Part shown: piece after piece, positions 1-64,000 of the stretch | How positions within the stretch are numbered: the first letter of the stretch is position 1 | Layout: each line of letters begins with the position of its first letter | Assembly (NCBI RefSeq): GCF_009905375.1 | Contig: NC_133648.1 | Span: 28,260,980 to 28,324,979 of the forward strand | DNA length: 64,000 nt | Origin: Apium graveolens | Lineage: Eukaryota; Streptophyta; Magnoliopsida; Apiales; Apiaceae | Direction: 5' to 3' | Notes under the pieces: model-generated | The model's database searches: none | What the model saw: the letters and a program-made list of their open reading frames with translations, nothing else | What the model was told of the DNA's origin: nothing | Program-made: the position numbers and the translations under genes

Positions 1-284
1 TGTCTGGTGCGCCGGTTGTTCATAGCTGTCATAGTCACGTGCCCACGTACCTTCGCTTGGCGGGTTGCGGGATGTGCATGTGCTTGACGGGACCTCCCTC
101 ACTGTGGTTTTAGCCCTGATCCGGACCCGGGTATGCAGGCGGATCCGGATCCGGGAAGTAGGATAGGCCCGGGCCTGGGCTCCTATGTTTGATTGGCCTG
201 GGAGAGGGGGGTCTTAGCATGTTGGTTGAGCCTTCCTCCATTTAGTCCAAGTTGAAGCATACCCGGGTCTGCTATGCCCTATCA
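1..284 (-). repeat. 3' LTR of the Tat element, truncated by window edge
   Basis: This equals positions 470-753 (plus-strand reading) of the complete LTR at 11300-12052, base for base as far as I can read. In element orientation the LTR starts TGATAGGGCATAGC. It contains a CACGTG hexamer at 36-41 and several GATCCGG / CCCGGGT motifs. Confidence 0.95.
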
Positions 285-300
285 TTTGCCCCCCACTCCC
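285..300 (-). other. polypurine tract of the Tat element
   Basis: Read on the minus strand this is GGGAGTGGGGGGCAAA, directly before the LTR start TGATAG. This is the expected plus-strand primer for reverse transcription and fixes the element orientation. Confidence 0.9.
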
Positions 301-361
301 TTATGCAGATCTTCTGGATGAGGGAGTAGAGTAGGATCGCATATTTGGCTTAGAGAAAAGT

Positions 362-608
362 TTCTGCCCCCCAATCCGGATCTGGTGTAATGGATATCAA
401 TCCGGATTAAAGTATAATAGTTGATTAAGAAAAATTTCTGCCCCTGTTGCCATCCAATCCGGATCTGGTGAAATGGATACCAATCCGGATTAAGGTATAG
501 TGGTTGCTCAGGAAAATTTCTGCCCCTGGTTGCCCCCCAATCCGGATCTGGTGAGGTGGATGCCAATCCGGATTAGGGTAGAATTGTTGATGCCTTTGGA
601 AGAATTTA
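362..608. repeat. three tandem copies of an 80-90 bp unit
   Basis: Each unit carries CTGCCCC, then CAATCCGGATCTGGTG, then CAATCCGGATTA, and ends in an A-rich run before ATTT. The copies begin near 362, 437 and 522 and differ by small substitutions and length changes. The array lies between the purine tract and the promoter of the antisense gene. Confidence 0.75.
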
Positions 609-853
609 TGATCCTGGTGGCCTCTGAAATGTATCTTGTTTGCAATGATCCGGATTATGGCTATTGATCCGGGTCTTGGGCTGTGGAATTCGAAAGGTTT
701 TGGGATTTCAATCGGTTTTGCTCATTTTCCCCCCTTTGAATTTGAATTTTGGGCAGTTACTTCCTAGAAACTCGGACCATAATCATTATGGGTTTTAAAT
801 GTGTTTTAATGTGTATTATTTTTTTTTTGTAACCGCTCCTGGAACCAGTAGGA

Positions 854-871
854 TCCTGCCACGTGGCAGGA
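854..871 (+). promoter_or_regulatory. 18-bp perfect palindrome with G-box core
   Basis: The sequence TCCTGCCACGTGGCAGGA equals its own reverse complement. Its core CACGTG (860-865) with flanking GCC/GGC is a classic plant G-box, bound by bZIP and bHLH factors. It lies 22 bp upstream of a TATA box on the plus strand, which suggests it regulates the antisense gene rather than gag-pol. Function is inferred. Confidence 0.6.
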
Positions 872-892
872 GCGGTTTCTCTCCCCTGGGCC

Positions 893-900
893 TATAAAAG
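893..900 (+). promoter_or_regulatory. TATA box of the antisense gene
   Basis: TATAAAAG sits in a GC-rich setting (GGGCCTATAAAAGGC) and is followed about 25-30 bp later by a pyrimidine-rich stretch typical of plant transcription starts. Downstream, up to the first predicted donor at 1066, there is no ATG. The leader would therefore not start translation before 1780. Confidence 0.65.
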
Positions 901-1065
901 GCTGCAGTCCCCTTTCTTTTTTCCTTCTTACTTTTATTCTCCCAAATTCTAAAAAATCCAATAGTTTCTTCTGTTCTTTTTCTCATTTTTCTTCGAAGGC
1001 TTTCACTCTCGGCTTCTTTCTTCCGCCGCTGATTCGCTGTTGCTCCATTCATCTTCAATTGACTT

Positions 1066-1775
1066 GTAAGATCTCTTCTTTCTTGTTTTTTCCATTTGTT
1101 CTTCGATTTTGTTTTTGGAATTTTGATTTTGCATGCTTGAGGTTCGTCTATATTTCTTCGAAGTGAAATCGAGTTTTTTGGTTGTTTTTGTTGCTTGGCT
1201 TTTTGTTTATTTGTAGATCAGTAAGTGTCTCTGTGTTTTAGGCTCGATTTTTGTTGATTTCTATGGGTTTTTTGCACTGTTGTTCTTCGTGTTCTTGGCT
1301 GGGATATATATATATGTATAGGTTAAAAGTGGCATGTTTTGCCTTTTGATTCCCAAGGTAACTGTTTGTGGGTTAGGGTTTTTGTTTGGATCCGGGTCGA
1401 GGGTATAGGATCCGGATCGGGGGTAGGTTTTTGGGTAGAATTGTATGACTTGGGTTTTATCTGTTTTTTGGTTGCTTTTGATCCGGGTGTGGGTGTTTGC
1501 CATGAGGATCTGGGTGTATGGGTTTTGCTTTAAGTTTTTTGTTGCAATGGATCCGGATCTGGGTATTTGCCATCAAGATCCGGGTCCATGGTGGTTTGTT
1601 TTTGTGGATTGTAGTTAACATGATCCGGATCGTTGATGTTTTTCCGGGTTGGACTTGCATTGGTGGTCCAGATCATTAGGTTATGATAAAATTAACATAA
1701 CGTACCTGATCCGGACCACTTAGTAAGACAAATAAAATCTGTAGGGCCCAGATTAACTGACCTTCATTTTAATAG
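1066..1775 (+). other. predicted leader intron of the antisense gene
   Basis: The donor is GACTT|GTAAGAT at 1066. The acceptor is CATTTTAATAG|GTAT, ending at 1775, four bases before the ATG at 1780. The 710-bp interval is T-rich, as plant introns are, and contains repeated GATCCGG motifs. Removing it leaves a spliced 5' leader of roughly 140 bases with no upstream ATG. Long leader introns are common in plant genes and often raise expression. This is predicted from sequence only. Confidence 0.55.
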
Positions 1776-1779
1776 GTAT

Positions 1780-4147
1780 ATGGTCCGGATCAAAGAGAGA
1801 GCTAGGAAAGTATACAACTGCTATCCCAACTTTTCTGACGAGGAGAGTGATCCGGATTCATCTGGTAGAGAACAGATCCAGGGCGAGATGGTTAGAAAGG
1901 GGTCCGGGTCCGTGGGAACAATTACGAGCTTCCGGTTCAAGAGGCTTCCAGAAAACTCTGTTATTTTTACGCCAGAGGGCAGGTGGTCTGATATTAAGTA
2001 TCATTTAATAAGAAAGCCACCCGGGTTCGAGGATAGCATTTATTATACCCGGGTCAGATATGAGAGGCACGAGGATGGGCACCCGGGTATTTATGACCAA
2101 GGTGCTCTGGAAACAGCTTTTGCTTCCTTTGGGATCAGCCGGGATCACTACCAGCTTAAGGATTTTTATGCCGAAGCAGATTCGGGTGATATGGACAATG
2201 CAATCCGGGCTGCTTTTCAATTGACTTCTGACATCGCTTGGAGGTGGCCTGAGCCATATGAGAGGATTTTCCATCGTCCTGCTGATGGTTTTGTCCCGGT
2301 CTGGCTGGAGCATTTAAGGTCCGGGTGGAGCCCCAGGTGGCACATTTTTCTGAAGCACCTTTGTAAGTATGTCTACAAGATTTCTCCTATGCAGATAACT
2401 CCGAATGGGATCAAGTCTATGACCTGGTTCATAGCTTGCTGTAACAAGTCCGGGCTTCTTCCTACCTTCAAGTTATTCCACCAGATTTTTTACCTTTCTA
2501 GGTCAAGCCAGAAACCTTTTTACGAACTGAGATTCCGGGCAGCAGAGTGCGGATTTGGTCCGGGTAGGTCCAAACCAGTCATGCACCAGACCTCTTTGAA
2601 GCATTGGAATGGGGAGATACTGATGTTGAAGGGTTACGATTTGGAGTATCTTCCTTATTTCACGACTGGGGAGGTTAAGACGAAGTTCAACCCAGAGATC
2701 TTAGATGGGGAGGCTGTAGACCAAGTTAGAAAATTTTGTGGTAGTCTCGGGTTCCAGCCAACCCGGGATACGTTTATGAACCATAAACTCATGTTCCAAC
2801 TTGGCTGTGAGTTCTTTTTTAACTTGCCCCTTTTTACTTGATCCGGGTCTCCATCCAAGCTTGGAGAACCGGATTACCTTTCTTTTGCTTGTAACTTGTA
2901 ATCTTTGGTCCGGATCAAGGTCTATTTTGGTCTTTGATCCGGGTCCCCCTGCTTTTCCTGCTTTACTTTTTAGATAATTTGCATAAAACGTCTTGCCATG
3001 GTCCGGGCTCCCTGTAGTATTTCTTTCCGGGTTTGGTAGTCTTCATTTTTATTAATCCTGTGCTTATAGTTTTCTTCTATTTCTCAGGTTTGCCGCATTA
3101 TAACCCTGCAACCCGGGCCATAATGTCTTCCTCAGCATACGCAGCGGCTTTTAACTCTTTGGGGTTGGCATACAAGACAACCAAGGGGGCCCCAGGCACC
3201 GGATCCGGATCTGCGGATGTAGAGGGCGGTGCCGAATCTTCTGCCCCCCGGAATGTTGCTGATCCGGGTAATTCTCCATTGGCCAAGGACCCGGACGTTC
3301 AGGAAATCTCTGAAGAGGAACTTCCTTCGAAGAAGAGGAAGTCCGCCCCGGGGAAGCCTCCCCGCGGAAAAACTGTTGTTGCTGACCGGGTCATATGCGA
3401 CTCGGAGGGGAAGGGACCGGATGGGGCTCCTATCCGGGTAGGGACAAAGAGTCTTATTGATCTGGCCGGGTTCATGTCCAGTATCCCCTCAGAAGAAGAT
3501 TGGGAGGAGGTCGAGGGCTACAACATGGCTGCTGCCTTGAAGAGGGTCACTGGTCAATGGGGGCAGGTAATTTCTGGATTTTTATGCTCTTAGTTCCGGA
3601 TTATGCCTCGAATTTACTTTGTTCTTTGCTCATAGTATTATATATTTTTTTTTTTGTTTCTCAGCTTGGGAGTGCAATTTCCATTTGCTCCGATGTTGCT
3701 TTCACTGAGCTGAAGGAGGCTAACAACCGGACTAAGGCTGAGAAGATTCTCTCCGATTCCCTTAGGGGTGAGCTGGAGGAGGCCCGGGAGGGGTTCCGGG
3801 TGGTGGAGACCGGGCTGAACGAGAAGTTGAAGGACTCTGAGATCCGGGCTGAGGGGCTGGCCCAGGAAGTCGAGAGGCTGAAGGCCGAGCTTGCTGCCAA
3901 AGAGAACCTGAACAAGGAGGCCATCATTGCTGATTTCAAGGCCAGCGACGTCTATGACTTCGAAGTTGCTCAGGCCGGGGTTCCCGAGGTACGCAGGTCC
4001 TGGGTTGTTGCAGAGCGCCATATCAAGACTGACCCTTTTGCTTCCTGGGAGAGCTTTATCCAAGAGTTCCTTGCTGCTAAGGCTGCTGTCGAGCAAGGTC
4101 AAGGGGAACCGGAACCCTATGATGGTCCGAGCCCCAGTTTCCTCTAG
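1780..4147 (+). CDS. antisense spliced gene in the retrotransposon: transposon-domain / coiled-coil protein
   Basis: Three exons, 1780-2806, 3088-3566 and 3665-4147, join in frame to 663 codons including TAG. Intron 2807-3087 has donor GTGAGT and acceptor TTTCTCAG (phase 1). Intron 3567-3664 has donor CAG|GTAATT and acceptor TTTCTCAG (phase 0). Exon 1 (about 342 residues) starts basic, then an acidic stretch, then a folded-looking region whose block near ITPNGIKSMTWFIACC recalls the plant 'putative gypsy type transposon' family (PF04195); this resemblance is from memory, not a search. Exon 2 is low-complexity with a likely nuclear signal (KKRK). Exon 3 is a heptad-like coiled coil rich in E, K, L and A. 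Because the element's genomic RNA is the opposite strand, these introns are not spliced out of it and can survive retrotransposition. Function is unknown; a DNA-binding or gene-control role is only a guess. Confidence 0.7.
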
Positions 4148-4430
4148 ATCCGGATCAGCCTTACAAGGCTTTTCGGGCCCAGACCATGTAATTTCATTTC
4201 TAGGATTCCTTTGTTTGGTACTTTGATTTGAACCATTTGTAATATTTGGATTTATTCCGGATTGATGTCAATCCGGATTAGCCTTTGAATTTCCTTTGAA
4301 AATATTTGCTTTTCTTCCATATTTTGTTCTCTTTTTGTGCAATCCGGATCCTTGTTATGGCCCCTAATCCGGACTTGTTTCATATCGGGTTTGGTCCGGG
4401 TATGGGACAGTGTCCGGATTGATGCTTACT

Positions 4431-4688
4431 TTTTTGCTTTAAGTATTTGAAAACTTAAGTACATAATTGTTGTTTGCGACCTGGATTTGAATGCTAATCC
4501 GGGTTGCTTTTTGCTATTAAATTTGCTTTCAATCCGGGTGTGTCTAACCCGGGTTGTTTGCTTTTTTGCTTTATGTTCCAAGTACATAATGGATTTTTGC
4601 AGCCTGGATTTAAATGTTAATCCGGGTTGCTTTTTGCTTTTAAATTTGCTTTCAATCCGGGTATGTCTAACCCGGATTGGTGATTGCT
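4431..4688. repeat. two tandem copies of a ~128 bp unit
   Basis: Copy 1 is about 4431-4561 and copy 2 about 4562-4688. Each contains TTTTTTGCTTTA, AAGTACATAAT, CCTGGATTT, TAATCCGGGTTGCTTTTTGC, AAATTTGCTTTCAATCCGGG and TGTCTAACCCGG in the same order. They lie between the antisense gene's stop and the end of pol. 4148-4430 holds only AT-rich DNA with scattered CCGG motifs and presumably the antisense gene's 3' end. Confidence 0.75.
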
Positions 4689-4926
4689 CCATTTACTTAG
4701 AATTTTTCTAAGCAAATAGTGGTTGCTTTCGTTTTTTGCTTCTAACCCGGGTGTGAGAAGGTACCCGGGTTGTTGTTTGCTTCCATAACTGGTAATTTAA
4801 AAGTAATAATTTTCTGAAAATGGAAAATTGTTTTCATTGATTTGCAAATTTTTTCATACAAAATATCGGATCATAGATTGGTTGCTTGCCATAGGCTACA
4901 AGTTCTGGTTGCTTTTGTTTGCTTTT

Positions 4927-7900
4927 CTACTGGTAATACTTTCTGAGCCTGAGTCCATGCCATGTATTTGGTACTTCAGAGTCATCCATGTTCATGAGCT
5001 TGTATGTTCCTGGCCTTAAAACTTCCTTGACTTTGTATGGGCCTTCCCACTTCGGCATTAGCTTTCCGGTATTAGTGGGATCTGAAGCTTCTGTGTCTCG
5101 TAGGACCAGATCTCCCACTTGAAAGTTTTTGACCCGGGACTTCTTGCTGAAGTGCTCTTTTGTTTTCTGCTTATACTTTTCCATTCTTGCCACTGCCTGG
5201 TCTCGAACTTCATCGATTAGCTCAATATTCGTTCTGAGCCCCTCCTCGTTTGCTATTTCATCAAAGTTGATTGCTCGATGGGAGGGGGATCCTACTTCAA
5301 TTGGTAGCATGGCTTCAGTTCCATAAGCCAGCTTGAAGGGGGTTTCTCCTGTGCTTGTTCTGGGGCTTGTTCTGTATGCCCAGAGTACATTAGGCAATTC
5401 TTCTGGCCATTTGGTTTTGCTTTCCCTGAGTCTCTTCTCTATCCCCCTGAGAAGTATTCGGTTTGTTACTTCAACTTGGCCATTTCCTTGAGGGTAGGCT
5501 ACTGAAGACTTCTTGTGTCGGATGCCCCTTTCTTGAAGGTACGATTCAAATTCTGAACCGACGAACTGTGGACCATTATCTGAGACAAGTACTCTCGGGA
5601 TCCCAAACCTCATCAATATGTTGTCCATAAACTTGATGCAGTCTCGTTGGTTTATTGTCCTCATCGCCTTTGCCTCTACCCATTTTGTCATATAATCAAT
5701 TGAGACTAGTAGGTACCTGAGGTCTCCCCTTGCCCTGGGAAAGGGTCCCATGATGTCAATTCCCCATACAGCAAATGGGATTGGTGACAAGACTGAAGAA
5801 GGTAGGACGGGGCTCATCCGTGTCACATTACTGAAGAGTTGGCATTCCTTGCACTTTTTCACAAAGTCTGTTGAATCCTGATGGATAGTAGGCCAGTAGT
5901 ACCCCTGCCTTATGATTTTATGAGCTAGTGCTTTTGCGGACATATGGTCCCCGCAGATTCCTTCGTGAACTTCCATGAGGCAGTATTGTGCCTCTCCTGG
6001 GCCTATGCATTTGAGGATGGGGGAGGAGAAGGTCCGGCGATAGAGTATTCCCTCTTCCATGAAGAATTTTGAAGCTTTTGCCTTTAACCTTTGCGCCTTC
6101 CCTTTATCGTCCGGGAGCTCTCCCTTCTCTAAGTAGTTAATGAATGGGGTCATCCAATTTTGAATGTTTTCTATTTCCATTACTTCCTCAGACTCTGTGC
6201 TTGGTTTCTGCAATTCTTCGAAGTAGACGGAGCAATCCAGGTCTGATGAATTTTGAACAAGTTTAGACAATGAATCGGCTTCTGAATTCTCCTCTCTGCT
6301 GATTTGGATGACTTGGACTTTTGGTATGGAGGCCAGGTAGCTTTGGACCAGAGCCTGGTAATTGGCTAGAACTGGATCCTTGGCTATGTACTCGCCGTTT
6401 GTTTGCTTTACGACGATCTGGGAATCGCTGTAGATTTTGAGATTCTGGATCCTGAGTGTTCTTGCTAACTTCAATCCTGCAGTCAAAGCCTCGTACTCTG
6501 CCTGGTTGTTTGTTGCTGAGAATGCAAAGGATATTGCTGTTTGGATTGTGAACCCTTCCGGGCTCTTTAGGATGAGCCCGGCTCCTGATCTTTCATTTGT
6601 TGAAGAACCATCAACGTTGAGAGCCCAGGCTTCTGTTTCTTGATCTATGTTTGTCTCAGTCTCAATGCACATGGGCGCGGGCTCTTCTTCCGGGAAATTG
6701 CATTCTATGATGAAATCAGCTAGAGCCTGGGCTTTGATTGCTGTTCTAGGAATGAAAGTGAGGTTGAACTGACTCAGCTCAACTGCCCAATTTACCAACC
6801 TCCCTGAGATATCTGGCTTGTGTATTATCTTCCTTAATGGTTGATTTGTTACCACCCGTATTTCCCTTCCCTGAAAGTAGTGTCTGAGTTTCCTGGATGC
6901 TGTGACTAATGCGTAGGCAAACTTTTCTAGGCTCGGGTAACGGGTCTCTGCATCTTTTAGCACTTGGCTTACGTAATAAACTGGTTGCTGTTTGCCATGC
7001 TCTTCCCTGATCAACGCTGCCCCAACTGCCAGGGCCCCTGCTGAAAGATAAAGGGATAGGGGCTCCCCGGGTTGAGCTTTTGTTAATACAGGGGGTTGAG
7101 AAAGGTACCTTTTTACTTCTTCAAATGCTCTTTGGCATTCTGGGCTCCAATTAACTTCTCTCTTATTGGTTGCTCCTTTTAACAGGTCGAAGAAGGGTAG
7201 GCATCTCTCAGCTAGCTTGGAGATGAATCTTCTGAGTGCGGCCAGTGATCCTGCTAGCTTCTGCACATCTTTTTGTGTTCTTGGGGCCTTCATCTCTTGT
7301 ATTGCCTTTATTTTTTCTGGGTTGGCCTCAATTCCTCGGTTGCTTATCATGAATCCCAGAAATTTTCCTGCCCCTACACCAAATGTGCATTTTTCTGGAT
7401 TGAGCCTGAGTGAGTATTTCCTCAAGTTGTCGAAGCACTCTCTCAGGTCTCCAATGTGGCCGGCTATGCTTGTGGATTTTGCGATCATATCGTCTACATA
7501 GGATTCCAGGTTTCTTCCAATCTGGTCCTTGAAGATTTTATTCATTGCCCTTTGATATGTTGTTCCCGCATTAGTCAATCCAAATGGCAGCATCACATAG
7601 GCATAGACCGCCCTGTGGGTTATGAATGCTGTCTTTAAAATGTCTCTGGGATTCATCCTGATCTGGTTGTAACCCGAGTAGGCGTCCATGAAGCTTAGCA
7701 TGACATGCCCAGAGGTTGCATCGATCAGTTGATCAATATTTGGCAAGGGGTAGGGATCTTTGGGGCATGCACTGTTCAAATCTGTGTAATCGATACACAT
7801 TCTCCACTTTCCGTTTGGTTTTTTCACCATCACCACATTTGCCAGCCATTCTGGGTATTTAACTTCGCATATTATTCCAGCTTTTAGTAATTTCTCAATT

Positions 7901-10824
7901 TCCTCATCAATCGCTTTCTGCCTTTCCGGGGCAAAATTTCTTCTCTTTTGCTTGACTGGTCTCCTCTCTGGGTTGACGTCCAAGCTATGCATTGCTATGG
8001 ATTCATCCAAACCGGGCATTTCTTTCGGGGTCCAGGCGAATATATCAGAGTACCCTTGGATTAGTGACACCAGTTCTTTTCTGAAGTTAGCTTCGAGTCC
8101 GGACCCTATCTTTATCTTTTTTGAAGGATCGCTTCTACTGATCAGGATTGCTTCTGTTTCAACAGCGGCCTCTATCTTGGATTGAGCCGTTTCTGAAACC
8201 ATCTTTTGGATCCGAGCCTCTGTATTCTTCTTCATATAAATTTGAGCCTGGGCTCCCATCTCATTTTGGTTGCTTTTCCCTTTTTCAATTGTTTCAGGGT
8301 TGGTTGCTTGCACAGTAGGGTTGATCTGGCCAAGGCCTAGGTTCAATTCAATCCCTTCTGTGACTTGGTTGGTTTTTTGCTCTTTTGAGCTTGGTATGGT
8401 TACTTTCGGATTTGAGAGGGACTCTATTACCTGAACTTCTTTCCTCGCATCGTCCCTTGAGTGGGGGCGATGTTTCTTAATACTTTGTTGTTTCCGGAGT
8501 ACCACGGCCTTTCTCTTGTTGTCTTGGTGGGTTTCAGCCATTACCAGAGCCTGGCTGTAACATCTTTCAGCTACTTCATAGTCTCCCTTGATTTCTCCTA
8601 CCCCGGTCGGAGTTGGGAATTTGATTTTCAAATGTGATATGGAGGTGATTGCTTGGATCCTGGTCAATGCCGAGCGCCCGATTATGCCGTTGTAGGATGA
8701 AGGAGTATTGATCACGTAGAACTTTATCACATGGGTAACTTGGTTTGAGCCTGATCCGAATACGACTGGCAAGTATAAAGTTCCCTGGATCGGGACCAAG
8801 TTGTTCCCGAACCCATACAGAGGGTCCTCTTGGCATTCATTGGAGCGTACGCTCCCAAGTTTCATCCTGTCCACAGTATGCTTGAAGAGTATATTTACTG
8901 AAGATCCATTATCGATCAGCATCCTTCTCACTTCGTTATCAAAGATGTCGAGTGTTACCACCAAGGCTTCGTTGTGATTTGGGTTGACCCCTTCATAATC
9001 TTTGCTGCTGAATGAGATCATCATCTCCGGGTAGGATTGGATTGAGAATACCTCATCTCCTGAGCCCGGGCTCCTCGGGGGAGAATGTGAGCCTCCCAGG
9101 ACCACATTTACCACATTCTTACCTTTTCTTTGTCTTTCCTCTCTCTGATTTTTCTCCCTTGAGATGTATTGATTCAAGTTGCCTTTCTTGACTTGATCTT
9201 CGATGAAGTATTTTAAAGAGAGACAATTTTCAGTCTTGTGCCCATGGGTTTCATGATAGTCGCACTGCCTGTTGTAAGGCCTGCTCTCTGGCGGAGTCTG
9301 CATTGGCTTTGGAGGATAGTAGAATGGCTTTCCCTTGATCTCCTTCAGTATCTCTTCCCGGGTTCTGTTTAGTTGTGTCCACTCTGGCTCTTGCCTGGGC
9401 TCCCTTTGCTGCCTAGGGGGACCGGGATCACTTTTGGACTCTGTTTTAGGACCCAATCTTTGGAAAATTGGGGTGCTTTGCACCACATTTGTTTGCTGGG
9501 TTTGGTTGCTTTGTTTGAACTTTTTCTCCTGATGGTAACCCCCTTTCGGTCGGTCATCAGAAGATTTGTTCCTGTTCCCTCCATTCCGAGTCATTCTCAT
9601 CGCCTGGAGAACATCTGTTTCTTTTATGAACCGGGCTGCCATGGAATAAGCCGCGGCCAGGCTTTGGGGCTCTTTGTTTATCAACTCCACAATATACCTC
9701 TCATTGTGTTCTGGATCCAGGTTTCTTCGAAATATGCTTAGAGCCTCCCTTTCATCGAGATTCGAGACTTTGTTAATGGCTTCCTGGAACCTCCGCATAT
9801 AGGCTGAAAGTGCTTCGTTATCATATTGGCGGATTGTCTCCAGGTGGCACATGTGCATTTCATGTGTCTTATTGGCTCTGAATCTTCTAAGGAAGGCTCC
9901 TCTGAATTCTTTCCAGGAGTGGATGCTTCTTGATGGGATCCTGCTGAACCATCTTTGAGCCCCCCCTTTGAGGGTCGAGGCGAAGAATCTAGATTTCGTC
10001 AAGTCATTGTAATAGTATATCTGAGCTATTTGTTCAAAGTAGTTGAGGTGCTCTTCCGGATCCCCAAGTCCGTCGAAAGAGTCAAAGTTGTAATGTTTGA
10101 GATTTTTCTGTCGAGGGATGGCTTCTAGGGAGTGACTGAAGGGCGTTAGGGTCTCCTCAACTTCCACCCCGGATTCTTTCTCCATTTTTCTCTGGAGCTC
10201 GTAAATCATGTCCTTGAGATCTTTCTGACCCTCCTCTTCGTCATCAGAAATAAGTTCGGGGGTAGGGTCCCTCCGAGTTCTTTTGCCTCTTGTCTTAGCG
10301 AGGAGCCTCTCCTCCTCCACCTGCATTCTTTTCTGAATTTTTTGCTCTAGCTTTTCTTCTTCTTCTTTTCTTATCTTTTCTCTGATTTCTTCTAACTTTT
10401 TCTTTCTGGTTGCTTCTGTCTCCTTTTTACTAGGCTCTTTTTGATTCTTTTTTGCCTTAGCCCCAATTCGGTCGAAGACAGATCTCCTGGATTGCTGAGA
10501 GTCCCCGGACTCTTCTTGCTCATCATCTTGTTCAAATTCCATCTGAGCCCGGGCTTGTTCATCTCTGTAGAGCCTGATTGCTTCAGCAAGTTCATGGCTT
10601 GTTAAGTTAGCCATATGCTCCTCTGCAACTGGAACATTGGTGTACTTGTACTGATTTAGCTCTATGACATTTCTAGCATCCCTGATTGGTGTATGCTGTG
10701 TCAGTGGTTGCTCCTGGAAGGTCTCCCTGTCTCCCCCAGGTTCTTGAACTTGAGAGGGGTCTTGATCCTGAATATGTGTACTGGCAGAGGGCCTACCAGC
10801 TGTACTTTTTCCTGCTCTTGCCAT
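4927..10824 (-). CDS. gag-pol: gag-pol polyprotein of the Tat element, intact (1965 aa)
   Basis: One uninterrupted frame encodes capsid, protease, reverse transcriptase, two RNase H domains and integrase. Visible, in order: a charged coiled-coil N-terminus; gag core about 245-410; a Cys-His knuckle CDYHETHGHKTENC near 520; protease DNGSS near 638; RT with YVDD near 1109; a gypsy RNase H near 1255-1370 that lacks the first catalytic Asp (LYLSAG); a second archaeal-type RNase H near 1395-1525 with the D, E, D, D residues in NVDGSS, AEYEA, SDSQ and EADS; integrase with an HHCC finger near 1620-1660 and the D, D, E residues in GIDIMG, SDNGPQF and GQVE. Start chosen at 10824, the first real ATG; the two upstream codons are GTG. 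TAG ends it at 4927. With identical LTRs, this copy may be competent. Splitting into mature proteins must be by the protease. Confidence 0.95.
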   Translation of the reverse strand: MARAGKSTAGRPSASTHIQDQDPSQVQEPGGDRETFQEQPLTQHTPIRDARNVIELNQYKYTNVPVAEEHMANLTSHELAEAIRLYRDEQARAQMEFEQDDEQEESGDSQQSRRSVFDRIGAKAKKNQKEPSKKETEATRKKKLEEIREKIRKEEEEKLEQKIQKRMQVEEERLLAKTRGKRTRRDPTPELISDDEEEGQKDLKDMIYELQRKMEKESGVEVEETLTPFSHSLEAIPRQKNLKHYNFDSFDGLGDPEEHLNYFEQIAQIYYYNDLTKSRFFASTLKGGAQRWFSRIPSRSIHSWKEFRGAFLRRFRANKTHEMHMCHLETIRQYDNEALSAYMRRFQEAINKVSNLDEREALSIFRRNLDPEHNERYIVELINKEPQSLAAAYSMAARFIKETDVLQAMRMTRNGGNRNKSSDDRPKGGYHQEKKFKQSNQTQQTNVVQSTPIFQRLGPKTESKSDPGPPRQQREPRQEPEWTQLNRTREEILKEIKGKPFYYPPKPMQTPPESRPYNRQCDYHETHGHKTENCLSLKYFIEDQVKKGNLNQYISREKNQREERQRKGKNVVNVVLGGSHSPPRSPGSGDEVFSIQSYPEMMISFSSKDYEGVNPNHNEALVVTLDIFDNEVRRMLIDNGSSVNILFKHTVDRMKLGSVRSNECQEDPLYGFGNNLVPIQGTLYLPVVFGSGSNQVTHVIKFYVINTPSSYNGIIGRSALTRIQAITSISHLKIKFPTPTGVGEIKGDYEVAERCYSQALVMAETHQDNKRKAVVLRKQQSIKKHRPHSRDDARKEVQVIESLSNPKVTIPSSKEQKTNQVTEGIELNLGLGQINPTVQATNPETIEKGKSNQNEMGAQAQIYMKKNTEARIQKMVSETAQSKIEAAVETEAILISRSDPSKKIKIGSGLEANFRKELVSLIQGYSDIFAWTPKEMPGLDESIAMHSLDVNPERRPVKQKRRNFAPERQKAIDEEIEKLLKAGIICEVKYPEWLANVVMVKKPNGKWRMCIDYTDLNSACPKDPYPLPNIDQLIDATSGHVMLSFMDAYSGYNQIRMNPRDILKTAFITHRAVYAYVMLPFGLTNAGTTYQRAMNKIFKDQIGRNLESYVDDMIAKSTSIAGHIGDLRECFDNLRKYSLRLNPEKCTFGVGAGKFLGFMISNRGIEANPEKIKAIQEMKAPRTQKDVQKLAGSLAALRRFISKLAERCLPFFDLLKGATNKREVNWSPECQRAFEEVKRYLSQPPVLTKAQPGEPLSLYLSAGALAVGAALIREEHGKQQPVYYVSQVLKDAETRYPSLEKFAYALVTASRKLRHYFQGREIRVVTNQPLRKIIHKPDISGRLVNWAVELSQFNLTFIPRTAIKAQALADFIIECNFPEEEPAPMCIETETNIDQETEAWALNVDGSSTNERSGAGLILKSPEGFTIQTAISFAFSATNNQAEYEALTAGLKLARTLRIQNLKIYSDSQIVVKQTNGEYIAKDPVLANYQALVQSYLASIPKVQVIQISREENSEADSLSKLVQNSSDLDCSVYFEELQKPSTESEEVMEIENIQNWMTPFINYLEKGELPDDKGKAQRLKAKASKFFMEEGILYRRTFSSPILKCIGPGEAQYCLMEVHEGICGDHMSAKALAHKIIRQGYYWPTIHQDSTDFVKKCKECQLFSNVTRMSPVLPSSVLSPIPFAVWGIDIMGPFPRARGDLRYLLVSIDYMTKWVEAKAMRTINQRDCIKFMDNILMRFGIPRVLVSDNGPQFVGSEFESYLQERGIRHKKSSVAYPQGNGQVEVTNRILLRGIEKRLRESKTKWPEELPNVLWAYRTSPRTSTGETPFKLAYGTEAMLPIEVGSPSHRAINFDEIANEEGLRTNIELIDEVRDQAVARMEKYKQKTKEHFSKKSRVKNFQVGDLVLRDTEASDPTNTGKLMPKWEGPYKVKEVLRPGTYKLMNMDDSEVPNTWHGLRLRKYYQ

Positions 10825-11279
10825 CACCACAAATGTACAAACAACTGACCAAGATTTGAGGCTACAAATGTGGATCTGGGGTTGCTTTTTTGAATATTAC
10901 AAAAATTTTCCAGAATAACAAGAAGCAAACTTTCTGGGTTTCGCTAACAATAATACCAAACAAGAACAGCAGGCTCTTGAACACAAAAGAAAATACGCAA
11001 GCTAAAACAGTTCTGGGTTTTAAATCACCAAGACTATTAAACCCCAGGCTTCAAGATTATCAAGATTATCAAACCCTAAACAACTAAAACTTAACAAACA
11101 AGAGCGGGCTCACACAAACGTGGCCTAAAGCAACAAGCTCACACAAACGTGGCTATAATGAACATTCATATTCAAGAAAGGGTTTGGTTGTTTATGTTCT
11201 TACAGGTTTGAAAGTGGACTCTCTCAAGAGTTTTGCTGATGAAGATGAATCCAGGGGCACCGAGACCCAAGGATGGAGC
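10825..11279 (-). other. untranslated leader of the Tat element
   Basis: About 455 bases lie between the primer site and the gag ATG. It is AT-rich near gag and holds no convincing coding frame. The plus-strand stretch contains a repeated phrase, CTCACACAAACGTGGC, at 11110 and 11141. Confidence 0.6.
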
Positions 11280-11297
11280 CCCCTCCTTCTAGCGCCA
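11280..11297 (-). other. primer binding site, tRNA-Asn type
   Basis: Read on the minus strand this is TGGCGCTAGAAGGAGGGG, two bases after the 5' LTR end. Its complement, CCCCTCCTTCTAGCGCCA, matches the 3' end of plant tRNA-Asn (GUU) as I know it, with CCA added. Most plant gypsy and copia elements use initiator tRNA-Met, as the other elements in this window do. Confidence 0.8.
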
Positions 11298-11299
11298 AA

Positions 11300-12052
11300 T
11301 GATAACTCCGGAGAGCGGGTGGCTCCGTCCGTTGGCGTTCCTGGACCTTCCGTGCGTGAGAGAGGTGTAGCTGTAGGTTGGGCGCCTGCAAAACAACACC
11401 GGAAGGGGGGTTTGGCTCCCACGGCGCCTCCGGTGTAAGAATAAGAACAGGCTTTGGAGAAGATGAAGGTATATATATATTTATGTAATTTAGAGGCTGC
11501 TGTGTATGTGTGTTTTTATGTGATGGCTGCTGTATGTTTTTGAGTGTATGTGAGTGTGTGAGTGCAAGAGAAATTATTTTCCAACCCCTAAACCCTTCAG
11601 TCTTGGGGTATATATAGCCCCAAGGTAGGGTTTAGGGGTAGTTACCTCTAAATCTGGGCCGTTGGATGTCTGGGACCAGAGGACGCCTGGCTTGGGTGGA
11701 TTGTTTACACGTGTCCAGGGGAGGACCACCTCCAGAGTGTCCAAACGGCCTCTGACACGCGCAGTGCTTGTCTGGTGCGCCGGTTGTTCATAGCTGTCAT
11801 AGTCACGTGCCCACGTACCTTCGCTTGGCGGGTTGCGGGATGTGCATGTGCTTGACGGGACCTCCCTCACTGTGGTTTTAGCCCTGATCCGGACCCGGGT
11901 ATGCAGGCGGATCCGGATCCGGGAAGTAGGATAGGCCCGGGCCTGGGCTCCTATGTTTGATTGGCCTGGGAGAGGGGGGTCTTAGCATGTTGGTTGAGCC
12001 TTCCTCCATTTAGTCCAAGTTGAAGCATACCCGGGTCTGCTATGCCCTATCA
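11300..12052 (-). repeat. complete 5' LTR of the Tat element (753 bp)
   Basis: The limits are set by the primer site at 11280-11297 on one side and by loss of identity with the 3' copy after TATCA at 12052 on the other. In element orientation it starts TGATAGGG and ends GTTATCA. It contains a promoter-like TATA at 11609-11616 and CACGTG at 11804-11809. Confidence 0.93.
11609..11616 (-). promoter_or_regulatory. LTR TATA box for gag-pol transcription
   Basis: TATATATA lies about 440 bases into the LTR in element orientation. It is framed by inverted arms CTTGGGG (11602-11608) and CCCCAAG (11618-11624). No other equally good TATA lies at this distance from the LTR start, so it is the likely genomic RNA promoter. 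Confidence 0.6.
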
Positions 12053-12072
12053 CCCTCTATAGTATCTGAAAC

Positions 12073-13107
12073 CAGTGTCCGATCCAGCTTTGAATTTAAG
12101 GGGGTCGAAAAAAAAATTTAACGAGCTCGAGCCGAGTATTTGGCATGCTATACTCGAGTTCGGCTCAAAATAAGCTCGCGTTTTACTAAAAAAAAATCAA
12201 AAATAAGATCTTATATATTAGATTATTGATAATATTTTCGGCTTAAAATTCTGACAATTTTACCAACATGTAAATCCAAAGATATTCAATATCTTTGTGT
12301 GAGGCTGTAATCGATCCGGGCAGCTCACGAGCTCGACCGGCTCGAACTCGGGCACCTCACGAACTCGACCGACTCGAACTCGTTTTACTAGGCTCGACTC
12401 GGCTTATTTCGTAAACAAGCTCGATTTCGGGTAGAGGTTTTGACTCGTTTGATTAAACTAGTCAGCTCAACTCGACTCGTGAAATTAAACGAGCCGGTTC
12501 GACTCAATTAAATCCGACTCGAATTACACCCGGCTCGCCCAGACCGAATTACACCCCTATTTTTTTTCAACCATCTTTTGAACGAGATCAAGAATACCAT
12601 TTAAATTTTGAAAATCAACTTCGATTTTTGTGTCAACCATATAGTTAAAAAGATGACCTTCAAGTTATTAGAAGACGTATTTGATCAAATTCTGAAGGAT
12701 AGAATTTTAATTAAAAGATGATAAAAAATCATGTGGATTAAGGCATGATAGGCAAGAAATCAACTTCATATTAACTACATTATAATTCTATCAAATTAAA
12801 AATTAATGGTGTTAAAGTGTTTTAACTAGAAATGCTCACTCAATATCTATACCTATCTTTTTTTGTCATTTATTCCTAACTTCTACTTCCATTTGTAACT
12901 CATAATTTTTTAATACAAAAATGTATAACTTTCACTTATAAATGTTGCCCCAATGAAAAGATTTTGACATCAAAAATTTTAAGTATGGGGCAATCTTTTT
13001 TTTTGCAAAAATTAAGGGGGGGTCATTTTTAATTTTATATAATTTGAATATACATATTTAACTAAACTAAAATTTAAGGGGGGTCGCCCATGGAGGATCC
13101 GCCTCTG
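12073..13107. mobile_element. non-autonomous hAT-type DNA transposon (1035 bp)
   Basis: Seen: the ends are imperfect inverted repeats, CAGTGTCCGATCC on the left and, reverse-complemented on the right, CAGAGGCGGATCC. Both are followed inwards by GGGGGTC-type tracts. Exact 8-bp direct repeats TCTGAAAC flank it at 12065-12072 and 13108-13115. Established: 8-bp target duplications and CA(G) ends are the signature of the hAT superfamily. No transposase frame is present, so it would move only in trans. The GCTCGA-rich repeat at 12119-12558 lies inside it, either as cargo or as a nested insertion. Confidence 0.85.
12119..12558. repeat. GCTCGA/CGAGCC-rich dispersed repeat, copy 1
   Basis: This is a stretch of recurring CTCGACTCG, GAGCTCGACC and ACGAGCC words, ending TTACACCCCTA. 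Read on the minus strand it begins TAGGGGTGTAATTCGG, then a run of CGAGCC/CGAGTCG words and CAAAACCTCTACC. A copy of the same layout is at 35303-35610 on the other strand, so this is a mobile repeat family rather than simple low complexity. Class unknown; MITE-like. Confidence 0.6.
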
Positions 13108-13293
13108 TCTGAAACTATGTGAATGATGTAGCCATACTGATCCCCATTCATAGAATTTCTATTAAAAAGATGATTAACAAAACCACTGCATAAATATTCA
13201 ATCTTAAAACTCATTCTTAGGAAAATAGCCTTCCTCCATTTCTACCTCTATTTGAAAAACTAATAAAAATCCTAAAAAACTAATATGCAAAAT

Positions 13294-13790
13294 CACTGGT
13301 ACAAACTGGACTTTTAAGCGTCGGTCAAAACAACACTAAGGCGTCGGTCAAGGGGCGAAGTAAGTGACGAAGTAAATGTGGGGGACGCTATAGGTATGAA
13401 CCTACAACGTCGGTTAAACGAACGACATACAAACATTAATTACGTCGGTTAAGCGACACACGCCGTAGGGTCATCAACCGACGTTATAGGTTGACTTATG
13501 GCGTCAGTGTTATATATATAATCGACCCTATGTGTTGCCTTGCTATGCGTCGGTTGGACAAATGCCGACGCCCTTGGTTTGATTAATTGTGTCGGTCAGC
13601 TTAAATGCCGACGTTGTTGGTTCTCACCTGTTGCGTCGGTTCACTAAAATGCCGATGCATCAGGTGTTCATGATATACGTCGTGTTATTTAACCGACGTA
13701 ATTGCTTCTCACCAAATGCATCAGTTAGCAGAAATGCCGACGAACTTGCTTCTCATCAGTAGCGTCGGGCAGCAAGAATGCCGACGTTTT
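13294..13790 (+). mobile_element. terminal region of a CACTA (En/Spm) element
   Basis: It starts CACTGGTACAAACTGGAC, a typical plant CACTA terminal inverted repeat. A dense subterminal array of CGTCGG and its complement CCGACG follows in both orientations. Subterminal arrays of short repeats bind the element's own TNP1-type protein in known CACTA elements. The opposite end (ending CCAGTG) was not found in the window, so the element is truncated or split by the insertions to its right. Confidence 0.7.
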
Positions 13791-14095
13791 CTGTCACAAA
13801 AAATTTATTTTTTTTTCCTGTTTTCTATTGATATTTATATATTTTCTATAAACCTGTTTCATTAAACAATTATTACTTACATCCCAAAAATACAGTACAA
13901 CAGAAAAATAAATTGTACAACTTAAAATTATATATTACAATAAATTTAGAAAATTTTGGCATATGGCACTTGAAAGAAAAGTATAAATTGAATTACAAAT
14001 ACCATCCAACTATTTCTATTATGGTTCCCTTACATATTAAATAACACATACTTCATAATCTTCAAGTTCCCCTTTTCTTTCAGCAAATTGAGATT
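13791..14095. other. AT-rich spacer, probably CACTA interior
   Basis: Runs of T and A without a coding frame or recognisable motif. Probably interior of the CACTA element that starts at 13294, cut by the LTR beginning TGTTAG at 14096. Confidence 0.4.
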
Positions 14096-14904
14096 TGTTA
14101 GATAATGAATCACACAGGGGGAGGGTGAATGTATTTTTGTGTTTTTCTGCTTTTCTTGAAGTGTTTATGGTGATGAACAAAGTAAATTAAATTCTTGTAG
14201 TGAAATGTGTTAGTACTGAATTTAGACTGATAAAAAAGTGAACACAAATCTTTCAAAACTCACTTAATTTTATATTAAAATTAGAATGTTTTGCTACAAA
14301 ATTTCTAGGCTCTTTCTTGATAAAAGAGCTTAGCTTCTTCCTTGAGAGAATACAAGATTTCTGATCTAAATTGTTACTACTAACAAATCATCCAGTGTTT
14401 ACTTTATAGAACAGTAAACACTGGTTATTACACAACATGCAGTAGCATGTACTAAACCCTATTTTTGGATAACCAATATTTCTATTTCTGGGCTTAGTGT
14501 ATCTTGCTAATCTTGCACGCCTGTGACTTTGCTTTGCCAGTTAATCTTGGCCTTTGATCTTGTACTCTTCAAGCTGCTTTTTATAGACTTGTCATCCAAC
14601 TGATTGGATTGTTGATTGATAATCTTGGATATTTGACTGGTCTGCACTTTGTACTTTAAGTTTTACCTCGAGATCTCCAGTTGGGTATATAGAGAACTTG
14701 ACATCTCGATAAGTATACTGGCTTATCGAGATCTCTAATCACTCTACAGTTGTTTTGACTTATCGAAGTCTCTGAGTTCTCTATAAGAGAATTTGGCTTG
14801 TTGAGATCTCTTATCTTCATGTTTTCACTTTGGCTTATCGATAATTCTGAGTTCTCTAATGACATGTTGGCTTATCGATATCTCAGAGTTCTCTTGTGAA
14901 TAAA
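14096..14904 (-). repeat. SIRE-type copia LTR fragment, family 1
   Basis: It starts TGTTAGATAATGAATCAC and aligns, with many differences, to the LTR at 31846-33232, including the minisatellite-like words CTTATCGA...GAGTTCTCT. It breaks off where another LTR starts at 14905. Its left flank (AGATT) does not match the right flank of the 31846 LTR, so I do not treat the two as ends of one element. Confidence 0.7.
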
Positions 14905-16185
14905 TGTTAGGTCCCAATATGTTTGTAGAAGGGGGGGGGGGTTGAATACAAACTATACCGTTTAATCGAATAAAATGCGGAATAAAAAAGTGAAACAAAA
15001 ATTCAAAGTTAAATAAAACTATTATTAAACTTGAAAGGTGTTACAAACAACGGTATCGTTTACAAGGGATTATCTCAAATAAATTATTCCAAATATAGAA
15101 TAAATTCGACATGAACTTTTTCAATTTTTGAAATAAAAGATCAAATGCTTAAAGTAATTTGAGATTAAGTTCTAGGGATGTTGGATCCGCTAGATAATTA
15201 CACAACAACAAGATAATGATTTCTAGTGGTTTGAATTTAATATTAATGACTAGAAATTAATAGGCTCTGAATGCAGTTGAGAGAAATGAAATGCTTCTGA
15301 TATTTTCTTTCTTCAGGTTGTTGTTGTCTATTGAATGAGCTTCTGCTTCTGTCTTGTTATATTCAATCAACAGAATAAATTGAACTAGCATGATCTGTGA
15401 GACAATCAATTGAGCTAGCAAGACAATTCCACCAGCTGGTAAGACTTCGGTATGACAGTTAAATGAACTGACATGACAATCCCAACAGCTAGTAAGACTT
15501 CTGGTAAGACAATCAAATGAACTGGCATGACTTTCGGTATGACTATTGATTGTCATACCGATTGTCATACTAGTTCAAAAGATTGTCTTGCTGAATTAAA
15601 TATTGAATTTAAATTCAAAATTAATTCTGAAAATTTATAATATTAATTTAGAATTAATTAATCAATTAATTCAATTAATCAATAAATTAATCTTTGCAGA
15701 TATAATTTATTTTCTTAATTAAATTATACGACTTAATTATTAATAGAGAATTAATACTACTCTTGAACATCAACCATTCTTCTGAAAATCTTCTGATAAT
15801 TATGAATCAATTCCACCACTTCAATATTGACACTCAATGTACTGTCTGGTTCATGAGTGACTAACTTCCGTGACGTTTCTTCATGTCTTGACTTTAATAA
15901 CTTGATTTTCTTCAGATTAAATCCCTGTAAATATTTGATACCCCTGACGAGATCTCTGTCACTTGATTAAATCCACAATATTGATTTATATCATTAAGGC
16001 TTGATCAATTTCTTGAACTTCTTCCAGTGAAGTAATTTTAAAGCTGTAGATGAACACATTGATACTGAAGCCTTTGACAAATGTTACTTGGAGAGATCTC
16101 TTTGACTGTGGATCTACTATTTACTTATTACATTCTTATTTGAGTATCCTCAAATAAACAAATAGGCTATGACATATGCCTTTCA
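14905..16185 (-). repeat. SIRE-type copia 3' LTR, family 2, minus orientation
   Basis: Plus-strand limits are TGTTAGGTCCCAATATG and ATATGCCTTTCA. In element orientation it starts TGAAAGGCATATGTC. It is the reverse complement of the LTR at 18611-19846, with numerous small differences. A purine tract at 16186-16200 abuts its start, so it is a 3' LTR whose element body lies to the right. Confidence 0.85.
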
Positions 16186-16200
16186 ATCTCCCCCTATTTG
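16186..16200 (-). other. polypurine tract of the SIRE-type element
   Basis: On the minus strand this reads CAAATAGGGGGAGAT, directly before the LTR start TGAAAGG. Confidence 0.8.
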
Positions 16201-18610
16201 TTTGTTAGACAATAACAACAAATACCTAGAGGATAACTCAACTAACAAATAAGAAAAAGATATTAACAGAAAATGCAAAGTAAATAGCAGAAAAAGTTCT
16301 GGATTATATTTAACATTTTCCAGATTCCAAAAGAAATTTACAAGTGAATATAAGATAGATGCTCCTTCTAGTCTGAACATATGAATACATTGGTCTATCT
16401 TGATTCATAAAGCTCTAAGCATATACATTAAGTTTGAGCTATCGAATTCAGTGATCTTCCCTTCCAACTTCACCTTCTTCCAATTCTTGCAGCAATTCCT
16501 TATCGAAGACACGATCCTTTTCTGTAGAGAGACTACCTGGTTTGACTGGTTGAACCCTGACTGAACTTAGATTATTCTTAACTGATTGTACCTTTTGATG
16601 TTCTTTTCACAGTAAGCTTGAATCAGATCAGCAGCTTGAGTTTTCAACATGGATGAGTATCCGACAATTCTTAAGTTGATGTTCCATCCAGACAAGATGC
16701 TTAGTAGAGTAGTCTTAAGAGATTGTGCATTGAGATGGCAGATTTGAAGACAGTCAGACTTAAAAAATCTTACCTGATGAGGATTGTTGACCACTTGAGG
16801 ACTAGCCCTGCTGGCAAACTCTTTGAGCCTTTCTCAAAGAATTTCATTTAATTCTGAGCTTCTTTTTACTTTGTTGAGTAAGAACCCAAATCCCAGATAA
16901 AGAACGATTCTCAAACAAGTGAAGTGATACTTTAAAAGATCCTTCATTATGACAATATACAAAGATGCTCATTTCATTTAAAGATCTGTCAAAGGTAGCC
17001 GTGATCCTTGAGAGTTCAGTCTTGATAGCATTCATGTACATGTCATTGTTTGGATTAGAGATTTCCAGCTTGTCAAGAAGGTGTAGAAACTGCCTATCAT
17101 TGTTTGTGCTCAGCTGAGGCATATCAAGTACTCTCCTAGCTTCATCCCATTTTACACTAATCTTCAGATTTACATCTCTCCTCCGTTCTTCAGCTTTGAT
17201 GTCATGAAGACGTTGCTTTTCAAGAGTTTCTGTTCGTGGGATTTCCTTCCTCATGTCAATGATCTGAGATATCTTTTGAAGTTCAACTTCTTTTCTCTTC
17301 AACTCCGACTGCTCTTTCTGGAACTCTTTCTCAAAGACATGGTCCACTGATGCTTCATCTTCCCAGTCTTCAAAATGACTTTCCTCTTCAGCTTCAAAGA
17401 TATCAGCTTTATCTTCCATGACTGGTTCAGTGGTAACAGTTGGAACATTAGAATGTCAAAGTCATCTTGTTCTCTACTATAGTATTCTCATCAGCCTTCC
17501 TTGTCCCTCCAACATCAGAATCTTGAACTTTTTCTTTTCCCACTTCCCCCTGTTTCTCCCCCTTAGTTGAGGAATCCTCTACAGCTTACCTTGAGACCCA
17601 TCATGACCTCCATTTCCTCCATAGCCCGAGCCTCCACCAGATGGCCCTTCAAAGAAAATCCTTTGCTCTTCATTAGGGCAGTGAGAATTTTTTATCATGA
17701 AATACAAGTGTTTCATCCCTTCATTGAGATGTTCCATGTCCCTTTCTATCTTCACAAATCTGGAAGAGTCCCCGTGAATGATTCATTTCAACCAGGTCTT
17801 CTAGAGAAGTCATTCTTATATGGAGAGAGCAAAAGTTTGAAATGTCTTCAGCTGATAAAGTTGGAGATGCCTGGATTGAGTTAAGCTTTGGTACAACAGT
17901 GGACTTTCAATTTGATATCTCAGTCCTGATGAGGTGCCAGCTGATTATTAACAGAGGTGGAAGAAGAAGAACGTTCAACCACTTGTGCTTTTGAATATTT
18001 GTGCCTCAGTCTGACTTTTAGCAAGTTGTTCTTTCAGATCAGCAAATTTGAGCTAACAGATTTCAGTGTTTGTGTCTGTGTGTGCGCTCACCTGAATATC
18101 TCTCCTGTTTTGTTCACTAAACTCACGTGCTTGTGTTTCTCTCAATATAAGTGCTCGTGAGGAGCCATCCTGTAGCTGGTCTTCTGTACCTGCAATTGAA
18201 ATCACCCTAGCCTCTTCAAGAGAGGTCAGTGGTGGTGCAATGGGAATTCGCGAGTCCCGATCCTCAGTCAAACCTATCTTTTCATGTGAACTAGATGTGT
18301 GAATTGCTTCAGGGATAGGTTGACCGAGTTGCCCTCCACTTTCTCCAGATAAAATCTGCGAGTGAAGAATCCCGTGAGGGAGGCAGAGGTGTTGGATCTG
18401 GGAGGGGAGAAAATGACTCAATTAGAGGTGGCTGAGAGTCAGATTTTCTCTCTGAAGCATGTGACTGCTCTTCTTGCCGTAACTATGGCAGGCACTATAA
18501 CTGACTCAATGTGCACCTCCTCTCTCTGTGTCCTGAGTATCATCTATTGGTCTATATGCTTCCATTGTGAGTAATGGAAGTGTGCTTGACTCAGTACGAG
18601 ATGCCATGGC
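16201..18610 (-). pseudogene. degenerate env-like region of a SIRE-type element
   Basis: In SIRE elements an additional env-like ORF lies between pol and the 3' LTR; this segment is in that place. The best-preserved frame is 16844-17419 (191 residues, ATG at 17419), acidic at first and then a strongly charged coiled coil (EKEFQKEQSELKRKEVELQK). Further fragments are at 16567-16794 and 18053-18421. The start of an ORF, MASRTESSTLPLL, reads from an ATG at 18605 and soon meets a stop. Several stops and frame changes separate the pieces, so no whole protein is made. It ends abruptly at a plus-oriented LTR at 18611. No transmembrane segment or signal peptide is evident, so env is a positional label only. 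Confidence 0.6.
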
Positions 18611-19846
18611 TGAAAGGCATATGTCATAGCCTATTTGTTTATTCGAGGATTTACACTCAACTCAAATAAGGATGTAACAAGTAAATAGTGGTTCTATCGT
18701 CAGAAAGATCTCTCAAAGTACAATATGTCAAAGGATTAAGTAACATTATTCATCTACAGACTTGAGGACCTTAATTCACTGGAAGAAGCTCAAGAAATTG
18801 ATCAAGCCTCAGTGATATAAACCAAGATTGTGGATTTAATCAAGTGATAGAGATCTTGTCAGGGTATCAATTAATTATAGGGATTTAATCTGAAGAAAAT
18901 CAAGACATGAAGAAACATCATAGATGTTAGTCCATGCATGAATCAGACAGTAAATCGAGTGTCAACATTGAAGTGGGTGAATGGATTCATAAGTTTCAGT
19001 GATTTTCAAAAAGATTGTCAGAGAGGGTAGATGTTCAAGATTAGTATAATTCTCTATTATTAATTAAGTCATATAATTTAATTAAGAAAATAAATTATAT
19101 CTGCAAAGATTAATTTATTGATTATTGAATTAATTGGATAATTAATTCTGAATTATTATTATGCATTTTTCAGAAATGATTTTGAATTAATATTCAAAAT
19201 TAATCAGCAAGACAAATATTTGAACTGGTATGACAATTGGATTGTCATACCGAAAGGTCTTTTCCAAGTCTTTTTAGATTGTCTTGCCGATAGTCTTGCC
19301 AGTTCAATCAATAGTCCTACCGAAAGTTCTACCAGCTAAAAGGATTGTCTTGCTGAGCTAAAAGGATTGTCTTGCCAATTAAATCAAGGGTTGATTGAAT
19401 ATAAAAAACAGAAACTGAAGAATACAAAAGAGCATTGAATATCAAAACCACATGAAGAACACAGAACAGCAGAGAACTTATTGTAATTTCTCTAGACATT
19501 AATTTCTAGTATTTATTGTTAAATCTAAACCACTAAAAATCCTTTTCCTGTTCTTGTGTAACTATCTAGCGGATCAAAATCCCTAGAACTTAATCTCAAA
19601 TTACTTTTAGCATTTGATCCTTTTATTTCAAAAAGAAAAAGTTCATGTCGAATTTATTCTAGATTTGGAATAATTTATTTGAGATTAATCCCTTGTAAAT
19701 GATACCGTTGTTGTAACACCTTTCAAGTTTAATAATAGTTTTATTTAACTTGAATTTTGTTTCACTTTTTTATTCCACATTTTATTCGATTAAACGGTAT
19801 AGTTTGTATTCAACCCCCCCTTCTACAAACATATTGGGACCTAACA
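18611..19846 (+). repeat. SIRE-type copia 5' LTR, plus orientation (1236 bp)
   Basis: It starts TGAAAGGCATATGTC and ends GGGACCTAACA, followed by a two-base spacer and a tRNA-Met primer site. It is homologous to, and inverted relative to, 14905-16185. It holds repeated GACAATC / AAGACAATC words at about 19200-19390. Confidence 0.88.
19400..19406 (+). promoter_or_regulatory. TATA box in SIRE-type 5' LTR
   Basis: TATAAAA (within GAATATAAAAAACAG) lies about 790 bases into the LTR, after the GACAATC-type repeats. This is the likely start of R. Predicted by position and sequence only. Confidence 0.5.
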
Positions 19847-19848
19847 AT

Positions 19849-19860
19849 TGGTATCAGAAC
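19849..19860 (+). other. primer binding site, initiator tRNA-Met type
   Basis: TGGTATCAGAAC lies two bases after the LTR end. Initiator tRNA-Met primers (TGGTATCAGAGC) are usual for SIRE and other copia elements. Confidence 0.85.
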
Positions 19861-19942
19861 CTTCTGCTTAACGAACAAATCAAGATCCTAGACTTTTGTG
19901 ATTCTTCCACTCCTTGAATTTTTATTTACTCAAAAATTCATA

Positions 19943-22175
19943 ATGACTACACAAAAAGTTGGAACCGTTAAAATTCCACTGTTCGATAAAGAAAATTATA
20001 TTATGTGGAAGAAGAAGATGCTCTTGTTTTTACTAGTTGCAAATCCCAAATATCTGGACGTGTTAAAGAAGGGTCCAAAAATTTCAATGGTTATTGAACC
20101 AGAGGTTATAGAAGATGATGTTGTAATTACCAAAGCTAGAACCTATGTAAAAGACCCTGAGGATTTTTCTCCTGCTGAAAAAGAAGAAGCCTCCTTGGAT
20201 GCCAGCCTTCAATTAATTTTAGTTGATTCCCTTGATCCCTTGATGAACAGACATGTGATGAACTGTAAAAATTCCAAACACATTTGGGAAACTATTGAGG
20301 TGATTAATGAAGGCACATAGGAAGTTCGAGAGAACAAGTTAGAGATCCTAACCTCTGAGTATGAACACTTTAAATCCAATCCAGGAGAAGGAATCACTGA
20401 AATGTTTGAGAGGTACAATGCATTGATCAACAACCTGAATATAAATGGAAAATATTACTCAATCAGGGAGGTCAACAAAAAGTTCCTTTTAACACTGCCA
20501 ACTCATCTTGAACATAGAATCACTGCCATAAGAGAAGCGAGAGATCTTAATGAGATTTCTTTGGAAAGGCTCTATGGTGTGCTAAAAACCTATGAGTTAG
20601 AGCAGATTCAGCAGAAGGAAGTCTACGGGAAAGGAAGAGTGGTCAGCACGTCTACTGCTCTAGTAGTTGAAGAACAACAACAACAACCACAACAACAACA
20701 ACATCTCAACAGTCAGAGAGAATGGTACAGTCTTCCAAGGCTGAAGAAAATGTGATAGTAGCAAAATTTGATCCTCCTACTACAAATTAATCAGGAGATG
20801 ATTTTTACTCCTTGGAAGAACTGGAGCAATTGGAAGATGAGTCAATGGCCCTGATTGTCAAGAGATTCTCCAATGTCAGATTCAAGAGGAATCCCAAGTT
20901 CAAGTACAAGTCCAATTACACAGATTCCAGAAAGGTGGATCTTCATCCTCTAACACAAGCAGTGGTGGATACAAAACAGGGATGGTTGATCGAAGCACCA
21001 TTCGATGCTTTAACTGCAATAGTTGGGACACTTTGCCACAGAATGCAGGAAGCCAAAACAAGTTAAGAAGAACTCTTATGATTCTAATCAGAAGAGTAAA
21101 TCTGAAAGGGCTTACCTGGCAAAGGGAAGAAGCTGGGATAATACTGACAGTGAAGATGAAGAAGTTGGGATTCTTGCTCTTATGGCTAGTGATGCAAACA
21201 CCTCATCGTCAAGAAAAGAGGTAAAATTTACTGATGCTGAATTAGTCTATCATCTAGGAGGCTCCTTAGATTGTGCTCATCGTGATAATGAAATGTTAAC
21301 TCAACAAATTAAAGACCTTGAGAAAGAGGTCAATGAATTAAGACTTGTGCACATTAATCAAGATAAAGACTGTTATAGACAACTCGAAACTATTCTCAAA
21401 GACAAGATCACCGGCCTTGAGACTAAGGTCGAAGCTTACTTTAATTCTTGCTCTAAGGCTAAAGAGTTCTACAATAAGCAAGCTATTAATCAAACATCTG
21501 GAGTAGGTTATGATTATAATGTTTCTATTGGAGAATTAGGCATAAACTCCCCTCCTCATGTTTGTGCTAAAGGTAGGGAAGTACCACATGTGCTTAAGGG
21601 TGTTGATAAACCCCTCTATAAAAAATCAATTGCTGAACCATTTGATGAGACCTCTTTTATTATTCAAGAAGAAAGCCATGCTGAAGATCTTGCTAATGAG
21701 AAAGTTGTTTCCAAGTCAAATATGTCAAAGGTTCCAGTCAAAGTTGTGAAAGCAACTGAGACTAACTCAGACACATGAGTTGGATAACAAAATCGCCATG
21801 TCTACCATGCATAAGTTGCCTATTGTTAATCCCTCTCATAAAGCATGTGGTGTTCCTGATTGTATGTCTTGTGCTTTTAATTTGATGTATGCTTATTTTA
21901 ATGGTAAGCATGTTTCTAATGATAAGACTACTCCTCGTCAGCATGTGAATAATAGGATGCATGACAGGTCTAAGACTGCTAGTCCTCCTAAAGCTATAAA
22001 GGAGACATTTGTGCCTAAGCCTAAACAGAAATTTGTCAAGGCTGTTTACAAGGTCAAATGTCCAGTCATTGAGAAAGTTGAGAACATTAAAGTTAAGAAT
22101 GTTGTTTTGCCTGATAAAGGCCAATTTTACAAGTATGCCGGACCCAACCAAGCTTGGGTTCCGAAGAAGGTCTAA
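19943..22175 (+). pseudogene. gag: SIRE-type copia gag, broken
   Basis: Capsid/nucleocapsid part of the polyprotein. Start at ATG 19943 (MTTQKVGTVKIPLFDKENY); the frame upstream begins only with GTG. Seen: a gag core (LFDKENYIMWKKKM) to 20317, an in-frame TAG at 20318-20320, more gag to 20755 ending in a glutamine-rich tract, then stops and a frame change. The CCHC knuckle is split between two frames (CFNC near 21010 and GHFATEC near 21025). A long coiled-coil segment runs to 21778. Another frame change leads to 21783-22175. At least two frameshifts and two or more stops, so non-functional. Confidence 0.85.
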
Positions 22176-23603
22176 TCCATTTGTATTGCAGGGCATTAAA
22201 CAGGTGCAACCGGTAGTGTGGATTCTTGACAGCGGATCGTCAAGACATATGACCGGAGATAGAGCCCTGCTATCAAATGTGGTTGAGAAAGCTGACCCAG
22301 TGGTTACCTTTGGAGAAAGCTGGCCCAGCTGTTTGCAAGCTGGTAATGTTATCATTAAAAATGTGTATATTGTGCAAGGACTTGAACACAATCTGCTTAG
22401 TATTAGTCAGTTCTGTGACAACGGCTACAATGTTTTATTCGCAAGCTGAAGTGTCAGATTCTGCACAAGAAAAGTGAAAAACCCTCCTTGATGGGAATCC
22501 AGAAAGGAAATATGTTCGTAGCTGACATGAACTCTGGAAACAATCCTGAAGTCAATTATTTCTATGCAAAGGCATCATCAGATGAGAGTTGGCCATGGCA
22601 CAAGAGACTTTCTCATCTCAATTTTAAAATAATGAATTTTCTTGTCAAAAGAGAATTGGTCAGAGGTCTGCCTCAGCTGGAATTCTCCCCAGAAGGACTG
22701 TGTGAGGCTTTCCAGAAAAGAAAGTCAAAGAAAGCAAGTCACAGAGGCACTAACACATCCTCCATAACTGGTGTTCTGCAATTATTGCACATGGATTTAT
22801 TTGGACCAGTTAATATTCTTTCGATGTCAAAGAAGTGTTACTGTCTTGTGATAGTTGATGACTATTCCAAGTATACGTGGGTTTTATTCCTTCACTCTAA
22901 GGATGAAACACCACAAGTTGTGATTGATCATATCAAGTTGATTGAGTTAGATTCTAATGTCCCTGTTAGAGCAATAAGGTCAGATAATGGAACAGAATTC
23001 AAGAATTCACTTCTCAATGGATTCTGTACCGACAAAGGGATTACCAGACAATTTTCAGCTCCTAGAACCCCTCAGTAAAATGGAGTGGTAGAAAGAAAGA
23101 ATCGTACATTGATTGAAGCTGCAAGAACTATGTTAAGTGAATCAGGTCTTCCAATGTATTTTTGGGCTGAAGTTGTCAACACTGCATGTTATACTCAGAA
23201 TCGAACTCTAATCAACAAAGGCTTCATGAAGACTCCTTATGAGATTATGAATTAATAGAAACCTTCTATCGAATACTTTCATGTATTTGGTGCCAGATGC
23301 TTCGTGCTCAAGGATGAAGATGATCGTCGTGGTAAATTCGAGGCAAATGCATATGAGGGTATTTTTGTTGGATATGGAAGAAGATCATACAGGGTGTATA
23401 TCATTGATCAACACAAAGTAACTGAAAGTGTCAATGTTACATTTGATGACACTAAACTCCCTAGTATCCAAACTGAAGATCCTTCTGAGAAACTGAAGTT
23501 TGATGATATGTCAGATTCAAAATCAGAACATGATCAAGAACCTGAGGTTGTTGCTGGTGAAGAACATGTTAATCATGATGATACTCAAGGTAATGGTGAT
23601 GGA
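22176..23603 (+). pseudogene. pol: SIRE-type copia protease and integrase, broken
   Basis: Protease motif LDSGSSRHMTG near 22227-22260. A stop and frame change near 22446 follow. The integrase zinc finger (WHKRLSHLN...LCEAFQKRK) has lost its second Cys, which reads CEAF where CxxC is expected. The catalytic core shows HMDLFGP, RSDNGTEF and, after a TAA at 23076-23078, NGVVERKNR, so the D, D, E residues are still readable. Two further stops at about 23253-23258 precede a C-terminal stretch (ARCFVLKD...GIFVGYG). A solo LTR interrupts the frame at 23604. Confidence 0.85.
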
Positions 23604-24691
23604 TGTTGGGAACCACGGACTTAGGGTGTTACTACATTTTATGATAAAGATTACGAAAAGAGGATTACCTTGTTAATGATTGATTCCACGCTCTTCTATT
23701 GTATTCCCAAATTCCCTTGAGCGAAGTGTGGCCTCCGTCTTCTCAAGTTATCCTCTCTTCTTGCTCCTTGGTGGCTACAATATGTTTTCACACACTTGCC
23801 AAGCAAGAAGAGAATAAGAATATAATAGGCTACAATAGGGACCATGGATAATTAGGTTGGGCCTTCTAATTACATCTTGAGCCTAGCCCAATGTAATTAA
23901 ATATTAATTCAATCCACTAAAGAATTAATATTTGCACTACCTTTCCTAATACCGTAATTTAATTAATTCGGTTTCAATATTATTTGCTTATTAAATTCCC
24001 CATGTTTAAAATATCATATGTCCATTAATTAAATAAATTACTGATAATTTATTTAATTAATATCTTTTATCCTTGATCATCCACTCAACCTTTATTTAAT
24101 TATGCCAGAATAAATTACACCTGCAGGGTTTCACATAATTAAATCTTTTTGAGCTTTCAAGGGGACATCATTAACCCGAATATTATCAGGACATGGATTC
24201 CTTCAATAAATAATATCCACCATGTATATAATTCCATCACCCAAAATATAATGATATAATTCAAAAGAATTATTTCATATATAAATCAAAGCATGTAAAA
24301 TATACACGTGTCAATTACTATTTTCGGATTAAGAACCTAAGCATTAATAATAACATAGAATCTTAGTTCTCCTTCTTAATCAGTATTAAGGAAACAATTC
24401 TAAATTTGATCTTGTTCAATATACACAAAGTATACTAGTATTATTTATCAATATAAACTAATCTAAATAATACTACAGCCATACCAGTGGATTGTCCAAC
24501 ACCACCTGTGCTGTGAACCTTATTATATTATATAACCGTATTTAACAATCTAATATTCTGTATCCCATTTGATACTATATTGTTCACAATATATAATATT
24601 AGACAACATGTAAACATTCAAATGATTCTCAAATAAACTGGCCAGAAATAAATGTACATACTTCAATAAATATTTTCAGTATACACTAACA
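23604..24691. mobile_element. solo LTR inserted in SIRE-type pol (1088 bp)
   Basis: It starts TGTTGGGAACCACGG and ends ATACACTAACA (TG...CA). Exact 5-bp target duplications ATGGA flank it at 23599-23603 and 24692-24696. The pol-like linker sequence is continuous on either side when it is taken out. There is no primer site, purine tract or coding frame inside, so it is a solo LTR left by recombination between two LTRs of a full element. The interior is AT-rich. Confidence 0.88.
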
Positions 24692-26226
24692 ATGGAAACA
24701 TTGGCAACAATGGAGATACCATTGCTACTGACGAAGAATCATCAAGTCAACCTGACAACAACTCAGGGGGAGATGCTGAAGGATCAACTAGTAGGACACA
24801 AAATCCCAATGAATTTCAAGGCGAATCATCAAGATCAAATCTTCCAAGACAGACTGTCTGGAATAAAGCTCATCCTTTTGAGTTGATTATTGGTGATCCA
24901 GATGTTGGAGTCAGAACTAGACGTGCTACTCAAAATAAATGTCTGTTCTCGGGATTTCTTTCTGAGATGGAACCTAAGAAGATTGAAGAAGCACTGACTG
25001 ATCCAGATTGGGTGATTGCTATGCAAGATGAACTCAATCAGTTTGAACATCAACAAGTCTGGAAACTGGTACCTAGACCTACACACAAGAAAGCTGTTGG
25101 TACTCGGTGGGTAGTCAGGAATAAACTAGATGAAGATGGTGTGGTTATAAGAAACAAAGCAAGACTGGTAGCTAAAGGGTATTCTCAAGCTGAAGGTATT
25201 GATTATGATGAAACCTATGCTCCAGTGGCTAGACTAGAGGCCATCAGGATATTTCTGGCATTCGCAGCATTCTCAAACTTTAAAGTTTATCAAATGGATG
25301 TCAAGAGTGCCTTTTTGAATGGAAAGCTGGATGAAGAGGTGTATGTAGAGCAACCTCCTGGTTTTGAAGATCTAGATCATTTGGATTTTGTCTACTTTCT
25401 TTTCAAGGCTATCTATGGTCTCAAACAGTCTCCGAGAAAATGGTATGACACTCTCTCTGAATTTTTATTAAAAATAGCTTCATAAGAGGTGTCATAGACA
25501 AAAATCTCTTTTCTAAAAAGCATAAGAATGATACTATATTAGTCCAAGTCTATGTGGATGATATAATATTTGGGTCTACTAATGATAATCTCTGTAAGAG
25601 ATTTGCTAAGTTAATGCACAACAAATTTGAAATGAGCACGATGGGAGAGCTGAAGTTCTTTCTTGGATTACAAGTAAATCAAAGGTTCAAAGGAACTTTT
25701 ATTTGTCAATCCAAGTATCTCAAGGAACTCCTCAAAAAGTACAATCTAGAGGATTCTGCATCAGCAAGGACTCCGTCAACTACAGCTGTCAAGCTTGGAC
25801 CATGTGAAAACTCCATTAAGGTAGATGTCACAAGCTACAGAGCAGACTAGTCTCATGGTACAGCAAGAAACAACAAACAGTTTCCAATTCAACGGCCGAG
25901 GCTGAATATATTGTTGCTGGAAGCTGCTGTGCTCAGATCTTGTGGATTAGGAATCAACTACGGGACTATGGCTCTGTATTGAACAAAACCTATTCTATGT
26001 GATAATACAAGTGCAATAGCCATCACCAACAACCTTGTGAAGCATACAAGGACCAAGCACATTGACATCATGTATCATTTTATTAGAGAGCACGTCATGA
26101 ATGGTACTGTTGAACTATTTTTGTTCCAACAGAAGAACAATATCAGATATTTTCACTAAACAACTTGATGAATCCACATTTACCAGATTAGATGGTAAAT
26201 TGGGTATGTTGAATAGCTTTAGTGAT
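24692..26226 (+). pseudogene. pol: SIRE-type copia reverse transcriptase and RNase H, broken
   Basis: After the ATGGA repeat the linker resumes, then copia RT. The main frame runs to 25485 with [26 protein letters not shown] and [11 protein letters not shown] frame break near 25480 is followed by VYVDDIIFGS near 25550 and FFLGLQV. At 25848 the frame ends at a junction where SYRAD is followed directly by late RNase H sequence (SWYSKKQQTVSNSTAEAEY). The middle of RNase H is therefore deleted. More stops lie near 25996 and 26158. Confidence 0.88.
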
Positions 26227-26765
26227 TAAACTAGGTAATATCTAAGATCTGTTCTTGAATGAATTTACAAATGATTTTTTTTTCATGAATGAAAAAATTC
26301 ATTTGCAAATTTATTTTATCAGATTATCATTTTTCTTGCTTATTTCTATGTAAGTTTTATTATCTTATCTTCTTTATTTATTCTACTTGTTAATTTTAAT
26401 ATCTCAGAATATTTTATTTTCTCTAAAAATATTTTATATGAATTTTATTTGCTAAAATTCAACAGAAATCTATTTTTGGAATAAAATATAATTATTTCTG
26501 AAATATTGTTTTTTTAAATATATTCTGTAAGTGTAAATTCTATTTAAATTGTTTTATTACTGCAATGACAATCGGCAAGACAATTGAAATTGTCTTTCTG
26601 AAAGTCATTTCAGTGTATATATGTTTTATTATTTTTTCAGTTTAGTTTTATACTGGCAAGACAATCGATATGACTATCAATAGTCTTGCCAGTAATAAAA
26701 TTTATATCATATATATTTCTTTTATTTTGTACTAGAATGACAATCGGTATGACTATCGATTGTCT
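26227..26765 (+). other. post-pol AT-rich spacer with GACAATC repeats and hairpin
   Basis: No coding frame. From about 26570 the words GACAATCGG, AAGACAATC and ATGACTATC recur, as in this family's LTRs. A perfect 12-bp inverted repeat, TACTGGCAAGAC (26651-26662) and GTCTTGCCAGTA (26683-26694), encloses a 20-base loop. The sequence runs into the N gap inside another copy (ATGACTATCGATTGTCT). Confidence 0.6.
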
Positions 26766-26865
26766 NNNNNNNNNNNNNNNNNNNNNNNNNNNNNNNNNNN
26801 NNNNNNNNNNNNNNNNNNNNNNNNNNNNNNNNNNNNNNNNNNNNNNNNNNNNNNNNNNNNNNNNN
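26766..26865. other. assembly gap (100 N)
   Basis: Exactly 100 N, a conventional placeholder for a gap of unknown size. Sequence type changes across it, from SIRE post-pol spacer to a chromovirus-like LTR. The distance and the relation of the two sides are therefore not known. Confidence 0.98.
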
Positions 26866-29800
26866 TTTATTTTATATGTCCCAAATAAAATATAGATAAT
26901 TGTTATATCTTCCTAATTATTTTTGTGTTGATTTATAAATTTATAAGAATCATATGAAATTTTTAAAATCTTTTTCCGGGTAATTAAAATCTATTTTATA
27001 AAAACGGGAACCAACCGACGTCAATCGTTGTTACATTTTTGGAACCCGAAACTCTACCGAGAACTCCTTCCTAACCTAATTGTAATATTCCGAGCATTTT
27101 CCATGTTTCGACTTTTTCGATCCGGCGTACGGTTTGTCCTGCGCGGGTCCCGGCACAACATTTTCGATACAATATTCGTTTCGGTAAATTAATAAAACCC
27201 GTATTTTCGATAAACGGGAGCTTTTTATTAAACTATCCCAATTATCACTTCGTAGTACGTGTAACTGGGTGCTGAGACCAAGACCGCAGTACAAATTGTA
27301 CTGATTGGGATAACTATCCCGAAAACCGATACCGTTTGGATCAGTTTTTATAAATAAACGTACCATTTTATATCCGGAATGATCCAACGGGATACTAATT
27401 TTCCGTAATTATAAATAGCCTTTTACCGTATTTTATTTCGTATCAAAATCATTTGCAGACAGATAAATATATAATTTTACAGAGAAAAATCATATATTCA
27501 TAAACCTTTCTGAGAATCAAACCAACTTTTGAAGGTGTTAGTGATCTTTGTTTGAAAAGCTCGAGTACTGGATTTGAAGGTCTTGAGAAGCTCTATCAGA
27601 ATCTGTAACCCATACACCTGCAGAATCAAAGGTTGAATTTCTAAAAATTTAATTATTTTCGAATTTATTTTATTAAAAATATGAATTTTTGTTCGGATGA
27701 TTGTTTGTATGATTTGATGATTGTATGTTGTAGAGCTTGTTTTCCTGATGATTTTCATATGTCATACGTCTGATTTGGAGTTCAATAACATGTTCAAATT
27801 TGAGTTTGATTTTCGAATTTTAAAATTAGGGTTTATAACCCGTATGAATGTTCTTAATTGAAATTTGGGGGTTTCTTATTCTGTGATAGATTGATGTTGT
27901 ATTATAGTGGGTTGTGTTCTCTGTGAAATTTGCAATCCAGTCGTATAAGTTTCATGAACCAACGAGGTCTGTAGAGAAGGGAGTTGTGTTTTGAAGTTTT
28001 CCGATGTTCGCCGGAAACTGGAAAATTTCACGGCCAAATTCCGGCCAACTCAGGGATTGTTAGGTTGTTTTGATTGCATGGTTGTGTTCCTGGTATTGTG
28101 TAGATGTGATCTGGAGCTTGTGGCAAGGTGAGGAGGCCGGAATCGTGTTCTCCGGCCACCCCTGTGTTTTCCGGCGACTGGACTGTAAAAATTGCAGTTT
28201 GGTCCCTGAAGTTTTGGGGACGATGCAGTTTGGTCCCTGTAGTTTTCAGACTTTACAAAAATAGGATTCCTGTTTTAAAAATGTTTAAAAATCATATTTC
28301 CCATTTATTTTTATTATAAAAATTCGTTTTTAATTTCTGAAAATTCTAAAAATTATTATTTTAATTCCGAAAATTATTTTTAATTCACAAATAAATCTGA
28401 ATTAATTATTTAATTAATTTCAGTTAATTTTTAATTGATTAATTAGTCAATTAATTCGAAAATTAATTGATTAATTGATTTAATTATTATTAATTGATTT
28501 TTAATTAATTATTTAATTAGATTTAATTATTAAAAATAATTTAAAAATTCTGAAAAATAGTTTAGAGCTTTAAAATATTATTCTAAATTATTTTCAAGGC
28601 TCGATAATTATTCTAAAATTGTTTCGGAGCCAGAATTGGCCAGCCGAACCCTGTTTATTAACTTGAAATTTGATCCAACGACCCGTTTTAATTCCGAAAA
28701 ATGTTTTAAAAATTATTTTAAATACCCGAAAGCACATTTATGACCTAAGACTTCTTTATAAATGATATGTCATTGATTACGTGATGTATTATGTGTTATA
28801 TGTGACATGTGGTTTGACTATCGGTCTATATATGCGGTGTATACTTCGTTATTGCGTAGATTTCAATCCGTTAACCGGATTTGGGTAAAACGAAGGGTAG
28901 ATAAAAGTGTGCGTTGAATAGAATCTTGTGAGTTGATGATTGATAGATGCTTATGATATGTGAGCAGAAGAGGCAAGGCGTAGAAAAGGGAAACAGATAG
29001 TTGAGGAGTAAGACGATTGTGATTGGAAGCGAGTACAGAGTAGTAAGCTAATTCCAGGCAAGTGTTCTGAACTTTCTCGAGATATTGTAATTCTTGATAG
29101 TCTTGTTGACATTGCAAGTGCTTTGAAGCACAGAAACCTAAACCCTGATTTCAGTTATTGTTCTTGAGCTATGAACCATATTCTTTCTAAGCCATTGATT
29201 ATTATAAACCCAAACTTGAACCTCAAGTATACGATACTATTCCATAAATACATGCAAACAAAATCCCAAACACTGAACTGAATTACTTATACATTCAACC
29301 ATTGTATCCTATGCTTTGAGAGCTCAAATCTTTGAAACCCTGAAATATTGATTCTTTTGTTATCCAATTCTTTCAGTTCCCAGCATTCAAGCTTGTAAAC
29401 TACTTTATTGATCCTTACAAAGATTGAAACCCTTTCATTGTTAAACAGTCATTATTGTTAATGATTCTGGTTATTGTTTATTATTGCATATTCTGTTATT
29501 ATGTTAGAATTGGATTGTTTTTATAAAATTGTGGACCAGATTCGTGGTCAGACCATATAATGGTCAAGTTAGGCCAATGTGTGCCTTGGATCCAGTAGTT
29601 AGAGCAATGCTGTGTGCCTTGCTCGGGGTTAGTGCGTGACTGATCAGCAGCCTAACCTTGGTTTTTAAATTAAAAGTATATTATCCAATTCTAAATCATA
29701 ATCCATTGTTCACTTGATATCATAAATATATTCACCTGATGATCATTATTCTCAGTTTTGTTATTATGACTTGCTGAGCTAGTTAGCTCATTTGTGCGAT

Positions 29801-30168
29801 GTTGTTTATATTCCTTCCAGTTAAAAAGGAACCAGTTGGTAATGAGGATCCCCAGTCCAGCGCGAGAGCTAGGGGTTCAGGTTGAGGAAGCTGAGCTAGT
29901 AGACTTCTTTTGGGATAATTTAAGTTTGTAAAAGTTTGTAATAATGTTTGATACTCAGTGTGAGTTTGAAATAGTTGGGATTTGAACGGTTTGTAATATA
30001 TTAGTGTGTTGGCTTGTGTGCATACTTTAACCTGTCGCGGTCCGTGGTGGTTGATAAGTAGGGTCACTGCATATAATTATTATTATCTTTATTATTGTTA
30101 TAAGCAGGTTATAATTAAGGTGTGTGTGTGGACCCCAAACTTCTGACCCGGGTTTGGAGGGCGCCACA
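26866..30168 (+). repeat. long chromovirus-like Ty3/gypsy LTR, 5' end missing
   Basis: The right end, TTCTGACCCGGGTTTGGAGGGCGCCACA, is like the 3' LTR ends of elements A and B here (A: CCTGACCCCGGGG...CATCACA; B: CCCCGGATCTGGGGGTGTTACA). There is no gag or pol sequence. It holds two tandem GCAGTTTGGTCCCTG phrases (28194-28208, 28224-28238) and a 250-bp run of ATTAATTAATTGA-type sequence at 28315-28560. Its left end is in or beyond the N gap, so solo LTR versus 3' LTR cannot be decided. It interrupts a SIRE-type gag at 30168/30169. Confidence 0.65.
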
Positions 30169-31794
30169 CTATCCGACCAGTTCAGATGCATTTCTGAAAG
30201 ATTTCATCTTTCCTTCATTCTTTTCCAGCTTCTCCCTTAGCACTGCTTCAATTTTATTTGCACACTTGAGCGTGTTCTTTAGATAAGCATTTTCTTGTTT
30301 TAAAGCTTCAAGCTCCACCAACAACAATTCAGTTTCTTGCTTCTCACTTTCAAGCTTCTCATTTATCTTTGTTAATATGCTAACTTCTTCATTAGCAGCA
30401 ACCATGCTTGTGTGAATGTGAAACATTTCTGTGCTTATCTTTTTAACAGTTTCCTTAGATAGATTCATATTTAAATCAATAGTGGTAAGAGTTGGTGTCT
30501 TGATTTAGACGAGGATGATTCTCCTTGCTCCAGGGCCATGAGTGCATAATTACCAAATTCTTCATCTTCATCATTCTCAGAGTCATCCCAACTTTTACCC
30601 TCTGCAATATAAGCTTTACTTTGTTGTTTCCTTAGAAGAGCTTCATACTTTGCTTCAAGTTTAAGATAAGCCTTGTCTTTCTTTGCTTTCTTGGGTTCCC
30701 TGCATTCTGTAGCAAAGTGGCCTTGTTCATCACAATTGAAGCATCTTATATTAGATCTGTTAACAGATCCAGTTTTGTAGCCATTCTTGCTATCAGAATT
30801 GTACTTTCCTTTTTCTTTCCAGCTGCTGTCTTTATTGAAAGTCTGTCCTTTACTCCTGAAGTATCTTGACTTCTTTACTCTAATATTAGAGAATTTTCTA
30901 GCCAAATTGGCCATTGACTGATCTAGCTCATCCAGTTCTTCAAGAGTGTAGAACTCATCTTTTTCTAATACCATAATGACTTATTACTGTGAATCATTTG
31001 TTCTTTGCTCACTTGTTGAGGCAACTGGTATTTGAGATCTTGATTCATCACGATGTTTGACTTTCATTGATAATTAAAGCACTTGAACCATCTACAATAT
31101 GTCCTTGGTCAGATCTCAATGATTTTCTCTGAATCATTTCAAGTTCATATATTTTGAGAATTCCATATAGAACTTCCAGTGTTATCCTACTTAAGTCTTT
31201 TCCTTCCCTGATTGCAGAGATTTTCTATTCCAAATGATCAGGGAGAGTAAGTAAGAACTTGAGGTTCACTTCTTAAGCTTCATAATATTTGTCATGAAGC
31301 TGCAAATCATTTATCAGCTTGTTAAACCTTTCAAACACATCAGTAATACTTTCCTTTGGCTTTTCCATAAAACCCTCATATTGTGAAATCAGTATTCTTC
31401 TTTGGTTTGACCTAACTTCTTCAGTTCCTTCACAGAGTATCTCAATCTTTTCCCATATTTGCTTGGTAGTGTCACAGTTGACAATGTTGTTGTACATCAC
31501 ATTGTCAAGTGACTCAATCAATATTAATTGCAAGATACTATCCATGGAGACTTTCTCCTTTTCAGGGTCAGAATACTAAGAAGGTTCTTTTGGAGCAAAA
31601 TGAGCTGGGATGACCATGTCTCCATCTGTAGATTCCTCAACTCTAACCATAAGAATTAAGGGTCCATTATTGAGAATCTGAATGTAGAGTAGATTGGCCA
31701 TCCTGATAAAGAACATCATTTTCTTTTTCCAAAGAGTGTAGTTAGCTTTGTCAAAGGTAGGAATTTTGATGCTACTGATTTTCTGTGTATTCAT
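30169..31794 (-). pseudogene. gag: SIRE-type copia gag, broken and truncated
   Basis: The start is ATG 31794 (MNTQKISSIKIPTFDKANY), 37 bases after the primer site. Seen: the gag N-terminal region ending at a stop near 31576; a second open part 31273-31545 (ESLDNVMYNNIVNC, EEVRSNQRR); a region with several stops; a segment with the CCHC knuckle CFNCDEQGHFATEC (30471-30974); and a coiled coil (30169-30468). It ends where a chromovirus-like LTR begins at 30168, so pol is missing. It is related to, but clearly diverged from, the gag at 19943. Confidence 0.85.
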
Positions 31795-31830
31795 TCTTCC
31801 AAGATCTTGCATCTGTTTACTTTCAGATTT

Positions 31831-31843
31831 TGCTATGATACCA
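31831..31843 (-). other. primer binding site, tRNA-Met type
   Basis: Minus-strand TGGTATCATAGCA lies two bases inside the LTR at 31846. It has one mismatch to TGGTATCAGAGC in the first 12 bases. Confidence 0.8.
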
Positions 31844-31845
31844 CT

Positions 31846-33232
31846 TGTTAGGAAATGAATAACACACATAGGGGGGGGTGAATGTGTTTTACTATTTTTA
31901 GGCTTTTCTTGAATGTTTATGGTTGAACAAAGTAAATTAATTCTTGTAGTGAAATGTGTTCATGCAGAATTTGAGCTTGCAGAAAAATAAAGAACACAGA
32001 TCTTCAAAACTCACTTAATTTTGTATTAAAATTAAGATTGTTTTGCTACAAAATTTCTAGGCTTTTTGTTGATTAAGAGCTTAGCTTCTTCTTGAGAGTG
32101 TTACAAGAAATTTGATCTAAATTGTTAGAGCTCACTAAGGACCAGTGTTAACTTTATAACTCAGTTAACTGCTGGTTTACACAGTGTGTAAAAGACATGC
32201 TATTAGCTTTTCTAAACTGTCACTTGTCATTTCTATTTATAGAAAAGTAGATCTTCCATTTCTGGCTAAGCATATATTTAGCATCTTGTGTTCACTTTGA
32301 TCTTCCTTTGTCAGTTAATCTTCACCATTACTTGCACATTCTTCAAGCTGCTTTTTGTAGACTTGTCAATCCAGCTGTTGGATTGTTTGTTGTTTGTTTA
32401 TCTTGGATATTGAACTGATCTACAACTTTGGACTTTGAGATTGTACCTCGAGATCTCCATTTTAGGTCTATTGAACACTTGACATCTCGATAAGTATATT
32501 GTCTTATCGAGATCTCTAGTACTCTATATTTAGTTTGGCTTGTAGAGGTCTTCAGTTCTCTATAAGAGAATTTTGGCTTGTCGAGATCTCTAGTCTTCAC
32601 ATCTTCACTTTGGCTTATCGATAACTCTTAGTTCTCTAGTAGCTTCTTGACTTGTCGATATCTCAGAGTTCTCTAGTCAAATTTAACTTGTCGATATCTC
32701 AGAGTTCTCTAGTCAAAATTTAACTTGTTGATGTCTCTGAGTTCTCTAGTGAATTTTAACTTATCGATATCTCTGAATTCTCTAGTAGACTTAGGCTTAT
32801 TGATAACTCTGAGTTCTCTAGTGAAGAAATGACTTGTCGATATCTCCAATCTTCATGTCTTCAATTTGGCTTGTCGATATCTTTGAGTTCTCTAGTAGCT
32901 TTCCTGACTTCTCGATAAGCCATTCTGGAGTTCTCGAATGAATTCTCTATAACATTAAATCTGTGACTTGTAGAGATCTTGACTTAGAGTATTTTTCCTA
33001 AAATAGATTTATTCAACTCCAAGCTTCTTCATAATTCTTTTGAGGCATGATCTTCTTCCAGATAGAATTCTTAGGCTTGACACTGTTTATAGAAAGGCTC
33101 TAGTCTGCTCCTTTGACATTTTTACAGACTTTAAATGTTACAAGTACAAAATACAGATTAAGATAACAATACAACTTACTTAGGGTTGACAAAATGTCTT
33201 AGTCTTGTTAAAGTGCAGGCATGTCTTTTACA
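31846..33232 (-). repeat. SIRE-type copia 5' LTR, family 1 (about 1390 bp)
   Basis: The plus-strand left limit TGTTAGGAAATG is fixed by the primer site. The right limit, CATGTCTTTTACA at 33232 (possibly 33235), is chosen by TG...CA ends and by loss of copia coding sequence on the left; it is less certain. A related truncated copy is at 14096-14904. It contains a minisatellite (32440-32950). Confidence 0.75.
32440..32950. repeat. minisatellite in SIRE-type LTR (~40 bp unit)
   Basis: About ten degenerate units of the form (A/G)CTTGTCGATATCTCAGAGTTCTCTAGT plus a variable AT spacer, for example at 32650, 32690, 32730 and 32770. Units with CTTATCGA and CTTGTCGA alternate. The related LTR at 14096-14904 holds fewer units (14690-14895), so copy number varies between family members. 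Confidence 0.75.
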
Positions 33233-34606
33233 ACATGTATTCAAACTATTTGAGCACAACCTAACTTGTGTCTTGTTCAAAGAACCACAAGCGGAACCTC
33301 CTGAAACCACTAACGAGCCCGTAGTAAACTTTCAAATTTTTCCACCGAATGTATTTACGTACCCTTGCTTGTCTAGAGCCATGTTAGAAATCAAGTTGAG
33401 CTGTAAGTCCGAAACATGCCTGACATCTTTCAGAGTCATTGAACAACCCGTGTTTGTGTCAATGCAGATGTCACTAATTCCTGCGATCTTTGACTGATCA
33501 GAGTTACCCATTATTACCGTACCAAAGTTACCCTCTTGGTACCTCGTAAAGAATTCCTAAATGGGTGTTGCATGATACATTGCTCCACTATCAACCACTC
33601 ATTTGACATTTTGATCATCAACAGGTAAGCATTCTTCTTCCCCGAAAGAAAGGATCACAACATCTTCTGTTATAGCAGTTGTTATGCTTTTCTCGCTATG
33701 TTTCCCCTTCTGACCATTGTTTCGCTTGTTGAGCCAGACCTTATAATCATTCTTGTAATGACCCTTCTTCTTGCAATAGTAATATTCAACACTAGCTTTT
33801 GATTTGCCACGGGAATTTCCAAAATTCCTGCTTTTATAACGCCCCATATTCGAATTTCTTGTAGTTTCTTCTGGCCCTGTTCTCAGTAACAAGAGCCTGA
33901 GAATCGTTGTTGAATCCCTTTCCTTTTCTTCTCATAGCCTCGCTAAGGAGACTTTTCTTAATGGACTGCAACGTTAGCTTATCACTTGGAACAATATTAG
34001 TTATTGCCACCACCAACGTATCACAACTCGAAGGCAAAATGTTGAGAAGAAAAATTGCCCTGAGTTTCTTATTAAGATTCATCTACATAGTTGCAAGTTG
34101 ATTTAACAACCCTTGAAATTTGCTCATATGCCCTGACATATTATTTCCATCCTTCAACCTCATGTTCATCAGCTTCCGGAACAGAAAAGTTATATTTTGT
34201 AAACTAGTCTGTTGGAAGGTAGACTCCAATGTCGTCTAGATCTTGTAAGAGTCTTCTTCTTCTGTAACATGATAGTGCTCCGAGTCATCAATTCATCAAT
34301 GAATAAGACTCATAGTTTTCATGTTCATCTTCTTCTAAGCCGCATCATATTTCTCTGCAGGCTTGATCCTTTTCAGCTTCACTGGACCAAATTTGAAGAT
34401 GTTAAACATATCATTATACTAGATGAATTCTCCATTTCCATTTATCAAAGACTACAAGAATCGTCACTTTGAACCACACAAGTTAGCCATGAAAGTGGAT
34501 TTGTTTGGGGAGCCTTTCGTATAAATAGGACGCCAAATCAGAGAACCAATGCGCACAAAGCATTTTCCTAGTCACCAATAACGTGGGACCCAAATATGAT
34601 GCTAAT
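33233..34606 (-). pseudogene. copia gag and protease remnant, other lineage
   Basis: Minus-strand pieces in order: a gag region near 34082-33834 (LNKKLRAIFLLNILPSSCDTL, SLLSEAMRRKGKG), a decayed knuckle (YYYCKKKGHYKNDY, lacking proper Cys residues) near 33780, and a protease-like stretch read near 33600-33250 with VDSGAMYHAT-type and GNSDQSKIAGI words. Stops and frame changes occur between the pieces. Sequence is lost beyond about 33235, where the SIRE LTR begins, so the SIRE element probably inserted in or next to this older copia pol. No RT is present. The segment 34100-34600 is a gag N-terminal region with stops. Confidence 0.7.
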
Positions 34607-35181
34607 TGTTAGAAATTCTCGTTTCCCGTTTTTGCGTAAATAGAATCGGAGAATTATCATAGACAATAATATGAACAGATCAATAATAATCAAGACATAT
34701 GAACACCAAGATTTATACGTGGAAAACCCCTCTTAAGATAAAGAGGTAAACACCACAGGACCAACTCTGAATGTTCCACTATAATGATAATAATGGTTAT
34801 AATATTCTCTCTCAATTTTACGATGTAACACTTGAGGTACAACCTAATAGTAATACCAACGGATAACCTGGTAACACTTGAGGTACAATCTAATAGTAAT
34901 ACCAACAGATAACCTGGACAGAATAGTCCATTCGGTACTGGACCGGATAACCTGGAGAATTACCCTTGTTGCAGCCGCAACACTTGGAGGAACTCCTACC
35001 GCTATGGACCCTAAAAAGTACAGCCCGACCAACTACTCACACTAACTCACCCTAAATGCAAGAAGAGAGAAGCAAGAGGACCCCCTATTTTGACCTTCCT
35101 GAAACTACCGCAAGGTAAGTTTCCTACTAGACGGATTATCTTGCAGCTATACTCTTAAGGAGTGATCATTTTTACTTGTCA
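34607..35181 (-). repeat. LTR of the older copia element, right limit uncertain
   Basis: It begins TGTTAGAAATTCTCG on the plus strand and includes the copia-LTR phrase GTGGAAAACCCCTCTTAAG near 34720. A 46-bp unit is tandemly duplicated at 34825-34870 and 34871-34916 (GTAACACTTGAGGTACAA...), with two differences. The bases left of it (ATGATGCTAAT) could be a decayed tRNA-Met primer site. The end at 35181 is only a TG/CA guess; 35182-35302 shows nothing recognisable. Confidence 0.5.
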
Positions 35182-35302
35182 ATATTGAGCCTTGACTGAT
35201 CTTGAAGAGGCCAGAGAGGCTCAGGAAATGAGGGTCAAATCTAGGAAGAGCACTTAGTTCCATGTTGACGACAGTTCTAATTTTAAACAATGATATGCAC
35301 AA

Positions 35303-35610
35303 GTAGGGCTAAAATTCGGGCCGAGCGAGCCGAATTTTGAGTACGTAATTCGAGCCGAGATAAATTGAGTAGAGTCGAGCCGACCCGACTCGTTTAATTA
35401 ATGAAGCCAAAATCTCTACCAGAATCGACTATTTTAATTTCACGATTCGAGCCGCCTCATTCAGCTAAGTGAGCCGATTTTAATAAATCGGGTGATCCAG
35501 CACGTTAACTTTTACATGTAATCGAGTCTAAACCTCTTGTGTCGAGTCGAGTCAAACAAGACGAAAACTTTGCCCAAACTCGACTTGTTTAACTAAACGA
35601 GCAGAAGTAA
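35303..35610. repeat. GCTCGA/CGAGCC-rich dispersed repeat, copy 2
   Basis: It starts TAGGGCTAAAATTCGGGCCGAG and continues with CGAGCC, GTCGAGCCGACCCGACTCG and CCAAAATCTCTACC. The order of words matches copy 1 (12119-12558) read on its minus strand. The family lies in two unrelated contexts here. Confidence 0.55.
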
Positions 35611-36990
35611 CTATAAACGTAGAGACCGATGATATTCCTCAGCCGAGTAACAAGAAACGAAGATCGCTTTGTTGTTCTATGTCCAAATCTGGAGCCAGTT
35701 TTTAAGTCCCAACACAGTCGGCACAGACTAATGAGCTTAGTCATCCATCCGTTTATTGACACTACTCGTATGGTTACATCACGTTAAGCTTCCATTTCTA
35801 CTCTACATATGAAAGAAAACATCCAAATAAAATAATCAATCAACTCAATATGGATCATTCCCAACGATTCTGTAGGATATATATAGCAAGTACAATTAAA
35901 TAACCAACATAAAAATGACAACATGTACCATTCCATATTGTTTAGAATGAGAGTATTCAAGTCCTTTGTAAGGACAAGATTACAACTAATTTATAGCAAA
36001 ATTGCTAGCATTTTTGGATCGATATGTGTTATGGGTTGTTATGTCCGATATGAATTCGGTTGTGAACTTGGATTTGATAAATGACATTAGAAGAGCAGAT
36101 TCACTATTCAGGTTCCGTATTTCTGTTTATAGGCTTGATGAGACCAAATAAAGTGGGGGTGTTCATAAAATTGCAGGTTTTTTAGTTTAAAATGAGAATA
36201 TTGAGTTCTTTAAACAAGTTTACAACTAATGTAAACCAAGTTGTTATATTTAACTAATTTTTAAAGAAATATAACCATAGATATCAAATTTATAATACCT
36301 TATTGTAGTTTGAGGGTCTCACTTATTATTATTTTTCACAAAAATAACTATTTTGTAATTGTTGATACTTTAAGAACTAAATTATTATTTTTTAAAAAAA
36401 TGATTGCATTCCGTCAATATTTTATAAGAGACGTTAATGAATTTATTTTTTATTTTTATAATTGTAATTTGATGGCTGAACTATTATTATTATATTTTAT
36501 ATAAAAATGACTTTATATATACATATATACATTTTATTAACAAAATGATGATTAAAAATTATTTAAATATATAACTAAATTATACTTTAAAAACATCCAA
36601 CTAACTTTCAGATTTTTTTATTATAAATATATTGCCCATGATTTTGAGGCACTAGTACTTGAAGAACAATGATATTGAAAAACGTAAGAAATAAATTTTT
36701 GAATAGGTTCTCCATATGAAAGATGGAAGATTTACTATAACACAATATTTATAGTTGATAAAATAAATTTCAAATTAATAAAAATTCATAATAATGTATC
36801 CCCACTACGTATTATATCATAAGTTTGTTCTTTTTTTTCATTAGCTTTTGTTCCTATGTCTAACACTTTTAATCTATGTTACGTTAAAAATTATTAATAC
36901 TTGTATCAAGCTTTTCATAAAACATAAATATTCAATTTTATTTTCTTGACAAAAAAATAAAATATTAGTTTAAAACAAAGGTATTAGAAC
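35611..36990. other. AT-rich intergenic DNA, nothing recognised
   Basis: No LTR ends, transposase motifs or credible coding frame. The single 64-codon frame at 36310-36504 is of T-rich, low-complexity composition and is not supported. Confidence 0.6.
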
Positions 36991-37209
36991 TTCACTCGGG
37001 TGTTATTAAAAGACCAAACATTACGCCAATAATGGCTTTCTCCAATATTCCAAATAAGTTTCCAAAGGCCCAATAAATGTTGCAAAAGATTTAAAAAAAT
37101 TAATGGCAACACTTTTCTAACGTTGGTATTTTCGATGTTGCCTTAGGGTTCAAAGACAACATTTCCTCATATAGGGCTACATCGAAAATTATGTTGCCAA
37201 AAACTGTGA

Positions 37210-37400
37210 TTTTACAAAAAAATGGGCCCACATGACATGTGGATTATCACGTGGACTACCACGTAGATGGACACATGGCTTGACACGGGGAGAGGTGTGT
37301 CCCACTGGCATGTGGGTCCCCCTGACATGTAGGGCCCACTGAAAGGTTGGTCCACTAACATGTGGGTCCCATTGACATGTGGGTTCCATTGACATGCATG
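37210..37400. repeat. CACTA subterminal tandem repeats, left block
   Basis: Recurring words of about 18 bp such as CATGTGGGTCCCATTGA, with CCACGT and ACATGTGG variants. The copies are tandem and degenerate. The same kind of block lies at 62880-63200 on the other side of the element. Confidence 0.65.
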
Positions 37401-37841
37401 TCCTTTTATTTTGTAACACTTACACAAATGCCAACACTTTATTAAAGATAACAAAAAAATATACAGTTTTTGTAATCTTTTTTAATGCCTACTGCAACAC
37501 TTACGCAATGGTTAATTTTGAAATATACTTTTGCATATATCAATGCCCAGTTCCATATAGAACTATTTTCCCAATTAAAGTCATAAAAAACACAATACAA
37601 TATCATGAGTACTGATGAACTACATCATTTAGACAATTGCAAAGTACCAAAAGATCACATTTGGAAATGTGATATTACTAGAGGTGCATACACCAATACC
37701 AAAGCATCTAAAGACGACCCAAGTACCATTTCCAAGAACAAAAGTAAATAAGGGTCCTAGAGAAATTGCAAGCAGATATCTAAGATATATAAAGTACCAA
37801 AAGACCATACAATGTACTATCTAATTAACTATAATATCTGC

Positions 37842-39137
37842 CTAAGCCAACTTCGAATCCCTAGTCAACGGAGTACCATTGTCGTCATCACTAGAAATGT
37901 CCGCACAAAGATCTCCTAAATTAATTTGCAAAGTTGGATTAGCCTTGCTTAACTTTTGAAGAATCGAAGCCAATTTTGAATCTACTTCTTCATGCACATT
38001 CTTTTTGACCTTTACAGCGACATCCTTCTTTACCTTGGATTCAAATTCAACTTGGAGATTTTGCTTGATTTGAGTTGTTAACTCTTCGATGTATGTGTCT
38101 GTGGGAGCAGGGGTTGAAACATTGACATACTTCACCTGTCGCCTAACAAGCCAAGATGGGCCATGCGATTTACCATCGGTAACAATATCTTCGACATTAC
38201 TACTACCGTCCTCCCCAGTCAGTGCTTTTTCAATCTTTCCCTGAAAAATAAACCAAGAACAATTTATGACATTTGATATTACATTAAATAATTGGTTCCT
38301 ATTGGATTGACTAAAAAATCAGATGGTTACAAGTCTGTAGTTCATCACCGCAGTATTACACTTGTACTTGCGTCCGACTTTTCACTTGCGATTTTTAACA
38401 AAAAACTGTTGCATATGACAGTATGGGCTGATACATGTTGACAATTTCAACAAACATTTACAATATAATTATGACTGAGTACTAAAACTGGAAGTAATTA
38501 AAAAGTTTGACTGGGGCAATTTCATTATGCTTCATAGTATTGAAAGTGAAAAAAGGATCCAAAAACAGAATTAAGTCAATTTTGCATGAATTCAAGTTCG
38601 TTAATACAAAAATTCTTGTGTTTAAAATAAATCACAATGTTCTCAAATAGAATGTCTAGTTCTACAGTTATATGACTAAGTATGAACAAGGCTATTTTAG
38701 ACTAATTATACATGTATATTTCAAACTAGACTAAAATAATTTTCTAAATTATTTTAGCACAGATTATAAATGAACTCTTATTCGCTAATGTACTAGATAT
38801 AAAGCACAACTAAAACTAACTAAATGAGTAACCTTCATACGACACTAATTTATTAAAAACAAAGGTAGTATATAAAAATTTATTCTGAAATTGGGCAGAA
38901 GATACATGACTATCAGTGTGTGTATCCGTATATGATTTATGACTTTCAGCATTTTTCTCAGCCTTTTTCTACAATAAAAAAAAAGATCACTTCATTATTC
39001 TGCATAAAAATTCATACCAGAGGATGGACAAATTAATGACATCAATTTTCAAGTTTTACTTGAACATCTTCATCAGCCCAGTACATTAGCAGCACTTTGA
39101 ATTCTTCCAGTGGAATATCATTTGGCCTGCGTTCCAG
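37842..39137 (-). pseudogene. TNP1/Transposase_24-like gene of the CACTA element, 3' exons
   Basis: Minus-strand exons. 39137-39060 reads RRPNDIPLEEFKVLLMYWAD, a block typical of Transposase_24 (PF03004), with donor CAA|GTAAAA. A short exon begins at 38968 after TTATTGTAG (KKAEKNAESHK); its donor is uncertain. The last exon, 38239-37842, has acceptor TTTTTCAG|GGAAAG, then HGPSWLVRRQVKYV, then a lysine- and glutamate-rich coiled coil, ending at a stop. In known CACTA elements such proteins bind the subterminal repeats and assist transposition. The upstream exons are at 62210-62657, 23 kb away. With an LTR element inside an exon the gene is dead. Confidence 0.75.
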
Positions 39138-40691
39138 TGTGACGGCCTCGACATCGGGGTCAGGAGTTGACGTCACCAACAACAATAATAACAAACATAA
39201 TAGAATCCAAATCACTAATTATACATAACCACGACCCCTTTACCAAGACCTTTTCCAGGTTTAAGTATGATTTAGGTTACAACTATTGCAAAACCGACTT
39301 ACAACAAACCATCCTGACGTAACTAACTTTATACAACAACTCAATAGACCATTCTTGGTCCAACACAACTATCTTAGAGGAGCCTAACACGGAAGGATCT
39401 GGAACTCTGCCCTGACTGCCACGGAAGAAACTCCTAGGCATCTGCAATACATATATAAAATATCCTGCAAGGGTGAGCAATCAATTGCTCAGCAGTACCA
39501 CTATATGAATAACAAGTAAAATAATTTATGGTAAAACAATTATAGAAACAAAATTCATAACTTGTTAGAAAACAAATAAAATATTCAGAAACTGGATATT
39601 CAAAACTAGCATGCTCTGTAAAACCATATCATCAGTCGTGTGCTGTGTATAAATATCAGAGTTCAATTTTAGCATGCTATTTTCATTCCCAAAACCACTG
39701 TTCCATTACAGGAAGCATAAAACCATCTGTCTCGTTATGGGGACAACAAAACTATTTGTTCCGTTACTGGAACCCTAAACCATAATCAGATATGTATTGG
39801 ATGTTATCTAGGGACGCCTGATCAGGCCTCCACACAATTATCTAGAAAAGTTGGTCGGGCTATCACACAAAATGTCTAGGAAAGCTGATCGGGATTTCAC
39901 ATAAAATAATCGGATCCGTAGAGACTAGCTAGGTCTCTGATTAACTATGCTGGACTAATCAGTTATGAATTGCGCGCAACCGAATTAGCCACTTACGCAA
40001 CGTTATCAATATCTGATTCGTTTTATCCAGCTTTAAAATTTACTTTTATAATTATAGGACTCAGAATAATCATCACGGTCCACCGTCGACTCGCCGAGGC
40101 TCATCGTCAACGGCGGAAAAACACGTTGGTGCCCGATAAATTCAGGTTTCCCAACGAGTTCTACCGATTAATTTAATTTTCCCGCATAATATATTTTTAT
40201 ATCACTAAGTTTACTCAATGATTTTCTGCAGAAAAATATATAAGAAATTCCCAAAATAATTTTAAAATTCTCAGAATATTGTAAACTTAAATAATATAAG
40301 TTTCGTAATTTTTGAAGAATTCTGGAATTAAATACGGATTTTACAAATAAATACAATCAGAAAATCATACATGGCTAAATAATTGATGAAATATTGATTT
40401 CTAAATTTATAAAATCCCAAAAATAATTATTGAATTATAAAATCATAAAAATAATTTTAGAGACAATCCAAATTTTAATGCAAATAAATCTGCTATAAAA
40501 CCACTTTTAAAAGTAATAACTAGACAATACAGCTCAACAAACAATTATGAAAATAATCCTCGTAAACCACCAACCACACGTAACTAATAATAAAACAACA
40601 CACGGCTGACAGAACCCATACACATATTTTATTTATTTAATAGTTCCATAATTACACATTTAAATAATATGAAAATACGCGAGTCGTTATA
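39138..40691 (-). repeat. 3' LTR of element A, with ~940-bp internal deletion
   Basis: Plus-strand limits are TGTGACGGCCTCG and GTCGTTATA. It aligns to 59711-62209, but everything between about 60627 and 61565 of that copy is absent here. The break lies in CACTTTTATAATTATAGG, with short TTTAT homology at both edges. Confidence 0.85.
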
Positions 40692-40710
40692 TCCTTCCCC
40701 CCTTAAAAAG
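40692..40710 (-). other. polypurine tract of element A
   Basis: Minus-strand CTTTTTAAGGGGGGAAGGA abuts the LTR start TATAACGA. Element B has a comparable tract at 46692-46706. Confidence 0.75.
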
Positions 40711-42511
40711 ATTCTATCATCAGAATCTTAACTAATTGAACATATGAGGATATTTGTCAAGCATAAGTGACTCTAATTCCTAAGTAGACTCTTCTACTCG
40801 AGGATTTATTCAGAGTATACTCACTATAGATATAAACTCATTTCTGAGGACTCGCTCTTAACGATCTAGAATTTGGATCAATCACTCTACGCAGAACAAA
40901 TTTGGATAAGAGCCCATTAGCTCCTAATCAATGACTTGTTTCGAATTAGCAGCATATTGCCTTCACATTGACACATGGAACACACTATAAATTTACCGCA
41001 ACTGTGGCGGCAATACTATCTCATGAGCAACTTTATCTATCTTTCTCGATACCTTGAACAATTCCATATTTTTAGGACTTAACTCGCCCCTTCTAATCAA
41101 ACCTAACCAATCTCTTCCAAGGTGAAATTTTTTTCGCTACCAATGATCCTATTTCTATATTTATGCTCTTTCGATGCAAATCCGCCTTCTTTCTTTATCT
41201 ATCCCGCTGCTTCAACTCTTTTCCAAATCAACACCACTACGTCCTTGGTGTGCTGAATTAACTCAGGACCTGACAATATCTCTAATCCCACTTTCTCTCA
41301 ATAGAGTGAGGACCCACGCTTATGTCCATACAAGGCTTCGCGAGGTAGCATTCCTTTACTCGCATGATAACTATTAGCATAGAAAACTCAATCAATGGTA
41401 GGTGATTACCTCAGTTTCCTTTTTAAACCCAACATATATACTCTCAACATATCTTATATCTTCTGAATCGTCCTCTCACTTTGACCCTTCGTCTAAAGAT
41501 GATAGATGGTACTCAATTTCAACTTAGTTCCCAAACATTCGAACACCTCTTACTCATTTCCATCAGTTAAGGCTGGAAAGTAACCTCGTATATTCACTTC
41601 TTATCACCTCCAGGTATTTGAACTTTAATTTTCACTCTTCACCATTATTTCATTAGTTCCTCAGTGATCTTAATTACATTCAATCATTTCCTTCCATATA
41701 AGACATCTGTTACTACACTTGCTTTGCTTAAATGGTCGTTAATGGAATAATCAGAATCGTTTGTTAATCTCAGCTAAAATTCATACCTGAAAACTTAACG
41801 TGTAGTTACTTCCCTTCTAATCTTCGTAGGGGAAACCCTTGGGCGTTCTGCATAAAATTTCTTAATCTTTGAATAGCTGAGGATGTTATCAATAAATACA
41901 ATCTTGTTAATTTAAGTACCCCTTATACACCATGTTCATTGACTGGTACACTTGTTAATCCAAGTAACACTACCAGATATTGTAATGCCCATATTTCTCT
42001 CTAACCGCAATCTTTGGTATGTCCCCAGACTGGATCTTAAATCAACCTTTGGGAAATAACACGCTCCTTAAATTAGGTCGCAAAAGTGATCAGTTTGGAC
42101 ATGGGTTACTTATTCTTGTTCATCATCTTATTAAACTTACAATAATTGGTACATAACCTCACAATTTCATCCTCTTTCTTTAATAACATCACTGGTACAC
42201 CCCACGAAAATATATCTGGTACGATCACCTCCCCTATTCAATAACTTCTGCAGTTACTTAACTAATTCTTTCATTGCCACTGGCCTCTGAAGAGACTCCA
42301 GGGCATTTATTCATTAGTCGAACTTCTTCCAGCTTAAATACCTTCTTTTTCATATCTCTACATATGGTGGATCTACCATATATCCTTAGCTTATTACTCC
42401 TTTTCTCGCATGATTGGAAGAACTTCTTATATTGCTTCTACACCTAGAAACTTTCCTTACTATTGGCTTCTATACACTTTACAATTCGCTTCTTCTAAAA
42501 AACCACTCATT
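40711..42511 (-). pseudogene. pol: element A pol remnant: RT, integrase and C-terminus
   Basis: By side-by-side reading with element B: 42090-42280 matches B's RT around 49300-49450; 41340-41550 matches the integrase core (B 47342-47540); 40970-41060 matches the integrase C-terminal part (B about 46960-47060). The order on the minus strand is as expected for a chromovirus. Many stops, frameshifts and deletions occur, and 41570-42000 has lost most of the RNase H region. No translatable product. Confidence 0.75.
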
Positions 42512-42516
42512 GCCTT

Positions 42517-44571
42517 TGTAACACCCCCAGATCCGGGGTCGGGAATCCGGGTTGTCACGGTCTTTCTTTCCACAATATCACTTTACTTAATTAATAATAA
42601 ATACCCTCATGCTGTGACCCCACACTAACACACACCACAACTCGTTATAGTCTCAGAGATGAAATTGAAATAAGTACAAGTCTTTGAATCCACAATTTAA
42701 AATTATTACAACCCAAAATGATTACTTGATAATTTACAGTTAATTGCCATTATCTGCCACAAGTTATAATTATACATAATTGGATTCTCAAAAGTAGATG
42801 GTCTAAACTACAATGGATCTACCTCTGCAGCTATAGCAGCTACAATATCAGCGGGAAGACGCGGGACGCTTCCCACGCGCTTGCGCTGGGTCTGCTGGAG
42901 TCTGGCCATCTCTCCTAACTGTTGTTGTGTGATGAAGAAATAAAGCAAGAGTGAGCCTTACAGCTCGCAAGATAATATGTAGTGATAACAATAATACAAG
43001 TATCTAAGTGGATACTTACTAAAATCTTTATCGTGTGTAAGATAATTACTTACTAGATATAAGTAAAAACAAGGAATGAAGTTACCAATACTTCCCCACA
43101 CTTATATCATTTATAAATCTACTTGAACTATCACCGTTCAAAGTATAATAAAATTCACGAGGTCATCCCATAGATGAGACCACAAATAAACTTGAAAATA
43201 TTTGATCTTTGAAATATTTTGAAAAGAAATGAAGTTACGAGATACTTCATTCAATGGATACACCAATAAAATGTTTGACCCTGTCAATGCTTCGGCAACC
43301 ACCCATTAGTAGCCTTTCGATCGAAATGCTACGGGTAGTGTTGCAGAATTATCCAAATGGATGATGAACTCATTACGGGAGTTTACTGCGCCAGGAAGAC
43401 CACTTACGATGATCAGTCGTAGTAGTACAACCCCACCATTTTCTACATGTAGAGGAGAACCTGTCGGATTTACTTGTCAACCGAACACTGAACTCCTAAG
43501 GAATGGACCGCCTTAGCGGAACTTCCAGGCCATTTGGGCCAATATAATAAGGCTGGGCCGGCGCTACTCGACCACTTACGCCACTCCTAGTTCAGATGAA
43601 ATCCATGACTCTGAAACGTAAAGCTCGTTTCCCCCTTTCCCCAAGTAGAAACTTGTTGATACGGCTCCACCAAGAAGTCGTATCTAGTTGGAAAGGAAAA
43701 CTCACCGATATTTCCCAGGCGATGCCTGTTAATGGATTAACTTGTTCCAAGAATTTTACTTCCCGAATATTGGGTAAGTAATCAAAAAACTCTTTTACCA
43801 AGACATCAACCTTGTTGCGAATATAAAACACACCACCGAGCCGGACTCCCCAGGTTTTTGAGCGAGTATTTAAATCCCCTTTAAAAAGGAAGATCTTAAA
43901 TATAAAAATGAGTTTTGGGATCCGCTCTGACTTTTAAAAATCATTTTGAAGACTCGAAAATACTTTAAAGAGTGTTTGGAGTAAGACTGATTTAATGAAG
44001 TAAATCAGTCCCCAGAATATTAGAAAATATCTGAATATTATTAATTAAATAATATTCCCATAAAGAATAATCTTTATAAAAATAATTGAAGTAGAAGTAT
44101 TAAATTTATACTTGAAACGAGTATTAAATAACCCAAGATATACTTATATGAAAGTATTATCTTTATTTGAATAATCGAAAATAAGTTTGATTATTTACAC
44201 CTTATTCTTTAATAAAATAAAGAATATATCTCAGCGAATAATCGGAGTCATAGATCCTCAAATGAATATTCAAATAATATTCAATAAATAAAATACGCTG
44301 AGTCATAATACCTCGAATGAATATTATAAATAATATTCATTAAATAAAATAAAGGAGTCATACATCCTCAAATGAATATTCAAATAATATTCATAAATAA
44401 TATAAAAGAGTCATAAGCCTTCGAATGAATATTCAAATAATATTCAATAAATAAATAAAAGGAGTCATAAGTCCTTGAATAATATTCGAAATAATATTCA
44501 ATAATAAAATAAAGTTTAAAGTTATCGAATAAACCTTATTCGATTAATAGTTTGGAAAACTATAACCATAT

Positions 44572-44609
<38 letters not shown>

Positions 44610-46691
44610 CCATATCCATATATACAAGATTACTCGGGATCCTCGACTCCCGGTTTTAGAAAATATTTTCACCTTTGGGTCCCTATACTAAGGGTATATG
44701 CAAGATACAACTATCCTCTAGCATAGGTATTATCAAATAACCAACAGATATAAATTTCAAGAATATGAAACAGGCATGCATATATACCATATCACATGCT
44801 ACAATATATCGCAAAAATTTGCTATCAACAATCATGCAATATCACAAGATAATGCATATACATATGTTTACATCACAACAACAGTATAACGGATAGAATA
44901 CTTGCCTGAGCGACTTGGGGGTGAGAAAGGCTCGGGACGAGTCTGGCAACCTATAAACAACAAGTAAGTTGGAATTAAACCAAAATCACTTGTAAGTCTA
45001 TGCTTTAACTAACTTAGACTCTAATGCTAGTTTTACGCTCACCGATACGCTTAAGTCACTCGGGTACCCTCGGCTCCACCATTTTTAATAACTTGACCTT
45101 TACGAGTTTTAACGCGATTCCTTCGCGAATGACTTACCAACTGCCTAACACACTTACCATAAATGTTTCATACATTAATTAACCCTTTTTGGTCTTTAAC
45201 CTACATTCCAAAATAAGGCGAGGGAAAAAGTTTCGTTCGCGAAACGCCGTTACTTGAAACGGTCGTTTCTCCTAAACCGTAAATCGGAATCGAACGAACT
45301 ACATATCAAAACGAAGCTCGTAACATGAGCTATCTAAACATGGCAGTGGTCACAATTTAACAGGGGGTTCTCGGGTCCTAATGCTATGCACAAAACAGTC
45401 CAAAGAAAATCGGACATTACGACGGCTATGTTTACGCGATTTCCCATTTTTTAAACTACCCACAATCAACACAAACCATCCTCAAATCCAACACACAACA
45501 AACACCCATCCTTATCACATCATAACAACCCCAACCAATTCAATTTAACCAATCATACATATGTTTAAACTTTACTTTAATCATACTTAAGTTTCTTTAA
45601 ATCAAAACCACAAAATTACCATCTCATTTCACTACCATACCAAACCTCAAACTCTAATCATATCAACAAGATACCATAACATCCTACTCATCAAAATCAC
45701 CTTATAACATATAAGAACCTAGGGTTTGAAAATGGTATACCTTCCTTGAAGTGGTGGGTTGAGCTAGGAAGCCTTAAGAAGCTTGGAGAAGCCTTAGGTA
45801 AGCTTGGATCTTCAAGAAAACATGAAAAGTTCAAGTTAAAAAAACTTGAAAACACTATTCATTGTCTTCTTCATTGTTTAAATGAAGAAGCTAGAGAAAG
45901 AATTAATGGCTCAAACTCATGATATAGCCATTACTAAGCATAAGGATGGTTAGGGAATTTTCTTACCAATTAAGGATGCTTTGATCTTGATTTTTGAAAA
46001 TTTTATGCCTTGGAAAATGAAGAAGGCCGAGAGCAAATATGAGGAATATGCCTTGGCTGATTTTTTGATGAAATGATTTGCTAGTTGGTTGGCTTGGTTT
46101 TGTTTTTGATTTAGCAAATTACCACCTTGTCCTTGAATTTGTGTGGTCTTAAATCAACCACACTTCCTTCCTTTCATGTCATGCTTATGTCACCCTTATG
46201 ATGTCATCCTCCCTTCCTTGTCTTCTTTCTATTGGTTGGATGACATCACTCCCCTTAATCCCTTTGATTAGCTTCCTAATCGTTTGCCTAATGACCGCTG
46301 ATCTGTTGTACGGTTCGCTTAACTTTCGTTCTCGTTTATCGTTTGAAGGATCATACCCGGGATCTTATTACTTAGGTTCCCTTGACCTTTCTCAATACAT
46401 TATATTCCTTTTTATGATCCTCTATTATAATCCTTTAATTTAAATCCTTTTTATCCTGTTACCTTATACTCAATTCTCTCCGTATCTTGTGGATTTCCGG
46501 GAAAAACCAAAGTGTTCGGAATTGGGTTCTGACGATATTTACATACACTTATATACTTCATATAGTACTAATAAAATCCCAGAATATCCATAACAGAACC
46601 CCTACATAGTGTGGCGTGAAAAGTTTTCTCATTCAGCTAAAACACTATTCACAAGGGTTACAAAAAGTTGAAAAATTTTGGGGTTATTACA
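42517..46691 (-). repeat. 3' LTR of element B (4175 bp)
   Basis: It starts TGTAACACCCCCAG and ends GGGTTATTACA. Differences from the 5' copy: T43387 versus C53623, T43806 versus G54042, T43961 versus C54197, and one extra AT in the (TA)n tract near 44566-44612. There is no credible gene inside; the frames at 43592-43831 and 46198-46443 are short and recur only because the LTR is duplicated. Confidence 0.95.
44225..44520. repeat. minisatellite in B LTR (five ~58-bp units)
   Basis: Units of GAGTCATA(A/G)...CCTCGAATGAATATTCAAATAATATTCAATAAATAAA, each containing the near-palindrome GAATATT...AATATTC. The same array is in the other LTR at 54461-54756. Followed by a (TA)n tract. Confidence 0.75.
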
Positions 46692-46706
46692 GTCTCCCCT
46701 CCTTAA
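46692..46706 (-). other. polypurine tract of element B
   Basis: On the minus strand the tract reads TAAGGAGGGGAGAC and ends at the LTR start TGTAATAACCCC. Confidence 0.85.
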
Positions 46707-46724
46707 AAGGATTCCGTCCCGGAA

Positions 46725-48158
46725 TCAAACAGAAAACAATTGGGGGTACTTTTCTAGCATTGCGCTCTCTAGTTCCCAAGTCGATTCTTCCACATTATGA
46801 TTCTGCCATAGTACTCTGACTAGCTTGATCACCTTGTTCCGAAGCACCTGCTCCTTCTTATCCATAATCCTTACTGGCTTCTCCACGTAAGTTAGATCTG
46901 GCTGCATATCCACCTGCTCGTACTCCACTATGTGCCTGGCATCTCGATGATACCTCCTTAGCATTGACACATGGAACACATTATGAACTTGTTGCAAATT
47001 AGGGGGTAGGGCTAGCTCGTAAGCTAACTTTCCAATCCGTCTTAATATCTCAAAAGGTCCAATGTATCTTGGGCTTAGTTTTCCTTTCTTTCCGAACCTC
47101 ATTAATCCCTTCCAAGGGGATACTTTCAACAGTACTAAGTCCCCTACCTCATATTCCTTGTCCTTTCGGGCTAGGTCTGCATATTTCTTCTGTCTGTCTT
47201 GGGCTGCTACAAGTCGCCCTCTGATAAGATCCACTATATCTTTGGTCCTTTGGACCACTTCGGGTCCGAGCATCTTCCGCTCTCCTACTTCATCCCAGTA
47301 TAAGGGAGATCGACACCTTCTTCCGTACAAGGCCTCATAAGGCGGCATCCCGATGCTAGCATGAAAGCTATTGTTATAAGAAAACTCGATCAACGGCAGG
47401 TGATCATCCCAACTTCCTTTAAGGTCTATTGCACAGACTCTCAACATATCCTCTAGTGTCTGGATGGTCCTTTCACTCTGTCCATCCGTCTGGGGATGGT
47501 ACGCGGTACTCATATTTAACTTGGTCCCCGCACATTCCTGAAAGCTCCTCCAAAATCTGGAGTTGAACCTTGGGTCTCGGTCTGAGACAATGGACGCTGG
47601 GACTCCATGTCGCGTCACTATTTCCTTAAGGTAAATGTCGACCAGTCTATCGACTGTATATCTCTCGTTGATAGGAATGAAATGAGCTGACTTTGTCAGT
47701 CGGTCTATAATTACCCAAATGGCGTCGTGATTGGCTTTCGTCCTTGGCAAGCCTACAACAAAATCCATCGCTATCTGTTCCCATTTCCATTCGGGAATCT
47801 CCAGGGGTCGCAAAAGTCCACTGGGTCTCTGGTGCTCTGCCTTTACTCTTTGGCAAGTCAAACACTTGTTCACCCATTCTGCTACGTCCCTCTTCATGTT
47901 GGGCCACCAGTAATATTCCTTCAAATCCCTATACATCTTGGTACTTCCTGGGTGAATGGAATACCTTGAACTATGGCTTTCATCCAAAATCTCATCTTTA
48001 AGTTCTTGAACATTCGGAACCCAAATTCGGTAGGAGTACCTCATTATCCCTTTATCATCTTTCTCAGTATGGATCTCTTCTCCAGTCATTGACTTTCTGT
48101 CTTCATTCATTATTTTCTCTTGGCACAATCTGATCTTTTCCAATAATTCTGGCTGCAT
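46725..48158 (-). pseudogene. pol: integrase and chromodomain part of element B pol
   Basis: A 477-residue open frame from the first ATG (48158); the same frame is open upstream to a stop at 48231-48233 but has no earlier ATG. Integrase HHCC finger (HSSRYSIHPGSTKMYRDL...CLTCQ) near residues 60-110, then the D, D, E core in AMDFVVGLP, VSDRDPRF and GQSERT near 130-235. A GPY/F-like region (YIGPFEILRR) follows, then a chromodomain-like tail ending ESTWELESAMLEKYP. In an intact element this is fused behind RNase H. Here the frames differ by one base step at the 48206-48230 break, so it would not be made as part of the polyprotein without frameshifting. Confidence 0.88.
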
Positions 48159-48177
48159 TGAGATCTCAAAAAGCTTT

Positions 48178-51100
48178 TCAGTTCCGGTTCCGGTTACCTT
48201 TACACTGTAACACCCCCAGATCCGGGGTCGTTATCATTCTGAGTCTTTCCTTTCTACTAAGGGCATCAGCCACCACATTGGCTTTCCCTGGATGATAGAG
48301 AATCTCACAATCGTAGTCCTTGATTAGTTCTAACCATCTCCTCTGGCGCATGTTGAGCTCTTTCTGCGTAAATATGTACTTGAGGCTCTTATGGTCTGTG
48401 AAAATCTCGCACTTCTCTCCATACAAGTAGTGCCTCCAAATTTTTAAAGCAAATACTATTGCCGCGAGCTCAAGGTCATGAGTAGGATATCTAACCTCGT
48501 ATTCCTTCAATTGTCTCGACGCATATGCGATAACTTTACCGTGCTGCATAAGCACACATCCAAATCCTTTGTGCGACGCGTCACTATATATCACAAAATC
48601 TCCTTTTCCATCCGGCAATGCCAGTACCGGAGCCGTTATCAACCTTTTCTTTAATTCCTGAAAACTGTTCTCGCATTTCTCCGTCCACTCAAACTTCTCT
48701 GTCTTACGAGTAAGTCGTGTCAAAGGGGCTGCGATCTTCGCAAAGTCCTGCACAAATCTACGATAGTAGCCGGCCAATCCTATGAAACTCCTCACCTCTG
48801 TGGGTGTGGTTGGCCTTTCCCAATTTGAGACTGCCTCTATCTTGGAGGGGTCGACCAATACTCCTTCTTTATTGATCACATGTCCTAAAAACTGTACTTC
48901 ATTCCGCCAGAATTCACACTTCGAGAATTTGGCATATAACTGCTCCTCTCTGAGTATTCCTAGAGCTATCCTCAAATGCTCTGCATGTTCTGCCTCAGTC
49001 CTTGAGTAGATCAAAATATCATCGATAAAAACTATCACACACTTGTCCAAGTACTTCTTAAATACTCTATTCATTAAATCCATGAAGGCTGCTGGGGCAT
49101 TGGTTAATCCAAAGGACATTACCAAGAACTCATAATGCCCATACCTGGTACGGAACGCTGTCTTGGAAATATCTTCGGGCTTAATCTTTAGTTGGTGATA
49201 TCCAGTTCTCAGGTCAATCTTGGAGAAATAAACAGCATCCTTTAGCTGGTCGAACAGATCGTCTATTCTAGGTAATGGGTACCTGTTCTTTATGGTTAGC
49301 TTGTTCAACTCTCGATAGTCTATGCACAACCTCATGCTCCCATCTTTCTTCTTAACAAATAAAACTGGTGCTCCCCACGGAGACACACTGGGTCTTATCA
49401 TACCCTTATCCAAGAGTTCCTGCAATTGGATAGCTAATTCCTTCATTTCTAACGGGGCTAACCGGTAAGGTGCTTTTGAAACTGGCGCCGTCCCTGGGGC
49501 CAACTCAATAGCAAATTCAATCACTCTATCGGGTGGTAATCCCGGAAGGTCTTGGGGGAATACATCTTCAAATTCGTTGACTACTGGAATATCTTGTAAG
49601 TTGGGCACCTCCTTCTGTGTGTCCACCACATAGGCTAGGTAAGCCTCACTTCCTTTTCGTAGCATCCTTTTGGCCTGAGCCATAGTCAAAAATTTCTGCG
49701 TCTGCCTCTTTCCTCTAAATATAACTTCTTTCTTCCCGGGGATATTTAACTTAACTTTCTTCCCTTTACAGTCTATCTGAGCATCGTTGCTAGATAGCCA
49801 GTCCATTCCCAAAATCACATCAAACTCCCCTAATTTAAAAGGAATCAGATCAACACTGAAAGATTGCTCCCCTATGCCTATCTCGCAGGCGGGGTGAATC
49901 TGGTTAACAGGAATAATCTCATGATTGGCTATTTCTACTTGCAAGGGTTCTATCAAGGGTTTAGCCTTAAGTCTTAACCTACGCGCAAAGTCCTTTGATA
50001 TAAAAGATTTAGTTGCTCCCGAATCAAATAAAACATTTGCACTGACTGAATTTAGAGAAAGGGTACCTGCTATCACATCTGAATCTTTCATAGCATCCTG
50101 GACTGTCATGTTGAAAGTCCTCGCAGTAGGTGGCTTATTAGAAGCAGCCCTGCTTGCTCCCGAAGCTGCTGGTTTGTTCATTGGGCATTCTCTCTTCCAA
50201 TGACCCTGGCGTCCACACTGATGACAAGTGGTGGTTGGAATGACGGCAGGGGCTGACGAAGGGCATTTGTGAGAATAGTGGCCCACTTGCCCACACTTAA
50301 AGCAGGTTACTGGCTTTCCTTTACACTCCCCAGTGTGATTCCTTCCACAAGTGTTACAGGTTGGCAATGGGGGTCGAGACTGGTTGGAATAGGACATTCT
50401 TGACTTCTGGCCGCCCTGGCTCACACTCACACTCATTGGTCGCTTAAACCCAGTGTTCCTTCCTGGTAGGGACACTGCTCCTCGATTAAACCTAGTTGGG
50501 AAGCTCCTTCCTGCGGAACCTCCACCCATGCTCATACTTTTCCTCTTTATTCCTTTCTTCTCTCTTTCCTTCTGCATCTGTTCACTTCCGACTTCTACAA
50601 TCGTTGCTTTTTGCACCAGAGTGGCATAGTCCGTAAGCTCAAGGATTGCCACCCTATTCTGAATCCATGGTTTCAGTCCCTGCTGAAACCTCCTAGCTTT
50701 CTTTTCCTCAGTGCTCACAAACTCCGGCACAAACCTTGATAATTCAGTAAATTTCGCTTCGTACTCTGCTACAGACAAATCATTCTGCTTTAGCTCCAAG
50801 AACTTGAGCTCCATCTGGTTTTCCATAAACCTCGGGAAATACTTTCCCAGAAACAACTGACTAAATCTCTCCCAGGTTATAATAGCATCTGTCTCCATGT
50901 TTTTCTTGGCCTCCCACCAGTAGTTAGCTTCTCCTTTCAGAAGGTAGGTAGCAAATACAGTTTTCTGCGCCTCATTGATACTCAAAATCTCAAAAGATTT
51001 CTCCATTTCCTTTAACCATGCCCTTGCCTCAACTGGGTCGGCTGATCCGTGGAACTCAGGGGGCTTAAGGGACTTAAAAGCCCTGAAAGAGTTTGCCACT

Positions 51101-51414
51101 GCATTGTTACTTCCTTGAGGGGGTGGGTTGGGTTGACGTTCCAAATTCTGTCTTAGGAGTTGCATGAACTGGCTCATGGGATCCATGCCTGGGTTTGGTA
51201 CTGGTTGCTCAACCTCGGTTTCTCCTTCTTCAGCCTCTACCTCGAATCCCTCAACATCATACGTTTCCTCTTCCTCTTCATACAGGGAGTCATCCTGTTC
51301 CACATAATCCTCATCTTCCTCTTCACTGTGATCTTGGTTTCTATTGTCCTGATTATGGCTTCCCTGGTCCTCAGACCCAGGGTTCGCCCTAGTTCCAATC
51401 TTTCTTGGCGGCAT
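48178..51414 (-). CDS. gag-pol: gag-protease-RT-RNase H polyprotein of element B, C-terminally cut
   Basis: 1078 residues from ATG 51414 ([11 protein letters not shown]). An acidic N-terminus (about 25-75) precedes gag (about 105-290: [19 protein letters not shown]). Three Cys-His segments lie near 350-407: [12 protein letters not shown] (short), then canonical [14 protein letters not shown] and [14 protein letters not shown]. Protease DSGATKSF is near 463, RT FIDD near 795, and RNase [10 protein letters not shown] near 950 with FTDHKSLKY. After the conserved DALSRKE the frame enters an LTR-end copy and stops at 48178-48180, separating it from integrase. All catalytic motifs up to that point are present. 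ATG context and length fit the family. Confidence 0.92.
48206..48230. repeat. 25-bp copy of B's LTR terminus inside pol
   Basis: It is identical to the first 25 bases (plus strand) of B's LTRs at 42517 and 52753, beginning TGTAACACCCCCAGATCC. It lies at the RNase H-integrase junction and coincides with the frame break of pol. The following bases (TTATCATT) do not match the LTR. Confidence 0.9.
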
Positions 51415-51826
51415 GATTCTGATAATAATAAAAACAATTATTGGGAAAAATTCAACGTTAGGTCACAATCATATACAACATTGTGCCTTGCACAGCTCTT
51501 ATAATGGGGAGAACGTATATCGCAATTCTATTATTTTAAGAAAGTTCTAATACGAAGTGCAGTAATAACAATAATAAAACAGTGATCCCGTCACTATGGA
51601 ACTGAACTGAAAGGAAACAAATATATACATAATGCGAGAATACATAGTTTGATCTGGTCAAAAGTACAACAGTGCTACAGTCATCTGTCCCAAAAGTGAT
51701 ACACAAGAGTCTATCTGTCTAGTCAGAAAAAGGGATGCTATATACAAGTCAACTATCCCGGAAAATTGGCTCTTACTAAGGCCTCGGCTAACTAGACAAC
51801 TAGACTATTCCATCATCAATCCTGAA

Positions 51827-52555
51827 TCACACACCGGAACGGGTCAGCTCCCAAACCCTTTCCATCGCACGACGGAAGATATAGTCGGCCTGCCGCCTAG
51901 AGATCCTACCATGCCTGTCCCCCTGGAGAGATCTGAGTCTCGCTCGGGACGTGAGCTCTATCCCTGTAAGCTCCCTCCTCAAGGATCGGGGTATAGAAGC
52001 CCTGGTCTCATAAGCTCGGGCACGCCTACCCGCCCTCTCTGCATCCAACTCCCTCCTGGCCTCATCCAGTCGGGCCTCGGCAACAGCCACTCGGGTCCTC
52101 AAAACATCCTGAACATATCCATGAGCTAACGAAGACTGCCTCTGGGCAGGGTCAAGAGGTGGTGAATCTGGAGCCGCTGAGGGTGCCTCCTCGGTCTGCC
52201 TAGGCTCGGAAGTATGGGTCTCTGAGCTGTCATCATCAGGAATCCAAGATAGTGGTGGAGGGGTAGGGGCTCTGACCACCGGAAGTGTGGGTAAAGGGAT
52301 ACCAGCATACACTACCATAGATCCAACACGCTCCTCAGCTACTGGGACCTCATCCGGGTCCTCCTCATCTGGAATAGCAATAACCTCTGTCTCTGACTCC
52401 TCTGAGGGGTCCTCCTCATCTGAAACAGCAATAACCTCCGTCTCAGGCTCCTCTGGGGGGTCCTCCTCATCCTCCTCCATCTCAGGCTCCTCCTGATCCT
52501 CAACATCTAGCAATGCCTCATCATGCTCACGCTCGTACATCTCAGGGTCCTCCAT
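51827..52555 (-). CDS. additional ORF upstream of gag in element B (242 aa)
   Basis: ATG at 52555, same strand as gag, lying between the primer site and gag. Residues 1-70 are very acidic and contain three degenerate repeats of about 15 residues (for example EEPETEVIAVSDEEDP, EESETEVIAIPDEEDP). Residues 75-140 are proline- and serine-rich. Residues 145-242 are arginine-rich with helical, coiled-coil character (VAVAEARLDEARRELDAER). No Cys-His, catalytic or membrane motif. Extra ORFs upstream of gag are known for Ogre-type Tat elements; I do not know one for Tekay-like elements. The near-identical LTRs mean there was little time to decay, so openness alone is weak evidence of selection. Confidence 0.6.
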   Translation of the reverse strand: MEDPEMYEREHDEALLDVEDQEEPEMEEDEEDPPEEPETEVIAVSDEEDPSEESETEVIAIPDEEDPDEVPVAEERVGSMVVYAGIPLPTLPVVRAPTPPPLSWIPDDDSSETHTSEPRQTEEAPSAAPDSPPLDPAQRQSSLAHGYVQDVLRTRVAVAEARLDEARRELDAERAGRRARAYETRASIPRSLRRELTGIELTSRARLRSLQGDRHGRISRRQADYIFRRAMERVWELTRSGV

Positions 52556-52736
52556 CTCAGGCGCCTACACATTAAACGAGCTAAGTTACTATCATGATAC
52601 TTATAAGGGTTCCCGTAAGGGTTTTAGCTGTCAGTACTACTTTAAGTAGTCCGACCATGAACTTGGCAAGAGTTCTTATTATCTTTGTGAGTTTATTATT
52701 TTATCGTCGCATCATCTCTGAGGTTTATAACGCTTA

Positions 52737-52748
52737 GCTCTGATACCA
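52737..52748 (-). other. primer binding site of element B, initiator tRNA-Met
   Basis: Minus-strand TGGTATCAGAGC, an exact 12-base match to the usual tRNA-iMet primer, four bases inside the 5' LTR. Confidence 0.92.
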
Positions 52749-52752
52749 TTTC

Positions 52753-54807
52753 TGTAACACCCCCAGATCCGGGGTCGGGAATCCGGGTTGTCACGGTCTT
52801 TCTTTCCACAATATCACTTTACTTAATTAATAATAAATACCCTCATGCTGTGACCCCACACTAACACACACCACAACTCGTTATAGTCTCAGAGATGAAA
52901 TTGAAATAAGTACAAGTCTTTGAATCCACAATTTAAAATTATTACAACCCAAAATGATTACTTGATAATTTACAGTTAATTGCCATTATCTGCCACAAGT
53001 TATAATTATACATAATTGGATTCTCAAAAGTAGATGGTCTAAACTACAATGGATCTACCTCTGCAGCTATAGCAGCTACAATATCAGCGGGAAGACGCGG
53101 GACGCTTCCCACGCGCTTGCGCTGGGTCTGCTGGAGTCTGGCCATCTCTCCTAACTGTTGTTGTGTGATGAAGAAATAAAGCAAGAGTGAGCCTTACAGC
53201 TCGCAAGATAATATGTAGTGATAACAATAATACAAGTATCTAAGTGGATACTTACTAAAATCTTTATCGTGTGTAAGATAATTACTTACTAGATATAAGT
53301 AAAAACAAGGAATGAAGTTACCAATACTTCCCCACACTTATATCATTTATAAATCTACTTGAACTATCACCGTTCAAAGTATAATAAAATTCACGAGGTC
53401 ATCCCATAGATGAGACCACAAATAAACTTGAAAATATTTGATCTTTGAAATATTTTGAAAAGAAATGAAGTTACGAGATACTTCATTCAATGGATACACC
53501 AATAAAATGTTTGACCCTGTCAATGCTTCGGCAACCACCCATTAGTAGCCTTTCGATCGAAATGCTACGGGTAGTGTTGCAGAATTATCCAAATGGATGA
53601 TGAACTCATTACGGGAGTTTACCGCGCCAGGAAGACCACTTACGATGATCAGTCGTAGTAGTACAACCCCACCATTTTCTACATGTAGAGGAGAACCTGT
53701 CGGATTTACTTGTCAACCGAACACTGAACTCCTAAGGAATGGACCGCCTTAGCGGAACTTCCAGGCCATTTGGGCCAATATAATAAGGCTGGGCCGGCGC
53801 TACTCGACCACTTACGCCACTCCTAGTTCAGATGAAATCCATGACTCTGAAACGTAAAGCTCGTTTCCCCCTTTCCCCAAGTAGAAACTTGTTGATACGG
53901 CTCCACCAAGAAGTCGTATCTAGTTGGAAAGGAAAACTCACCGATATTTCCCAGGCGATGCCTGTTAATGGATTAACTTGTTCCAAGAATTTTACTTCCC
54001 GAATATTGGGTAAGTAATCAAAAAACTCTTTTACCAAGACAGCAACCTTGTTGCGAATATAAAACACACCACCGAGCCGGACTCCCCAGGTTTTTGAGCG
54101 AGTATTTAAATCCCCTTTAAAAAGGAAGATCTTAAATATAAAAATGAGTTTTGGGATCCGCTCTGACTTTTAAAAATCATTTTGAAGACTCGAAAACACT
54201 TTAAAGAGTGTTTGGAGTAAGACTGATTTAATGAAGTAAATCAGTCCCCAGAATATTAGAAAATATCTGAATATTATTAATTAAATAATATTCCCATAAA
54301 GAATAATCTTTATAAAAATAATTGAAGTAGAAGTATTAAATTTATACTTGAAACGAGTATTAAATAACCCAAGATATACTTATATGAAAGTATTATCTTT
54401 ATTTGAATAATCGAAAATAAGTTTGATTATTTACACCTTATTCTTTAATAAAATAAAGAATATATCTCAGCGAATAATCGGAGTCATAGATCCTCAAATG
54501 AATATTCAAATAATATTCAATAAATAAAATACGCTGAGTCATAATACCTCGAATGAATATTATAAATAATATTCATTAAATAAAATAAAGGAGTCATACA
54601 TCCTCAAATGAATATTCAAATAATATTCATAAATAATATAAAAGAGTCATAAGCCTTCGAATGAATATTCAAATAATATTCAATAAATAAATAAAAGGAG
54701 TCATAAGTCCTTGAATAATATTCGAAATAATATTCAATAATAAAATAAAGTTTAAAGTTATCGAATAAACCTTATTCGATTAATAGTTTGGAAAACTATA
54801 ACCATAT

Positions 54808-54843
<36 letters not shown>

Positions 54844-56925
54844 CCATATCCATATATACAAGATTACTCGGGATCCTCGACTCCCGGTTTTAGAAAATAT
54901 TTTCACCTTTGGGTCCCTATACTAAGGGTATATGCAAGATACAACTATCCTCTAGCATAGGTATTATCAAATAACCAACAGATATAAATTTCAAGAATAT
55001 GAAACAGGCATGCATATATACCATATCACATGCTACAATATATCGCAAAAATTTGCTATCAACAATCATGCAATATCACAAGATAATGCATATACATATG
55101 TTTACATCACAACAACAGTATAACGGATAGAATACTTGCCTGAGCGACTTGGGGGTGAGAAAGGCTCGGGACGAGTCTGGCAACCTATAAACAACAAGTA
55201 AGTTGGAATTAAACCAAAATCACTTGTAAGTCTATGCTTTAACTAACTTAGACTCTAATGCTAGTTTTACGCTCACCGATACGCTTAAGTCACTCGGGTA
55301 CCCTCGGCTCCACCATTTTTAATAACTTGACCTTTACGAGTTTTAACGCGATTCCTTCGCGAATGACTTACCAACTGCCTAACACACTTACCATAAATGT
55401 TTCATACATTAATTAACCCTTTTTGGTCTTTAACCTACATTCCAAAATAAGGCGAGGGAAAAAGTTTCGTTCGCGAAACGCCGTTACTTGAAACGGTCGT
55501 TTCTCCTAAACCGTAAATCGGAATCGAACGAACTACATATCAAAACGAAGCTCGTAACATGAGCTATCTAAACATGGCAGTGGTCACAATTTAACAGGGG
55601 GTTCTCGGGTCCTAATGCTATGCACAAAACAGTCCAAAGAAAATCGGACATTACGACGGCTATGTTTACGCGATTTCCCATTTTTTAAACTACCCACAAT
55701 CAACACAAACCATCCTCAAATCCAACACACAACAAACACCCATCCTTATCACATCATAACAACCCCAACCAATTCAATTTAACCAATCATACATATGTTT
55801 AAACTTTACTTTAATCATACTTAAGTTTCTTTAAATCAAAACCACAAAATTACCATCTCATTTCACTACCATACCAAACCTCAAACTCTAATCATATCAA
55901 CAAGATACCATAACATCCTACTCATCAAAATCACCTTATAACATATAAGAACCTAGGGTTTGAAAATGGTATACCTTCCTTGAAGTGGTGGGTTGAGCTA
56001 GGAAGCCTTAAGAAGCTTGGAGAAGCCTTAGGTAAGCTTGGATCTTCAAGAAAACATGAAAAGTTCAAGTTAAAAAAACTTGAAAACACTATTCATTGTC
56101 TTCTTCATTGTTTAAATGAAGAAGCTAGAGAAAGAATTAATGGCTCAAACTCATGATATAGCCATTACTAAGCATAAGGATGGTTAGGGAATTTTCTTAC
56201 CAATTAAGGATGCTTTGATCTTGATTTTTGAAAATTTTATGCCTTGGAAAATGAAGAAGGCCGAGAGCAAATATGAGGAATATGCCTTGGCTGATTTTTT
56301 GATGAAATGATTTGCTAGTTGGTTGGCTTGGTTTTGTTTTTGATTTAGCAAATTACCACCTTGTCCTTGAATTTGTGTGGTCTTAAATCAACCACACTTC
56401 CTTCCTTTCATGTCATGCTTATGTCACCCTTATGATGTCATCCTCCCTTCCTTGTCTTCTTTCTATTGGTTGGATGACATCACTCCCCTTAATCCCTTTG
56501 ATTAGCTTCCTAATCGTTTGCCTAATGACCGCTGATCTGTTGTACGGTTCGCTTAACTTTCGTTCTCGTTTATCGTTTGAAGGATCATACCCGGGATCTT
56601 ATTACTTAGGTTCCCTTGACCTTTCTCAATACATTATATTCCTTTTTATGATCCTCTATTATAATCCTTTAATTTAAATCCTTTTTATCCTGTTACCTTA
56701 TACTCAATTCTCTCCGTATCTTGTGGATTTCCGGGAAAAACCAAAGTGTTCGGAATTGGGTTCTGACGATATTTACATACACTTATATACTTCATATAGT
56801 ACTAATAAAATCCCAGAATATCCATAACAGAACCCCTACATAGTGTGGCGTGAAAAGTTTTCTCATTCAGCTAAAACACTATTCACAAGGGTTACAAAAA
56901 GTTGAAAAATTTTGGGGTTATTACA
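52753..56925 (-). repeat. 5' LTR of element B (4173 bp)
   Basis: Same ends as 42517-46691, from which it is offset by 10236 bases until the (TA)n tract. It carries the same GAATATT minisatellite at 54461-54756. Its right end is followed by the target duplication GCCTT. Confidence 0.95.
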
Positions 56926-56930
56926 GCCTT

Positions 56931-58155
56931 ACTACAGGACAATTAACCCGTTCCGAAAATCACATCGAACTCTTCTAGCTTGAAGGGTGTCAGATCAGCT
57001 GCAACTACGTCCAAATTCTAAACGCTCAATCTCTTGGTCCTTTTGAAAGTTCTACCTCTAGCTGTGCTGGATGTTGGCCCTTGGGATGTAGTATCTTGAG
57101 TAACCGTTCTATATCTCCTTGCAATATGCCCAACTTTTCCACAATTGTAACACGTAACTCCTAGATTTTCTGGATTGCATTCCGATGCATAATGACCCTT
57201 ATGACCACACTTGAAACATTGCACATTCTTTTTGCACGAACCACTGTGTCTCCTGTCACAGGACTTGCAATCCACTGTTGACTTGACTGACTGAGCTGGA
57301 GTAGAAGAAACTGAGATAATATCAGACCTAGTCTGGGAGAAATTCTGTCTCCTGAATCTTTTACTCCTGTTTTGGCCAAACCGATTCTGAAATTGTTGAC
57401 TTGATTCTCCTTGGTCTGCCTTGTCCATAACACCTTCAGACTTCCTTTTCTTATCACTCTCTTCCTTAACAACCAACTTCTAGTCACTTTTCATTATCAG
57501 GGCGGCCTGAACCATATATGAGTATGTCTTGAGCTGCACTGCCACAACTCCTCTGTGAATTTCAGGCTTCAACCCTTGTTGAACCTCCTTACTTTCTGAA
57601 TTTCCGTACTTACATACTCAGGAATTAATTGGGCCAATTCTGTAAACTTGGCCTCATACTCCAACACACTTCTTTCACCTTATTTCAGTTCTGATTACTC
57701 GACTTCAAACTGATTCCTTAGACAATCGGGAAAATACTTCTCCAAGAATAATTTTGTAAATCTCGTCCAAGAAACAAGGCCTTCTCCTTCCAACGCACGA
57801 GTGGATTCCCACCAAATATTGCTTCATTCTTAAGAAAGTAGCTCGCATAATCCATCTTAAGATCATCACTTACTTGCATGAGGGTAAATGCCTTTTCCAT
57901 TTCCTTAAGCCAATTTCTGGCAACAACATGATCCACTTCGCCCTTGAACTATGGGGGCTTAACAGACTGAAAGGATTTAAAACTAGTAGTTTGGTTTAGC
58001 TCTCCTTGTTGTTGTTGTTGCTGCTGAATCTGTTGGATTAACTGCAACTGTTATTGCTGCTGCTGGCGCAACAAGTCTAGAATTTCATTTATAACTGGAC
58101 CCTCCGCCAAACTACTACTATTTTCTTTAGACTGGGTAACTTTCTTGGGTGGCAT
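56931..58155 (-). pseudogene. gag: element A gag and start of protease, broken
   Basis: Start ATG 58155 (MPPKKVTQ). Seen: a glutamine-rich tract near 58000-58070; gag core pieces (ARNWLKEMEKAFTLMQVSDDLKMDYASYFLKNEA) near 57936-57800; then frame breaks. A 152-residue open piece (57018-57476) holds CKSCDRRHSGSC, CFKCGHKGHYASEC and CYNCGKVGHIARRY, the last lacking its final Cys. 56931-57020 matches B's protease region. B sits at its left edge. Layout is the same as in B gag, so the two are related chromoviruses. Confidence 0.8.
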
Positions 58156-59696
58156 TTTCCTGAAATATAACAGGGAATTTATTCAAAAACATAATGAGAA
58201 TGTATAACAAAAATATCACCGTTCAAACATTGCACCTGTATCAGGAAAATATTGCGCAATCAAAGCACCCATGTCTTTATTCTTAGGATCCATTTATAAA
58301 AGATATCTAGATTAGCAACACTAGCAACAATAGCAACGGTAACAGTAGCAGAATCAACAACAGCGTAAAAAACTGGAATATAAAGGTACTAAACATTATA
58401 ACATGCCCTCTCAAACAACAACTGAGCAACCTTCCAGCACCATTAAAAATACATCATTAACAAATTCCATATACCGCAAATCTAGACGGGCTATACTAGG
58501 CATCACCCAAAAAGGGTAAACTGGTAAGTCAAGTTAAACTTAAAAATCACAGACTTGGCTAACGTACTAGTCTGAGTTTCAATCAACCATCCCTTCCAAG
58601 GCGACTTCTTATCTCTTACAATTGACCCATCTTCCATGGAGTTAACTTTTTTAATACTGCAACCTTCAATATCGAATCATGAATCCTCTATACTATTTTC
58701 ATTTCTGAAGTAGCAACCCGATGTAAAACTTCTATTCCTCCGGACAGTCAACTCTTGTTTACTTTCACTAACCAGGACTGTCTAGTTACAAAAGCTAATG
58801 ACAATTCATTTCTTCGGGACTTCAAATAAAATTTCAAAGTCAAGGAATTAATGATATAGGGAGGACAAGAGAAGAAGACATAGGTATGACTGAGAGCAAC
58901 CATAAAAGTACACAAGATGGCCAGTCTTAGTACCGCATAGCTTACAACACATAATTCGGTAGCGTCCCACCAGACCCTTTGTCACACAGACAAATAGTCA
59001 AATTATATGCATTGTTTTCCCCAATCAATCGAAAGAGTCACCGAGGAAAGAAACAATATTTAGATAGAAAATTCACAAATAGGAAAGGAAAATCTGATTT
59101 ATAATGAAATCAACAAGACCTTAAGTTGCTTGATTCGAGCTTTGACTTTCTTACGGGAAAACAAGCCACTTATAAAAAGGTAAACAATTACTTTGGAAAC
59201 ACAATGCGTTTCAAGAAAGGCGTGAAAGGTTCAGGATTATACAACCGTACTGATCCCCATACTTCAAGAAACTTGGCTGTCATAGAAGCCACCGACTATT
59301 ATCATACTATCCGAACTCACCGAGGTCACACACTCGGTCCAGTAACATTTCTTGACATAGAAAATGCGATATTTAGAAATAACGTTGGCGTCTCTTCAGC
59401 TGACACATCAAAGGACCCTAAGAAGCTAAATTCTCTTAATCAGACTCATTTTCTCGGGAGGAAAACTAGAAATATCTATCGGACATTACCAATAATACGT
59501 ATACGAAGGAGATATACTCTAAGCTAAGGCAGTTACAGCCAATCCTCAACAGACGTAAGGGTTTCGCCTTAGAAACCCTCGACTGAACTCTTAGAATCGC
59601 TCCTCTGATTGAGTTGCTGACTCTCAACTTTATATATATACCTTTCTACACTCTTTTGACTCTACTCCTAACCTAAATCAGGGACTCAAACCTGTA
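58156..59696 (-). other. leader region of element A, no coding evidence
   Basis: 1.5 kb between primer site and gag, the place where B has its extra ORF. I see no readable counterpart on the minus strand. A 133-codon frame on the plus strand (59126-59527) has no ATG at its start and no recognisable motif. Confidence 0.5.
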
Positions 59697-59708
59697 GCTG
59701 TGATACCA
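59697..59708 (-). other. primer binding site of element A, tRNA-Met type
   Basis: Minus-strand TGGTATCACAGC has one mismatch to the tRNA-iMet primer and lies two bases inside the LTR. Confidence 0.85.
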
Positions 59709-59710
59709 AC

Positions 59711-62209
59711 TGTGATGGCCTCAACCCCGGGGTCAGGAGTTGACGTCACCAACAACAATAATAACAAACATAATATAATCCAAATCACTAATTATACATA
59801 ACCACGACCCCTTTACCAAGACCTTTTCCAGGTTTATGTATGATTTAGGTTATAACTATTGCAAAACTGACTTACAAAAAACCATCCTGACGTAACAAAC
59901 TTTATACAGCAACTCAATAGACCATTCTTGGTCCAACACAACTACCTCAAAAGAGCCTAACACGGAAGGATCTGGAACTCTTCCCTGACTTCCACGGAAG
60001 AAACTCCCAGGCATCTGCAATACATATATAAAACATTCTGCAAGGGTAAGCAATCAATTGCTCAACAGTACCACTATATGAATAACAAGTAAAATAATTT
60101 ATGGTAAAACAGTTATAAGAACAAAATTTATAACTTGTTAGCAAACAACTAAAACATTCAAAAACTGGATATTCGAAACTAGCATGCTCTGTAAAACAAT
60201 ATCATCAGTCGTGTGATATGTATAATTAGCAGAGTTCAATTTTAGCATGCTATTTTCATTTCCAAAACCACTGTTCCATTACAGGAAGCATAAAACCATC
60301 TGTCCCGTTACGGGGACCACAAAACCATTTGTTCCATTACCGGAACCCTAAACCATAATCAGATATGTATTGGATGTTATCAAGGGACGGCTGATCAGGC
60401 CTCCACACAATTATCTAGGATAGTTGGCCGGGCTATTACACAAAATGTCTAGGAAAGCTGATCGGGCTTTCACACAAAATAACCGGATCCGTAGAGACTA
60501 GCCAGGTCTCTAATTAACTATGTTGGACTAATCGGTTATGAATTGCGCGCAACCGAATTAGCCACTTACGCAACGTTATCCAATATCTGATTCGTTTTAT
60601 CCAGCTTTCAAATTCACTTTTACCTATCTCTTGTTAAATACCATTATGTCACAGCACACTATTCAAAATTTCCCTTCATTTCAATCATATTTTAGAGATA
60701 GGTATTCAGAAGTTAATTCTTCCCAAAAACATATTTAAACAACATTTTTAGACATAGGGAATACATAACTTAAAACATTTATGTTCCATTACGAGAATAA
60801 AACCACATCTATTTATATATACTGAACCATAAAAGAATGGTCGGAGTACTTGCCTTGTAGAGCTTATAACTATCACTGACTGATTTTGGATTGATTCGGA
60901 CGCTCGACCTTATACTATCAGACTATCCTGGATCCGACTTTGACACTCAGGTCCTTCGCTTGGAACCTTGCTGAGCTTGTCGACTAATCACTAGGTTATC
61001 TTTAGTCCAACGCCAACTTTCGGGCCTTCCAACTAGAACCTACAGAGTCGAAATACTCTATATTAGACGTCTAGGTATGCTTGACATATCCTCAATAACA
61101 AACCTACCCATTCGATAGTAAATCCCGACTCGTACTTATGCGTACTATTATAATACATATAACAATCAGGGTTCACGTACTCAAAACTTGACTCGATATC
61201 CATTTTCGGAAAAACACATATACTTGTCGCTTTAGAAAATAGGGTTATTGGTTTAGGCAAAATATTTCATCACATCGTACAATCAAGTTTCGTATAAAAT
61301 AAATATATATATATATATAACGCTCCCGTATTTCCGTAGTTCGATTTCCCGGAAATCGGGCAGCGTCTCTTTTGTTTATCGGACTACCCGTCGAAACATA
61401 AATCGACGTCTCAACAACTAACTATCACAATCCACAAACCCACAATTAATCAATTACAACCCGACTATGCAAAATCGCAATTCCAATTCGGACCTTAACA
61501 ATTATATCCGACTATTTACATTTCGAAAATAATTGTACGAATAAATATTATATATTATTTTATAAATTATAGGACTCAGAATAATCATCACGTTCCACTG
61601 TCGACTTGCCGAGGCTCATATTCGATGGCGGCAAAACTTGTTGGTGCCCGATAAATTCAGGTTTCTTAACGAGTTCTACCGATTAATTTAATTTTCCCGC
61701 ATCATATATTTTTATATCACTAAGTTTACTCAATGATTTCTTGCAGAAAAATATATAAGAAATTCCCAAAATAATTTTAAAATTCTCATAATATTCTAAA
61801 CTTAAATAAATACGAGTTTCGTAATTTTTGAAGAATTCTAGAATTAAATACGGATTTTACAAATAAATGCAATCAGAAAATCATACAGGGCTAAATAATT
61901 GATGAAATATTGATTTCTAAATTTTGTAAAATCCCAAAAATAATTATTGAAATTATAAAATCATGAAAACAATTTTAGATACAATCCAAATATTAATGCA
62001 AATAAATCTGCCATAAAACCACTTTTAAAAGTAATGACGAGACAATACAACTCAACAAACAATTCTGCAAATAATCCTCGTAAACCACCAACCACACATA
62101 ACTAATAATAAAACAACACACGGCTGACAGAACCCATACACATATTTTATTTATTTAATAGTTTCATAATTACACATTTAAATAATACGAAAATACGCGG
62201 GTCGTTATA
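59711..62209 (-). repeat. 5' LTR of element A (2499 bp, full length)
   Basis: It begins TGTGATGGCCTCAACC and ends GTCGTTATA, followed by TCCAG. It keeps about 940 bp that the 3' copy lacks. It contains TGACGTCA at 59739-59750 and an (AT)n run near 61303-61319. No gene inside. Confidence 0.88.
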
Positions 62210-62657
62210 TCCAGCCTCTCTTGATTCTTTTTAGTGAGACACTTGCATCCCCTCCAGGAATTGCGAATTGACTGGATATAATACTTTTCCAATTGATCGG
62301 GAATAATGTAACATTGCTTAAATAAAATTCAAGAAAAAATCAAAAGAATTAATAAGAAATATTAGTGTATCAGAATTGTTATTTATTTATTTAAACATCA
62401 GAATAATTAATACAATACCTTTACATAATTCCACATATTCTTCTTCAAGGTCTTTGGAACATGAGCCTAATTTTTGTAAGTTAGTGATACACACCTCCTC
62501 AGCGTTCCCAAAAAACATCCCATCTCAGCTCTAATTGTATCATCATCTGCTACAGGTTGGAACTTGTGATTCATTCTTATGACAACTCGTTTGTCGACTG
62601 ACCTAGTATGAACTTTATCCATCCTAGTCTTTCCCGTAGGTCTTACAGGAGCTTTAT
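62210..62657 (-). pseudogene. TNP1/Transposase_24-like gene of the CACTA element, upstream exons
   Basis: Exon 62657 to about 62422: acceptor CTTGTAG at its 5' side, then KTRMDKVHTRSVDKRVVIRM and GCFLGTLRRCVSL, the Transposase_24 signature. An in-frame TAG near 62467 follows YKN, and an MWNYVK block precedes donor AAG|GTATTG. Exon 62316-62210: acceptor TATTTAAG, then YYIQSIRNSWRGCKCLTKK; it runs straight into element A's target duplication and resumes at 39137. The premature TAG means the gene was probably inactive whether before or after the LTR insertion. Confidence 0.75.
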
Positions 62658-62879
62658 CTACAAGTATAATGTACAAAAAAAACAGTGACAATGATAGTTA
62701 AATAATATCATAAATTAAAGTACAATTTATGCAACTAAAATTAGTTCTATCATATAAATTACTACTCTAACCCACTAATTCTTCACATCCACCTCCAATG
62801 TTATTCACATTCTCATATACCATACAAATTTCAATCCATCAAAAATTGTTAACTTAATTTTCACACTCAACCACAGCTG

Positions 62880-63200
62880 CCACGTCAGCCCTGTAGGGAC
62901 CCTCACTGCCACGTCAAGGGCTCCATATGCAGGGACCACACCTGCCACATAAGTGGTGTGGGGACCACATGGGGACCCCCAACTGACACGTTAGCAGTGC
63001 GGGGACCACACCTGGCATGCCAGCGGTGTGGGACCCACATCTGCCATGTAAGTAGTGTGGGGCACCCACAAGGGACCTACCAACCATGTCATCAGTGTGG
63101 GGGTGCCATGTGGGGACCACACCTGCTAGGGCAGCAGTGTGGGGCCCGTAGATGGGACCCACCAGGGACAAGTCAGGGGAACCCCCATGTCGGACCCACA
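62880..63200. repeat. CACTA subterminal tandem repeats, right block
   Basis: About ten degenerate units around GTGTGGGGACCACA and CTGCCACGTCAG / CTGCCATGTAAG words. This mirrors the left block at 37210-37400. Open frames crossing it on both strands come from the repeat and are not genes. GGCAACACTTT follows at 63262-63272. Confidence 0.65.
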
Positions 63201-63272
63201 TGTGATAAGTCAACAGAATTTTAAGTATTTTTTAATGAAAAATTGAATATTTTAATTTACACTATGGCTTGG

Positions 63273-63861
63273 CAACACTTTACCAGACCTACGCTAACAT
63301 AATTAAAACATGTTATAATAGGGTAGATTATCATATTGATATGACAACATCACTTAATCATGTCATATAAGCCCGTTTATGGCGTAGTGGGAAAATGTGG
63401 AAGAGAAAAATTTAAAATTTATATTAGAAGTTATAAGAGTTTATTTTACGAAAGAAGAATCTTTAGATTTTTCATATTTCATATGTCGAACTTACTCAAA
63501 ATTTTGATGTGACAATTTTTTAATTTCTTATTTTAGTGCTTAAAAACTACTCACTCCGTTCAACTCATTTTTTACCGTTTTTTGTCATACTTGACACGTA
63601 TTTTAAGTGTACGATAAAGTATAGTTGCATATTTATTTTTTATTTTTTATATAAAAAATTAAACTTTAAGAATTTTATTTTGAAGAAAAAAGTTTTAAAA
63701 AAAATTAAGCAACTATTTATAAAAGTATTAAAATACGTGATGAGTTCGTGGATAAGGAATTTGGGGGGATCGACGGTGTATGCATGATAGCTTTACAATG
63801 AACAATTAATTGATTGAGCATTCTAAAAATATAATTTATTTAAATTATTTTTTTAATAAAT

Positions 63862-63865
<4 letters not shown>
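63273..63865. other. AT-rich flank, nothing recognised
   Basis: No repeat end, coding frame or RNA gene that I can support. The 83-codon frame at 63536-63787 is low-complexity Phe/Ile/Lys/Leu and is not convincing. Confidence 0.5.

Positions 63866-63908
<43 letters not shown>
63866..63908. repeat. (AT)n microsatellite
   Basis: About 21 uninterrupted AT units. Confidence 0.97.
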
Positions 63909-63909
<1 letters not shown>

Positions 63910-64000
63910 GAAAAAGTTATTTTTTATGCAAAACAATTAATAGTTAAGTCATAAATGTGTATAATTAAAATTAAAAAGTAAATTCATCAATCTTTGTTAA

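Follow-up and report, generated by a model that had tools for sequence, protein, structure and literature searches.

The element and its antisense gene

The stretch of celery (Apium graveolens) DNA analysed here, referred to below as the window, comprises 64,000 nucleotides, and its left end is occupied by an LTR retrotransposon that reads on the minus strand. The 5′ LTR lies at 11300-12052 and the inner part of the 3′ LTR at 1-284 (both minus strand); the latter is identical to 11769-12052, the rest of it lies to the left of the window, and the common part holds 3 copies of the octamer AYCCGGRT in each LTR. When the full LTR pair was compared with the help of a 1-kb piece extending past the window edge (L031), the two LTRs measured 754 and 753 bp and showed 0 substitutions and a single 1-base gap, and a target duplication, CCCTC, flanks the element on either side. 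The insertion is young, as the original prediction had it. Between the LTRs, gag-pol runs as a single minus-strand frame (4927-10824) that contains no AYCCGGRT; profile searches in three pieces found gag, RT, RNase H and integrase domains, in the order of Ty3/gypsy elements, and no protease family at E 0.001 in those pieces. Two short tandem repeats, one of 83 bp in 2.7 copies (365-591, two octamers per unit) and one of 123 bp in 1.8 copies (4457-4679, octamers present), lie between gag-pol and the 3′ LTR. The LTRs of 753-754 bp, the internal part of about 11.0 kb and the pol-3′LTR region of about 4.6 kb all fall within the Retand ranges given in PMC11963269 (315-1,194 bp, 7,380-12,869 bp and about 2.9-6.6 kb, respectively). 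Judged from the position of the PF04195 gene described below, the domain order and these sizes, the element is classed as a Retand-type Ty3/gypsy element with an antisense TRP28 gene.

This gene occupies the plus strand between the end of gag-pol and the 3′ LTR. A complete spliced antisense gene with canonical GT-AG introns and a 662-residue frame had been predicted at 893-4147, and the G-box, the TATA box, the ATG-free leader, all three introns and the frame were found there. Their conservation was assessed in the window's own 3.33-Gb genome with exon 2 as query (118 scored matches among 8429 candidates): 30 loci, ranked by exon-2 protein similarity, were taken as 4-kb pieces, L001 being the window's own copy. 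To these were added 19 longer copies, comprising 8 of the same loci and 11 of lower rank. The G-box (857-868) has its CACGTG core in all 30 loci and in 18 of the 19 longer copies; the TATA box, CTATAAAAGG at 892-901, reads CTATAAAA in 30/30 loci, with TATAAA in 18/19 longer copies. The leader exon (925-1065, its start placed approximately from the TATA box) is free of ATG, as is the plus strand from 861 to 1065. It is followed by the leader intron (1066-1775; GT and AG each in 30/30 loci), exon 2 (1776-2806) with the ATG at 1780 and the Transposase_28 domain, intron 2 (2807-3087; GT and AG each in 29/30), exon 3 (3088-3566), in which a basic, NLS-like stretch, SKKRK, is discernible by eye, intron 3 (3567-3664; GT and AG each in 30/30), and exon 4 (3665-4147) with the stop codon at 4145-4147.

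The profile search bears out the suggested PF04195 (Transposase_28) membership, with a match at residues 177-239 (E 1.1e-7, 32.4 bits, cut-off 26.2) and matches in 19 of 19 alignment members (E<=1). The suggested link to the plant mobile domain (PMD) finds no support: at E<=1 these 19 members matched 9 Pfam-A families between them, none of which is a PMD profile, though a remote relation may exist. The joint between exons 3 and 4 recurs in a 308-residue celery database protein, P0024, which is identical to the two exons joined at 3566/3665. That the gene is real and coding is close to certain; its transcription would proceed from its own promoter, the signals of which are predicted from the sequence. 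Two celery gene models, P0001 and P0003, begin with residues that resemble a plus-strand reading of the LTR (window 11192-11438, 5′ LTR) and pass from this LTR-like start into the accessory gene near the acceptor at 1775/1776. Such models may mean that antisense transcription can also begin in the LTR, as it does in HTLV, or they may be artefacts of gene prediction.

Farther along the window, a second LTR-like pair is present at 42517-44869 and 52753-55103 (99-100% alike, 10.2 kb apart), with a minus-strand gag-pol in two overlapping frames of 1094 and 501 aa between them (46725-51462) and ATCCGGGT once per copy (42545 and 52781). It is flanked by repeats at 39138-40704 and 59711-62222 (90-94% identity, 20.6-21.5 kb apart); these may belong to an older element into which the younger, second one inserted.

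Selection on the protein and persistence of the introns

In the 30 loci, GT and AG dinucleotides are retained at 178 of 180 splice positions, and in the 19 longer copies the canonical dinucleotides stand at 109 of 114. Exon lengths are nearly fixed (exon 2 in 30/30 loci, exon 3 in 28/30 and exon 4 in 27/30), and intron lengths vary (618-741, 208-297 and 85-112 bp for introns 1, 2 and 3). Joining the exons gives an open frame in 20 loci, a frame with one stop in 7 and a frameshifted one in 3. The median dN/dS is 0.089 (323 of 351 pairs, those with dS above 0.03) in a set of 27 sequences from which L001 and three frameshifted copies (L010, L011, L018) were excluded. The pattern that would have spoken against the gene at the DNA level, random stops in the joined frame with a dN/dS near 1, is not what the other copies show. 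By exon, dN/dS is 0.098, 0.111 and 0.070 for exons 2, 3 and 4; the exon 2 value is biased low, because similarity in the exon-2 protein decided the ranking of copies, and exons 3 and 4 had no role in the selection of copies. On these substitution ratios, the protein is judged to be under strong purifying selection. Searches for TRP28-like exon candidates in the genome returned overlapping, unscored sets of 8429, 5813, 13359 and 6198, and TRP28-like genes therefore seem to be very numerous in celery.

The alignment runs through all three introns in 30/30 loci, in agreement with the earlier proposal that the element carries an intron-bearing coding gene from copy to copy. The splice sites would be readable in plus-strand RNA only, and gag-pol-sense genomic RNA would leave the introns in and carry them intact into every new copy. 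This route of intron carriage fits the presence of the introns throughout the 30 loci. It is the opposite of the usual loss of introns in retrocopies, and the case shows how an intron-bearing gene can persist through rounds of RNA-based copying if it points against gag-pol.

Protein searches listed 14, 29 and 35 proteins, with Apium, Heracleum and Daucus as the named sources. Among 22 homologues that cover the end of exon 2, 8 show the spliced reading, with L or R following the cysteine; in 13 the sequence carries on past the junction with K or E, which is what translation of a GTRA donor would give, and one differs. Intron 2 would therefore predate the split of the Apium, Heracleum and Daucus lineages, provided that the gene models and our reading of K and E are right.

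A selected octamer array

The octamer array, absent from the original prediction, is a more surprising feature than the gene, and it offers a testable function. Across 1-4926 there are 37 AYCCGGRT, 54 RYCCGGRY and 78 CCGG, spanning the LTR part, both sides of the antisense promoter, the introns, the coding exons (7 of the 37 AYCCGGRT) and the 3′ region. In the window as a whole, 44 AYCCGGRT are observed against 1.96 expected; apart from the 37, there are 3 in the 5′ LTR, which duplicate those of the 3′ LTR, 0 in the 5.9 kb of gag-pol, and 4 in the 52 kb beyond the element. CCGG density falls in parallel, from 15.8 per kb in 1-4926 to 3.9 in gag-pol and 1.1 beyond the element. Synonymous shuffling of the spliced frame gave 2.4 RYCCGGRY against the 16 present, with 0 of 2000 shuffles as high, and four control words stood at expectation; the same treatment of gag-pol gave 0.3 AYCCGGRT against 0 present, with CCGG and one control word raised. 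The octamer is asymmetric between strands in noncoding stretches of 20 sequences (ATCCGGGT 174 times, ACCCGGAT 40 times), and the T-richness of the strand may explain this.

Conservation of the sites argues for selection on the DNA itself. At 16 noncoding sites in 24 loci, with the window and its six nearest copies excluded, the eight positions are kept at 0.94-0.98, the next base to the right drops to 0.75, and the left edge is gradual; the CG within CCGG is kept in 467 of 494 cases and other CGs in 191 of 498. A separate footprint of 27 noncoding sites drew on the longer copies other than L044 (18 of 19). Identity at the sites was 0.932, whereas random octamers containing 4 or more G+C gave 0.762, and 0 of 20000 samples were as high. 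When the octamers were hidden before alignment, the footprint stood at 0.83-0.90 against 0.755 outside, and CG was kept in 521/620 cases against 170/458; the aligner inflates the footprint but does not create it. Within the coding exons, four-fold sites are kept in 436 of 480 cases in RYCCGGRY (91%) and in 300 of 321 in other CCGG, against 2581 of 3964 elsewhere (65%). Octamers are fewer in some copies, with 0 in the 5′ stretch of L005. From these comparisons, AYCCGGRT is judged to be selected at the DNA level.

A related celery family carries a different motif. In the window's family (A), the 19 longer copies (94 kb) hold 643 AYCCGGRT and 11 [GC]TCCGGA[GC], and family A2, with an exon-2 protein 73% identical, holds 142 and 0 in 24 kb. 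The order is reversed in family B, whose exon-2 protein is 53% identical: 10 AYCCGGRT and 268 [GC]TCCGGA[GC] in 48 kb, with 3 and 39 in two diverged B copies (9 kb) and 0 and 11 in one further B copy (2 kb). Codon shuffling of exon 2 gave 0.72 A-type octamers against the 5 present in A2, which has 0 of the B type, and 0.60 B-type octamers against the 4 present in B, which has 0 of the A type. The splice signals around exon 2 in B are as in A, and one B copy has the same G-box, TATA box and ATG-free leader. Seven of the eight positions of the B octamers are conserved at 0.95-1.00, the last at 0.66, and the ends are often not self-complementary (GTCCGGAG 29 and GTCCGGAT 37 of 170). In both families, the start codon adjoins an octamer-like site (window 1780-1790; L071 for B), ATGGTCCGGAT in A and ATGGTCCGGAC in B. 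Thus, by sequence comparison, the octamer differs between families with diverged proteins. Since the motif classes differ in effect once, A and A2 against B is in effect a single contrast, and the match between protein and motif may be shared history.

What the accessory protein may do

The simplest reading that covers the gene, the array and the motif difference is that the accessory protein binds the octamers. Structure models of the protein were of modest confidence (mean pLDDT 53 and 66) and a fold search gave no match, so the case for binding is built on sequence comparison together with the DNA-binding residues predicted for the TRP28 domain (PMC11963269); on this footing we consider binding slightly better than an even bet. 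The protein, with its NLS-like stretch in exon 3, would work in the nucleus and would bind octamers across kilobases of its own element, keeping the LTR and its own promoter accessible or unmethylated, much as VANC does for VANDAL elements. Because the octamer differs between families with diverged proteins, a given protein would chiefly affect elements closely related to its own. The anti-silencing role is tentative, and we would not put it at even chances; by analogy with VANC, relief of silencing is our first choice, with activation of the LTR or of the gene's own promoter close behind. Taken as a whole, a Retand-type self-recognition, in which a nuclear protein encoded by the spliced antisense gene recognises the CCGG-centred octamer of its own family throughout the 3′ region, the LTR and even the exons that encode it, and thereby frees kin copies alone from silencing, is a proposal we regard as plausible yet still short of probable.

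A different division of labor has to be weighed: a host protein, be it a transcription factor or a chromatin protein, would occupy the octamers and activate or repress the LTR and antisense promoters, and the protein of the real gene would have another task, such as aiding nuclear entry of the pre-integration complex. The array does cover part of the LTR and both flanks of the antisense promoter, and protein and motif have no direct tie; but sites are also present in the introns, the coding exons and the 3′ region, well in excess of what a promoter would require, and two families in one genome, served by one set of host factors, have different octamers. We regard this as unlikely, though it deserves more weight than the other alternatives. 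That the octamers act in RNA, as near-palindromes aiding dimerisation, packaging or pairing of genomic or antisense RNA, would suit their presence in exons, introns and LTR alike and the excess of ATCCGGGT, which can self-pair via G-U, over ACCCGGAT, which cannot. However, this orientation skew tracks the base composition of the strand (T 0.395, A 0.205), the B octamers often lack self-complementary ends, and gag-pol, which is also part of the genomic RNA, has no octamers at all, making an RNA role improbable.

It is more doubtful still that the octamers are a functionless by-product of repeat growth or mutation bias. Octamers do occur in the two short tandem arrays, and some copies, such as L005, have fewer sites, but the footprint and the conservation of four-fold sites speak against it, and the retention of CG within CCGG relative to CG elsewhere is the opposite of methylation-driven decay. 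An equally slim chance is given to the view that the antisense RNA, rather than the protein, does the work, with gag-pol RNA or the 3′ LTR as its target and double-stranded RNA or interference as its means. Antisense transcription is reported for Grande and Retand, and an RNA role has been proposed (PMC7264820); the dN/dS of 0.07-0.11 in each coding exon nevertheless shows that the protein is selected, which leaves room for an additional RNA role.

Protein-octamer binding thus remains the preferred reading, and the class of gene to which it would apply is already known. Antisense TRP28 (PF04195) genes mark Retand elements, being present in 97% of Retand clusters and in nearly all recently active ones, with predicted DNA binding and a function given as unknown (Vicient 2025, PMC11963269). 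The celery gene resembles them in lying antisense between pol and the 3′ LTR, in an element with tandem repeats in the pol-3′LTR region and fitting sizes, and celery is among the species surveyed. It differs in that the survey counts ORFs, whereas the present analysis brings out the gene's three introns, its promoter arrangement and the surrounding octamers; moreover, the window's LTR is longer than those of the three listed celery clusters (548-570 bp). Grande gene23 is likewise an antisense accessory gene in a long 3′ region, and its own upstream promoter and nuclear product, predicted here, are reported there (PMC7264820). A word count of PMC11963269 and PMC7264820 shows no use of "intron", and the literature searched, by title and abstract and with most subscription papers outside its scope, yielded no description of introns in antisense TRP28 genes or of a motif array tied to such genes. 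What looks new here is the octamer array in cis, selected and differing between families. A selected, family-specific motif over the gene region makes TRP28 function addressable by one binding assay. If the proposal is true, it would supply a function for the antisense genes of most Retand elements and, to our knowledge, the first co-evolving protein-and-site system in a retrotransposon.

For a regulatory gene lying antisense in the 3′ portion of a retroelement there is a precedent in HBZ of HTLV-1, of which a spliced form exists, although its protein family is unrelated to TRP28. The antisense promoter of HTLV lies in the 3′ LTR (PMC7264820), and HBZ is mentioned in the Retand survey (PMC11963269). 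The closer functional parallel is VANC, the VANDAL protein that binds a motif of its own element and removes methylation, with different motifs in related families (PMC5735166, PMC10398659). As in VANDAL, the celery element has many copies of a short motif that differs between related families. VANDAL elements are, however, DNA transposons with the motif in noncoding tandem repeats, and here it also occupies the LTR and, for 7 of 37 AYCCGGRT, the coding exons. Moreover, no VANC-like domain is among the Pfam matches, and binding here is predicted from sequence; the proposed likeness is one of function, and the accessory protein is not a VANC. Should it nonetheless act against silencing, DNA transposons and retrotransposons would have arrived at similar countermeasures to host methylation.
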